A program made the translations under genes and the position numbers. From Symmetrospora coprosmae (Eukaryota; Basidiomycota; Cystobasidiomycetes; Symmetrosporaceae), in the NCBI GenBank assembly GCA_008802785.1, contig VUYT01000013.1, positions 310,001 to 374,000 on the forward strand: a DNA stretch of 64,000 bases, given 5' to 3'. Every line of letters begins with the position of its first letter. Positions within the stretch are counted from its first letter, which is position 1. Below are positions 1 through 64,000 of the stretch, piece after piece. The notes under the pieces are model-generated. The model was not told the DNA's origin. It ran no database searches and worked only from the letters and a program-made list of their open reading frames with translations.

Positions 1-1865
1 TGCCTTCCGGCATGAAAGATCCGTTCGGTTGTTCGGCTCTGACGTTACCCTCTGATACTGCAGTCGTATTCAACACGTGGACGTCACTGTCGATGCGGCT
101 GCCACACAATGCCATCTCGATCATGGCGGCGTCCCTCCCTGCTCCGCCGACCAGTGTGGCGGTCTCCGCCTCATTCGCCTATGCATTCGGTCACCTCTCG
201 ACCGCTGCACCGACACAGCACGTCGTCCGACGGATCATCGAGCGCTTCTCCGATGCAACGCAGCTCATCACCGCTATCATCACCATCAAAAACCAAGCGC
301 AGGCGAAAGACCTGTTTGCGCCTGACCCGCCAAGGCCGCTTGCCATTGTCGCCAATGAGGATGCGCACGTTGCGACTTGGCTTCTCGAGCTCGCAAAGTA
401 CTTCAAGGATTCGCCAAGCCCATCCGCGGCTCCGCCAAACATTGTCACTCCTGACACAGGCAAGCACGGCAATAATCACCAGAACCAAGTGGTCTTGGCC
501 AGATCGGCAGTCTCGGAGAATTCGCGGTCGTTCTTGACCGTTGCGCACGCCATCTTGGCGCTGCACCAGATCCTGCCGTACGCGCCAGCGAGCAGTGGGG
601 GAGGCGACAACGACTATGGCACCCCCGTCCCGCTGCCCACAGTCGAGTCGCTACGTACGGCCCTCGAGGCCGTGCATCTGCTCTCGCAGAACATCACTGG
701 CTCAAATCCCCGCAGCCGGACCCGAACGCAGGCGCTCCTCCTCGACGCCATGCCGCGGGTGCTCTCGCTCCTCGAGGTCTTCTCGTCGACCTCGATGACT
801 TCGCTGGACCATTTCATGCTCATGACGAGCCATCGCGATACCGTCCAAGAGCTCACGCGGGACCTCACGAAGGCGTGCGCTGGTCTCGAAGGCGGCATGG
901 CCCCATCCGAGACTGGCCTGCGAGCCGCGGTCCAGCGAGCTAGCGCGAGCCTGACGGCCATTGCGGAAATGGGCCGTCACATGCCGGACGATCTTGGGAT
1001 GACTGCAGGGGACATGCCTTCACAAAGACCGGAGCAGCCGCAAAGAGACTCGCAGTACGCACCTGCACAGGAACAAGCAGGGCTTGCGCCTTCAGTGATG
1101 GCGCCTATGGGCCTGATGGGCTTGATAGACGGGATGGGCGGTCCCTATGGCTACGGAGAAGTGATGCCCTCGGAGCCTCTCGTCCAGATAAGCGAACAGC
1201 AGCATTCCGGAAGAAGCAGCCTGGCCGATCTGTCGAGCCATGACACGCAACACACTTTTCAGAGCGGGAGTGGCAGCGGTGGAAGCGGCACTACCAGCGT
1301 GAGTGGCTTTGTGCCGCTGTCGCCAGAAGAGAGCAAGCCACACCTCTTCAATCTACTCAACGCGCAAAATAGCCCCGGCGTCTGGCCTGAGCACTATTTA
1401 CCGGAAGGAGAGCAGCAGCAGCCGCAGCAGCCCTACGAACACCAGCAGGCCGACGTCTTTGAACAGCAGCTCCCGCTCCAGCAGATGCACCCGCAGCATC
1501 AACAGGATTTCTACAGCCATGCGGACCCCAGGTAAGTTTGACGCCAGACATACATCTTTGTGCAGACCTTGTCCTGACTGTTTGCCTGGTAAAGCTTCTT
1601 TGCGAGTGAAGCGCACTTCAGCCCCTCCACAGGGTCGCTCAGTGAACTCCCGCAGACTCAATCGCTCGAAGGCAATCTCGCACTCAGTCGCGATAGTCAA
1701 CTCAGCAACGGGGCTGGCCAAATGCAGACCGACAGTGGCAGTGGTTTGCATCCGACCTATTACAGTCAGCAGTCGGCACCTTACATGCCATACGTTCAGC
1801 CAGTCCCGCAGCCCATCTACGCCCAGCACGCCCGCAACGACTCGTCAGTCTACGGCCGTCAGTGA
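1..1865 (+). CDS. 3' part of a Gln/Ser-rich protein, possibly the C-terminal half of a fungal transcription factor
   Basis: The reading frame is already open at the left edge, so the first in-frame ATG (nt 12) is probably internal and the gene starts outside the window. Two exons are visible: up to 1531 and 1595-1865, joined by a 63-nt intron (GTAAGT...AAAG). The join restores a Ser codon and continues a Gln/Ser/Tyr-rich tail that ends in a TGA. The first 330 residues are helical with regularly spaced Leu, Ala and Trp, resembling the C-terminal part of fungal-specific transcription factor domains. The last 200 residues are low-complexity (QQQPQQP, Ser-Gly runs), as in activation domains. No DNA-binding motif lies inside the window. 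The regulator assignment is inference from composition; other large scaffold proteins could look the same. Confidence 0.5.
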
Positions 1866-2250
1866 GCGAGCCCGATTCTCCCATTCAGTCTGTTCTTCTG
1901 TCTAGTCAGTCTGTTCAGTCGCTTGAGCGAGTCGGCGAAATATCATCAGTACAGGCAGGGGCGATTACGCACTGGGGCTAATAGGTACAGCCAGCCCACT
2001 CTTCTGTGTTCTCGTGTATCTTCGTCTAGCCAGCGTGTCTTCCTGTGTATCGTATGCTCTTGAACTGCACAGTAGTGAGATGCTCTGCTTTCCAGATCTG
2101 GCGGCAGTACTGCCGCCACCAGCCGAGAACGCGCAGCCTCGCCGAACCTCCGTGACGTTGTCGTCGTGCATCTCCGCCTCGACCAAACACGCAGAACAAA
2201 CCGACCTACTTTCTCGAGCAATTCCTTTTGGACGGGCGCCTCAGCTGCAG
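1866..2250. other. intergenic, upstream region of the APP1-like gene
   Basis: About 385 nt between the preceding stop codon and the chosen APP1 start. I see no conserved coding frame and no RNA gene. It should hold the 3' end of the upstream transcript and the APP1 promoter. Confidence 0.5.
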
Positions 2251-4735
2251 ATGAGAAGGAGCGCGCTGATTATGATGGCATCGACATCGCGCACCACCAT
2301 GGCCTCGTCGACGCCGGCGCCCTCGTCCTCGTCGTCCTCCTCGGGCACCCGCAGCGGCTTCTTCCTCAGGCAGAAGGCGCTCTCAGCCGCCAACAAGCTC
2401 GTTGCGGGCGCGTCTGCGCTTGTGAACAACGTCGTCGATGGGGGAGTGGACGACGACCAGCAGAGGGCGTCCAAACCGTCCCTGTACACGGAAGAGCGGT
2501 GTCTCGTGTTCGTGAGTGACACGCGAGGGCGCCTCGAGGGGAATGGACCATGCTTGCGCGCGGCAGACGCGAGGTAGAGCGCAGGCAGCATGCTGACCCT
2601 ATGACATGCGACCGACGCATCCTGCTCCCGCTGCCTTGCTTCTTACAACAGCCCGGGTTCGCCTTCGTAAAGAATGACGAGCTCACGGTCGGACTCGAGG
2701 GCTTCGCGTACCGGCTGCGACCGCTCGAGTCTGGTGAGTGAAGGCGCACGGCAACTGCGAGCTGCACCTTATGCCGTAGTGCTCTTGTGCTGAGAAGCGG
2801 TATGCCATTGCGTATGCAGCATCCCGCACGCAGAAGCTCTTCGTCTCAGCTGCGCGTCAGCTTGCCAGCTTGCCCTCGCTGCCAAAGACAAGCGCTGTCG
2901 CGGCAGAGGAGGAGGCTCTGGACATTGAGGTCGAGCCAGACGAGCTTAAGCGCCAGTCGCAAGAGTACAAGGAGCGCATGAAGGAGACTCAGGCACCGGA
3001 TCTTGTTGCGGCGCACGGACAATCAAGCTCAGGCTCAGGCTCGGCCTCGGGCTCCACCCCGCGCACACTGCACAATTACGCTGTGCGTGTGCGCCCACGC
3101 CGATCCAACACGACAGACAGTCTCGCGAGCGTTGCGTCCACAGCGAGTGTAGCGACAACTTCGTCAGCGCGCCCTCCGAGCGTCAAGTACTCCAATGCTA
3201 GCCTCGAGGTGCTCCACGACAACCTGCACACCCGGCTGCGCCTCTTCTTCTCGCAGAAGCTTGTCGGCCGGCGCATACGTGTGTCAGTCTATCTGCTCCC
3301 TCGCAGCCCAGCAGAAGACGGTTCCGCGAGCGTGGCGGAAAAGTGCGTAGCAAAGGGCACATTGCACACCGAGGTTGGAGGCGTTTTCAAGTCGTCCATC
3401 ACGGTGCCTTGGAGTGCAGGAGACCCAATGGGTCGGCGCTTGCGCGTGCGGACTGAACTGCTCACCGAGCAAATCGACGATGCGCCAGAGGAGACGATCG
3501 ATGACCCTGCAGCGCATGAGCGCGTGATGGGTCGTAGCGACGAGGCGAACGTGGGCGTGACGCACGCGCATGCTCCAATCCGCGTCATCTCGGACATCGA
3601 CGATACCATCAAGGCAACGCACGTCCTCGGAGGTATCAAGGCCGTGTTCCGCAACGTCTTTACGCGGCCCCACGAGGAGCTTGTCGTTGCAGGCATGAAG
3701 GACTGGTACTGGGAGATGTTCGAACGGGGAGCATGCTTCCACTTTGTCAGCAACTCGCCTTTCGAGCTGTTTGGCGTCCTCCGCGAGTATCTCAAGGCGG
3801 CCGGATTCCCGCCTGGGTCGATGCGGCTTAAGGAGTACGGAGGGGGAACGTCACTCCTTGGCGGGCTCTGGGAGGCGGCGGGCCAGAGGAAGAGGGGTGG
3901 AGTCGAAGAGATCTTGCGGGTGAGTCGTGGCGAGCCACATGTGCGTAGGGAACTCCGGCTGATGCTCAAAACCTGCGTACAGACCTTTCCGGACTCGCGT
4001 TTCCTTCTGGTTGGCGACAGCGGGGAGCAAGATCTAGAACTCTACGTCTCACTGGCCGAGCAGTTTCCTCGACAGATTCTGGGCATCTTCATCCGAGACG
4101 TCACGACGCCCGAAAGGCCCAGCGCTCCCGTCAATTCCGTGTCCCGCTTGCACATTGGCGGCAACAGGAGTGCTGGATCGTCTACCAGCACACTGAACTC
4201 AACGCTGAATCCGCCAAACAATCACGCTACAGCGGTCGGCAGGCAATACGGTCCTGACGGTACGCCAGTCCTTCCGCCCCGGCCAGGCACAAACAGCGGT
4301 GCTGGCAGTGCTCGTCCGCCGCGCCCCCTTGTGCGTCGTAACTCGGAAATAGAGCAAGAGAAGCTTCTGGCTTCAGTAGCAAAGGAAGAGGAGCAGGCTG
4401 GCTTCTTCTCGCAGTCGACCCTGCTCGGCCCGTCCGTACATTCGGCAAACGAGGGCGGCAGCTCCTCTGACGCGGACTCGGACGAGATGTCGCCCAACAA
4501 CCCCCTTCTGCGCAACACAGAGGAGAGCAGCATCCTCGCTCCGCTGGACGAGAACGGGTACACGGAGGTCGAGCGCAAGGTCATTGCCATCTTCCGGGAT
4601 CGGCTGCTCCGCGCGCAGCGGGATCTGCCTAGAGGCATCCTCCTCAAGATTTTCAGGAGCGGGGAGGAGTGCAGAGCCGATGCAGAGCGCCTGATGCAGG
4701 TCGATGAGAAGCTGGCGCACGCTGACGCGCCGTAG
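2251..4735 (+). CDS. APP1: APP1-type phosphatidate phosphatase
   Basis: Predicted Mg-dependent phosphatidate phosphatase (App1/DUF2183 family), which makes diacylglycerol from phosphatidic acid at endocytic actin patches in yeast. Exons 2251-2511, 2652-2733, 2820-3919 and 3983-4735 give 731 residues. The first junctions restore a continuous N-terminal domain (LVF|PGFAF, LES|ASRTQKL). The HAD-like catalytic motif DIDDTIK lies near residue 373 and the distal GDSGEQD motif near 492. Intron 3 (3920-3982) is 63 nt with no stop, so unspliced reading inserts 21 residues between EEILR and TFPDSRF; the family has a short junction there, supporting removal. The C-terminal 200 residues are Pro/Ser-rich. 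ATGs at 2272 and 2275 are alternative starts. Confidence 0.88.
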
Positions 4736-5153
4736 CATTTCTGCAAGGCGCTCGCACTTGTTTCTGCCAGTCCTGTTGTTGTACACATCACGAGGACAGA
4801 TCAGCCTTCCGCGTCCGCAGACATCAGACTGGCTGTGAAGAAGCCGGAGAGTGCTGGACTGAAAGCTGCAATGACTCGGAGGATCGTCTCCATCTCTGGC
4901 TCTTCTGCGCGTCCGTCGGATCTCTCCGGCTGTTGCACCCGAGCTTGCCCGGTGCCCGCTGGCCCCTCTTGCCGCTTGCCCCTGATGCGCGGGCGGAGAC
5001 GGGGGCAGCAGCGTCATGCTCCATCACCTCGCGCCGACCGGCTCGCCTCTCCTTTCCTCCACCGTCTCTCCACAGCACGGCTTCGACTGCTCACTTGCTC
5101 AGCCTATTCACAAGCACAAGCATACATAACATCACATCCCCCAGTCAGCAGCC
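4736..5153. other. intergenic, upstream region of malate synthase
   Basis: About 418 nt between the APP1 stop and the malate synthase ATG. C/T-rich stretches precede the start, as is common before fungal genes. I see no convincing gene here. Confidence 0.5.
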
Positions 5154-7394
5154 ATGTCGCTTCCAAAGGGCGTTCAGGTTCACGGTGAGTGCGAGCTCGC
5201 TCGCATTCGCCACTTTCACGCTCCAAATCTAGCCCGGCGTCTCCGCCAAGTTAGCCGGAGGGTTGGTGCTGGAAGGGAAGACGGGCGAGGAAGGGCTGCG
5301 CCAAAGAAGCACTGTGGCTGACCAGCATGGCTGTACATCCGCAATCTGACGCTGCCGCTCCTGCTCCTCAGGCAAAGTCGAGGGTGAGTAGTGACGTCCA
5401 AGCTGGGCTAGGCTGGGCGACCGCGTCCCGCGGAGGGAGGGAGGGAGGGGGAGCACTGACGCTGATCTCGCTCATCGCCGCCATGTCCAGGTGACCACAA
5501 GAAGATCATCACTCCAGAGGCTCTCGAGTTCCTCGCCGTCCTTCACCGCAATTTTGAGCCAACGAGGAAGCAGGTGCGTTTCTTGTGCCTGCCTGGCTGG
5601 CTGCTATCACGGGAAACCGCCCAGGCTTATCGTGCGCATCCGCTTCTATCGCTTTCGTCACGCAGCTCCTCCAACGACGAGCTCTCGAGCAGAACAAGTT
5701 CGACGGGGGCGCTCTGCCTGACTTCCAGCCCGAGACTCGCGCCATCAGGGAGGATGACACATGGTCATGTGCCCCGCCTGCACCGGGACTCCAGGACCGA
5801 AGGGTCGAGATTACTGGTCCTGTCGACCGAAAGATGGTGAGTATACGTTCGCAGCACGCCTCGTAATGATCACATCTAGAATCGTGCCCTCCGATCCGCG
5901 TCTCCAGGTCATCAATGCGTTGAACTCGGGCTCGGCAACGTTCATGGCCGACTTTGAAGACTCGAATGCGCCCACCTGGACCAACCAGCTCGACGGACAG
6001 GTCAATCTGTACGACGCCGTTCGCCGACAGGTCGCCTTCAAGGACGCAAAGTCCGGCAAGGAGTACAAGCTGAACGACCAGATCGCCACCCTCCTCGTGC
6101 GAGCCCGCGGATGGCACCTCGAGGAGCGCCACATCACCGTCGACGGGCAGCCCATGTCCGGCTCGCTCTTTGACTTTGGCCTCTTCTTCTTCCACAACGC
6201 CCAGGAACAGGTCAAGCGCGGTTTTGGCCCGTACTTCTACCTTCCCAAGATGGAGCACTACCTCGAGGCACGACTCTGGAACGATGCCTTCTGCCTGGCG
6301 CAGGACAAGATTGGGATGCGCCGAGGTACTATTCGGGGCACTGTTCTCATCGAGACCATCCCTGCTGCCTTCATGATGGACGAAATCCTCTATGAGCTGA
6401 GAGAGCATTCGTCCGGACTCAACTGTGGTCGATGTAAGTTTTCGACCACCTTTGCGTTTCGTCCTGCTGCAATTTGCTGATTGCACGCGGCATTCTGTAC
6501 ATATCATTGCGCGCGAAAACAGGGGACTACATCTTCTCCTTCATCAAGAAGATGCGCAACAACCCCACTTTTGTCATGCCCGACCGCTCGAACGTTACGA
6601 TGACCGTCCCTTTCATGGACGCATACGTCAAGCTCCTCATCAAGACGTGCCACCGCAGGAAGGTGGCTGCCATTGGAGGAATGGCTGCGCAGATTCCCAT
6701 CAAGGACGATGCAAAGGCCAACGATGCGGCCATGGACAAGGTCAGAGCAGACAAGCTGCGCGAGGTCAAGGCAGGGCATGATGGCACCTGGGTGGCACAC
6801 CCAGCGCTCGTCAAGATTGCGCTCGAGATCTTCAACGAGCACATGCCCGGACCGAACCAATATCACGTTCGCCGGGCCGATGTCAACGTCTCGGCGCTCG
6901 ACTTGCTCAACACGAATGTGCCGGGAAGCATCACGGAAGCGGGAATTCGGAGCAACCTGTCTGCGCTGCTCGTGTACGTTGGCAACTGGGTTGGCGGGCT
7001 CGGTTGCGTCCCCGTCAACTACATGATGGAGGACGCGGCGACCGCCGAGATTGCACGCGTGCAGATCTGGCACTGGATCAAGCACGGCGCAAAGACGGAC
7101 CAGGGCACCAGCATCACGGCAGAGTACATCGACAAGATCCTCAACGAGGAGACAAAGAAGGTCAAGGGCGTCGACAATAACTGCCTCGAGACCGCACGGA
7201 AGTACATGAGCGAGCAGGTGCGTTGCAGGGCCCGAGGATAAGCGACTTTGACTTGTAGATTGACGGCTCGATTGTCTGCTTCCGCATACTAGGCCCACGG
7301 CTCGCAGCTCACCGACTTCTTGACGAGCGATCTCATGTCGCACCTGAGCGACGAGGCTGCACCGTCCCGACCTGCCATCAAGGGAAAGCTCTGA
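5154..7394 (+). CDS. MLS1: malate synthase, glyoxylate cycle
   Basis: Condenses acetyl-CoA and glyoxylate to malate in the glyoxylate cycle, usually in peroxisomes. Seven exons (5154-5184, 5372-5383, 5491-5573, 5666-5836, 5908-6433, 6523-7217, 7293-7394) give 539 residues, the normal fungal length. Exon 2 is only 12 nt but is needed to build VHGKVEGDHKK. Family signatures are clear: [19 protein letters not shown] (with the Arg expected in the active site), [12 protein letters not shown] and GLNCGRWDYIFS, the last created by the exon 5/6 join. The protein ends in GKL, a weak variant of the peroxisomal PTS1 tripeptide (usually SKL or AKL). Intron 2 holds a G-rich run. Expression would be expected to be repressed by glucose, but no operator was identified. 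Confidence 0.95.
5435..5451 (+). repeat. four-run G tract in a malate synthase intron
   Basis: Three GGG runs and a GGGGG run separated by single A residues, in the sense strand of intron 2 of the malate synthase gene (5384-5490). Four G3+ runs with one-base loops meet the usual sequence pattern for a parallel G-quadruplex. Formation is inferred only. Confidence 0.6.
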
Positions 7395-7776
7395 GCGAGC
7401 TACACGGGCCTGCTTGTGAACATGCTGCCTCCGTCGGCCGAAGACGCAGCTGGCCCGAAGATGCAACGAGGAAAGGGTCTATCCATGTATCCGTAGCGAT
7501 CTCCGAATGTGTCCGTGACGCCAATCGTGTGACATTGCCCTGTGCTGCTGCTTTCCGCAGTTTGCGCGCTGTCTGGGAGTTGCGCACGCATAACTAACGT
7601 CAGCAGGCCTGTCCGGGTCTGTGGCTTCGGGACGGCCTCGGTGGCGGATTGCCCTCCTGCAGTGTGCCAACTTGCTTTGGAGAACCTCGACCGCACACAC
7701 GAGCAGGAATACAGCAAGGCGTTCCGACGCTGTTCTATCGCCAAGCCATCATCCAGGAGCGGACGCTGTCCGCGCA
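7395..7776. other. intergenic, upstream region of the DOA10-like gene
   Basis: About 382 nt between the malate synthase stop and the DOA10 start. Frames here are short and carry no recognisable family signal. Confidence 0.45.
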
Positions 7777-10700
7777 ATGGTGGACGGCAACGACGAGCGC
7801 GTGTGCCGAGTGTGCCGTCTGTCTGCGCCAGAGTCCGGGCAGGAGCTGTACCAGCCCTGCAAGTGCTCTGGCAGCATACAGCACGTCCACGAGGACTGCC
7901 TCAGGGACTGGTTGGCCATCAGCCGCGGTCACAAGTGCGAGCTGTGTAAGCAGCCTTTCCGATGGCAGAAGGGTGAGTGGTGTTGGGTTGTCATCGGCAA
8001 TGCGTCCAACGAAGCGGAAAGCCAGCAGTGACAGCCGAGCTGGTGCGGCGAACAGCTTATGCTGATGCCTCAAGACAATGCATTGCCGCTTCCTGCTCGC
8101 AGTCTACGCGGCACAGGCTCCGTCCCGCCTGCCGCCCCTCATCATCCTTCGGCACGTCGTCCTGACGCTCCTCGCATGTGTCCGCATGGTCGCGCGCGTC
8201 CTCCTGGTCGGCTTCGTCTGGCTCGCCGCGCTACCTTACTCGGTACTCTGGGCCTGGCGCGGCTTCTTTCACCTGGGAAAGAGCTGGGGCGTCGCATGGA
8301 ACGCCGTGGCGCAGGAGGCCGACTGGAGCAGGATGGCACTCAGCAGCCTGCTCCTGCCGCGAGCACCTAAGGGCGCATCGGCGAGCGACACAGACGCAGC
8401 TATGAAGCAGCTCGCACAGAGCGTGGCCGACCTGAAGGCAACGTGGGAGGCCATGGCCTCGCGAGCGAGCGGCACCCCGGGCAAGGATGCTGTGCACGTC
8501 CACAGCATGTCCACCACTGGCCATCTGGTCAGCTCCTCGTTGCGTCCCAGGATCACCAGCCTGGATGAAGTGTTTCGAGATTTCATGCGTGTCTGGCACA
8601 GGCCCGCAGACATCCCACACGCAGCATCGGCCTCGCCATCAGCCTCAGTGGCCCCGTCTCTGCCGGCAGTCGTAGTCAATCTCGCTGCTGAAGCAGTCGT
8701 GGACGCCGAACAGCACGCTACGACGCTTCCTCGTGCTTTTGCATGGAGACTCCTCATGGCTCAGCACGAGTACATCAATGAGGTGGTGCACGGCTTCTGG
8801 CACAGACATCAGGACACCTTGCAGCGAGTAGCCTCTGCACTATACCAAGTTGGCCCAACGATGAGTACACTGACATGTCAAGCCTCCTCTTACAGGATCA
8901 TGGCCAAGGACTGCTTCTCTGGCCAAATCATTGTCTGCTGCGTCGTGGTAGCCTTCATTGCCGCCTTTCTGCTGCGCGAATGGGTGTTGTCGAACCAGCC
9001 CTTGGCAGAAGGCGAACCCATGCCTGCAAATGGAGCAGGGGCAGCACCTGGCAATCTGCCCTTGGCTCTTCCGCCTCCTCTACTGCAAGATCCACCCGCA
9101 GAGAATGTGGACGCCATTCCCGATGCTACAGAAGCGCTGGCAGGAGAAAGCCGGCCTAGGACGAGACCCGGTAGTCCCTGGCCAAGAGAGGCCCTTGACG
9201 CAGCGGATTTGGAGGCGGAGGAAGATGCGGAGCTCGACGACACCAAGATGAAATCAGCTTCGTCTGATGCGGTGGAAGCACAGGCAGGCCCGAGCAGCGA
9301 AGGCGCGCAGGCTTTCCTGCAAAGGCAGCGCGAGAGGAACGCATCGACTCACTCAAGCGTCCCAGCAGGGCAGGCATTCCCGGCCGGCAACCCGCCTCAA
9401 CAAGACGGCCAGTTCAGGTTCCAGTTCAGCGTCGAAGATGGCGAACTTCAGAACCAGGATGGCTCGGATCAGGTAGTGCAGGCCGGCGCTGCACGTAGCG
9501 ATGATGAATGGGTTGACGCAGACGATGTGCAAGATGAGGAACAGCCTGCGTTTGGTCCCGCCCCGCAATCAGCCGTGCAGGGAGGTCCGGCTGCCCTGGC
9601 ACCTGCCGCGGTCCGCCCAGATCCGGCCGCCGTGGCGGCTGTCAATCAGCGAGCAAGAAGGAGGGCAGTCCGGAGGCAAAGGAGAAGGCTCGGTCTGCCG
9701 GAAGATCCGAGAGATTTCGGAGAGTCAGACTCGTCAGACTCTGAATTCGAGGATGACCCTTTCAATATGGGTCGGCGCCCTGGCGAAGCTGTCAACGATG
9801 CAGCTGCTAATGAGCTTGCAGATCCTCGCGCTGCCGACCGAGCCATCGGGGGCATTGCACCTGACGAGCAGGCTGCCATCGACGCTCTCCGTGATGAGGA
9901 AGAGATGTTCTGGGAAGCAGACCTCGAGGGTATCATGGAAGCTGTGGGCCTGCGTGGACCGCTCATAGCGCTTCTACAGAATGTTGGACTCATGACGCTG
10001 CTGGTCACAAGTTTGCTGGCGGTTGCTGTTTGGATGCCGCTGATGCTGGGCAAGACCGTAGTTGCGGTAAGGCTGCAGCGGTGTCGTCCGTCCATCGCAA
10101 GGTGTGGAAGGCTGATACAAATGTCCTTACATGTGTCCTCAGACCAACGCATATCGCTTAGCCTTCCTTCCGATAAATCTGGTCCGCCTCATCACAGACC
10201 CGGTCGCCGACCGCCTCGTAGCACTGCTTGGCAACGGGAAGGCCAAGCTGGTCACCCCGCAGCCTCCTATGCCTGCCAGGACCAGCTGGATCGCCGCCGC
10301 CCTATCCTTGCTCACGTACCGGAAGAAGAAGCCAGAGCCTACTTTCGTACAGTGGACGATTCAGCAAGTGCGCGTTGTTGCGAATCGCTACCGGGAGTCA
10401 GCCACAAATATCGTGGAGACTGCCGGGCGCATCGGGCAGCTGCGATGGCGCTCCATGGCTACCGACGACGGCGATATCGAGCGCATCCTGTGCGTCGCTC
10501 TCGGCTACGCTCTCGTCATCGCGGGTGCCGCTGCGTACCTCCGGTATACGCACAACGTTCAGGCAAGGAACGCCAGTCGAGTCGTGCGGGAGGCAGTCCA
10601 ACAGCACTTCGTCATGGTCAAGGTGAGGGTCGGGCCTCTTTCGTTTGAGCGGTGTGAGCTATCACTGATTAGCTCCGCGGCTGCTCAGGCCGCTCTCTTC

Positions 10701-12805
10701 TTCTTAGTCGAGATCGTCCTGTTCCCGACCATTTGCGGCTGCCTTCTCAACTTTGCCTCCATACCTTTCTTTCCCGGTGCATCCATCGCATCGCGGCGCG
10801 CCTATCTCGAGTACGCGCCTATAACCGGCCTGTTCCTCACATGGCTAGGCGGGACTCTGTACATGTACGCCTTCGCCCAGTGCATTGCAACCGTGAGGAG
10901 GTGCCTGCGCAAGGGTGCTCTCTTCATCATTCGCGACCCAACGCATCCTGACGTAAGTCGGGCCTCTCGCCTTGTCGCGCTCGACCTCTTTCATCTAAGG
11001 GGCTCAAGAGCTTTTTTCCTTACCCTCCCCATCACAGACCAATCCCCTTCGTGAGATTCTCGATACGCCCGCTCACAAGCAAGCTCAGAAGATTGGCAGA
11101 TCTCTTCTCATCTACGGGGCCGTCATCCTGGCCTGCTTCGGGGCACTGCCCTGGCTAGCGCGCTACCTGGACTTCGGCCTCTTTCCTTTGCGTTGGAATA
11201 TGACGCAACCCATATCTGCGGCACCTTTCGATCTCATCTTCGTCCTTCTCGTCATGCCCTTCACCATCGGCAAGACCCGTCCCAAGCGTGTCGTCCGCGA
11301 GCTCCTGTCGCAGTGGATTGCCCTGACTTCGCATCAGCTGCGCCTATCTTCCTACATGCTGGGCCGACGGCAACAGGATGAAGAAGGCACGCACATCCGC
11401 AAGAGCTGGAGGGACTGGCTGCTGTGCAAGCGAGCAGCCTCCCCTCAGTCGAGTACAGCTTTCGCACACAAAGCCGGGGGCAGCATCGACTTTGTCAAGG
11501 ATGGCGAGTTCCGCCGCGTACCAGCCATCGACGGTGTCAAGATCGTGCAGAAGCGCATGTTCATCACGGTCAATGAAGACGGAACGCCGATCGATGAAGA
11601 CGGGGCCAAAGGCATCAAGGCGCAGCTCGAGAAGGGCAACGTCGACACAAATTTCACCGTCGTTTACGTTCCCCCGCATTTCAAGACCCGCATCCTCCTC
11701 TTCATCTATCTGTTGGGCTTCACTGGCTCGCTGGCCATATTCTCCTGCATTGCGACGCCGCGTGAGTACACTCCACCGATGCTTGCTGATTGCGGGCGAT
11801 TGGCTGACGGGACTCGCCTGTTGCGCTTGCTTGATAGTTCTCGTCGGGCGTTTCGTCCTGGACCGCATCGTCAACGAGCCGCTGCACGATACTTACAGCA
11901 TTCTCGTTGGCCTTCATACTATTCTCACCGCCTCGTACATCCGTTCCTCATGGCAGCAACTCGCCAGCGCGCGGGGCAGCCCTTCGCCTGCATCCTTCCA
12001 TTGGAATCGGCAGAACGCCAGCAAGGCCTTTGTCCGATACGGTCAGGCTGCTCTGCTTCTCCTCAGTGGCGCTGTTCTTCTACCGTTCCTGGTTGGCGCA
12101 GTCCTGCATGTCTTTGTCATTGCACCTCTGGACACGCCAGCTACGGAATTGCCGAGCCTGAGCATGTCAATGTGCTGGTGCTATGGCGCCCTAGCGTGCT
12201 CGCTCATGTTGCGAGTGCTGCCAGTGGAGTCACTCAACCTCTTCAGGATTCCCGTGAGTCGCTGCATTTCTGCACGAGAACACCGCCACCCGCTGAGCCA
12301 TGCTGACACCCACGAAATTGCGCTACAGATCCAAACGCACGGGCTCATCGGCGCTGCGCCAGAGCTCAACAGGCGCATTGGGATTGTCAATCTCCGCCTT
12401 GCCATGGGCCTGGCCCTTCCCGGCCTGGTCACGCTTACACACCTCCAGATCACCAAGTGCATCCTCATTCTTAGTGGAAAGTCGGGCGCTGCGGCCGCGA
12501 TCAGCACGTCCATCAGTGCCGACTCTTTCGGCTCTGTTTACGGGTACAAGGTCGCGGTCCTCTCGATGACTGTCGTGACGACTGTCCTCATGCTGCTGCC
12601 GCACGCTCGGTACTACGCTCAGAAATGGGCGAGCGCGGTCTTTGAGCGCGAATACGTTGTGAAGGTGGGTTTGCTCCGATTCAGGGGAGCTTCAGGCGGG
12701 GCGGGAAGTGCTGACATGTGCTGGTGACTGGTCTATCAGCGCAAGCTCCTGAACATCGGCGATCCGGCGACCCCGAATGAAGAGGCGCATCCTCCCGCGC
12801 TGTAG
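7777..12805 (+). CDS. SSM4: DOA10/SSM4/MARCH6-type ER membrane E3 ubiquitin ligase
   Basis: Predicted ER and inner-nuclear-membrane RING ligase of the ERAD-C pathway. Eight exons (7777-7972, 8103-10066, 10143-10622, 10689-10952, 11038-11761, 11838-12253, 12329-12664, 12740-12805) give 1481 residues, close to yeast Doa10. An N-terminal RING-CH (C4HC3) finger spans residues 10-61, starting CRVCRL and ending HKCELC. It is followed directly by VYAAQAPSRLPP and hydrophobic segments. A long acidic, probably disordered region (about residues 340-600) precedes a second multi-helix membrane part. The tail EYVVKRKLLNIGDP resembles the short conserved C-terminal element of the family. Introns 10623-10688 and 12254-12328 are multiples of three without stops, yet splicing them restores family-like membrane segments. 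Confidence 0.92.
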
Positions 12806-12929
12806 ATCTCATTCGCAGGTAGTCAGCATTACAGTGTGACATTGTTGTTGCCACCGTATCATAGTAGGCATGTTACTGCCCAAACGGCACATCGAAAGCA
12901 CTTTCGGCACTCCTAAACATGCAGCCTCG

Positions 12930-14186
12930 CTAGATGGTCTCTTTCAGCCATAGCCAAGACAACAACAACGGGCCAGCCAATGGGATTAGCGACAACGTGG
13001 TGCGCAATCGGCCGGCGCCGCTCTGTATAGCTGTGCCTGTACCTCCCGACCCGGCCGAAATGCTGATGGTCGTTGCCTCAGCTTTCGAGCCGGAATCCGT
13101 CGGATTGAGCGTGCCTGTGTACTGTGGGATGCTAGCGTGCGTCGAGATGGCCAGGTAGCCTCCGGCGATGCACTCGCTGTGCAGGCCTGTGGATAAGAAA
13201 GGAGGCCGCTTCAGTCATAGCACAGGGATAGCATGGCCTTTTGCGGTGCTTGTGCGGGTGGTGTACACCCACTGGACAGTATGCCCAGTCCAGGATCATC
13301 CTCTCGCTTCCCGTTGATGACGTCTGAACAACCATAGCACGAATACAAAGAGTCGAAATACTCCTGTGAGCACTCGCATCGCATGCTGTCGTCGATGTCG
13401 CATGGGCCAGTGCAGGCTGCCTCGCAGGCCCCGAAGAGCGCGTTCACGTTTATATCGAGCGGGGCGGTCACTGCGGCTCCCCGGACAGGGGGCGTGTACG
13501 TCGGCGTTGCCATTGTGGTCGGCAGGGGTGCTGGAGTTGGCTCCAGTGGGAAGCCGGCCGCGGAGCATTGGCTTGCGTAGTCTGTTCCGGCGACGAAGGG
13601 TCGGCATCTGCAGCGGACCGACCGCGCCTTGGCCGCACCCACCTGAGACGAAGGCCTGCAGGCCGCCCTGGACGCCAGCATACAGGTGCGAGTCGCATGT
13701 TGCGCAGCTGTCGAAGAACGGTCTCAGCCGAGGGGATCTCGCAAGGTCAGTGCGCCTCCGCTCACGTCACCAGGTCCTCGAGCATTGTGTCAGTGCACCG
13801 ACACGCCGAGTACATGCCGTCTTCTTCGTCGCACCCGAGGAAGCTCCCTTGAAAGTTCAGACATTCGCTTTGAACGATGGAAGTCCTGCTCAGTCAGTCT
13901 CGTTGAGCCAAACACGGACTTTGCCAGGAGCCGCCAGTCGTTGATGCCAACGAGGCAGACCATACCTTGAGCAAGCAGGGTCCCACTGCTCGTATGGCTG
14001 CTCAAACATGTTCCGTGGGTGCAGGATACTATGCTCCTGGCTGCTCTTGCTGCCCGCGGTCACTCGCGGTTGAAAGGGTGGATGGTTCCGGCGCGTCGGT
14101 CCGTGCTGTTCGTAAGCTCGAGCAGGAACAGAAAGGGCAGCAAGGAGGAGCGCATGGAGGAAGCAGACGTCAGAAGTGGCACGCAT
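12930..14186 (-). CDS. secreted cysteine-rich protein with duplicated CxC-x10-CxxC module, possible GPI anchor
   Basis: Unrecognised secreted protein of 323 residues in five exons (14186-13966, 13885-13766, 13707-13643, 13581-13273, 13186-12930). Phase closes at all junctions, and intron 1 has a good branch site (CTGAC). Residues 1-24 form a signal peptide ending near VPARA. Two copies of a Cys module follow with identical C-x-C-x10-C-x2-C spacing: CRCTDTMLEDLVTCATC and CECSQEYFDSLYSCYGC, each preceded by further Cys. The last exon is Ser/Gly/Thr-rich and ends in a hydrophobic stretch (LSLIPLAGPLLLLSWLWL), as expected for a GPI signal or a C-terminal helix. Many basidiomycete surface proteins share this layout with unknown roles. 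It is divergent from the UPF0662 gene. Stopping at 13211 instead would read through intron 4 and lose the tail. Confidence 0.72.
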
Positions 14187-14581
14187 GGCTGTTGCTTGTC
14201 AGACTGTGGATGGTCAGTGGCAGTGGTCGCTGCTGCGCTGCGGAGAGGAGGTCCGAGTCGACAACGGGGGCTCTTTGTGCGGACGGAGCTGGCTCGCTCC
14301 AAGGAGAATGCGAAAAGCGCGAGCAGGATGCGTAGAATCAGATTGCTGTACTCCCAGCACAGTGTGCGCCCTCGCTGGACCCTGTCCTGTGTCGCAACAT
14401 TGACAGGGGGAAGGGGAACCCCTATCATGCATCATGTCCATCTGGAGCTGGCCTGCATAAGGGCCCCGGTGGCGGGCTACATCACGCTGCTTACCATCCC
14501 ACCCACATAGCAGATTCACTGCTCCACTCTGCTCTGAAGCACAGCCAACACCGTCAGCGAGCAGCAGCAGAGGTCCCTCAA
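14187..14581. promoter_or_regulatory. divergent intergenic region
   Basis: About 395 nt between the starts of the secreted Cys-rich gene (-) and the UPF0662 gene (+), so it should contain both promoters. No specific operator was recognised. Confidence 0.45.
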
Positions 14582-16333
14582 ATGCCCGTCCCAGAGAGCG
14601 AGCTGCCCCTGCTGAGCAGTCTGGTCCAGATCAGGGTCAGGCTCACGGCTCTCAAGAAGGACAGGACGGAATACGTGAGGGCGAAGGACGTGTTTGAGAT
14701 CTACAGAGAGGTCCTGCAAGTAGGTGAGTGCTGGCCTGCGCGGGTTGCTGAGCAGAGGACCGCTTGCGTGCCTGCGTGCCTGGCTGGCTGGTTGGTACTT
14801 ACATGCACGCACATTGACAGTCACCCGCTTGAATGAGATCCGCGAAGCGAATGAGCGCTCCTTCAAGGAGGAGCAGGCACTGCGGCAGCACACCGTCGCT
14901 TCGTTGACGGCGAGAAGCGGGACGCCGTCTGGCAGCAGCGGAGGCGGGAGCAGCAGCAATGGCCCAGCGACACCCACCCCAGAAGAGGCGAATCAGCAGC
15001 AAGAGATGAACCGCGTCGACACAACGCTGGCCGATGTCTTCCAGCTCCTCAGCTTGTTCTTCCTCACGATAGGCAAGAGCAGGAGCGCCCCCGCGACATA
15101 CTGCCAGCTCGCGACAATGATGAAGCTCCTCGACCACATGAAGGAGTCGGGCGTGTACACGTCCAACGACCTCCAGCCGTTCAAAGCCCGCTTGGCCGAG
15201 CTCAAGGGCATCATCGTCGCCGAGGTCGACTACTTCAACCCGGTCGACTCAGATACAGACGCACCGCACCCGCCCCAGGAGACACCGCTCGATGTCACGA
15301 CCATGGCAGAGGACCCCGTGTCGCACAAGGCGCTCATCAAGCTCCTCCTACGCAAGCACGACAGATGCCAGCAGCGCCTGAACGAGCTGCTCAAGTCGCT
15401 CAGCGTCATCAGCGTCGACCTCGTCGCCCTGCATCAGAAGCTCATCAACTTGCGCCGGCAGCTCGTCGCCATCGGCGCCAAGGGCCTCAAAGTCAACAAG
15501 GGCGAGCTCGACCACGTCGCAGAAGAGCTGCGGAAGATTGAGGCGTCTCGCGTGGACGGCAAGTTCGTCGTGGATGAGGAGCAGCCGACGCAAGGACAGC
15601 AGATCCTGTCCGGGTTGCTGGAGGAGACGTTTGAGATTTTGCAGGAGATTCACTCGCGGGAAGAAGAGGTCGACCCGCAGCTGCGCCCGATCTTTGACCG
15701 ATTGACAGAGATGCGGGGCCAGCTGGAAAAGCTCACCTTGACGCATAGGTGGACGCTGCGAGAGACGGATCTCTACAACTTTCAAGTCAGTCTGCAGGAG
15801 ATTGACAGGATGAGGGTCGACGGAAAGTTCGTAGACAGCGAGGGCAACAAGCCGCACGGGCAGAGGGTGGGTGCCATCCGTTTCCAGTGAATCCTCGGAA
15901 GATGGCTGAAGGGGCCGTGTGCCGTGTACGCAGGTCCTCCTGTACAATCTGCGGCGGTGCTACGGTCTCATCTACCGTCTGATGGCCTCCTCAGAACCCA
16001 TCAGCGAGGAGCTCACGCCTGTGGCGAACAAGCTCTCGACAGTCCGCCGCTGCCTGAACGAGGTCCTCAAGTTCGGTGGTCCATTTTCGACGCGCGACCT
16101 GTATCCGTACCAGCTGGCGCTCGCGCAGATCGAGGCCATCCGCGTCGACGGCAAGTTCGTAGGCAAGGATGGCAGCTTGCCGGAAGGGCAGGCCATCCTG
16201 AATGCCAATCTGAGCGAGAGCTACGAGATGATTCAGGTGAGGCTGAGTCCGGTCTCGCATTTGGCGCTTTTCTCAGCTGACGCTGCTCCGTGTGCTTACA
16301 CAGATGCTGAAGGAGGAGATGGAGCAGGACTAG
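14582..16333 (+). CDS. UPF0662 (DUF2408) family protein
   Basis: Conserved fungal protein of the UPF0662 family (relative of S. cerevisiae YPL260W). The biochemical role is not established. Exons 14582-14723, 14821-15866, 15934-16236 and 16304-16333 give 506 residues; the last exon codes only ten codons including the stop. The protein is largely helical. Three segments carry the same block, RVDGKFV followed by a Gly/Gln-rich turn (PTQGQQ, PHGQR, PEGQA), at about nt 15550, 15811 and 16142, indicating an internal repeat. A Ser/Gly-rich insert (SGSSGGGSSSNG) lies near residue 80. The frames at 14724 and 15919 are parts of this gene, not separate genes. Confidence 0.85.
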
Positions 16334-16799
16334 GCAGCGAGTATCGCTTGCCTGGGCCAGACAGCTACTGCAGTGATGCTGAGAGATGCGCTACAGGCAT
16401 AGCTATATGTACGCTATTGCCGTACTGCCCGCTCTCGTTTCGCAGAGCGACGCCAACAATACTCGGCAGGACTTGCGTATCGCCTCGTAGGCGCATCACT
16501 AGTCGCAGCTACCGGCTCTTTGTCGCAGTTCACCACACATCCCTTCTCCCCATGTATCTGTATGCATTCGTATCGGATACGCGCACTTGCCGCGCCTGTA
16601 GCAGCAAGCTCATTCTGCTCTGATCAGGTCCTTCGACGGAACGTGCGCTGTCGTAAGCTGTACAGACCTTAGCAGTGAATGCATATTGCATGCTGATGTC
16701 TCCTTGGGGGAAACTATCGCCGTACGAGCGGGCTTGCTCACCGCCGGTGCCGGAACTGGCTGACTGATAATCATGAGGAGCTGCACCGAGCCAGCGCAG
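16334..16799. other. convergent intergenic region
   Basis: About 466 nt between the 3' ends of the UPF0662 gene (+) and the first tetraspan paralogue (-). I see no coding signal; it likely holds both 3' UTRs and terminators. Confidence 0.45.
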
Positions 16800-17993
16800 C
16801 TAGTTGGCAGGTATGGTCTTCTTCGCAAAGAAGGCCACAGAGGAAGCGACGACTGCAATTGTGAAGAGGATTGTGACGGCTCCTGCAGCGATTCCAGTCC
16901 TCGCAAGCAGCATGCACAGACTGCGAGACCGTTCAATCCCGCACACTTGCGTGATGCTGGTACCGCGAGCCTGCTGTGCGTGCTGGGAGGTGACGTAGCC
17001 ATCTACGGAGGCCGCAGACGGGGACCGCGTCAGCCCGATGCATTCGTGCACCTCGCTTGCGTGCAGTGCAGCTCACTCTTGAAAGCCATTCTGTCAAACG
17101 AGTATCAGGACGCCGTCAACGAGGAGCGCGCAAGGACGATACCCAAGGGTTGTACCTCTCACAGAATCGCAGGCACTAGCCACTTTGGGTATCGCTTCTG
17201 CTAGTCAGTCAGGCGGTTTGCGGCAACTTCAACGTATGTTACTCACGGCGACGAGGAAGAAGACTTGGACGACGAGAAGCTTAACAATATGTTTCCTGGC
17301 TGCAAATAGTCGGCTTGTCGTGAGTCGATTCAGCCTATCGAAGCGCATGGTCCCTGTTCCTGGCCACGGCCATTCCGTTCCATCTTGTTTCAGAGGGAGC
17401 TGGTTGTCTGCATATTCAACGCTGTAGGTCCAGGCTCTGCGCATTGGATGACGTGCTGAGAAAACAGTACAAGACTGCGTCAGCAGACACACTGAAGGGC
17501 TTGTGGCCGGCGGACTATCGACTGACCATCCATAAAGACCCAGAGAATGTAGACCGTCTTGAAGACTAGCGTAAGGATTGCCAGACCCAGTACATACTGC
17601 AGTGCAGAGCGAATGTGCGAAATTAGAAGGTCAGACGCGGTCAGCTTCCCTGTACATCCCTCACGGTAGAACCCGCTCACTGACTTGGCTGACTCTGTAC
17701 TGGGTATTATAGTCGAGCAAATCCCGACGCCTAGCGCGGGCGAAAGCGTTCAGAAAGTTACTGGCAAAGACGATTGTCACGATGCTTCCAACGGCGATGG
17801 CGATGGCGAGGAACCAATTAAGCGCCGCCGAATCTCCGTGGGTGCCGCCTAGCTTCTTCTGCTTGTCATTTAGCGCCCGCTCTAGCAGGAGGTGATGTGG
17901 GATGTACGGTTGACGAGACATCATGGCTGCGTCCGGAGTAGCCTGGCTAATGAGGTCACCTTGCCGCTTCGCTAGTTCTCTGGCGAGGCCCAT
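16800..17993 (-). CDS. tandem tetraspan membrane protein, copy A (unrecognised family)
   Basis: Member of a family I do not recognise. Six exons (17993-17685, 17596-17527, 17455-17247, 17182-17163, 17090-17077, 17002-16800) give 274 residues with phase closed throughout. The 20-nt and 14-nt exons are supported by equal-length, similar exons in copies B and C. Four hydrophobic helices are visible: after GGTHGDSAALNW (exon 1), YVLGLAILTLVFKTVYILW (exon 2), LLVVQVFFLVAWLVPAIL (exons 3-4) and GIAAGAVTILFTIAVVASS (exon 6). Conserved family blocks are GTHGD, LNWFL, RHPMR-AW, W-P-GTM and CGIERSR-LC. By positive charge, the basic RHPMR loop is probably cytosolic and the two-Cys loop lumenal or extracellular. 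No enzyme motif was found. The Met in exon 5 (MAFK) is not the start; upstream exons are conserved across copies. Confidence 0.78.
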
Positions 17994-18753
17994 CGGATCA
18001 AGCGCGATTTAGCAAGCGAACAAGAGCTTGCCGGTAATGTGCGACCCTCTCCTGCGTCAGCGCGCGCTGGCTTATGAGTTTCTGTTGCACATCTGTGTGA
18101 GCGGACAGTCCGACACAAATCAGCTGCTTCACGTTAGTGGCGCAGGAGGCGGTGCGGGCTGAGGCATCATTGATCGACTCGAGATCCGGGGGGCGCGATG
18201 CGCATGGGTGATGCTAATTCAAGCACGTCTGTATCGGACGCTTGCATTCCGTGCGGCGAAGTCAACCATTCATAGAGCGCAGATCGGGCCCGGCGACCTG
18301 CCATGGCTGGCAACTGTCAGACGACCGCGACGATTATGACCGAGTGCGGATTCGCACTCTGTGATGGCACGCAGGCTCATCTGTGAGCGCATCTGGCTTC
18401 AGAGTATTGCAATCGCTGTCAGAAGCAGTCAGGAGCAGAAAGGACGTATTAAGCTAGCCGCCTGTCGAACGCGGTCCAGTCACGTTCGATCTTTCCCATT
18501 CGCCCATCATGTACAGGGCGCCCAACGCTCATCTCGGCGGCCCCACTTTCCGTTCAATTGCTGCGTGCTGCCAAGGTCGAGCCGCGTTTCGTCAGGACTT
18601 CCGTACCGCTGGGCTGGTGCCAGCAGAGATTGACGGTTGTGCAGTCTTGTGCTGCCGCCCTTCGCGGCACAATATCGTAGGCCAAGACATCCACCGCTGT
18701 TGCGCGTTTCATCCGTAGATTGCGGCTATGGGCAGGAGCCCAGGCAGGCTTGT
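17994..18753. other. intergenic between tetraspan copies A and B
   Basis: About 760 nt separating the start of copy A from the stop of copy B. It should hold the copy A promoter and copy B 3' end. I looked for family blocks such as CGIERS or GTHGD and found none, so there is no visible decayed fourth copy. Confidence 0.45.
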
Positions 18754-20041
18754 TTAGAATCTGGGTGTCTTTTTGGCGATGTAGCCCACGAATGACGCGG
18801 AGAGAGCAATGGTGAAAAGCAGGGCGATGACTCCTGCTGTGATACCAGCTCTGGCGAGTTGCATACAGAGGTTTTGAGACCGCTCGATACCGCACATCTG
18901 CGTGACCGTGATTTTGCCGTTGTGTCGGGAATGGTCGAAGTTCACGTAGCCATCTGAAGAGGAACCCGCGGATAGGCGCATATTAGCCTGTGTTCAGACC
19001 GGCACTGCAATATAGAGCTTACCTTTGAAGGCCATGCTGAAAATTCAAAGCAGGAGATTGATAGGCAGTCAGCGGAAGGTTCTTGGTACACCAGAGAAGG
19101 ACTCGCACATCAGGGCGGGTACGAGCCACTGTCGGTAACAACAATTCCGTCAGTCGGGTAGATCATCATATCTCGCAAAGGACAGAACTCACGGCGATCA
19201 GGAACAAGGCTTGGACAAACATAAGCTTCTGGATGTGATTTCTGGCGGCGAACATCCGGCTTAGAGTGAGTCGACTTAGCTTGTCAAACTTCATAGTGCC
19301 CGCTCCAGGCCATGGCCATGGAGTCCAATCATCTTTGAGCGGGGCTTCCCCTGCCTGCTCGTGACCGAAACTCCATGCTTTCCGCATTGGGTGGCGTGCT
19401 GGAAAGTATACATGAACGAAAGCTTAGTCTACGAGTTCTTGCGACCCACCACGACGTGGCAGGCGACTTGCCATCCATGAAAACCCAGAGTGTATGCACG
19501 GTTCCGAAGGCAAGGGTTACGACTGCCAAGCCCATCACGTACTGCTCGGCAAAATGTGTGAGCGAGAACAATCAGATCAGAGAAGCGAGGCACCAATCGC
19601 CATCCGGGCTCCACCACGGACCTGAGTCGCCTTGTACGAGGTGACGTAGTCCTCCATATCCCGATCTACCGCTCGGGCGAAAGCATCGAGGAAGTTCTTG
19701 GATAGGACGAGAGCGGTGACGGAGCCTACCACAATGGCGATCGAGAGGAACCAATTGAGCGCCGCGGAATCTCCATGGGTGCCGCCGAGCTTCTTCTGCT
19801 TTGCGTTTGTCACGGCATGTTCTAAGAGTCGCCGATGCGGCATGTAGCGGGGACCTCCCGGTGGGCCACGGAATCCAATCCCTGCTTGGGACCCTGAGCG
19901 AGAGTTGTGGCCACTTGGTGGTCTGAAGATTGGTGGAGGTGCCTGGTATCCACCAGCATAATGCTGGGGGGCGAGCGCCCCGGATGGGTCAGGAAGCTGC
20001 TGGAATGCGTCGTTGTTGGCGGCTTGATCGTTGTTAGCCAT
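18754..20041 (-). CDS. tandem tetraspan membrane protein, copy B (unrecognised family)
   Basis: Paralogue of copies A and C: 309 residues from exons 20041-19622, 19541-19472, 19398-19193, 19128-19109, 19036-19023 and 18953-18754, again with 70-, 20- and 14-nt internal exons. It has the longest N-terminus, a Pro/Gly/Asn-rich, probably cytosolic segment of about 70 residues before GGTHGDSAALNW. It shares YVMGLAVVTLAF, RHPMRKAW, WPWPGAGTM, WLVPALIMAFKDGYVNF and MCGIERSQNLCM with the others. Intron 2 (19399-19471) begins GCAAGT instead of GTAAGT, a classic GC-AG donor; the other two copies have GT at the same place. Function is unknown. Tandem orientation points to local duplication. Confidence 0.78.
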
Positions 20042-20793
20042 TTCGTAGGCGATAACACGTATGGCGAACGAATCAGATAGTAAGCACTGATGGGCGGAGT
20101 AACCGCTTGCGCCGGGGGCTACTCCTGATCAGCGAGAGCGTCTGCGCTTGTACTGCATGCGTCAGACACGGACTTGGACGCACACAGCCCAAACGGCGTC
20201 TTTGCAGGCGGCTACTGCCGAGCGCTGAACGAGGTCAGCGTTACAGTGTGCGTGACATTGGCCGACAGGGAGCAGCTGGCTCCCAGTCGTGTGCCTAGCG
20301 GGCGGTGCAGACGGTAAAAGGGCGGGATTGTCCAACTTTCGCCCCTGCCCTGATCCCATCCCGAGTCCCCTCAAGCAAGACAGGGTAGAGCGCCTCTTGC
20401 TTCCCTCGACATCATACGTTTGCATCTTGCTGCTGCAGTGTCCGTCGGACAGCGTTCGAGATAGAGCGGGACCGGAGGTGGCATGGTCTACTCAGACGAG
20501 GGACACGGAATGCTGACGATCACGGTCGCTGCATTGACCAGGCATACGGAACGTCTACCTCTTTCGCCAGATGTCTCCCGAAAGCGAGTCCCATCCCTGC
20601 AGGCGTTCATCGTGTTTGCCGAAAGGAAGTCGCAGATCAGGACTGGCATGTCGTATGAGCGATGCTTCTGCCGTCCTGCCATGAGCAGACGCTGCATGCT
20701 GACGTCCAGGTCGGCGACATATGTATGTCTTGTCGTAGGAGGATCGGATACTTCAGTGAACCGTCGATTTGTCCCCATCAGGCGTACCTACGA
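20042..20793. other. intergenic between tetraspan copies B and C
   Basis: About 750 nt between the start of copy B and the stop of copy C. Short open frames occur on both strands but none shows family similarity or clean codon use. It likely holds the copy B promoter. Confidence 0.45.
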
Positions 20794-22008
20794 TCAACCC
20801 GGGAGTTCCGCTGGTCCGCCTTGCTGCGCAGGTGTAATAGTCTTCTTCGCCAGGTAGCCAATCAGTGACGATATAAGCGCGATGAAAGTGATGATTGCAA
20901 TGACGGCGGTCGTAATGCCTGCTTTCGCCAGCTCCATGCAGAGATTGCGAGAGCGCTCGATCCCACATAGCTGGGTTACGGTGACGTTCTTGTTGTGCTT
21001 TGAACGCTCGAAGTTGATGTACCCGCCTGAAGGAAGAGGGACGAGTGTCAGCGATAGCTCATCCGCCTGGCCCGACTTGACCCGCCTCACGGTCGAAAGC
21101 CAGACTATACAGTAGAGGAAGCCGGGAAGGGTAGCGAAGTGAGCCTGCGTCAGTTCTACCGGCCACATATCACAGCTAAGCTCTGTGTGACGTACAGGAC
21201 GCCAGGTACCAGCCACTGCCGGGACACTCACGAATTAGCTCTTTTCAAGATGCGCTCAATAGAGCCTTTTCGGCAGGAAAGCGATCGCTTACGGCAATGA
21301 AGAGCAAAGCCTGGAATATCATGAGCTTCTGGATGTGATTTCTCTCAGCGAAGAGGCGACTCGTGGTGAAGCGGTGCATGCGGTCGAAACGCATCGTCCC
21401 TATTGCGGGATAGGGCCATTGCGTGGTCCCGTCCACCTGCATGGGCATCCCACCCTCCGTCTGGTCCTTGGCGTAGTTCCAAGCTTTACGCATCGGATGG
21501 CGAGCTTTGCGACGCGTGATTATCGGCAACCGGGCATTAGTGCTCCGCAGCCTGCTTATCCCCAGCACCTTCAAAACTACGATTGAGCGGACTTACAGTC
21601 CATGAACACCCAGAGGACATACAAGCTCTCGAATGCGACGGTGATGATGGCGAGACCCATTACGTACTGCGGTAAGGGCAGGAGGATTGCGTCGTAAGTG
21701 CTCCTGTCGGGACACTGCACCGCAACGGCCCCAAATGGCTCAGAATCGATTGAGGGACGGACCTGAGTGACTCGATACGGACGATAGTAGTCCTCTACAT
21801 CCCTGCCGCTCGTCGTCTTCGCGTACTTGTTCAGGAAGTTGTTGGACAAGACAATGACGGTGATTGACGCAACCACGATGGCTGCGGCGAGGAACCAGTT
21901 GAGGAGAGCAGCATCGCCGTGCGTCCCTTCGAGCCTCTTGTTCTGCTTGTTGATGGCTTGCGAGAGCAGGATGGCATGCGATAGCTGATGTACCGGTCGT
22001 GGAGCCAT
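20794..22008 (-). CDS. tandem tetraspan membrane protein, copy C (unrecognised family)
   Basis: Third paralogue: 264 residues from exons 22008-21763, 21666-21597, 21504-21293, 21215-21196, 21104-21091 and 21026-20794. Its 14-nt exon codes LAFD in place of MAFK, so the exon is kept while the Met is not. This argues against a start codon there in copies A and B. Blocks shared with A and B include GTHGD, LNWFL, YVMGLAIITVAF, RHPMRKAWNY, YPAIGTM, WLVPG and CGIERSRNLC. Sequence in helix 1 (LLNWFLAAAIVVASI) and the N-terminus differs most, so C is probably the most diverged copy. It is divergent from RPC53. Intron 1 is a multiple of three without a stop, so plain translation from 22008 runs through it. 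Confidence 0.78.
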
Positions 22009-22203
22009 CTTGGCGATGCCTGACGAGGTTGAGCGGGGATACTGTCAGGACTAGAGAGGCCCGAGAGCAGAGGGACATGCGCAGTGAGGGACGAGCTGGT
22101 GCGGCTTCAAGGGAGTGCCCGCTAGTACTGAGGTGTTCCTTGCGTCGTCTGACGGCGGTTCTGGACGGATTGACCGAGATCAGCTGCCTCTCGTTTGCCT
22201 GCA

Positions 22204-22238
22204 GGGCGGAGGCCCGAGGGCGGAGGCTCGAGGGCGGT
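22204..22238. repeat. 2.5 copies of a 14-bp GC-rich direct repeat
   Basis: GGGCGGAGGCCCGA at 22204-22217, GGGCGGAGGCTCGA at 22218-22231, then a partial copy (GGGCGG) to about 22238. It lies in the promoter region shared by tetraspan copy C and RPC53. Confidence 0.8.
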
Positions 22239-22465
22239 GAGGACGTGGGAACAGGGTTTAGAGGGGGAGACTTTCATGATGGTCCAGCGCGGTGTACGTC
22301 TTCTGTCCTTGAGCATACACTGCATGGCTGTGTAATCAATTCTCTACCGCCCAGTGCCGCAGTCAGTTTGACGGTCGCTTGCATCTTCAGCCTCCTCCAC
22401 GAAAGCATTGCACGGCGAAGGCGGAACCGCAGCTGCGGTCTGCCACTACTGTGCATGCACCATTT

Positions 22466-22494
22466 GGCAGGCTGGCAGGCAGGTAGGCAGGCAG
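22466..22494. repeat. GGCAG-type simple repeat
   Basis: Imperfect tandem GGCAG/GGTAG units in the region upstream of RPC53. Probably a simple-sequence tract; no function inferred. Confidence 0.7.
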
Positions 22495-22698
22495 ACTGTC
22501 ACCTGCAATCAATAACTGCGAGCCAGGATGACCTTCATTGTCATCGTTACGAGCAGAGAAGAGGATGACCCTCGTCTGGGCTGTTCGACGAGGAGGTCGC
22601 AAAGTCACGCTTTCGCCTTCAGGCGCACCCAAAGCACACTACTCTTCGCAGGTTGTTGCTCTGCGAGTATACCATAGCACAGCCCATCGCGCAGCACA

Positions 22699-25032
22699 AT
22701 GTCTTCTCGCGGGCGCGGACGTCCAGGGAGCTCGACGCCAGGTCCTCCCGCCGCAAGAGGGCGCGGTCGCGGCGCAGCGAGGTCGTCCCTGTCGCGGCAG
22801 CTCTCGTCAGACGAAGAAGACGCCAGCTATGGAGCAGGAGCAGGAGCAGGGACGGGGACCACAACGCCAAAGGTCGAAGAGGATGACGACGATAGCAGCT
22901 TTGCAGATGCGCCGACCAGCCGGGCGTCCTCGTCTGTCGCATCCACTCCAGCTCCAGCAGCAGCAGGATCATCGAGAATTGGAGCCGGTCGCCCGACAGC
23001 AAGCAGCACCGGCGGGTCCACACTGCTGCGAAAGAATGTCTACACGGGCGCGAACAAGATGAAGTTCATGCCTCAGATGGTCAAGCGAAAAGTCAAGGAG
23101 GAGTGAGTCGAGATCGCTTCCTTACGTGAAGCGGACGCCACCACGGGCTTTGCAGAGTACACACATCCTTGCGCTGTCGAGGCGCTCAACATGCTGACAT
23201 GCGCACTCCTCCTCGCTTTGTGCTCGTTCCGCTTATTACAGACAAGATGTCAAAGAGGTGGGCAGTCTTGCAGTAGTCCGGACTGCCACGCACACGCGCA
23301 TCTCGCTAACACGTCCATCTACTCGAACTACAGGAAGAGCTCGACATCTCGCTCACTGACTTGAGCGCAAGTAGGGGCAGGGGGAGAGGGAGAGGTGCTC
23401 GCGGTGGAAGGGGCGAAGGGCACATGCAGCCGCGGGGGCGAGGCGAGGTCATCCTGACTGCAAGCGGTGCCTTCGCCCAGGGTCCTTCGATGGCAGAGCG
23501 GGCCCAGAGCTCGAGAGGGCGCGCACTCGGGGCCAGCGTCATGTCCGGAGGAAGCGGTGGAGGCGGTGGAGGGGCAGGCGGATCAGGAGGCGGCGGGGCG
23601 AGGACCTCGACGTCGACGGCCAACCTCGTCGATTCGGATCCAGAGGACTATAAAGGCGACGACACGTACGACCAGTCCGGCGCCAAGGTCGTCACGGTGG
23701 ACCTGTTCGATATCGGTCTCGAAGGCGAAATGGCTCCCCTCGTCCTGCCGCGAGACGAGAAGAAATGGCAAGAGGAGGAGCTGCTGCGGAAGGAGAACGA
23801 ACGGGCAATGGCAAAGATCCGTGGCAAGCCTGATCCCTATCCCGACGGAGTCGTCAAGAAGGAGGAAGGCAGCGGCGAGGGGACGGCAAAGCCGAAGATC
23901 AAGCTGGACCCAGAGGAGGAAGAGGAGCGCATGGCCGCGTCTTTGCGCGGTACGCCGGCGACAATTACGAGTGGAACAGAGTCTCGAGCGCAGAGTGTGT
24001 CGTCATCGTCCGTTCGGCCAGAAGACGAGACGCAGGAGGCAGGTGCTGGCGATGCAGCTGTCCTGGGCATTGACGATGTCAAGATCAAAGTCAAGAAGGA
24101 GGACATCTCTGGCTACTTTGCTCGGGACGACCTCGCCCACTTCGAGCAGTTCTACATCTTCCAGTTCCCGAGACTGTTTCCGCAATTCTGCGATACGGAA
24201 GCGCGAGCCGCCGCGGAGAAGGTCAAGGACGAGGAAAGCGGAGCAGCAGGGGAAGATGTCAAGCCGTCTCCGTTCGCCTTGGGTGCAGGAAATGCCAGCT
24301 CGGCATTCGATCCTACAGCCAAGCACAAGGTCCGCTCAGCGTACCACGAGTCAGAATCAGAAGCTTGGAGAGACTACGAGCCGGGCAAATGGCAGGGGTG
24401 GGGCCGAAACCCAGGAAGAGATGACCGCGAGGCGATCGCTGGGAAGGGTTCAGAGAAGCTCGAGGGTAGGATAGGAAAGATCAAGGTCCGACAGAGCGGA
24501 AAGACGACAATGAAGCTCGGTGGCATCGAGTATGAGGTGGGTCGTTCTGCACCGTCTACCCTGTTCTCAGACGAGAGATCAATCAGACTGACGTTCCTCT
24601 TCCTCTGACTCGTAGATTCTGCCCGGTGCACCAGCATCGTTCCTGCAAGAAATTGCAGTCCTCGATACAGACACCGAAGGCAAGCCCGGCATGTTTGTGA
24701 TGGGCCAGACGAGCAAAAAGTTCATCATCACGCCCGATCTGCCCAAGCTGCTCACGCAAGACCGCAACGAAAGGGCAGTGCACATCAAGCGGCAGAAGGA
24801 AGAGGAAGCGACGTTGGCGGCGAAGGTCAAGGAGGAGCAGCTCGAGGCGGATCTTCGGGCCGCCAAGAAGAAGGTAGCGGCACCTGCTGCGAAGAAGGCT
24901 GGCACAGCGGCAGCCTCGGGAGCTGCGAAACCTCGACCAAAACCTGCGGCTGCAGCGGCCAAGCCTGCCCCTGCAAAGGCCGGGACGTCCTCGACAGCGG
25001 GAACGAGCAAGGCACCTCCGGCGAAGAAGTAG
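22699..25032 (+). CDS. RPC53: RNA polymerase III subunit RPC4/RPC53
   Basis: Subunit of the Pol III RPC53-RPC37 heterodimer, used in initiation, termination and reinitiation at tRNA and 5S genes. Exons 22699-23102, 23242-23257, 23334-24536 and 24616-25032 give 679 residues. Exon 2 is a 16-nt microexon (QDVKE) that bridges two acidic and basic blocks. The N-terminus is RG/Ser-rich with the family block KMKFMPQMVKRKVKEE. The C-terminal domain reads GKIKVRQSGKTTMKLGGIEYE|ILPGAP, with the last junction falling inside the conserved RPC4 domain, then SFLQEIAVLDTD. An Ala/Pro/Lys-rich tail follows. It is longer than yeast RPC53, mostly through low-complexity Gly and Glu/Lys inserts. Confidence 0.88.
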
Positions 25033-25300
25033 CAGACGTGCCCTTTGCAGCCAGATTGAGGTTTCTCCCTTGTTGTCATTACACTTGCACAGACTTAGTC
25101 AGCGTCGTCGTTTCCTGCTAGCTTCTGTCATACACTCCAGGCGAGCGCGCACGTCGTCACTGTGCCTGAACGTCAGCGGGCATTGTAGCTCCTTGCCACC
25201 CTTCCCCTTCCCCTTGCTCTCTGCTAACTCTCGCCCGATAGCAGTGAGCCGAATCCGTGCTGTCACAAAGCACAAAGCATCTCCGACGTGACAGTCTAGC

Positions 25301-26879
25301 ATGGACCAATCCTCTTTCCGCGCCATGCTGGGCGCCCCGCGTCCCTCGACTTCAGGCTCTGGCTCGTCGACGGCCATTCTGGGCGGAGGCTCAAGGAAGC
25401 GAGGCTTCCAGCAGGAATCAGCAATCCCGTCAGCGCCGAGCAATGGACAGGGCTACGGGCGAGGTAGCAGCGGCAGCAGCAGCGGGCTCGGGCAGTTCCG
25501 CCCGCGCGGGCAGCAGCAGGCAAAAGGCGCAGCCGCCGGGGACAGCAAGGGCAAGGGAAAGGGCAAAGAGCAAGCCCGAGAGGCGGACAAAGACGCAGCA
25601 CCCTCGTACAAGCGCTACGGCTACGTCGATCGCGCAAGCATGCGGAGGGCAGGACTGCTCGAGCTGACGGATGGGCCGGCGCCTAGCTTTGACCTGGACC
25701 AGGATCTCGTAACCAGAGGTGCGCGTCTCGCCATCATCGGAGCGTTATTGTGACACTCCGACTGACTCGCACAACTGCCTGTTCATCTTGCTACACACCG
25801 CGTTAGACGACGAGCCTGCAGAGCCGCCAAAGACCGAGGAGGAGGTCGAGCGCGAGCTGGAAGAAGCTGAACGCGCGCTGCAGGGCTCTCCTGACGCAGA
25901 CACGCGCAGGGAGGCAGAACAAGCCAGAGAAGAGGAAGAACGCATTCACACGGCCGCGGACGCTCCAGCAGCCAAGAAGCAGAAGCGGTCCCGGCTCGAT
26001 ATGCTGCGCGACCTGCAGGCAAAGATGGCGGCCGCGAGCAGCGGAGCTGTTACCGACTTAGGTGCACCGCCGGATGCTCCGGCCAGCTTGCAAGCAAATG
26101 GAAGCATCAAGAAGGGCAAAGATAGTGAAGCTCGCGAAAAGCAGCCGAGCGGGAGTGTCGCGCAAGCGTCAAGCGCCATGAAGGGCTTCAAGGTCGTCGA
26201 GCGGGCGCCGGAGAAGCCCAAGAAAAAGAAAAAGAAGGCAGTCCAGCCAGACGCCAATGGTATCATGCAGTCTCATCCAGACCTCCTCTCCTCCGCGTTC
26301 GGTGTGGCTTCCGGCTCAAGTCGGCCCGTCGATACTTCAGCAGCTAGCCAGACCGTCTTCGCGGCCGACGAGGACAATGACGATATCGACATCTTTGCCG
26401 GTGCTGGCGACTACGAAGATGAGAATGCGGATCCAGATCAGGGAGATGGAGAAGAGGAGGAAGGGGAACTAGGCAGCGCGACGTCTGGACCGCAAAAATA
26501 CTTCGATGACCAGGAAGAGCTCATTCCCAAATTCGGGACGTATCGCTCCCCCACGCCACCACTGCGAGGTGCAGACGGGGCGGAAGCGGGCGAGGATGGC
26601 GGCGACGAAGAAGGAGGGATGCCTCAGCGTCTACAAGGGCTCTCGCACTCGTCCTACACGGCGAAGGAGCTGCTGGAGCTTGACGATGCGCAGGTCAGGG
26701 AGGAGAAGCGCAAGCTCCGCAAACTCAAGGGCAAGGAGAAGAAGGAGGCACAGCTGCGCGAGCAGGAGTACGCAGCGCGGCGCGGAGACGAAAGCAGAGC
26801 AGACCAGAAGGAGAAAGACCGCCTGAACCGCGACTTGCAGGAATACGAGAGTTACGAGAGGAAGAGGATCCGCGAGTAG
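25301..26879 (+). CDS. RED/IK-like protein, probable spliceosome-associated factor
   Basis: Two exons (25301-25718, 25807-26879) give 496 residues. The start MDQSSFRAML and the block YVDRASMRRAGLLE match the pattern of RED-family N-termini (Y-x-DRA-x2-RR-x-G). RED/IK works with SMU1 in activation of the B complex spliceosome. Further features are a Lys-rich KKKKKK segment, an acidic DDIDIFAGAGDYEDE stretch and a long charged coiled coil (EEKRKLRKLKGKEKKEAQ) ending in KRIRE. The protein is largely disordered. Assignment rests on short motifs and composition, so another nuclear coiled-coil protein remains possible. It is convergent with the aspartic protease. Confidence 0.55.
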
Positions 26880-27140
26880 GCGTCGGTGTCGTGACAGCTT
26901 GCACTGTAGATAGCTGTGCATATTCGGGGAGATAGTGGTGGCTACACGCTACTGGCCAGACTAGACGGCCGACTGCACTTGCGCCTGCTATATGCTGGGT
27001 ATACTGCGACTGCTTTGCGGATACTGCAGCAAGCTACGGAGTGAAGGAGGACTGGTGCTGTAGACTGGAAATTACAGTACAATGAACTGATAGAGGACAG
27101 CAAGCATATTGTCCGTGCTCGACTTCACCGGGGCGCCTTC

Positions 27141-29477
27141 TCAGCTGGCCGGTGGGGTCGTGCTTCGGAAGCCTATGCGAGGCGGATTGGCGGCTGAGTT
27201 CCAGACATCACCAAAGTCGAAGACTGCAGAGCGTGTCAAACGGATAAACAGTGTTAGCGGAAGGCCCTGCTAGGTCTGCGTCGCACTCCCTCAAGCGAGC
27301 TCACCTGAGACGACGTTCCGGAGGAAAACATCGCCGAGCTGATGCGTCTGGGATGTATCCGGCCCAATCTCGTTGCTAGTCGGCGTAAACGGTTGCATCT
27401 GTGGTGGAGAGCTGTCAGCTCGGCCTGGGCAGAGCCTTCTACTGTCACATGGAAACGCACTTGAGCCTGGCAGTCCGTCCTCGCGTAGCCGCCATAGTTG
27501 CCGCTGTCGATAGCTGCAACTGACGGTACTAGGATGTCTTCGCGAGACAAGGTAAAGTTCGTCCCGCTTGATGTAGAGCGGAAGGGCGTTAAATATTGTG
27601 CATGGAAGAGCCGTGGGGGTGCCATGGACTCACCCGAACTGGAAGACGAGATCGAACGGGCTGTCACAAGGCAGCACGTAGTTCTGGAAGGAGTAGCGGC
27701 ACAGTGAGCTCTCTTCATACCGCGCTCACCCGACGGGGCGGGGGAGAAGTGGAGGACTCACTTCTGGGTTTGCAGCCCATGCGTTTGTCATCTGAGCAAG
27801 GACATCGTTCGCGATGTTCATGATCGGGTTGCCCGTGTCGATGAGGGCGTAATTAGCGTCGGTCACGGGCTGGATCTGGCTGTCTATCAATCTCGCGCCT
27901 AGGTGTGATACATGCAGGCCAACAATCAGTCTCGCGCCTCGACTCCGCATGAGCGCACCTCTAAGACTCACCGTTGAAGTACACGGCTTCCAGGCGTGTT
28001 GTCCAACGGTTGCCCGTAGAAGCTGGGAAGCCATAGTTCCGGTACTGATTCGATACGCTCACAACGGGCACTTCCGTCCAGGTGAAATCCGATTCCGACA
28101 TGCCTGACGGATATCCGCCGAATGTCATTGTCCCATTCGAAAGAGTGGCTTGCGGGGATGTCGGCAGCGTCCCTCCGGAAGTTCTTGGGTTGTTCATCCC
28201 TTGCGGCCCTAGCCGAGTGACGACCAGGCTGATCATGGCTTGCTCGATGTCCCCTTCGAATTGAAGCAACGGAATAATGGGGAAGAAGAGTGAGGCAGTT
28301 GACTGCGGTACTGCTTGCTGCGTCTGCTGGTACAGCCCGATGACAGCTTCTGACCAGATATTGCCGTTGAGAGGGAAACCTGCGTTGTTGGGCATCAGCT
28401 TGGGCTCATACCCTTCGACATACTCTGTATAGGCAATTCACCCAGGCCGAGCAAGCCCGATGCGCCCACACCATTACTTGTCGTGTACACGTCTCCAAAG
28501 GTCAGGTTCGTGGCTGCAAGGTCCGTGCCGCCAAAGGAGATATCGCCTAGATGGACAGTCCCCAGCGTCGAGCTGATGCCGTTCCCACTAGCAGAAGAGA
28601 GAACAGACGTCAGTCGAGCCCTGCGGCATTGCCGTCGAGTCTTTTGGCAACTCACGCGCCGTAGCTTGCGTTGTAGATCAGGCCTGTGTCGTAGAAGTTG
28701 GCAGTCGTGTTGTCAAACAGCGGCGGCTCTGCATTCCCTCTCTGATTTGACGGCTGTACAGAGTAGACGAAGGTGTCTGAGAAGATTGTAACGGGCCGGG
28801 AAGGGGGGAGGCCGTCAGTTGGGATCGTCGAATCTGAGGCGAGGACGCCACCATGGTGTCACAGCACCCGAAGCCAGAAAGCGCAGTCGCACCTGTGCTT
28901 CCAGTGTCTAGGATGACCTGCGCAGTGGTAGCGATGGAATATGAAGCGTCAACAGCTGCATCGGAGTTCGTCTAGTTGCTGCGCGGCGGGCCACATTCTC
29001 ACCTCGAGCTCCTGTCCGGCTATGGTGATGTCGACAATGTACCTGAAGGACAGCACGCAAGGGTGAGCCCAACAAGCGACGCAGAAGCAGAAGCAGTTGT
29101 CACTGCCACTGCCACTGCCAACGTGACGCCCACCTCGCATCATCCAGATTGTACAGGGGAGCTGTGAGATCCGACCCTTGCTGCTGCTGCCGCCGTGCCA
29201 AGGCTCGCTTGCTGTGGCCACCGTCCTGGGTATGCCTGTTCTGCGTCCTCCTCTGGCTGAAACCCAGTTCGAAGCTGCCACCGCTGCCAGTGCCGCTGCT
29301 GCTCCTCTTGCCCGCTATCGCGTCTGCCCACGTCGTAGATCTCTGTGCGTTGCGCAGTATCGTCGAGGCCGAGGTCGATGCCACCAGAGGTGCTCCTAAC
29401 GCCGACGTCACGCCGGAGCTCAGCGCTGCGACGAGCGAGAGGGCCGGATGCGAGGCGAAGAAGGCAGAAGCGAGCAT
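27141..29477 (-). CDS. secreted pepsin-like aspartic protease (family A1)
   Basis: Predicted secreted aspartyl endopeptidase. Eleven exons (29477-29134, 29042-29003, 28917-28893, 28776-28656, 28587-28442, 28379-27972, 27883-27762, 27683-27634, 27566-27461, 27398-27305, 27223-27141) give 512 residues, phase-closed. The N-terminus has a signal peptide (LVAALSSGVTSALG) and a propeptide with a KR site before ALARRQQQQG. Catalytic aspartates lie in ILDTGSTD (exon 3) and ALIDTGNP (exon 7); the second has Asn where Thr or Ser is usual. The flap region is YNASYGAGNG. GLLGLG|FPL, FQFG|GGTNFTL and LGDVFLRNVV are assembled across introns and match the family order. No C-terminal GPI signal is visible. 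Confidence 0.9.
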
Positions 29478-29929
29478 TCTTCCTTTGCGCGAGGTTATAC
29501 ACAGGAACTGTACTGATAGTGCACTGCGGAGGAGACCCAGAAGAAGATGCGTCTGCTGCGCTCCGCTCTCTGTCAATTGCCTCGAGCGTCAGCAGCCTGA
29601 ACTCGATCGGGCTCGGTCGGTGCGGTCGCAACTGCGGTTCAGGACCACCCAATTCGGCAGGCGACGATGACCGTGAGAAATGAATGGTGCTCTCCCTCTC
29701 CGGACGAAAAGTGATGTTCTTTTCCATTCACATCACACTGCAGCTTCCGCTCCTCTATCGCTATTGTACATGATCCCCTCGAGTGGCAAGCCAGCTGGTT
29801 GCGCCCAGCGCGAGCAGGCTGACATCCCAACGCGGACACATTTCCCGAGAAATCTGCATGGCCGTCTGTGCAACCTTCTACACCCTCACAGCCCTCCAGA
29901 GCGATGCGTACCTGTCCACGTAGATGCTG
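29478..29929. other. intergenic between BTA1 3' end and protease start
   Basis: About 450 nt on the minus-strand side holding the protease promoter and the BTA1 3' end. A second short minus-strand frame (DRYASLWRAVRV) lies just past the BTA1 stop and could be an alternative last exon. Confidence 0.45.
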
Positions 29930-32731
29930 TTAGCCCGAGCTGCATCCCACCCAGATGCTGGCCACGTACATGTTGACGGCATCAATGGCTGTCTGCCCCT
30001 CAATCGCCCGTGTCGATAAGCGCTCCGTCCGGAACCCTTCGGTCGCCCAGAGATCAGCATACCAGGGGTGAATGGCGGCGGATCGCCAGAACGCACGACC
30101 GCCGACAGGCATAGCTCGCCGAACGGCGCGAATGCACTCTTTGAGCTCATCGACGTGCGCGCGGTTACTTGGGCTGAACCAGTCCTGGCTGTCCATGCAG
30201 ATGTAGACATCGAGCGAGCCCTGCTCGATAGTCCGGATCGCATTGTACAGCGAATCCGTGTGCAGGCGCAGGGTTTCGAGCGAGGTGCATCTCCCCGACT
30301 TGAGCTGCTCGAACCCGGCTCGGGTGAGGTAGAGAGGTGGTGCCTCAGGATTATAGCGCCATGTCAAGCTCAAATAGTAGTGGTAATTGCCTGTGCGAAT
30401 GTGCACATTGCGGCCGATTGGGTCGAGTGTGTCCTTGCAGTACTGGCGGACGGCTGGGGCATCATTCGCCAAACGACGTTAGCCGTGCCGATGAAAGATT
30501 AGATTCTCCACCCTATGGTCACCCACAAGTTTCCTTCAGGAAGATAGATAGCTGGTTCATCGGTACTCCTAGCGAGTTCCAGAGGAAGACAGGGTTGGAC
30601 AAGACCAGCTTGACGAAAGAACCGCTCAGAAGGACCGGGCGGATCTGCGATCCGTACAGCTCCCTTTGTGCATCGAGAGTGGGTGCATTGGCGAACGCGT
30701 CGAGCTGCTCAGCTTTGCCGTGCATCTTGAAGATGATGGCCAGCACACGAAGGGCCCAGCTGCAGAGCAGACAGTGTCAGAGAGTTGACATCAACACTCA
30801 TTGAGCTCCTCAAGCTAACCCGCTGTAGCCCTGCTTGTAGAAGTGCGTGTCGAAAGAAGTTACGTTCGACTTCCAGAAGGCATAGGCGTGTGCGGAGAGG
30901 TGCGGGGCTAGCTTGGTATCAAGCAAAGTCGCAAAGTCTTGATGTCGTCCATCGCCAAAGAGCTGCCAGAACTCCTGGTAATCTAACGCATGGATTCCAG
31001 CCAGTTTGAGCTCTAGCAGGTGTCCCTGACACGGGTTCACTGCGGACACAAGCCGGGCTCAGCGAGAATACCAGGCTCGTGGCAGAATCAGCGTAACGCA
31101 CTGTCGACGCAGTGAATGCGCTTGGGACGGCCGGAGATTGCGTAGTGGAGCGCGTTATCTCCCGCAGAGGTGATGCACATGACTGTGTCCTTTTTACTGA
31201 TCTTCATCTTGAGCATGTCGTCGTGTGGGTCTTCCCATGTATACCCGTAGATCCAGGTTCGGAACTGCTTCTGCTCGGTACCGTGGATATAAGGCATTCG
31301 ATAGTTGTGCTTCTGATAGTAGAAGGCCGACAGAGGGGAACCGGTCGAATCGGGAGGCATGTCTATAGCAGCGGATTTCACTACCCTTTGGGACGTGCTG
31401 GCAGATGAGCGCGGCGGCGTTACAGGGTGCAGGACTGGGCTGAGGGAGAATTCGGGCATGGCCTCGATGGACGGCGTCAAAGCCGAAAGAGTCGGCGACA
31501 GCATGGGCGTCAGAGGGTCGGCGCCAAAGATCTGCAGCCTGGCCGACAGGTCTTTGCGGGCTTTACACCCGAGCCAGATGTAGTATGGAATAGAAGCGAA
31601 AGGAGTGAAGGAGTTCCGCCCGTTGATCGACTTGATGGTGCCGAACCTGAACTCGAGGTCTAGCCGAGACGAGGAGGCTCAATTAGGCCAAAAATCTGCA
31701 GGCATGCATGCGCTAGCCGAAACTCACAGTTGCGCCGGCTGGGATGCAGGCAGACGTGATCCCACTCGAACCAGTGAAGCCAGAACCAGCGGACAAGCAG
31801 ATTGCAGTAACGCTTCGTGTCTCCTGCATTCTCGACCGTCTGGTTCTCGCTGCTTCGCCCAGACACGTAGAAGTCGACAGTGCCTACGATGCCCTCTGGG
31901 TGAAGAAAGCGCTCGACTCGGTCAAGCATGCTGTGCGGTAAGACCGGAGTCAGCTTCCAAGGACCTCGGTGCAGCGTGCGCAGCAGTAGGCTTACGCATA
32001 GAAGGTGGGGACCATAGATAGCGAGTAGCTCATGGTGCATATGTTGATGTCCGAGATTGGGGAGCCATCGCCGAGGTCCGGAAGTACAAACGTCGAGGCA
32101 TCCTGACAGAGGCAGTGTACGTTCTTCCACCCCCGAGCTGCGAATCGCTTACGCGCGACATCCAGGAGAGGCCTAAGCAACTCGAGCAGGTCAGCCGAGC
32201 CGGGACTTCGCGTAAGACTCCGCCCCAGGCTCACTCGCAGAGGTCGATAAGGAAAATGGCACGGAAGTTCTCCAAGCCAAAGAAGGCATCCATCTGTTCG
32301 ATGTTCCAGCCGGTTCCTCCGCCAATGTCGACCCAGACGAGCTTCTGCCTGTCGTCAGCCGGCATCTCCGCCTGCTGAGTGGACAGGTGTGCTGCAGCAA
32401 GCCTAAGCATCTCCTCGCGCCCCTTGAGCAAACGCCCTCGAGTGGCATCGTAGATCGACGCCTGTGATGTATAGAAGGCGTCCAGGCGGTCTTTCTGCTG
32501 TGCCGAATGCCCGATAGGCGCAAGAAAGCAGGAGTAGGCGAAGCGCAGGAGGAGGTAGACCTGTTTCCGCGTCTGGAGGAGGATGACCGAGAGGCACAGA
32601 AGGGCCAGGTAGATCGGCAGTAGAGGGTGCGAGTCTGACTGTATGCCCGATGGCAGACTGTGGAGAAGCGCCTTGGAAACGCGCAGGCTCTCTAGCCGTA
32701 ATGACAGCGCGTCGAGGAGCGTGGCCGACAT
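29930..32731 (-). CDS. BTA1: betaine lipid synthase BTA1 (BtaB-BtaA fusion)
   Basis: Makes diacylglyceryl-trimethylhomoserine (DGTS), a phosphorus-free membrane lipid that can replace phosphatidylcholine under phosphate limitation. Seven exons (32731-32235, 32172-31996, 31930-31728, 31659-31102, 31039-30820, 30759-30527, 30453-29930) give 803 residues. A short N-terminal hydrophobic helix is followed by the BtaB-like SAM methyltransferase (VWVDIGGGTGWNIE, residues about 130-145), then the BtaA-like aminocarboxypropyl transferase (YGYTWEDP, VMCITSAGDNALHY, VDMNPCQGHLLELKLAG, YKQGYSGWALR). Joins such as SRRN|YLEFRFGTIKS and VD|MNPCQ fit the family. The last exon could end differently, since a short downstream frame exists. 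Confidence 0.93.
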
Positions 32732-33550
32732 TGCTGCAGGAGTGTGCTTGAAATATGTGGACTGCCCTCAGACTGGGAGCGTCAGTTGTTTCGGAGGGAC
32801 TTGCGCTGCTGGTCAGAAGCGATAGAGAAGAAAGACGGACGGCATCTGCTGAACGGGAGCACCGTTCGGCTGGACGCGCTAGGTAATGGCGGCTCATCAG
32901 TGCTAAAGCGTTCAGGCCATTGCACTGGCCAGCGGCATGGTGCAGGCGTGCGCACGGTCATGAGGGGACTGGGGCGCTGTCCGGACCTCCTTGCCGTCAC
33001 GTTTCGCGGAAAGCAGCAGGAGTTCCTGAACGTGGGCAGCACCCCTGACCGCCGCCCGAGTGGTAGCAGCAGCAGTGGCAGCAGCATGCCTCTTCGTCAC
33101 AGCAGGATGCCACTCATGATGCGCAGATCATGTGTCAGTCCGCTAGACGGTTGGAAGTCGGCCTGCTTCGCCATAGGCGGTTCTGGTCGCGCGGGTTGCA
33201 GCTTCGGTTGCAGCTTCGCCTTCGAACGTGCAAGCAAGTCGACAGCCCAAGGAGAGGCCCGAGCTAGGTCTATGTTCAACTTGCATGCGAGTAGGACGCT
33301 CGGCTACGCGGATCTAATTGCGGTAAAGTGGGTAGGCAAGACTCGAAGCAGGCTTAAGCAGGGCCCGCAGGCCTCTCATATCGAGGGCCCCGGCAAGGCC
33401 CACCGGACGCGCAGCGTTGTCGGTCGGCGATACGCGGCCAGAGGCACAGGTAGCCTCGCTGGAGCGGAGTCGTGCAACGTTCTCGTGCAGCCAGCCATCG
33501 AGAGCTAAGCGCCACGCGATGGCAACACACCTCGCCGATTGTCTCCCGCC
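32732..33550. other. intergenic, BTA1 upstream region
   Basis: About 820 nt between the BTA1 start and the 3' end of the dehydrogenase. An open frame of 254 codons on the plus strand (32744-33508) has no domain signal and partly overlaps the BTA1 5' region, so I do not call it. It probably holds the BTA1 promoter; phosphate-responsive control is expected from the family, but I could not point to a site. Confidence 0.45.
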
Positions 33551-34711
33551 CTACTCGTACTCAACACCCAGGCTCTCCTCCTTCCACTGCTCCATCTCGC
33601 GAAGACGCTCCTCCAGCTTGGCCTTCGTCATGTCGTACGCTGCCTGCCCAAGCACGAACCGCTCCGGCAGGTCTCCCTTTCGCGTCATGACCTCGATGAT
33701 CCGGCGGGCGCCCTTGACCGGGTCCCCTGGCTCCTGCCCACCCGTCTGAGCATATTTACGTATCTGTGCATCTATCTCCGGGTACAGCTCGGAGTGTATC
33801 GAGTCCTTCACTTTCGGCAGCATGCCCGTGCGGAAGGGTCCAGGCTGCAGGCACGATGTAAGGAGCCGATTCATTGGCCGAGAACGCACATACGGAGATG
33901 ATGCACAAGAGACGCACCTGCACAGTCATGACACGTAGTCCGACGGTTTTGGCTTCTTTGCGAAGCGCATCCGAGAAGACTGCAAGCGACATGGGAGGAT
34001 TGGGTCAGGTTTAGCCAGATCAGCATGAGTGCGGCGAGGGACGTATTGTCTCACCAGACAGGGCAGCCTTGCTCGACGCATAGGTCGTCAATGCTACCAT
34101 GCCAATGTCCGCGTTGCGAGAGGAGATCTGCACGATGGTCCCGCTTCCCCGCTCGCGCAGGTATGGCAGGAACGCCTTCGTAACTTTGACATGCCCGAAG
34201 AAGTTGGTCGCGTATACCCATTCGATGAACTCGACGGACGACTCTTCAGCGGTTTTGACGCCTCCTGTGCCTGCATTGTTGATGATGTAGTCGACGCGGC
34301 CGCTGTGGGGCGGAACAGACGACATCACGCGGAGGGTTGCGTCAGCATAAGAACAGGTCAGAAGCAGTCTCTGATGGTATGTGCGATGTGTAAGGTGCTT
34401 CGAACGGGCTCACTAGATGGCAATGGCTTTCTGAGCAAAGGTCTGGATGGTCTCGAACGGGGCAGACACGTCCAGCTGGAGCGTTGCCGCCCCCGCTTCC
34501 TTCAGGTCTTGTATTGCATTGACATCCCGCGCAGTTGCGACGACTCTGAGACCAGCTTTGAGCCCTTCTAGCGCGAGATGCCGACCTGTTGTCGAAGAGC
34601 GGTATCCATGAGCTCAAAGCGGGGCAACTGGGTATGCCGTTTCAAGGAAAGCGGACGCGCACCAAAACCGGAAGTGCAACCACTGATGACTACGACGTCT
34701 CCGTTCGACAT
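33551..34711 (-). CDS. short-chain dehydrogenase/reductase (classical SDR)
   Basis: Predicted NAD(P)-dependent oxidoreductase of 274 residues from exons 34711-34663, 34585-34414, 34302-34055, 33979-33918 and 33844-33551. The cofactor motif SGCTSGFG is completed by the exon 1/2 join. YIINNAG is the NAG motif. The catalytic Ser and Tyr-Lys are in IVQISSRN and TTYASSKAAL, with PGPFRTG following, all in the usual SDR order. Substrate is not predictable; the family resembles uncharacterised fungal oxidoreductases related to 1-acyl-DHAP reductase or retinol dehydrogenase-like SDRs. It lies between BTA1 and PRP22 on the same strand, without evidence of shared function. Confidence 0.88.
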
Positions 34712-34983
34712 ACTTGAGACACGTTGAGCAGAAGAGTGATAGGCTTGGGGCTGAACGGGGCGAGGCGTGTGCCGTCCGGCCGGCGGGTTCTACAGGCCGG
34801 GCCAGCTCCGACTGGAACGCCACCAGACATGCAGCATTCAGGCACCCGTGCTAAAGCGGGCTGAAACTTGCACAGGACGGGAGAGCAGCTTCGCCAACTA
34901 AACGTACATGCATTCTCTACAAGGCAGGGCAAAGGCATATGACGGAACCACGCTCCAAAACTCCGTTTTTGTACGAAGAGAGC

Positions 34984-37900
34984 CTACCCAAAGGTCTGCG
35001 ACGTCCTCGACATCTTCTTGAACTTGGACAAACGCCATTCGTCCTGGTCTTTAGCGAATCTATCGAAGAGCGGCTGGATCCTCTCTTCTCGCTTGCGCTT
35101 GGAGATGCGTGCCGCATCCGCAACCTTGAAGAATTGTGGCGCTACCTCGGTTAGCCACCTTGGCTCGATGACGGTGACTGCATTGCAAGTACGATGCTCA
35201 GCGCCACTACAGTGTAGTGAAGCCTAAGCTAGGACGGTCCATGCTCACCATTCCGACAGTACTCTCTCGTTGTCATTAGCAAGTCGTGGTACACGATCCA
35301 TTCCGGGGCTCGGTTGAATAGCGCAGACGAGGCTGAAGGGAAGCGTGTCAGCTCTCGGTCCAATCCTCAGGACGACACAGCGCTCGAGAAGGTGACTCAC
35401 GATGTAAAAAGACTGGCGTCCCTTCGACAAGCGTCTTGTAACCCTCCTGCGGATCCTTCTTTGCGGCGTGACGGAAGTATCCGGAGCAGATGGCTCTCCG
35501 GATCCGGTTGTAGTTGTTACCGCAAGAGATGATGTCATTCTTGTACCGATCCATAATGCCGAGCAGCTGTTTCCGGACGTCTTGCGCGTGGGCGAGCGAC
35601 CGGCCGTGAATGAAGTTGTCTACTGTCCACGGCTTCGAGAACTTGGATGCCTTCCAGCCGTTGTAGACCGTGAGCAGGGTGAGGTGATCACCCTCTGGCT
35701 GGTGGAATTTGGCCTTCTTCGCGTCGGCCTGCGCCTGCTTATCCTTTGGCCTGTAGAAGATGTTCTCGGCGGAAAGCATGCACACAATTGTAAGAATCTC
35801 CTCCGAGCATCCGAGATCGCACGATGCGATGAGCATCTTCGCCATGGCTGGGTCCATTGGGAAGTCGGCCATTTTCCTCCCGAGTCGGGTCAGGAGGCCT
35901 TCGTCATCCAGAGCCGACAAGGCGTAGAGGTTCTCCAGAGCCGTTACCATTGTCTGCTGCGGCGGGGCATCCATAAAGTCGAAGTTAATAAGATCGTTGA
36001 TGCCCATCGCTTTGAGCGTGAGAATAGTAGACGCCAGATTCTGTCGCTGGATCTCCGGCACTGGATTTGGCAGCATCTCGTTCTGGAATGCTGCCTCGGT
36101 GAAGAGCCGATAGCACTTGCCGGGCCCGGTTCGTCCTGCTCGGCCGGATCGCTGTCGGGCCTGTGCCTGCGAGATCGGAGTCAGGATGAGCTGGTCCATC
36201 CCGGTTCGCGGGTCGTATGCATTCTGCTTCGAAAAGCCCGGGTCCTGTAGATAGCGTGTGTCAGCTTGCGGAGGAGGTGAATTGGGAGAGCGCGGTCTGC
36301 AACTCACCACGACGTAGTAGATACCATCGATGGTCAACGATGTCTCTGCGATGTTGGTGGCCAGGATACACTTTCGCGCTCCCGGTGGTGTAGGCTCGAA
36401 GATGCGGGACTGCATCTCTGAAGGCAGCGAAGAGTAGACAGGAAGAACGATGAGTTCTGGCACCTGCGGTCCCAATGCCTTCATGCGCTCGTAGAGGATT
36501 TCTGCCGATGTGTCAATCTCCTCTGCACCCGTCAAAAAGACGAGAATGTCGCCTTCGGGTTCGGCCAGATGGATCTGCATAACGGTGATGAGGGCTGCAT
36601 CGAGGTAGTCGGACTCTGGCTCTTTGGTGTAGAGAATCTCGACGGGGTGCATTCGACCGGGGATTGTGAAGATGGGGGCGTTGAAGAAGTATGTCGAAAA
36701 CTTCTCTGCATCTAGCGTGGCGGACGTGACTATGATCTTGAGATCCGGACGCCGCTTGCATGCTTTCTTCAAGAGGGCGAAGAGGACGTCCGTGGCGATG
36801 GTGCGCTCGTGCGCCTCGTCCAGCATGATGACACTATAAGCCGACATGTCTGGGTCGATGAGCGCCTCTCGCTGCAACATGCCGTCCGTCATGTATTTGA
36901 TCTTTGTTTCGGGCGAGGAGCAGTCCTCGAACCGGATCGTGTACCCGACTTCTGCGCCCAGCCGGCATCCCACTTCCTCGGCAACACGCTTGGCCACGGA
37001 CATGGCTGCCACACGACGCGGCTGCGTGCACCCAATCTTCAGTCGGTCGGCGAAGCCTTCTTCGGCCAGGTACTGCGTCATCTGCGTCGTCTTGCCTGAT
37101 CCCGTGTCGCCAACGACGACTAGAATCTGGTTGTCGTGTACGGCATCGATGAGCTGCTGTCGGAATTTGAAGACGGGTAGCCCTTCCCTTTGCTCCTTCA
37201 TGGGCAGGCTCGTCTGCTTGCCCATCCGGATGTTGGCTTTTCCAAACGTCTCCTTCTTCCATGCAGGCTGCTCCTCCGCCATCCTGCCCATCGCACTGCC
37301 TCGTGCATCTTGCGCAAACTGCCGGTCGGTCCGTTTGGCGAGCGGGTCCTGCCATGCCGATGACAGATCCTGTGCTTCGGCGTCCGCTGCGTCCTGCGCC
37401 TCCTGCTGTCGCAGTTCCCTCCTCTCCTTTGCGAGCGTGGCGCCCTGCAGCGCAGCCCTGTTGAGCGTCCCGTCAGGCGCTTTAATGATCTTGACTGGAC
37501 TGAGGTCGAGCAGCTTGCGCGACTGGCCAGCCAAGAACGGGGCATCGTCCTCACGGACCTCGATGTCCAGCTCCTCGTCCTCCTGCGTGTTGTTGGGATT
37601 GGTGAAGTCGGCATTGGCGTTGTGGTCGTGCAGATCTGGGTAGTCCGCAGCAGAGACTGCGCCTGAAGCAATGAGCTGCTTGATCTCCCACCGCTCCGGC
37701 GACGTGAGACGCTTGGCCGAGCGCTTGCCGTCGTCTGCGAAGCTCCTCATCTTCTTCGGCGGTTCTGGCGCATCGAAGCCGCCCATGCCTCGCTTGCCGA
37801 GTGGCGCATTGTTGCCGCCCGTCGCGTTGGCCAGCTGCTGCTCGGCGATCTCCTGCTCCGACATGACGCGCAAGTGCGGCGAGAGGTCGCGACCCGTCGT

Positions 37901-38833
37901 CTGGTCGACATCTTTCATGGACAAGCTGATGCGGTTGCCCGTGATGCTCATGACTTTGACTTTGACCGACTCTCCCTTTGCCACAGCATCTGATGGGTGG
38001 TTCAGACGGGCTCCCTGCTGGATGGAGCCGATGTGCACCATCCCTTCGTGTCGGCCCATGAGGCCTTCGAGCTGCACGAATGCGCCAAAGTCTCGCATGT
38101 TTGTGACTTTGCCGTCGTAGATTTTGTACTGGACAGGCTTGTCGTCTGGCCGTGGGCGCGCGCCACCACCGCTTCCGCCTCCCACATCTCTTCCGTTGCG
38201 CCCGAGTCGAGGAGGACTGACGTCCACTCTCCGGCTGCTCCTTCCGCGGTCGTAGTCATCCCTGCCGTTGTCCCGGGAGCGATCGCCTCGGTCACCCCAG
38301 CCATTGCCTCGAGATGATCCAGCCGCATCCTCCGCCACGGACTTGCGCTTCTCTCCGATGGAGTCGAGTTGGCTCATGAGATCGTCCACGCCTTTTGCGA
38401 CTGGGTTCTTTTCCTTCTCCCTGCGTTCTTCCTCGATGAGGTCGTCGATACTCTTCCACCGGTTTCCGTCCGGCAGCGACAGGACGTTGGCCTTTTCCTT
38501 TGCAGACTTGGCAGCAGCAGCGGCGGCAGTACCATTGACTCCCCCTGCGGTGCCTGAAGCAGCCCTCTTTCCCTTGTACTTTGGGTGCATGGCGTTGATG
38601 AGGCGGTCGAGGTTGACCATGAGCGAGTCCGAGAACTGCTCCCCTCCGACCTCCTTGAGCTTGCCCTTGAACTCGCTGGCGTCCTTGCTCTCCTCGTGCA
38701 TTGCGACGATGAACTCTGCGAGCGTCTTGTCGCCCATCTCATCCCCAATGTGGTTCTGCAGCTCCTGGACGAGCGAGTTCGTCATGGAGAGGAACTCGAG
38801 CTGGTCGAGCGGGTTGGCAGCCGTCGACGCCAT
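34984..38833 (-). CDS. PRP22: pre-mRNA splicing DEAH helicase PRP22 (DHX8)
   Basis: DEAH-box ATPase that releases spliced mRNA from the spliceosome. Exons 38833-36308, 36244-35401, 35332-35249 and 35177-34984 give 1215 residues. An N-terminal helical domain leads to an Arg/Asp-rich linker, an S1 RNA-binding domain ([20 protein letters not shown], about residue 234), the P-loop [10 protein letters not shown] (about 574), DEAH (about 671), SAT and [12 protein letters not shown], then the OB-fold and a C-terminal WRLSKFKK tail. The S1 domain separates PRP22 from PRP2, PRP16 and PRP43. Intron 1 (36245-36307) is 63 nt, a multiple of three and without a stop; splicing gives YYVV|DPGFSKQ as in the family. 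Confidence 0.96.
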
Positions 38834-39233
38834 GCCGGGCTGCTCGCGTCTCGCGGTGGGCGGTTGATCTACGCTGTGGCACCGTCACACACTCCCTACT
38901 CCCTCTTGCCTTTCTCCTGCTATGCTGTGATGAACCTGTAGGCAGGACGGTCAGCGGTCCTCATGAGGGAGACTTGCGAAATCCGCCGACCTGGCTGATG
39001 CCCGGATGGGAGAGGAAGGGCAACGAGCCGGCTTCCTATACAGCACACAACAGCAGAGACAGCAGCAGTGAAGTCGTAGCAGGGAAGCGCAAAGCAGCAA
39101 GAACAGACAAATGTTAATGGCAACGGCGTGTATGTATTGTCGATGCAAGTTGGTGGTACAGCCGTATGTGCGATCCCATTGCCACCTGGTCGACCATCCT
39201 CCAGCGCGACCTCACTGGCAGCTCTGACACGTT
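38834..39233. other. intergenic, PRP22 upstream region
   Basis: About 400 nt between the PRP22 start and the TMEM14-like stop, both on the minus strand. No coding signal seen. Confidence 0.45.
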
Positions 39234-39785
39234 TCAGTAGCCGACGACGGAGCGATACGCCTTGTTCGCGTAGTAACCTCCTGCGAGCAGACCGAGGGAC
39301 GACAGTCCCAGCGGGATGGGGAGGAGCTTGAGCGCTCTCCGGGCGCTTCCGGCGACCAGCAGCGTCGAGGCGGCTTTTCGGGATGGCCAGGGCAGGGCAG
39401 GGTCAGCTCTTATTACAGCAGCCGACCAGACAGACACCCACCAAGTGAAGACGCGAATCCCTTGTCGTTGTTCTGCGAGATGAGGTAGGCCTGGTGTTCG
39501 GTGGACATGTACAAGGTTGGCCGTCAGCGGAGAAGACCCATCGAGCCTGCAATGCACGACGAGCGAAAGCAGCGCACTCCGTTGCCGTAGAGAGCCGATA
39601 CGGCCAGGCCGCCAACGAGGGAAGGGATGGATCTCTTCCTGAGGAAACCCAGGACTCCCCCAGCTCCAGTGAGTCCGGCCATTGTCCAGGAGGCGTGGTC
39701 GGCCTGCGAGCGGAGAAGCGCGCTCGCTGCATCAGGATCAACACTGCTGAGCTCACATCTGACAGTACGTCGGCAGACTCGCCAT
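39234..39785 (-). CDS. TMEM14 family small membrane protein
   Basis: Relative of TMEM14 proteins (yeast YJR085C); animal members are linked to mitochondrial heme synthesis. The conserved part is certain: ADHASWTMAGLTGAGGVLGF, KRSIPSLVGGLAVSALYG, AYLISQNNDKGF, ASTLLVAGSARR and LSSLGLLAGGYYANKAY, in exons ending at 39578, then 39490-39442 and 39373-39234. The N-terminus is uncertain. A phase-closing model starts at 39785 (MASLPTYCQI), with a very short 34-nt intron (39723-39756), giving 120 residues. A start at the internal Met at 39682 would give 97. Gly-rich helices with small residues fit three or four membrane passes. Confidence 0.8.
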
Positions 39786-40020
39786 GGTGTATGCGTAGCT
39801 TGTGGTAGTTGGACGATGGCGAGAAGCTCTTCTCGGTCGGGAGGGAGAAAGGTCGCGCCTGGGCGTTGGGCGGCGGCAGGAAAACGTGACCAGACGGAGC
39901 TGCAGCGGCTCCCCCTCCGTCTGGCCTGCATCACCGCATTCATCAGCGCCATGAAGACGCTGCAGCCCAGCGCATAGCAGGATACACTCATTGGCGTCGC
40001 GCTCACCTCCTCCGAGAACC

Positions 40021-43000
40021 ATGCTCGTCGAGGGCTCGGCCAGCGTCACGTCCCATTGCAGGACCAGCTTCCCTTCAGGCGTGTCGGTCTCTGCCGACGG
40101 CCAGATCCTCGTCCTCACTCACTCGTACCTGCACATTGTGGTGCGCCGCTCGCCCGCACTTCGCGTCCCACGCTGCCTGCCTGCGTCACGCACCCTGACC
40201 GTGTGCGGTACTACCGCTTGCAGACACCCGCGCTCGGCCTCTCTGTCCGAGCCGACGGATCAGCCCTCTCTGGCCTGCCAGGCAACAAGACTGCAGATCA
40301 ATGGAGCGCAGACAAGCTCGAGAATCTCTTTGGCAGCAGCGAGTGCAAGGGACTGCCTGTCTACAAGAATATCATCGAGGTCGCCAACCGGAACATCGAA
40401 TGGGAGGACTACTCTAATGGTGAGCGAGCGAGAAGGAGCAACGCGTGGGTTCGTGGCCGTACACGTCGCGTAAGCTGACTGTGCTGCTGCCGGGCACGCT
40501 GTACCAGATCCTCGCTCGACGGTGCCAGGAGGACTGGACAATGGCTGGCATATGGCAACCTGGAGTCCAAGCGGCTTGACGGAACTCGGAGGGTGAGCTC
40601 CATCCATGTGCTTGCATGCTGGGGGACTGTACAGTCGGACTTATCTTGCGTCTCATTACACGAAGATGCTTTGTTGCAGCCCTGAACGTGAACCGCGAGG
40701 TGTACGTCTTCGCCCCTGGTCAAGATCCGATAAAGGCGACATGGTCACCCGTCAGTTCGCAGTAGCGCTCAAGAGTGCTGACGGACGTGCATCGCCTGTG
40801 CTGATCTAATTCTGTTCTTTCGCAGATGTTCGACATCACTACCTCCGCCCTTAATGCTCTACTCGATGAAGAGCCTGAGATCCTTTCCATCCTGCCACGC
40901 GGCATGACCGAAGCTCAACGGAGCACGAAGGATCACTTCGTGCATCGGATACAGGCAACATGTGAGCTGCAGACGGATGAGAGACGCTTCTACCGAGTCG
41001 AGCAGCTCATGCGGGACCCTCACCCTGTCAGCTCTGGCCTGGTCGCCCGCGGCACCCTCTCATGCAACTAGAGACGATAGCTTGCTCGCAGTGGCGCACA
41101 GGAATGGCGATGTCACATTCTGGCGGTGGGTGACTGACCAGACTGTGAGACAAGCGCGTAACGGCTAATGAGTGCAATTCGGCAGATACGACGGCCGCTC
41201 CGGGATGACCTTCGTCTGTCGAGAGCCAATAGCGGACAAGGGCTGTCTCGTGATGGCATGGAACCAATGGAGCTCAGAGACAGAGACAGATGCAGCGGAC
41301 GGAAAAGGTCAGACGCTCTCAGCAAGGCAAGATCGCGGGAGTCAGAGCTAACACATCACCCGATGCAGTTACCCAGTCTATACAGCTTGCGTTGGGTGGA
41401 CCATGGGGACACATCAAGCTGCTTCTCATCACAGTCGCACACGACGGTTCCATCAATGTCGACGTCGAGCGCTCCATGCTCTCGAGTGCCAAAACCACTA
41501 CGGCCCTGAGATGGATAAGCCCAAGCCAGCTCGCTGTCGGCAGAGTCGGCGAGGTCGTGCTCTGGACACCCTCATCGTCCCGCAATCTGCAGATACCCAT
41601 CGAGACCTTCAACGGCTGGACGAGCATCGCCAACCCTCTCGACATCTGGGCGGTGGACCGGACAGACCAGCTCGTGGTCGCCCTCGCAGACGGCACGTTC
41701 CGCACCATCTCGAACCCATGGACCACGCCCATGGTAGATCCGCTCCACAGCGATGAAACGTCAGATAATCCGACGAGTCTACAGCTGTGCGAGCAGGTTC
41801 GCAAGAGCTTCCTCGCCGTCGAGCGCGCATCCGTCAAGCTCAAGTCGACAGGGACCATCACTGCCGGTGCAGCCATGATCGTCTCTGGGTGCGTCGCCCT
41901 CGACAGCAGCGGGACGTTCTTCATGGCGTACGAGCGGCACAATCTCGACGCTCGCGTCTATTCCATGGCCACACTGCACAAGAGCGCCCTGCTCTTCGGC
42001 AGGATGTTCGAGTCTGATGGTCCAGACGTCGAGTTGCTGTTGAGCAATGTGCGGGCTGTCTTGACTAATCCCGAGCCAGGTGAGCACGCTGGCATCTTGC
42101 CCCGTTGGCCGGCGATCTATGCTGACAACCGTCCATCATTGTGTCAGGCGTCCCATACTCTTCGGCGCGCACCCTCTTCCCCATCTTCCTCGGCCTCCGG
42201 CACTTTCACAAGAACCGAGAGATGGCCGCGCGCTTGCTTGACATTCTCACGACCTCAATCGATCTCAGCTATGCGCCGCCCGCTTCATTGCAGAGATCTG
42301 ACGACTACACGGCATTCCTTCTTTCCGACCAGAAGCTCCATGCCATTCGTCTAGCTGGGCTCATCGCCAGGTACTGTCTGAAGTATATCGCGCCCAGTGG
42401 AGAGCGCGCAGCAGCAAGGGAAGTAGCAGAGAAGATCACATCGCGCATCTGCCTCTTGGTCTTCACTGCGCTCTGCCGGACGCTAGATCTACACGGAACG
42501 AGTAAGCGCGCGTGCTTTACGGATGCGCCTGCGAGCCGCAACGCTAAGATGCGCATCACAGTATCAAACTTCCTCTACTCGCGCTTCCAGCAGATCATCA
42601 CCTCGTTGAGCGAGGCGCAGGGCGAGAACGAGCGGATGGATCTCGATGTGCCACAGACTGAGCGACCGGCGGAAGTGTTCACGACTGAGCTGGACCAGCT
42701 AGACCGCTGCGCCGCCTGCTCTGAGGTGATCGGTTTTGACCGGCTGGGGAAGGCGACCTGTCGGAATGGGCACGAGTGGCGTGAGTCCTGCTCGCAGTAG
42801 ATTTACGTAGCACAGAGCGACTGACCTGTTTCGCACGTAGTCCGCTGCAGTATCACCCTCGCTGTCCTCTCGACGGCAGCAGCGCGTACGTGCACCGTGT
42901 GCAGCCGGAAATCCCGCGTGCCTGCGGTGCACGCTTTCGCAGTCGACGAGGCGGAGACGGCGGCGCAGGTCCTGCTGAAGATGGCACGGTCATGCCTCTT

Positions 43001-43031
43001 CTGTGGCGGACGATGGTCGATGGGATACTAG
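40021..43031 (+). CDS. sfc9: TFIIIC 90-kDa subunit (Sfc9/GTF3C4 type)
   Basis: Predicted subunit of transcription factor IIIC, which binds tRNA gene promoters and recruits TFIIIB. Ten exons (40021-40140, 40224-40419, 40508-40592, 40666-40750, 40826-40961, 41032-41125, 41186-41307, 41369-42079, 42148-42780, 42841-43031) give 790 residues. The N-terminal half is a WD-like propeller with typical strands: GVSVSADGQILVL, HMATWSPSGLTELGG, CFVAALNVNREVYVFAPG, SLAWSP and LLAVAHRNGDVTFWRYDGR. The C-terminus has a zinc finger with CAACSEVI, CRNGHEW|LRCSITL and CTVCSRK, then CLFCGGRWSMGY, as in zf-TFIIIC. Most junctions are supported because they rebuild these motifs. It is a second Pol III gene in this window after RPC53. 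Confidence 0.87.
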
Positions 43032-43178
43032 CTCGGGGAGACGTGCTTCTCCCGCTCGTGTTGTTGCCTGCATGGAATTACGTATTGCCGAAAGACCGGC
43101 TGCTCGTGCTCGTGCTCCTCCCCGACGCACTCGCGCGCCCTCCCCTTCACGGGATTTGTTCGACGATACCTGTCTGCT

Positions 43179-45123
43179 CTAGCTATTCTCTGCTACGGAC
43201 GCAGAGACGGCGACTCTCCTTCGGGCGTTCACGCCGTGACGCGGCCTGTGAGCTCGAAGCTCAGTGACAATTCGATGGCCCTGTCCCGACAGACTTTGGA
43301 AAGTTCTCTTTTCCATCTGCTGCATGACGCTTTTCGGAATTACATCCTTCCTGCAAGGCACAGACCCTCCGAAGTTTTGCAGCGCAGGGAATCGCCCTGC
43401 CGTGATGGCCCGGGCAATGTACCTTACGAGATGTGGAACATCTACATCTCCCGACGGTGCGTCAAGGTTGATCGCCGTCAGGTTCCGAATACTCCGTATG
43501 GTCCCGAGGAAGGCTTCGGCTTGTTCAGCTGGCGACAGCATCGCCACCGACAAAACCGGCACGCTCTCCTCCGGCTTTGAGCATATCAGATCGAGATAGT
43601 CCAGATTGTCCAGATCCAGACTCGTAGACGGCATCCTGCGTTGGTCTGATCTGCGGCTCCGGAAGTCTACCGTGAGACCATAACAGAGGTGGTGTCGCAT
43701 GCGGTGCAGATACACTAGATAGTCTCCTGGCACATCGGAGCCAATCATGATGCTGGGAAGTCTGAGCTCGATGCTTCTCTCAAGGCAGAGATCGCTGATG
43801 GTGCGTAACCTGTCCAGCTGCGGTGCATCCGATTCCCGTACGATCTCTATAGCCGCGATAGTCACGCTTTGGAGTTCGGGAAAGCGCTGCGGATGTTCCA
43901 GCAAACGGGCAACACCAATTGCGCCCATACCCTCCCAGGCACTCAATGAGCGCACCCGCGGTCCTTCGAAATCATCGATTTCACCAAGGGGCGTGTCGAA
44001 GATGTCCAAGTGCTGCAGTCGTGGCAGCAGACCGAAGCGAGGCATAGCACGGGTATAGAGCTGCAAGGCCAGTGTTTCCAGGGTTCTCGAGCATGCCTTG
44101 ATGACGACCGTGATGTATGCTCGAAGCCGGAAGATGGGTTAGCTGATCTAGAACAACTGTGCACAGCATAAACGAGACTTACCATCGACATCGGCTTGAG
44201 TACAGTTGGATCGCCTAACGCTAGTATGGCGCAAGGAGTCGCTGCTGACGCAGGCCTCGAAGAAGGTGTCCCATCGAGCGCTGCCAGCTGCCATCGGTAC
44301 CCCCGTACTGATCTTGAGCGTTTTGAGAGGCATCTTCCGACTGATGAGCGGCAGAGATATAAGAGGAGCGTCCGGGAAGCACAAGTCGAGAGCCTTGATG
44401 GAGCCTGGACCAAGCGTTGTCAGAATACTCGACAGGAGCTTGGAGAATTGGGCGTAACGTTCAGCTAATTCGGATTCGCTGATATGACTTTCAGAGGTGA
44501 AGGTGAGCTCCAGAGAGTACTGTGGTTGTTGTCCGGCTATCCTTCGTAGGAAAGCCCAAACGGGCGCGGAGAGGTCGAACTCGTTGCGACCGTCGACTTC
44601 CAGCCAGATTTCGAGAGTGTGAAGTTTCGGGAGGCGATCCATGAGCGCCAGAACGTAGCGCGCGTATAGTTGTGCTTCGCTACACAAGGCATCATCGTCT
44701 GCGATGCAGCCATGGTGGAGGCAGAATACTCGGACCTGAGAGCATGTCGCGTCACTCAGATTCTCGAAAATTTCGCGGATCTCTTCAATGGACATCGGCT
44801 CCAGTGACTCTGGGACGATATTGAGCTTCCGAAAGGCGTGAGCGGTCTGTTCGCAAAGGCACACGCAGAGCGAAGGTTGATCTTAGCGCGCTGGCGAGGC
44901 GCCAGTATGACAGAAACAAACGCACAGCCATCTCGAAGAGGGGATGCTGGACCCCTGCGGCCAGGCGGATATTGGCGAGGACAGTCCTGCTGGAAAAAGA
45001 CAGCAAGTGCCTCTGCACTTCTGGGGACAGTCTGTTGAAATGATGGGCTGCGGCAGATCGACCGGTCAGACCAAGCAGTCGGTCAGCGGTATTTTGGAAG
45101 ACAGATTGTGCTAATGAGCGCAC
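43179..45123 (-). CDS. F-box/LRR-like protein, uncharacterised
   Basis: A 613-residue protein from exons 45123-44922, 44881-44183 and 44119-43179. The N-terminus HFNRLSPEVQRHLLSFSSR resembles an F-box. Further on are leucine-rich blocks with weak repeats (LPKLHTLEIWLEV, LPRLQHLDIFDTPL, FPELQSVTIAAIEI, LDLDNLDYLDLI). F-box proteins recruit substrates to SCF ubiquitin ligases; here the substrate is unknown. Intron 1 is short (40 nt, donor GTTTGT) and is the least certain junction, but it is needed to reach CVCLCEQTAHAFRKLN. Intron 2 (GTAAGT) is clear. It is divergent from TRIP4 with only 170 nt between the starts. Confidence 0.6.
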
Positions 45124-45293
45124 CGAACATCATTTCTGACATTGTCGTATCGCTTCGGGGGCCTGTCGCTCCTCTTGAGAATAGATGTGATGCGTGCGAA
45201 GCAGAACCGCGAAGTCTGGCGGTCGCTCTCGGGTCCTCTCCGGATGGCAGCTGTCGACCACGCTTAGCCTGCTCTCAACACGCAGAGACCGGT

Positions 45294-46734
45294 ATGAACG
45301 TCTCAGAAGTCCGCAACCAGCTCTCGCTGTACCTGGGTCTCGGTCAGTCTTGGAAGCGAATGCCGCGTGGGCATCTCGGAGCTGACTCACGGACACACAT
45401 CCCCCTTCGACCTGCAGACGATGCCACCATCGACCAGCAGATCATCCCGCACCTGAACACACTGAAGTCTCGCGCCGACTTGCAAGACTACCTCACGGGC
45501 CTCCTCGGGAACGACACGGCTCAAGCGAGCTTCGTCCGCGCATACGCCGAGTCGCGCTTCGCAGCTACGGCTGCAGCACCGTTCGCACAGACAACTCGGA
45601 AAGCTGGCTCAACGAAGGAGGCTGCTCCCCCTGTCTCGCAAGTCCACTCGAAACTATCGCAGCCACAGCCACAGCAAAAGCGCCAGCAGCCTGCGCCGGC
45701 AACAGCTCAGCCTGCACGCCCTGTACCCAGCATATCGGCACACATCAACGCACATGCAGGAGCTGTCTCGGTGAACGTAGCTCCTCCAGCCACAACATCA
45801 GCCCCAAGAGGGCCAGGTCCTCTGCCGCCGCGTTCAGGTCCGCTGCAGACTCGGCCGCCGGAGAGTGTGTCCGATAGCGCCTCGGCAGCCCTCTTCAAGA
45901 TCGAGCGCAGTCTTCGTTATGCTCAAGGGAAAGGGAAAGCGGTGGCATGCTTTTGTCAAGGTAAGCGATGTCCTCAGCATGGGTCTGAACACATCTGACG
46001 TCCATCCCGCCGTTGCAGGCCAGCAACATCCTGTCTCGCCCATCGTTCCCCTGTGTCCTCGCTGCCTCCTCGTCATCTGCGACCTCAACGTACCCTACAC
46101 GTCCGACTGTCCGAGCTGCCAATCATCGCTTGCAACGGAAGCGACGCTAGCCGCGTATATCAGCGAGCTCGAGACCGAGCGCGACACCATCATCCGGACG
46201 GAAATCGAGCGGATACGATTCGAGTCCGATGAGAGAGAGCGTGAGCGTCGGGCCGTCCAGTTCCCGACGCTCGACGGGATGGGGCAGTACGCCAACACGC
46301 AAATCGTCACGTCGGCCATGGGCTATGCGAGCAAAGCTGGCGGCATCGATCATTACAAGCAGATCGACTCGGCCTACAAGGCGGCACAGGCCGAAGAGGC
46401 GGCTCAGAAAGAGCGCAGGGTGCTATCACTCGACTCGAAGACCAAGAAGGCCAAGGTGACGACCACCAAGGCAAAGCAGCCTACTGCCTCGGCGCCTTTG
46501 CCAAAGAAACAGCACCTTTCGGCGAAGGACCTCGATGATCCGAGGACACCGTACGTGGATGAGAATGATGACGGCTTCAGGAAGGAGGGTAAAGGGAAGG
46601 AGAGTCAGCAGAAGTCAGTGAGTCTAGCGTGGCCACCAGCAACTTCGAGATTGGCATACAAGGCGCGCTCGCAAGGAACGGCAGACATGGAGAATGATGA
46701 CGAGGATAGAGAAAGTATAGCGACAGAAAGCTAG
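45294..46734 (+). CDS. TRIP4: TRIP4/RQT4-like ASC-1 complex subunit
   Basis: Homologue of human TRIP4 (ASC-1) and yeast Rqt4, a subunit of the RQT complex that rescues collided ribosomes. Exons 45294-45342, 45418-45960 and 46019-46734 give 435 residues. The N-terminal helical domain is IDQQIIPHLNTLKSRADLQDYL; then comes a Pro/Gln-rich linker; then the C2HC5 zinc finger ACFCQ|GQQHPVSPIVPLCPRC, ICDLNVPYTSDCPSC, split by intron 2. A charged coiled coil (YISELETERDTIIRTEIERI) and an acidic tail follow. Intron 1 (45343-45417, 75 nt) has no stop, so unspliced translation would add 25 residues. An ATG at 45108 is in frame but upstream of this conserved start. Confidence 0.85.
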
Positions 46735-46783
46735 CAGAGAATATTCACAACAACGAATAGCAAGCGCAGCAGTCTGTCCAGCC

Positions 46784-47253
46784 TCAGAGTGATGTCACCG
46801 CTTTGCTGTCTAGAGGGAGTCCGGTGTTCGGATCTGCGCACCTTGCATTAGCTAGGTCCCAAGGTTGCGCAATAGTACATCGACTCACCTATGCCTGCTT
46901 TCCGCATTTGACGCTGTGCGAGCAAATACCGCGCCTCGTCGAAGGTGATATGTCGGCTGCGGGGATGTGAAGTGGGCGCCTCGTCAGCATGGCCGCTACG
47001 AGACTCGGGCAGGGCAGCTGGAGCGGACGCACCCATCCATCAACCGCCTGATCTCGGTGAGGGATTCTTCATCTAGTCCGCTCCTGGTGTCCCCTTCAAG
47101 GTTCCCGGAGAGGTCGAAGGTGGCAGTGTCGAAAGCGGTTGATGCGGCAGCAAAGGTGGAGAGCGGCTGGTACTGCCTGAAGTGCGCGGCCAAGCGACGA
47201 GGCACGTAAGGGCTATCTGCCAGGCGATGGCGGTATATCCAGGCGGCTGTCAT
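46784..47253 (-). CDS. small conserved fungal protein, possibly mitochondrial
   Basis: A 118-residue protein from exons 47253-47033, 46956-46889 and 46851-46784, phase-closed. The Arg-rich N-terminus (RHRLADSPYVPRRLAAHFRQ) could be a mitochondrial presequence. The C-terminal part, LDEESLTEIRRLMDG|RHITFDEARYLLAQRQMRKAGI|ANARCADPNTGLPLDSKAVTSL, has the look of small conserved fungal proteins that end in a DPKAVT-like motif. Function is not known to me. Intron 2 is only 37 nt. The 3' end is 49 nt from that of TRIP4 (convergent). Confidence 0.6.
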
Positions 47254-47883
47254 GGGATCGTGTCAGTAGATGCAGTGCACACGGTCGCTTCCGCCTGTCG
47301 AATCGGTCGGACGCCTGTCAAGCCTCACTCAGCAGGATGAGGCAGCAGAAGGCGACTATGGAGAGTGTGAAGAGCATCGAGTGCGATTAGTTGTGTGCAG
47401 GAACGTATGGGTCAGGTGGCCAGCTGCTGTTGTTGCCGTGTCTGATCTTCTCGTTGCAATCGTCCTTTGGCACCTCTTGGCTTCCGTCCAAGCCGACCAA
47501 AGCGTCAGAGACGCGAAGTGCAGCCAGCGCGGCCCGAGCAGCCAGGTCCGACCAGGACACGCGCACTTCGCCATGGACAGCACGTTCGATATGCACATGC
47601 AAGCAACTGTGCACGCGTACGGCTTCATCCCATGACTGCTGAGAAGCTGCTGACCTTGCTCCACAATAGCCACCCTCTTCGCCACTTTGGCTCCGGAGCT
47701 CCAGGTGTGCGGTCGTATATCGACTTCATGTGGGGCCATGAGGTCTGGCCCGCAGCCGAAAGCGATTCAGGCTCGGAGTAGTCTTTGGCTACCGAGACAC
47801 GCAACTAGAAGAAGGAACAAAGAGAGACCCCTACAGAATGTACAATTTCCAAAGGCAGGACGGTTTGCAGGCTATATGTCCGA
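47254..47883. other. 630-nt stretch without a confident gene
   Basis: Between the small conserved gene and the SNA-like gene, both on the minus strand. Minus-strand frames around 47390-47740 have gene-like codon use, including an Ala/Leu-rich segment (SDLAARAALAALRVSDALVG) and a possible hydrophobic tail (LFTLSIVAFCCLILL). I could not find a start and splice pattern that closes phase, so no gene is called. Confidence 0.4.
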
Positions 47884-48599
47884 TCAGACAGCACCGTACG
47901 GTGGGGGCGCATCCTTCCGAATGCTCTGGTCCGGCTGCGCGATGGCAGGCTGTGGCTGTTGATACGGCCCTTGACCAGCGTAGACATTCTGAGACGGTTG
48001 TTGAGGCTGGATGCGTGGCTGCTGGTACTGCGGGTGCGCGTAGGGGTAGGTGCCCGGTGCCGGTGCCTCACCGATGGGCTGGTACTCGCCACCTCCTGCG
48101 TAGCGGTGTCCGTTGACGCCGAAGCGCTCGTCTGCCTGAATCTGGGTAGTAAGAACAGTTATCAGCGGTGACATCCGCAAGCCGTTGCCACCTCTCTGCG
48201 ACTCACCTTCTTGTAGATGAGCCAGAAGGCGTGGAGGCTGAGGGCAGGAGGGAACAGGAAGTCAGTTCAGGACCAGGACACACTTTACCAGTATCTTTCC
48301 GTCGAGCTTACTGTCCGGGGATGTCTGGATGAAAGGGCGAGTGTGCGTCAGCTCCTGCCCGACAGGTGGACACGTCAGAACGGAAACTCACAACCGAGCA
48401 AGGTCAGGAGGATGGAGAGACACAGCTGTCCTGAGCATCCGGTCATCATAGCCTGTTGGAACCGGAGAGGCGGCATCAGTTCCTGTAGCTGCTTCTCTCG
48501 AGAGCCTGCAGGGCCGTCGACGAGGTCACGCACCGCCGAGACGGGAGGAGCGATGATGGCAATGACGACCAGGAGGACGTCCGAGAACAAGATCTGCAT
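47884..48599 (-). CDS. SNA3/Pmp3-like small membrane protein with C-terminal PPPY tail
   Basis: Two-helix membrane protein of the UPF0057 (Pmp3/SNA) family, 142 residues from exons 48599-48534, 48452-48392, 48324-48312, 48237-48207 and 48141-47884. Exon 3 is a 13-nt microexon. Helix 1 is SDVLLVVIAIIAPPVSA and helix 2 GCSGQLCLSILLTLLG|YIPGH|LHAFWLIYKK, the family signature rebuilt over three introns. A long Pro/Gln/Tyr-rich cytosolic tail ends APPPYGAV. A PPxY motif recruits Nedd4/Rsp5 WW domains. Yeast Sna3 has a similar tail motif and travels to the vacuole through multivesicular bodies, so a similar role is inferred. It is divergent from the Zn2Cys6 gene. Confidence 0.88.
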
Positions 48600-48884
48600 G
48601 ATGACGATGCGCGAGCTGGGATGTGTATGTTGTATGTTGCTGTCCAAGAGTGCGCGTGTATCGCTCTTAGGCCAACAGAGGGCCATCTCGCAGCAACTGT
48701 CCTCAGGCTGTCCTGTTGCGCACGAGAGCCAGCCGCCACCGCCGGCCGCTCGCGTGCTCTTGCTCTTTCTCCTTCACTCGGCGAAGACGAGCACGGGCAT
48801 AGCAGCTGGCCGTTGCTAGAGGATGAGCGCAGCCTACAGTGCCCGGGAAGCCGCTAGGGACAATTTGTAGCAGCCGTCGCAGCG

Positions 48885-51869
48885 ATGCCACCTGCGCCCA
48901 CGGCAAGCACCTCGGCTGCTGCCGCTACCGCGAGCTCCGGGTCCGCGGGCAACAGCTCGAAAGCGCCAGTGTGCGACTGCTGCAGGAAGAGGAAGATCAA
49001 ATGCATACCAAAGGAAGGCGATGAGCGGGATGGCTCGGACGCGTGCATGAACTGCTCGAGGCTTCACCTCGAATGCACCTTCACGCACGTCTACCGGAGA
49101 GCAGGTCGCCCCGCCGGGTCAGTTCCGACGACGCTTTTCGACAGGTGCAGCCAAGCAAGCTGCCATGTCAGACGCACCCGCTGATGCTCGTCTCTCTCCT
49201 CCGTTCACTTCGATGGCTAATCTAGCTCAACAGCGAAAGCGAACGCAGCCCGGAGAGACAGCGAGCAACGGGCAAAGAACCGAGCAGCGAGCAGCACAAA
49301 CGGGGACATCCAAACAAACGACGGAGAAGATGCGGATTCAGACCACTACGACTCGCACGGCATGCAGGATGGGGACGCTCAGGAGTCCGAGAGCGAGTCA
49401 CGTCCACCAGACGGCCAGTCGTCCGGCGGCAGTGGGGGTCAACAGCCCGCTTTTGCGCTCGGCACCTTCAGTCCCCGCTCGCAGCTGTATCCCGGCCTGA
49501 ACGCTGCTGGACAATCAGCAAGAGGTGTCGAAAACATGTCCGGATCATGGGCGTCTGCACCTGAAGCGGATCAGCCTCATGTGACCCCCTTGTCGACCAG
49601 CCATCACCTACCTCCGTTTCCTAGCATAACTAATCTCGTCGACCAGCATGCGGTTGGTGGCAGTGCCTTGCTAAGCAGTAGCGCGCATCCGCAGAGAACG
49701 GGCAGCCTCGACGACCTCCTCTGGGTCTCGAATGCCGCTGGAATGGGCACATCGGGCGGGACAGGCCAAGCACCTGTGCTTGTGCAGGACGCATACGCTC
49801 CCAACCCATATTCTCACGCCTTCGGGTCCGCCACGAGCGCAGGTAGCGCGCTGCCTCTGCCTGCCCAGCAGCACAACAGCTCGATGCACCATGAACTCTT
49901 GAGCGGCGAGCTACAGAACGGAGTCTCTCCCATGTCGACGGAGACGCCGCCCAGCGACCAGCAGAGCTCGCACGGTCAGCCAGCGGGAGCGCGGCGGCAC
50001 AGCGTCAAGGAGTCCCACCTCTCCCCGAATGGCCATTCACGACCGACGCAAGCGGCATCCGCAACATCGCTATTCTATACTGCCATCCGGCCTCCGGATC
50101 TTCAGATCGAGGACGTGGCGAGCTGGTCGCTTGTCGGCCGCTTCCTGGCTCTCTACTTGCGGTATATGCACTGCCTGTGGCCCCTCGTCCACGCCCCTAC
50201 CTTCTCGAAAGATCTGGTCACTAGACGAGACCTGCACGACCGGCAGTTCCGCGCTTTCATCTTTGGGCTAGGTGGGCCCAATCCGTCTTGATTGCTCCCC
50301 GGCCAAGAACCGCAGCTGACTGAATCATCTTTACGTCTTCAGTGTCATACACAATCGGACAATGCCCCATCAGCAGATTGTTCCAGATCTGCTCACGATC
50401 CGAACTGGAGAAGCTGCAGCGAAACTGCCATGCAGCGAGCATGCTGCTCCACGACAGGGACTACCGCGAGCCTAACCTCCTCCAAATCGATACTCTCGTT
50501 CTGTGAGTGTCGCTCCGTGCGACCTCGGCCCAGTCGCACTCGGGCTGACCGGCTCTTTGCGGTGACAGGGGCTATTTCTACGCGGCCTCCACCAGCTTGA
50601 CCCACAAAGCTGCTACCCTCCTAGCGGAAGCATGCCAGCTGGTGTACTCGATGGGCATCATCGAAGAATCGGCTCTGCTGTATCAGCACCTGGACTACAA
50701 GGAGATCCAGCTGCGGCGCCGGACCTTCTGGCACGTCTACGCCGTGGCTGTGTGCGTACAGCCAGTCGTGCCTTGAAGTGCTCTTCCAACCTGCTATGCC
50801 AGCTCTTACTGACTGGCTTCTAGTCCTGCAGCACCGAGCTCTCCGCCGGGCAACCGCTGCACTTCCAGGAATACGACGGCTTCCCGCCCTTCCCTGCCGA
50901 GATCGACGACGACAACATCACGATTCACGGCTCATTCCCGCAGCCAGCGGATCAGATCTCACCCATGCACGGCTTTGTTGGCTGTATGAAGCTGTTCCCG
51001 ATCATGGCGCGTGTGCTCGTGCGGCACAAGCAGCTGCGGCGCAAGCAGATGACGCTCATGCAGCGGCTCGACGTGGCACAGACGCAGGCAGAGCTTGCGT
51101 TCGCTGACGAGGCAGAGGCTGAACTGGCACAGTACCTTAGCGAGCGCCCGCCTTTGCTCTGCGGCAAGTACAGCGATAACACTTCCGACGATCAGAAGGC
51201 AGTCTTTGGGATGGCTAGCGCCAACATCGACATCACCGCCATCTCGGTCAAGATGGCCATTGTGAGGATTGTGGGCTGGTCTTTTCAACTACAGAAGGGC
51301 ATGACTGACTGCAACACTGCAGTTCTCGTACCGCCTTGCCCTGCTACCGGGAGATCGGGCTCTGGTGGCGATGCGGGACGCGGCATGTCGGGATGCATAC
51401 AAAACGCTGTCTAGGTGAGTAACGCGTCTCTGCAGAGCAAGAACCTCTCCTGTCAGCAGCTTTGTCTGACGCGCTATTTGTGGTCTGCGTGAACAGCATC
51501 AGCCTGGACGATCTTGCAGCTAACGGTGAAAGTGCAGTGAGTGGGACGAGCGGCTGCGACCTCCGTGACAAGCCAGGCGGACTGATTGGCTCTTGATGTG
51601 CCGTGCACAGCGCGGCAAGATCTTCCGGATTCTGATGGCTTTGCTGGAGGACCAGACCATCGGCGAGGCATGGGGAGACACCCTACAGGACTGGTGGGGT
51701 TTTGTAAGTGCATTCGTTGCGGAACATCGTACGCGATATCGTCAAAGGCTGACAGCCGTACGGCGGCTTGCCAACACAGTACTCGAGGATACAGTATGTC
51801 CAGCTCGTGCAGCTCAACGGGCACAGTCTCTGTCCGAGTAGAGAGGGCACACCGCCGGCGGAGGCCTGA
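48885..51869 (+). CDS. Zn2Cys6 fungal-specific transcription factor
   Basis: Nine exons (48885-49117, 49226-50271, 50343-50502, 50569-50751, 50832-51261, 51323-51414, 51497-51536, 51611-51703, 51795-51869) give 783 residues. The binuclear zinc cluster is at about residues 28-64: CDCCRKRKIKC ... CMNCSRLHLEC, with C-x2-C-x6-C-x13-C-x2-C-x6-C spacing. A Ser/Gln-rich region of about 300 residues follows. The fungal-specific middle domain then shows SLVGRFLALYLRYMHCLWPLVH, LEKLQRNCHAASMLL, LGYFYAASTSLTHKAATLLAEACQLVYSMG and RRRTFWHVYAVA. Target genes are unknown. Junctions are phase-consistent and rebuild this domain; the exon 4/5 and exon 7 boundaries are the least certain. Confidence 0.88.
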
Positions 51870-51988
51870 AGCGAAATTCTCATTTCGGGGGGGATGTGTC
51901 GTGCAAGCATAATCGGCTTTGCCAAACAGTTGTTGCTTGTAATTCTATTGGGGCGGAGCCGTCCGATGCGGACATGGGAATGATACAT

Positions 51989-54451
51989 CTAGTGGTGGAA
52001 GAGGCGCAATCCGGTATTGCAATAGACCATGCCGGCCTCGTCTGCTGCCTTGAAGACAGCGCTGTCCATGACGCTGCCTCCCGGAGCTATATGAGAGCGA
52101 TCGTCAAGTCTGTCAGTCTGTGAGATTGTGTAGGGCGAAGGGGCCCACTCTCACCTGACACGTATTTGACGCCAGACCGCTGTGCGCGTCGAACATTGTC
52201 CGAGAAGGGGAAGAAAGCGTCGCTGGCCAGCGAGACGCCCGGGATCTGCTTCATCCAATCTCTCTTTTCCCGCGCAGAGAGGGGCTTCGGCACTGCACCC
52301 TCCTCGAAAAGGGCCTCCCACTCCTTGCGCTCCGTGTCGTCCTCCTCCGTGTGCCAGATCTCGCCGGTGACAAAGACGTCGATGGCGTTGGCCTTGTCGG
52401 CGCGCTTTGTCCCCTTTTTGAACTGGAACGCGAGAACGGTCGGATGGTGCCGGAGCCACCAGGCGTCGGCCTTCTCGCCCGCGAGCCGCGTGCAGTGGAT
52501 ACGCGACTGCTGTCCCGCGCCGAGCCCGATCACGCCCCCACGCAGCGCGTAGCACACAGAGTTGGACTGTGTGTACTTGAGCGACAGGGTCGCGACAATC
52601 AGGTCCGTCAAGGCCGATGGCGGCATCTCCTTGTTGGCGGACACGACGTTCCCGAAAAGATCGGCACTGATCTTGAAGTCGTTCACGCGCTGCTCGAGCG
52701 TGATACCGTACACGGTCCGCAGCTCGGTCGCCGAAGGCTCGAATGACGGGTCCATCTACGTGAGTGGCCGAGACCGGCAAGTCAGCTCACGGGGGCGGTG
52801 TGTCTGGCCAGATATGAGAGACGAATCGCAAGCACCCACCTGGAGAACGCAGTACTTTCCGCCCTTCTTCTTTCGCAGGATCTCAAGCGCCTCAGGCTCG
52901 TATCCGGGTGCCACCACGCCGTCCGAGACCTCCCTCGAGATGATCTTGGCCGTCGCTACATCGCACGTGTGCGAGAGGGCCAAAAAATCGCCAAAGGAGG
53001 ACATCCTGTCTGCTCCGCGTGCACGGGCGTACGCCTTTGCGAGGCCGGAGAGCTCGACACCGAGGCCGTCCACGCCAAAGACCTGCACCTCGGCGTCCGT
53101 CAGCGGCTCGGACGTGCCCACGGCGACTCCGGCGGGCGAGACGTGCTTGAAGGATGCAGCGGCGGGGAGTGCGGGCGTGAAGGCCTGCGAGAGCTCCTTG
53201 ACGAGCGCAAAGGAGTTGAGCGCGTCGAGGAGGTTGATGTATCCGGGTGAGCCAGAAAGAACTGGAGCAGAATGTGGGAGGAATGTAGTTTAGCTCGCGC
53301 TGGATCGGAAGACCCCCGTCAAGGACCGTATACCGCACCGCTGAATGGGAGCTTGCCCGTCTTGACGAATGCCTGTGCGGGCTTCTGGTGCGGGTTGATG
53401 CCGTACCGGAGCGTGAGCTGCTGGGCTGCCTCGCGCAGCCCCGCCTTGTCCTCCGGGTTGGCGTTGTCGATCCCGTCTGCGGACGCGTACTGCTTCCTGA
53501 AGTAGTTGGAGATGGCAGTGTCGTATGTAGACGTCATGGTGAAGGCTTTGAGGGCGAGGCTGTTCCTGAGCGAGTCGGGGACGGTCTGGCTGGCAGAGTA
53601 CGCCGAGAGGAAGGCACCGTAGTCCTTTGGGTCGCAGAGGATGGAGACGCTGGAGATGCCAAGCGAGAGCACGTCTCAGTCTCTCGGTACGTTGCGCGGA
53701 TATCGCTGGCTGGGTCGGGCAACGCAGACAGGCGACGCTGTACGCTCTCTTGCTAGCGCCCTCTTACTCACCGCTCGTGGTTCTTTGCTGCAGCGCGCAA
53801 GAGCGTCACTCCACCAATGTCGACCTCCTCGACAGCCTGGGCGATGGTCGGGGCAGGGTCGCGTGCAACACACTTCTCAAAGGGGTACAGGTTGCACACG
53901 ACGATCGAGATGGGCGAGATTGTCTGGCTGGCGAGGTCGGCGAGGTCCGAGGCTGTCAGACGGGCGAGGATGCCTCCGTGCACGGCTGGGTGGAGCGTCT
54001 TTACGCGTCCGCCGAGCATCTCTGGTGCGCCCGTGATCTTTGAGACGTCTCTGACGGACGTGACAGCAGCGGCATCAAGATTGAAAAGTCTCAGCCCGGG
54101 CGTGTGTTCACGAAGGCAGTCAGAGGCACGTCAGTGGCAGACACGCACTCAATGGGCAGTCCCGCATCTCGGACGGCTTTGGCAGTCCCGCCGGAGCCGA
54201 TGAGCCTGACGCCGGCAGCGTCGAGCCCCTTTGCGAGCTCGAGCAGGCCAGACTTGTCCGATACGCTCAGGAGTGCTGTTGCGTGCTCGCAGTCGCAGTC
54301 GCGAAGAGCCGCCGGGCGAAGTCGCGGACGGTACGGAGGTCATAATTTGGGAGAGGGCAAGCTTTCAGTCCCCGGTCCGCCGCATTGACGGGCAGCTGCA
54401 GCGAACCGACTGACCGATGGGTCGCGAGTCTTTACCGTTCTGCTCTGCCAT
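51989..54451 (-). CDS. ADE17: bifunctional AICAR transformylase/IMP cyclohydrolase
   Basis: Last two steps of de novo purine synthesis (AICAR to FAICAR to IMP), cytosolic. Exons 54451-54415, 54275-54149, 54050-53772, 53649-53339, 53261-52840, 52755-52155 and 52086-51989 give 624 residues. The MGS-like cyclohydrolase domain reads [57 protein letters not shown] and [19 protein letters not shown]. The transformylase domain reads [46 protein letters not shown] and [20 protein letters not shown], ending with the family terminus TGLRLFHH. The first intron is the least certain; GTCAGT...CAACAG gives a natural [11 protein letters not shown] start. It shares a 258-nt divergent promoter with HGH1. Confidence 0.94.
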
Positions 54452-54709
54452 GGCGGAATGTAGGTATGTATGTGTATGTGTGATCTTGCTTGCCTTGCCT
54501 TGCCTTGGAGATTGCTCGTAGAAAGCAGCAGAGGCGCCCCAGCAAGAATCTCGTGCCCGACCTTGCGACTCCGCCTTCTCGAAAATAGGGGTCATCAGTA
54601 ATAGCAGGGACCTGGTCTGGTCAACCAGTCAATCCTTCATTTTATCAGCATCAGATAAGAAGACATAGTCAAACAGCAGCATTGGCCTCAGCATTGGTGA
54701 TCTTGCACC
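54452..54709. promoter_or_regulatory. bidirectional promoter region of ADE17 and HGH1 with simple repeats
   Basis: A 258-nt spacer between two divergent start codons. It contains a TATG/TGTATG tract (about 54464-54480) and a TGCCT/CTTGC tract (about 54485-54508), both close to the ADE17 start and likely in its 5' UTR or core promoter. Confidence 0.55.
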
Positions 54710-56104
54710 ATGGACCCCGACACGACCAAGCAGATCAACGAGGTGCGACTCACGGCGCGGCGCGACTGGCTGGTGGCTCCGCCCTGAAAAAGCTACCAGA
54801 GCTTGGACTGAGCGTCATCATGCACCTTATTATCCACAACCGCAGCTCCTCCCCTTCTTGCTCCACCCGTCACCTCAAATATCAGGCCTCACCCTCGTCA
54901 ACCTCCTGCCCTACACCGTCCAGTCGTCCCCTTACCGCAACCTCATCCTAAATTCGAAGAGCGCTCCGGATGGCGAACGCGGCTGGCTAAAGGTCTTTGC
55001 TGGCATATCTAGAGGGAGCAAGGATGAGGTGCGTCTGCTCATACCCACGGTGTTTTCCGTGCAGATCGCTGTAACCAACGCTGAAACTCCTCGCAGACCA
55101 CGGCAAAAGCCGCGCTGACGGCGCTCGTCAATCTCACCGACTCGCTCATCGTCTGCACAGAGCTCGCAAATCTCCCCGGATACGTCGACTGGCTGCTCGA
55201 CGAGCTTCTCGACCCCATCTGCCCCATTGCCGACGAGATCTGCATGCTTCTCTCGAATCTCACCCGCCTCGAGAGCGTGTGCACAGCAACCCTCGAAAAG
55301 TGTGGCGAGACTCCCGTAAAGGCGCTACGGAAGCTCGTCGACCTGTTTGCTAAAGACGGCGTCAACCAGAGAGCTACATACGACTACTTGGCCCACGTCT
55401 TTGCCAACCTCTCAGCTGTCAACGTGAGCAGGCGCCGCTGGTAGTTCGTGCCAGGGAATACACGCTGACACTGTCTGGCTCCGCTCGTGCAGATCGCAGA
55501 GGGTCGGGAATCACTGCTAGGCATGCCAGAATCGCTAAAAGAGGGCGGTGTCATCGACTCATCCTCTATACCCCTGTCGGACCTGGTTGTGTTCACATCG
55601 CACCCGAATCCCCTCCGGCGCGCGAGCGTGGCATCGACGCTCAAGAACTGCGCGTTCGTCACGCCCGCACACGAGCTCCTACTCTCATCCGGACACGTCA
55701 ATTTCCTTCCGTACATCCTGCTGCCCCTGTGCGGGCCCGAGGAATTCGACATGGACGAGCTAGAGAAGCTGCCGGAGGAGTGCCAGTTCCTCGGGCCGGA
55801 GAAGGAGCGCGAGAAGGACAGCAATACGCGTCTGATGCTCGTAGAGACGCTCTGCCTCCTCTGCAGCACGCGCAAGGGCAGAGACACCCTGCGCGGCAAA
55901 GGCGCGTACGACGTTGTGAAGGTCGCGCACCGCTTAGAGGCAGACGACGACGTCCGCATTGCGATGGAGAGGCTCGTCAACCTCCTCATGCGGGACGAAG
56001 GGGAGGACACAAAGATCGAAGAGGTGCACACGGCAGCAGGCAAGAGGAGTGAGGGTCCCACCAACGAAGAAGCGGACGAGGATCTGGAAGTGCAGGAGGT
56101 ATAG
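54710..56104 (+). CDS. HGH1: HGH1 (FAM203/BRP16) family protein, eEF2 folding chaperone
   Basis: Exons 54710-54742, 54846-55028, 55097-55423 and 55493-56104 give 384 residues, matching the family size. Hgh1 is an armadillo-like adaptor that helps TRiC/CCT fold translation elongation factor eEF2. Conserved blocks in order are LLPFLLHPSPQISGLTLVNLL, TTAKAALTALVNLTDS, PICPIADEICMLLSNLTR, PNPLRRASVASTLKNC, YILLPLCGPEEFDMDELEKL, LVETLCLLCSTRKGRDTLRG and AMERLVNLLMRDEGED. The acidic tail is usual. Exon 1 is only 33 nt and its start rests on the first ATG after the promoter region. Confidence 0.92.
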
Positions 56105-56343
56105 CCTCCTTCCGTGCCCGGTGAATGCTTGAAACCTGTGCTATAGCCTGCCCCGGGAGCTTCCACGGACACTGTAGCGATAGACATAGACTGCATTGAA
56201 CCCACATAGAAGGTCAGAGCGACCAGGAGCTGTGCAATGTGGTGGGCACGTGAACTCCGCCGTCTGCAGTACTAGGTTGCCCTTTCGCTTTCTGGCATCC
56301 GGTCACGACAGCAGCACTGCCCATACTGAATTCAAACTGAAGC

Positions 56344-57571
56344 ATGGCGTCGAGCATTCCAGCCATCCCATCGCACTCGTCGACGCTCCTGCCGGCGTCG
56401 GGCTTCCACCCGACTCTGGCGACGACAGTGTCAGCGCTGCGCCCGCTGGGCAACACGACCTCGCAGTGCTCCCTGCAGCTGCTCTACGTCTTCTCGTCAT
56501 CGGTGATCCTGGACCAGTACCAGCTGCGGCAGCTGCACAATGAAGGGCGGCTCATCACGTCCCGGCCCACACTCGACGCCAGCTCCAGCTCTGGCCCGAG
56601 CTCGGACAAGGGCAAAGGGCGTCCGGTGCATGCAGAGATGTACCTCGGCGGTCAGCTCGACCTCGAAGCGCCCGTGAGCGCCGTAGAGCGCACGGACCGC
56701 TCGGCGTTCGCCATCCTCTCGCTGCCCATGTCCAATACGCGCCCGGCGCCCTCGACCCCGGAGTCCAGCACCGCTGCGGTCCAAGACGTCCCGCCCGTCG
56801 ATCTGCGCGTCGAGATGCCCCTCCACCTCCGCTACCAGGAGCCCGTCGCCAGCCGCTGGCTCACCGCTGCGGGGCGGGCTGACCGTGCAAGCTGGTGGGG
56901 CAAGCACGGGCTGGGCAGTGCAGGACCAAGCGGTAGCGGAGGCGCGGGCGAGAGACAGGACATCGTCGAGGTGCCAGTGCAGTGGCCGTGCGTCTTCTGG
57001 GCATGCGAGGACGCGTATCAGCAGCAGGAGGCGGATGCAGCGGCAGCGGCTGCAACAGGTGAGTGAGCGGGAAGGCAAGCGAGCAAGCGAGCTTGTGCGC
57101 AGAGAGGCGCAAGCAGCTGGCGGATTGCGTGCAAGCTGTATCTGACGGCATCAATGCGCGGTTGACGACGACCCAGGCGCCCGACAACAGGGCTACCTCA
57201 AGATGGACGACTCTGCGTCCTGCCTCTCGCTCGTCCCTACCGAGCTACGCGCGACCCTCCCGCCCGGCTCGCCTTTCCACCCCTCGACATCCCAGCCGCA
57301 CCACTACCTCTTGCCATTCGCGCCTGCCACTTCCTCGCCGGCAGGCGCGGATCGCCCTGGCGCAGACAAGCTGGGCGAATCGCGCGTGCGCGTCCCCACG
57401 GGCGTCCTGGGCGACCTCTCGTTCGTGCGCGCCGTCAATCTCGCTCTCACCTGGGCCGCCGTCGTGCTCATCCTGTGGAAGGCGCGGTCTGTCAGCAGCA
57501 AGTGGAGGGCAGACGAGCGTGCGGAGAGGCACAGCGAGGCGATGCTGGAGCAGTCCAAGAAGGGGCAGTGA
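56344..57571 (+). CDS. PBN1: PBN1/PIG-X-like subunit of GPI mannosyltransferase I
   Basis: Predicted ER membrane partner of GPI14/PIG-M, which adds the first mannose to GPI precursors. Exons 56344-57058 and 57177-57571 give 369 residues. Family-like blocks are LHLRYQEPVASRW, VQWPCVFWACE, VRVPTGVLGDLSFVRAVNL and a single C-terminal helix (LALTWAAVVLILW) with a short basic tail, consistent with type I topology and a large lumenal domain. The N-terminus lacks an obvious signal peptide. The exon junction (ATG|ARQQGYLKMDD) was chosen because the more obvious AG at the end of CAACAG breaks the frame. The gene is terminal to HGH1 on the same strand. Confidence 0.75.
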
Positions 57572-57923
57572 GGCTGCGGCCTCGAGAACCTGCGATCAAC
57601 GCGGGAGCAGACGGGGAACGGCTTGAACTCATGCAGAGGGCACGACAAGCGAAGAAGACTAGCTACAGCACAGCAAGGAAAACGATGCGACCGATATATG
57701 GGATTGACAGTGGGCGAGGGAGCGAAGGACGAAGCTTAGCATGCGATAAAGGCTCGACGACGGGAGGTGGGATGAGAAGAAAATGCCCAGCGGAGGGCAG
57801 AAAGGAAGGGCGGCCAGGATACGAAAGAGAAAGAAGGGCGGGGAAGGGCCTCAGCCGTGCCCTGCGTGGGGAAAGCTGGCGAGACGACCTCGACTGTGGA
57901 AAGAAGCGATGCCCTGCACAGGC
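57572..57923. other. convergent intergenic region, purine-rich
   Basis: About 350 nt between the 3' ends of PBN1 (+) and RHO4 (-). The plus strand is notably A/G-rich (GGAAGGGCGG-type runs). No gene seen. Confidence 0.45.
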
Positions 57924-58990
57924 CTAGAGAATCCTGCACGCGGCCCTCTTCTTTATCTTTTCCATCATCCTTCCCTTCATAGCCTCTTTGAGCGCGGCGT
58001 CAAAGACCTCCTTGACGCCCTGCCCCGTCTTTGCCGAGCACTCTACGTACTTTGCGCCAATGCGCTTGGCGACCGCTTGCCCCTGTTCTGGCGACAGGGG
58101 CCGCACACCCTGCGCGGCGAGCATGTCCCTTGTCCGCTGGTCTGCGCGGAGGTCCGTCTTTGTGCCTACGAGGAGGAGGGGAACGGAGGGGCAGAAGTGC
58201 GATACTTCGGGGTACCACTGTGGCAGTCAAGCAGGACGACGTTGGCGGATCAGCAGGCGGGTGACAGCAAGACAAGAAGGAAGAGAGGGGGGGCACACAC
58301 CTTGTCCTCGACGTTGGCTAGACTTGTCGGGTAGTCGATGGCGAAAATGATGAGAATGACGTTGGATTCTGGGTAGCTTAGTGGCCGGAGGCGGTCGTAG
58401 TCCTCCTGCCCGGCCGTATCCCACAGGGCGAGCTCAATGACCTTGTTCTCGTACGTGACCATTGTCTGGTAGTTTTCGAACACTGTGGGGATGTAGGACT
58501 GTGACGGATGGTGTTGCCATCTGTCAGCAGGAGGGACGTGCCTGGACTGGTAGACGCAAGAGAGCAATCTGCACACCTCTGGAAAGCGGTTTTCCGAGTA
58601 GACGATCAGGAGACAGGTCTTGCCGCATCCTGGTGAGGTATCTGGCCTGTCAGTCTTCCTTCACAAGGCTTCCAGGCACATGTCCCAGTCAGTCGCGCAG
58701 CGCAGCGCGCAGCACTTTGGGGTTGACGCACCTCCATCTCCCGCGACGACGAGCTTTCTGGAGCAGTCTGGCCGTCTGACGTTCCTCCCGCTCGTCATTG
58801 GTGCGGCGTACGGGTCGTAGGTCACACCATCGTACCCAGAGCTGGAGCTGGCCGTGCCCTGGCTGGACTGGGTGGGCGTGTCCATGTAGGACGCTGACGA
58901 CGAGGGTGCGCCGGTGTCATAGTAGCTCCTGTCGTGCGGTACGCTGCCACTGCCGGTGCCAGTGATGTACTGGTCTGCCTGCCTGTTCAT
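57924..58990 (-). CDS. RHO4: Rho-family GTPase, RHO4-like
   Basis: Small GTPase of 267 residues from exons 58990-58732, 58629-58577, 58498-58301 and 58217-57924. It has a Ser/Tyr-rich N-terminal extension of about 75 residues, typical for fungal Rho4, then GDGGCGKT (P-loop, split by intron 1), effector loop [27 protein letters not shown] and ECSAKTG. The C-terminus is polybasic and ends CRIL, a CaaX box whose final Leu predicts geranylgeranylation. Rho4 acts at septa and in polarised growth with formins. It is divergent from SAE2 with 263 nt between the starts. Cdc42, Rac and Rho1 lack this extension, which favours Rho4. Confidence 0.9.
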
Positions 58991-59253
58991 CCTCGTTGCA
59001 GTGGCACTGTACTGTACTGAGATGGTGGAAAGTCAGTAAACAGAACAGAGCACTGACCGGTGGCGTGAGAGGGAGCGCGCGACCTTGACCCTGGGGGCTG
59101 TTTTTGCCACCATAAGCCAGGAGACGCGTCGACGACGGCGACGGCGACTCGTCTTACCTGTGACCTGTCGTGGTAAGACAACGAGGGAGGATGCACATTC
59201 GTCGACATCAACAGCCTGCTCACGCTCTGCAGCACCGTCCGCAGTGAACAGGC

Positions 59254-62200
59254 ATGGAGGCAGCGGTCAGGGCAGGAGGAGGGGGGCCAGCTGAGGCCGC
59301 CGTCGCTGCAGCAAGTCGCACTATCGGCGATGCTCTGCCAGGGATGCAGACGGACGCGCAGATGCTGCAGACGATGGCACAGTGGGCCCAGCAGAAGGTG
59401 CAGAGTGCGTCTCGGTCCATTCTCATCTTCAAAAGAGCTCTGTGGGTGCCCTGGGCTGACAACGCGACCGCCCACCCGCAGAGGACGCCGAAGAGCGAGC
59501 CGCATGGGTCAAGGAAAGGAAGGCGCTCGAGGATCTCGTCGCAAAGCTGCAGGACGATCTGAAAGAGAGGTGCGTGTATGCTCTTCTTGTGCAAACTCCC
59601 CTCAGCTGAATGTTGAAACCGATGGACCGCCGTCCCGCGCAGGCCACCGCGAGCGGATCAACACGCGCCGCTCTCTCCGCACCCACCCGTCCCTTCCAAC
59701 TCCTCCTCAGTCTCTTTACCATTCATAGGCGCACACCCAGCCCTCGAAAATACCGCCGCCGCGCCCATGGACGCGTCCACCGCGTCCACCGCGACCGCGG
59801 AAGCAGCACTGCGCAAGCTGCGATCAAATAACGAAAGCCTCCGAAAGGAGAATGACCGCATCAAGCACAAGTACGACAGGCTCGCCGACCGGCACGACGC
59901 GCTCAGCAAGAAGTTCGACAGCGAGAGGACAAAGTGGAAGAGATTCAAGGCACTTTTTGTCGTCATTGTCAAGCGGCATCCGGAGCTGGGCGATGAGCTG
60001 GCAGAAGCGGACCGAGAGCTGCAGGAGTGGGAGCAGAACAAAACAGGGAGGGGAGGAGCCTTGACCGAGCAGAGAACGCATTCGCTCATTCCGGCTGCAT
60101 CGGGTCAGCATGCCGGACCTGCGCCATCAGCGTTGGCAGCCGTCACCGCAATGGCGGAGGAAGGGAAGGAGAATGCGACAGTCCCCTCGGTCAGTAAAGG
60201 CGGCGAAAAGAGCTCGAGCAGCATCGCTACGCCTACGAAGAAGCATCGACGAGGCGCGACTGCCTCCGCAATCGTTGATGAGGAACGCGCCTCCGCCAGC
60301 AGGACAATCCGCCAGTCTCCGAGACACAAAGGACTGCGTACACCTGCGAGCACAAAGACCCGAAGCGGCCTCGCGCACATGTCGCCGAGTGCACGCTCAG
60401 GCGGCCAGACACGCTCAGCGGCGACAGTCTCGACGTCCGCACGCACCCGAGCAGCCGGAGTTCAGCAGCAAGCGCGAAGGAGCGAGCACGCAAATAACGT
60501 ACCAGAACAGCCGGCCGCGAGCGCTGCGCTCAGCCGACCACTTGGAGAAGGCATGCGTACGCCCAGCCATCCTCATCCTAAAGCTAAGGTGGCCCAGGCT
60601 CCGACCTCCCTCGACTCGCTCGACTACGAGGGGCTGTATGAGCACAACATCGTGGAAGCAGAGGAGGATGCTCGAAGAAGTATGCCCCAGCACCTACGAA
60701 CAGCATCAAAGAGCGACGAAAAGAGACGCTCGGAGGAAGAGGAGGCATGGGCGGTCGAGGCTGATGCGTGGGCCAAGCTTGACGTTCAGTCGGTTGGCCC
60801 CCCTTCCAGTCAGATAAGCTTCATACACCGCGTTCAAGAGGCAGAACAGGAGCCGATCCATGTGGTGGTTGTCTCAGCAGGACCTGCTACCCCGCCAGAA
60901 CCGGAGCTGGCAAGCGAGGCCAGGTCTACAACGTCGTTCCCGGTCGTCCCACGTGCAAACGGAAGCAAGGCGCCGCCGGCGACCCAGTCATTATCCCTTC
61001 AGCAAGAGCAATTGCGAACAAGACCGCCCACTGTGCCTTCCGACTCTGCAGAACCCTTCCTCTTTCCCCTCCCAGCATACGCATACGAGGCGCCCCCTTC
61101 CTGGCAGGAAGTTATCGAGGAATCGCTGCCGCCGGGCAGAACGGGTGGGCCCAGCAGAGGCAACCGCGGCAGGCTCGTACAGCTCAATACCGAGTGGCAG
61201 GTTGCAAGCGCGGCCGCATCACGCGCACCGCCGAGCGCGCAGGGTGTAGCGGAGGAAGATGATGGAGAAGTGACAGAAACATCGTCCGCCCCGGCTTCTT
61301 CTGCGCCCTCAGCCATGCTTTCGCCCGACAAGCGAGCTCTACCAAGGAGCATCGAGCCAGCGGAGCGCGACAACCCTGCGAGTGTCAATAAGCCGCAAGC
61401 TAGCCTTCCGGCACATGTCCACGACCCAACTCCGCCTGCTTCACGCCAGCAACGACGGCTTGATCCCCCTCCTATTTCCGCCGCCGAGACAAGCGCCGCG
61501 TATGACCCTTCATCCCACAACGACACAGCCGCCTCCTCGTGCGAGATCGCCTCAGCAGCAATCGAGGCTGTGTCTGACAGGCTACGCGACCCAAGTGACC
61601 AGATCCCCAGCACCAGCACCCTGAAGAGCAATGGCAGCGATGTGCGCCCGGAAGCCTCTTCCAAGCGGCGCAAATCGACATACGGTCGCTCGGCCGCTTT
61701 CGACGCTGAGCTTGATGTGCGCAAGCGAACGATATCGAGCGCCAAGTTACCACCTCGCAGATCGTTGGCCGAAGCCCGCACAACCACGGCGGGTTTGAGC
61801 GACCAGCCGCTAGAGCATAGCAGCCTGCACGAGTTGGTGACGGACCTGAAGACGAGCTCCAAGCGAGGCAGCAGCGAAGCGTGCGAGGTTTCGGCAAAGG
61901 CGGAGGGAGAGCAAAAAGTCCAGAATGAGCAGACAGCTACGAAGCCTACTCATCGAGAGCGCGTTGGTCACAAGCAGTCTGACATCAACAAGAAGCGCGT
62001 CAAGGAAGCAGAGGCGGCCTCCACGACGCCGCACGCTCTTCCCCGAGAGCCAGCTGCCGCGCTGGATTCCGGTTCCTGGACTAGCAAAGGCAGCACAGAC
62101 AGGAAGGTAGCAGTTATGAGGCAGGCTGGACCTCTCACTGTGCCAAGGAGGGTGATGGAGCTGCAGGGTGGCCTGAGTGGCAAGTTCTCGGACACATTTC

Positions 62201-63886
62201 CGGTCATGGGCGACGGAAGATCAGATAGGCCTGATGAGGAGGACAATGAAGCGAGTGGCACGGATGCTCCTCCGCCTGCAGCTCCTATGTTCCTGATGGC
62301 GGCCAAGACACACGCTAGGGAAAAGCAGAAGTCGGAAGAGCATGGCAGCAGAGGTCATGCCAAGAGACACAGCGATGACGGCGATCCCTTCCTCATGGGC
62401 CGTTCTGCAAAGAAAGGCGAGATCGCCTCCGCTGCCGCTGCTCGGGGACGGACGGGCAAGTCCAGAGTCGAGCAAGGAAGCAGGTCAGCTGCGGCAGAAG
62501 TGACACGCTTCGGAGGAGCTGTTTCCTCGCTGGCCAGCTCGAGCAAAGCTCCTTCCGCCGCCTTATGGGCGGATGTCCCCAGTACGTCCCGTAGCGGCAC
62601 GGTCAAGAAGCGCAAGGGCCGAGCTGGCCAGGTCGTCCTTCCTGAGTCGATCGAGGAGGACCTCTCAGCAGTCGGGAAGGCCATTATCAGTACTAGGAAG
62701 ACGGCACCCAGGGGCGACGACAGCGACGGTGATGCCGATGTGCGGACCCCTGGCTTACCTCCGACAGACGACGCGACGTCTATACGAGCTGGCGGTAAGA
62801 AGCCTATGACGGTCACTAGGGCGTTGAATCAGGTCGAGAAGCGAAGGCAGCGTGGAGTTCGCCCCGACGCCGACCCTGGATCGGGAGATACCGGCTCGCA
62901 TTCCCGCAAGCGAGGTCGGACAATAGCCCAAGACTCGCCCGTAACCGGCCAGCACGTATCATCCTCAAAGCGGGCCAAGATGGAGGTCCAGCCTTCCCCT
63001 CGAGCGCTAGACCAGGCCTTGCCAGCGCGACGGTTCGTTGTCGAGCGAGAGAAAGACTACAGCGAGCCATACCCTGGCCAGGATCAACTGCGGCAGATCC
63101 AAAAGAAGAGAAAGGAGGCACTCCGCGCAGATCCGTACAAGCACAAGGGGCGAGGAGCGTATGCCCCTCAACTAGCGGGGTGAGATAGCGCGTGGCAGAA
63201 AGGCGCAAGTGAGCCAGGCTGACCCGCTTCCATTCATCCGCTGCTTCATCGAATACCGTAGCGCTCTGGCCTCGAAGAACTTCGCCCGCATTGAGATCAA
63301 CCCCGAGCAGAACAACGGCGTCTCGTACGCCTATCAAGAGGTCGTGAGAAACAAGGAAGCGAGAAAGCAGATGCACGGCGTAGACTGCGACTGCTGCAAA
63401 GGGGTGAGCCGATGCGAGCTGGTCAAAGAGGGACGAGCATGCGCTGAAGATGATATCGCAATCTCCCTAGTATTACGAACATGCAGTCCGACACCTGCCG
63501 GTCGAAGAGAGGGAGGCGGCCATCCTGCAGCTCATACAAGATTCCTCCAGGCACCGACAGTCCTGGGAGGGCGCACAGACACCTCCACAATACTGGTCAG
63601 CCTTTGACGCCACTGCTTTCGGAGCAAATTGTCCGTTGACTGAACGTCTCTTCTGACGGCACTTTTGCGTTGACGTTTCTTCAGGCACATGGGCTTCCCT
63701 CCGACGCAGCAGGTCGAAGAAGTCAGAGGCGAGGCCGAGCGATTGGAGCGCGAAAAGAGAGAAAAGCTAGAGAAAGAAGCGAAGTGCGTGCGGGATCTGC
63801 TGCTGTAGGGACGCACGAGACTGACACTCGTTCTGCCCGGTCCGCGCAGCCGCTGCGATGGTAGGTACCGCTACAAGCCGAACTAG
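59254..63886 (+). CDS. SAE2: SAE2/CtIP/Ctp1-type DNA-end resection factor, unusually long
   Basis: Cofactor of the Mre11-Rad50 nuclease in processing double-strand breaks. Seven exons (59254-59404, 59482-59569, 59643-63179, 63262-63403, 63471-63595, 63685-63783, 63850-63886) give 1392 residues. Helical and coiled-coil segments are at the N-terminus (MLQTMAQWAQQK, LEDLVAKLQDDLKE, LRKENDRIKHKYDRLADRHD). A disordered Ser/Arg/Glu-rich middle of over 900 residues follows. The C-terminal domain is diagnostic: EINPEQNNGVSYAYQEVVR, MHGVDCDCCKG|YYEHAV (CxxC), SSRHRQSW (RHR) and PPQYW|HMGFPPTQ. The ATG at 59767 is in frame with exon 3 and looks like a start, but exons 1 and 2 join it in phase and extend the coiled coil. 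Confidence 0.88.
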
Positions 63887-64000
63887 CGGAGCTGCACAGA
63901 TACACGACATAGACGAGAGACGCCATCGCGAGCACAAGTACAAGCACATCAACAACGAACACTGCCTACAGTGACGACCTCGGTTCGCCTTTCTCTGCTG

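Follow-up and report, generated by a model that had tools for sequence, protein, structure and literature searches.

Two tandem triplets and a single distant gene encode a family of four-helix membrane proteins in Symmetrospora coprosmae

Several families of four-helix membrane proteins are well described. The MARVEL family (PF01284) includes Nce102, occludin and synaptophysin, and its members, such as Nce102, cross the membrane with four helices, expose both termini to the cytosol and carry cysteines in their second outer loop. SUR7/PalI proteins (PF06687) carry a claudin-like W/C-C signature in their first outer loop, and SUR7 is, like Pil1, a fungal family. Tetraspanins (PF00335) are defined by the CCG motif of their large second loop. 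Among receptors with seven helices, those of class A (GPCR, PF00001) are marked by the motifs DRY and CWxP. Fungal genomes nevertheless contain many membrane families that are unclassified.

Within a 64,000-nucleotide stretch of S. coprosmae DNA (hereafter the window), positions 16800-22008 are spanned by three neighbouring minus-strand genes, g1, g2 and g3, which encode related membrane proteins. Together with four relatives found elsewhere in the genome, these proteins resemble each of the above systems and depart from each. With MARVEL proteins they share four helices and, if the putative topology is right, cytosolic termini and a second outer loop with cysteines, but the loop between helices 2 and 3 is large and conserved in the new family. 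Four helices, putatively cytosolic tails and the presence of several paralogues within one fungus recall SUR7/PalI, but the cysteine pair of the first outer loop is lacking, this loop containing no cysteine in six of seven members and a single one in the distant gene g4. The likeness to tetraspanins consists of four helices and a cysteine-bearing second outer loop; however, CCG occurs in none of the seven full proteins and the second loop has only ∼30 residues. By eye, a DxRH after a helix is reminiscent of DRY, and a W-x2-P within a helix of CWxP, yet there are four helices instead of seven, and the class A model was matched in one member only, with 17.4 of 30.5 bits, a decoy-level score. Pfam assigned none of the seven proteins to MARVEL, SUR7, tetraspanins or class A receptors.

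Three adjacent genes with a common exon layout

All three genes have six exons, the joins of which are predicted from the genomic sequence. Gene g1 (17993-16800) has exons at 17993-17685, 17596-17527, 17455-17247, 17182-17163, 17090-17077 and 17002-16800, and encodes 274 aa. Gene g2 (20041-18754; exons 20041-19622, 19541-19472, 19398-19193, 19128-19109, 19036-19023 and 18953-18754) encodes 309 aa, and g3 (22008-20794; exons 22008-21763, 21666-21597, 21504-21293, 21215-21196, 21104-21091 and 21026-20794) encodes 264 aa. Splicing thus reproduced the lengths and the outer ends, 16800 and 22008, given in a preliminary description of this locus. The identical exon layout reported there was confirmed as well, since intron phases (0,1,0,2,1) and the lengths of exon 2 (70 nt), exon 4 (20 nt) and exon 5 (14 nt) were the same in all three genes. 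Introns measured 64-96 nt and were GT-AG throughout except for intron 2 of g2, a GC-AG intron with a GCAAGT donor at window position 19471, where g1 and g3 have GT. Micro-exons 4 and 5 are located on the minus strand at 17077-17182 in g1, where they code for the end of helix 3, at 19023-19128 in g2 and at 21091-21215 in g3, and they are separated by the phase-2 intron that recurs in every one of the seven family members. They total 34 nt, so that skipping both would shift the reading frame.

The N-termini of the three proteins differ from one another, that of g2 (∼65 aa) being rich in P, G and A. An in-frame stop is present shortly upstream of the predicted ATG of g1, and an alternative start is possible at Met24/25. 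Four helices per protein had been proposed, and four hydrophobic stretches were indeed detected in each; in g1, five windows exceeded the threshold, two of them overlapping on helix 3. Three of the sequence motifs listed earlier, GTHGD, LNWFL and RHPMR[RK]AW, were present in all three proteins, whereas the fourth, CGIERSR, held for two only, g2 reading CGIERSQ. This last motif belongs to a minus-strand segment encoding the sole two cysteines of each protein: CGIERSRSLC in g1 (16914-16943), before helix 4, CGIERSQNLC in g2 (18865-18894) and CGIERSRNLC in g3 (20938-20967).

By blastp, g1 and g2 were 63% identical, g2 and g3 58%, and g1 and g3 51%, with E values of about 1e-100 or better. Nucleotide identity amounted to 0.66-0.75, 0.77-0.81 and 0.39-0.45 at first, second and third codon positions, respectively, as for coding DNA. 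For g1 and g2, dS was 1.8 and omega 0.14, while dS was saturated for g2/g3 and g1/g3. Aligned introns were 30-56% identical. The 200-base flanks were 37-54% identical, within the range obtained for random, non-overlapping stretches of the window (90 pairs, mean 43%, range 27-59%). This background level of identity in introns and flanks indicates that the duplications are old and that the proteins have been kept by selection.

The preliminary description proposed selection on the membrane core and, from the differing N-termini, distinct cytosolic partners, a proposal only partly borne out. Variation of the N-termini was evident, but restriction of conservation to the membrane was not: the putatively cytosolic loop between helices 2 and 3, with 26 of 57 columns invariant among g1-g3, was about level with helix 1 (12/23), helix 2 (12/22) and helix 3 (12/25). 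Helix 4 was the least conserved helix (8/29).

The triplet is flanked on both sides by plus-strand genes, for a DUF2408 protein at lower coordinates (14724-15890, E 1e-34) and for the RNA polymerase III subunit RPC4 at higher coordinates (23361-24608, E 1e-14).

Further members in the same genome and their shared core

We searched the organism's own genome (20.05 Mb in 77 contigs) for additional members, using g2, the core of g4, c24b and g3 as queries. Besides the triplet, g2 produced one match, on contig C65 (E 6e-7). This distant single copy, g4, encodes 428 residues when spliced at the second of two candidate last acceptors, or 435 at the first, and its relationship to g1-g3 extends over the core (blastp with g4 as query, E 3e-27 to 7e-23). 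The g4 core in turn revealed three consecutive matches on contig C24 (E 2e-6 to 1e-4), corresponding to the plus-strand genes c24a (C24:128660-130441, 451 residues), c24b (C24:131156-132991, 470 residues) and c24c (C24:133681-135417, 423 residues). Each comprises seven exons, among them micro-exons of 13 and 22 nt. These genes matched g4 with E values of 7e-25 to 1e-21 and g1-g3 with values of 9e-12 to 4e-19. Searching the same genome with c24b and g3 yielded no additional member. Two further candidates were rejected, C11:664380 (E 0.005), by eye an ABC-transporter-like stretch, and C56:43586 (E 0.12). With one distant single gene and another tandem triplet besides the first, the family, initially described as consisting of three genes, has at least seven members in this genome, family counts being lower bounds.

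To compare distant members we used Smith-Waterman alignment, in which five distant pairs scored 140-260, against a maximum of 85 for segment-shuffled decoys, that is 14.5-26.6 SD above them. With at least four more distant copies beyond the first triplet, these genes constitute a real protein family. A tree of the seven sequences joined the C24 copies in one group and g1-g3 in another, with supports of 100/100 and 99/99. This separate clustering indicates that the two triplets arose separately. The placement of g4, on a long branch, was unsure. The motif YDFVGYS near the C-terminus is common to c24a and c24b, two of the three C24 genes. Raw ORF lists established no shared context for the neighbours of the C24 triplet.

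Four hydrophobic segments were found in all seven members, and 22 columns were invariant across the seven cores. Invariant positions include a D before helix 1, W-x3-D-x-R-H ending helix 2, H-x2-K-L where helix 3 begins and W-x2-P within helix 3. A cysteine pair before helix 4, with spacing from C-x7-C to C-x9-C, is the sole cysteine position common to all. The phase-2 intron occupies the same place in each gene, within the sixth codon that follows the invariant helix-3 Trp (alignment column 176), whereas no other core intron coincides between the three groups. All seven genes thus combine the four-helix core with DxRH, HxxKL, W-x2-P, the cysteine pair and this intron.

Counts of K+R were highest in the loop between helices 2 and 3 (8-10 in the seven cores, against 1-5 between helices 1 and 2 and 3-7 between helices 3 and 4). 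Cytosolic N- and C-termini are thus the likelier topology, although the positive-inside rule is weak at the fairly basic loop between helices 3 and 4. Together with the four hydrophobic segments, the basic helix 2-3 loop would suit the topology of MARVEL proteins. No charged residue deep in a helix was conserved across all seven cores. Some polar positions were conserved by subgroup: four of seven members have Gln at column 163 in helix 3, and four of seven have Arg at column 78, where helix 2 begins; in helix 4, column 224 holds Glu in three and Gln in a fourth, and column 216, at the helix start, a charge of varying sign. Long, cytosolic-looking C-terminal tails extend from four members (g4 and c24a-c); they are first rich in A, E, K, R and Q, a part which by eye may form a coiled coil, and then in G, P, R, S and Y. 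The larger tail differences are at the C-termini in the distant members, compared with the N-termini in g1-g3.

Searches against described families

The preliminary description could assign the triplet to no known family. Our searches agree with this: Pfam, NCBIfam, PHROGs (g3) and the PDB sequence set provided no significant match, in particular none to a transporter, tetraspan or sensor family, and the three proteins match no family in the libraries searched. Full Pfam tables for g1, g2, g3, g4, c24a and c24b contained no match over cut-off. With the seven cores (c24c in the group table only), the best E value for any family was 0.0016, obtained with a WLS-like family; further weak Pfam matches were to 7tm_1 (0.0033), ER_lumen_recept (0.0082), Srz (0.0083-0.012) and MARVEL (0.01). 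Five families, MARVEL, DUF2569, Cation_ATPase_C, DUF7139 and DHHC, were matched in two of the seven cores. MARVEL was the best-scoring of these; its matches aligned helices 1-2 of g3 and g4 with the start of the model, at 15.1 bits for g3 and 16.3 for the g4 core, below the gathering score of 32.8 bits. No member had SUR7 among its Pfam families listed at E<=10, and tetraspanin PF00335 was likewise absent from the families listed for the seven.

As a control, we made 14 decoys by within-segment shuffling, 12 of which were aligned and scanned with Pfam. Among the best 25 of 29 families listed, the decoys reached E values of 0.00033, 0.0018 and 0.0029 with other families. Because shuffled decoys score as well, the weak Pfam matches of the real cores are not evidence of kinship and were rejected as such.

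NCBIfam returned no accepted relative for the seven cores, only four families with E values of 0.0045 and above. CyoA, matched in three of the seven (best E 0.031; 13.7 of 266 bits in member 1), was taken as chance, here without decoys. PHROGs gave nothing for g3, and the PDB sequence set, searched with g2 and a seven-member profile, nothing below E 0.088. In IMG/VR and GTDB genomes, 22 and 6 stretches, respectively, fitted a pattern, none being confirmed as a relative. Among the titles and abstract starts listed in literature searches, none gave an account of such a family, which is weak as a negative because such sequences are seldom printed in papers.

Described families are represented elsewhere in the same genome. 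One Pil1 match (103 bits) was over cut-off and away from all family loci. The SUR7 search gave four matches, all away from the family loci: two on C41 and one each on C1 and C11, the last (65.5 bits) being the only one over cut-off. The Pil1 and SUR7 matches are in keeping with a fungal genome. The single MARVEL match, on C33, scored 29.7 bits, just under the 32.8 cut-off, and was also distant from the family loci.

Possible roles of the family

The reading we tentatively favour, without regarding it as established, is that these proteins are tetraspan membrane-organising scaffolds, working much as MARVEL/Nce102 or Sur7 proteins do, with no membership of those families implied. Cores would assemble side by side through their helices and an outer loop closed by a cysteine disulfide. 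On the cytosolic face, a charged collar formed by the Asp before helix 1, DxRH and HxxKL would grip either lipid head groups or a partner; recruitment of differing cytosolic proteins would fall to the variable tails. Two accounts of yeast membrane domains propose such self-packing and partner recruitment for Sur7 tetraspanners and Nce102 (PMC10702824, PMC9431316). A charged ring and a two-cysteine loop that are kept while the tails differ in position and length are what would be expected of a protein of this type, and the lack of a conserved charge deep in a helix argues against an ion-coupled transporter. Against the scaffold reading stand the polar helix positions kept in subgroups (columns 78, 163, 216 and 224), some members perhaps having a transport or sensing role, and the fact that no Pfam model of a tetraspan scaffold was matched above cut-off. 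In addition, the SUR7 and Pil1 matches over cut-off elsewhere in the genome indicate that no such role is vacant.

Descent from MARVEL would account for the four-helix fold directly, the family then being a branch that has diverged beyond recognition by Pfam and whose cytosolic helix 2-3 loop has expanded. The rank of MARVEL among the families matched twice, its alignment with helices 1-2 of g3 and g4, and the cytosolic ends and second-loop cysteines of its members all point in this direction. We consider it unlikely, however, as scores of 15-16 bits cover only two helices, twelve shuffled decoys attained 3e-4 to 3e-3 with non-MARVEL families, and the one MARVEL match of the genome is located elsewhere. 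We are equally doubtful that the proteins are channels, transporter subunits or receptor-like sensors, in which the cysteine loop would sense the outside and the cytosolic collar relay the signal. The conserved W-x2-P of helix 3, the DxRH ending helix 2, the two-cysteine loop and the subgroup-specific polar positions (columns 78, 163 and 224) would suit such a role, as would the weak WLS-like, 7tm_1, KDEL-receptor-like and Srz matches (E 0.0016-0.012); but the latter fail to beat decoys, there are four helices only, and no deep helix charge is common to the seven.

The same cytosolic-face residues allow two more specific proposals. In one, which appears improbable, the family has a new fold, amplified twice independently, in which the cluster of D, D-x-R-H and H-x-x-K would bind a metal ion or a phosphoinositide head group and thereby gate recruitment by the fast-evolving tails. 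In the other, the invariant D, D, H and H (and R and K) would be ligands in an interfacial enzyme handling metal or lipid. Although all six residues are invariant in the seven cores, we regard an enzyme as very unlikely: the Asp before helix 1 may just cap the helix, Arg and Lys may pair with Asp, no enzyme family was found above cut-off, and the seven sequences derive from one genome. Finally, exons as small as 20 and 14 nt are uncommon and could betray erroneous gene models or decaying duplicates. We give this hardly any credence, since frames are open, phases and micro-exon lengths are identical in all three genes, exons were kept while introns diverged, and omega for g1/g2 is low.

If confirmed, the family would extend the fungal tetraspan repertoire, contributing two independent tandem expansions within a single genome, a clearly specified group of invariant residues, and old micro-exons that may escape automatic annotation. 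Nothing would be overturned, tetraspan membrane proteins being a well-known general kind.

Elsewhere in the window, two long plus-strand frames, at 59767-63183 (1138 residues) and 8078-10648 (856 residues), had no Pfam match at E<=1e-4. Other frames encode the catalytic domain of an APP1 phosphatidate phosphatase (2870-4735, plus strand), a MARCHF6-like C-terminal domain (11378-12727, plus strand) and a DEAD/DEAH helicase with HA2 and S1 domains (35348-38833, minus strand).
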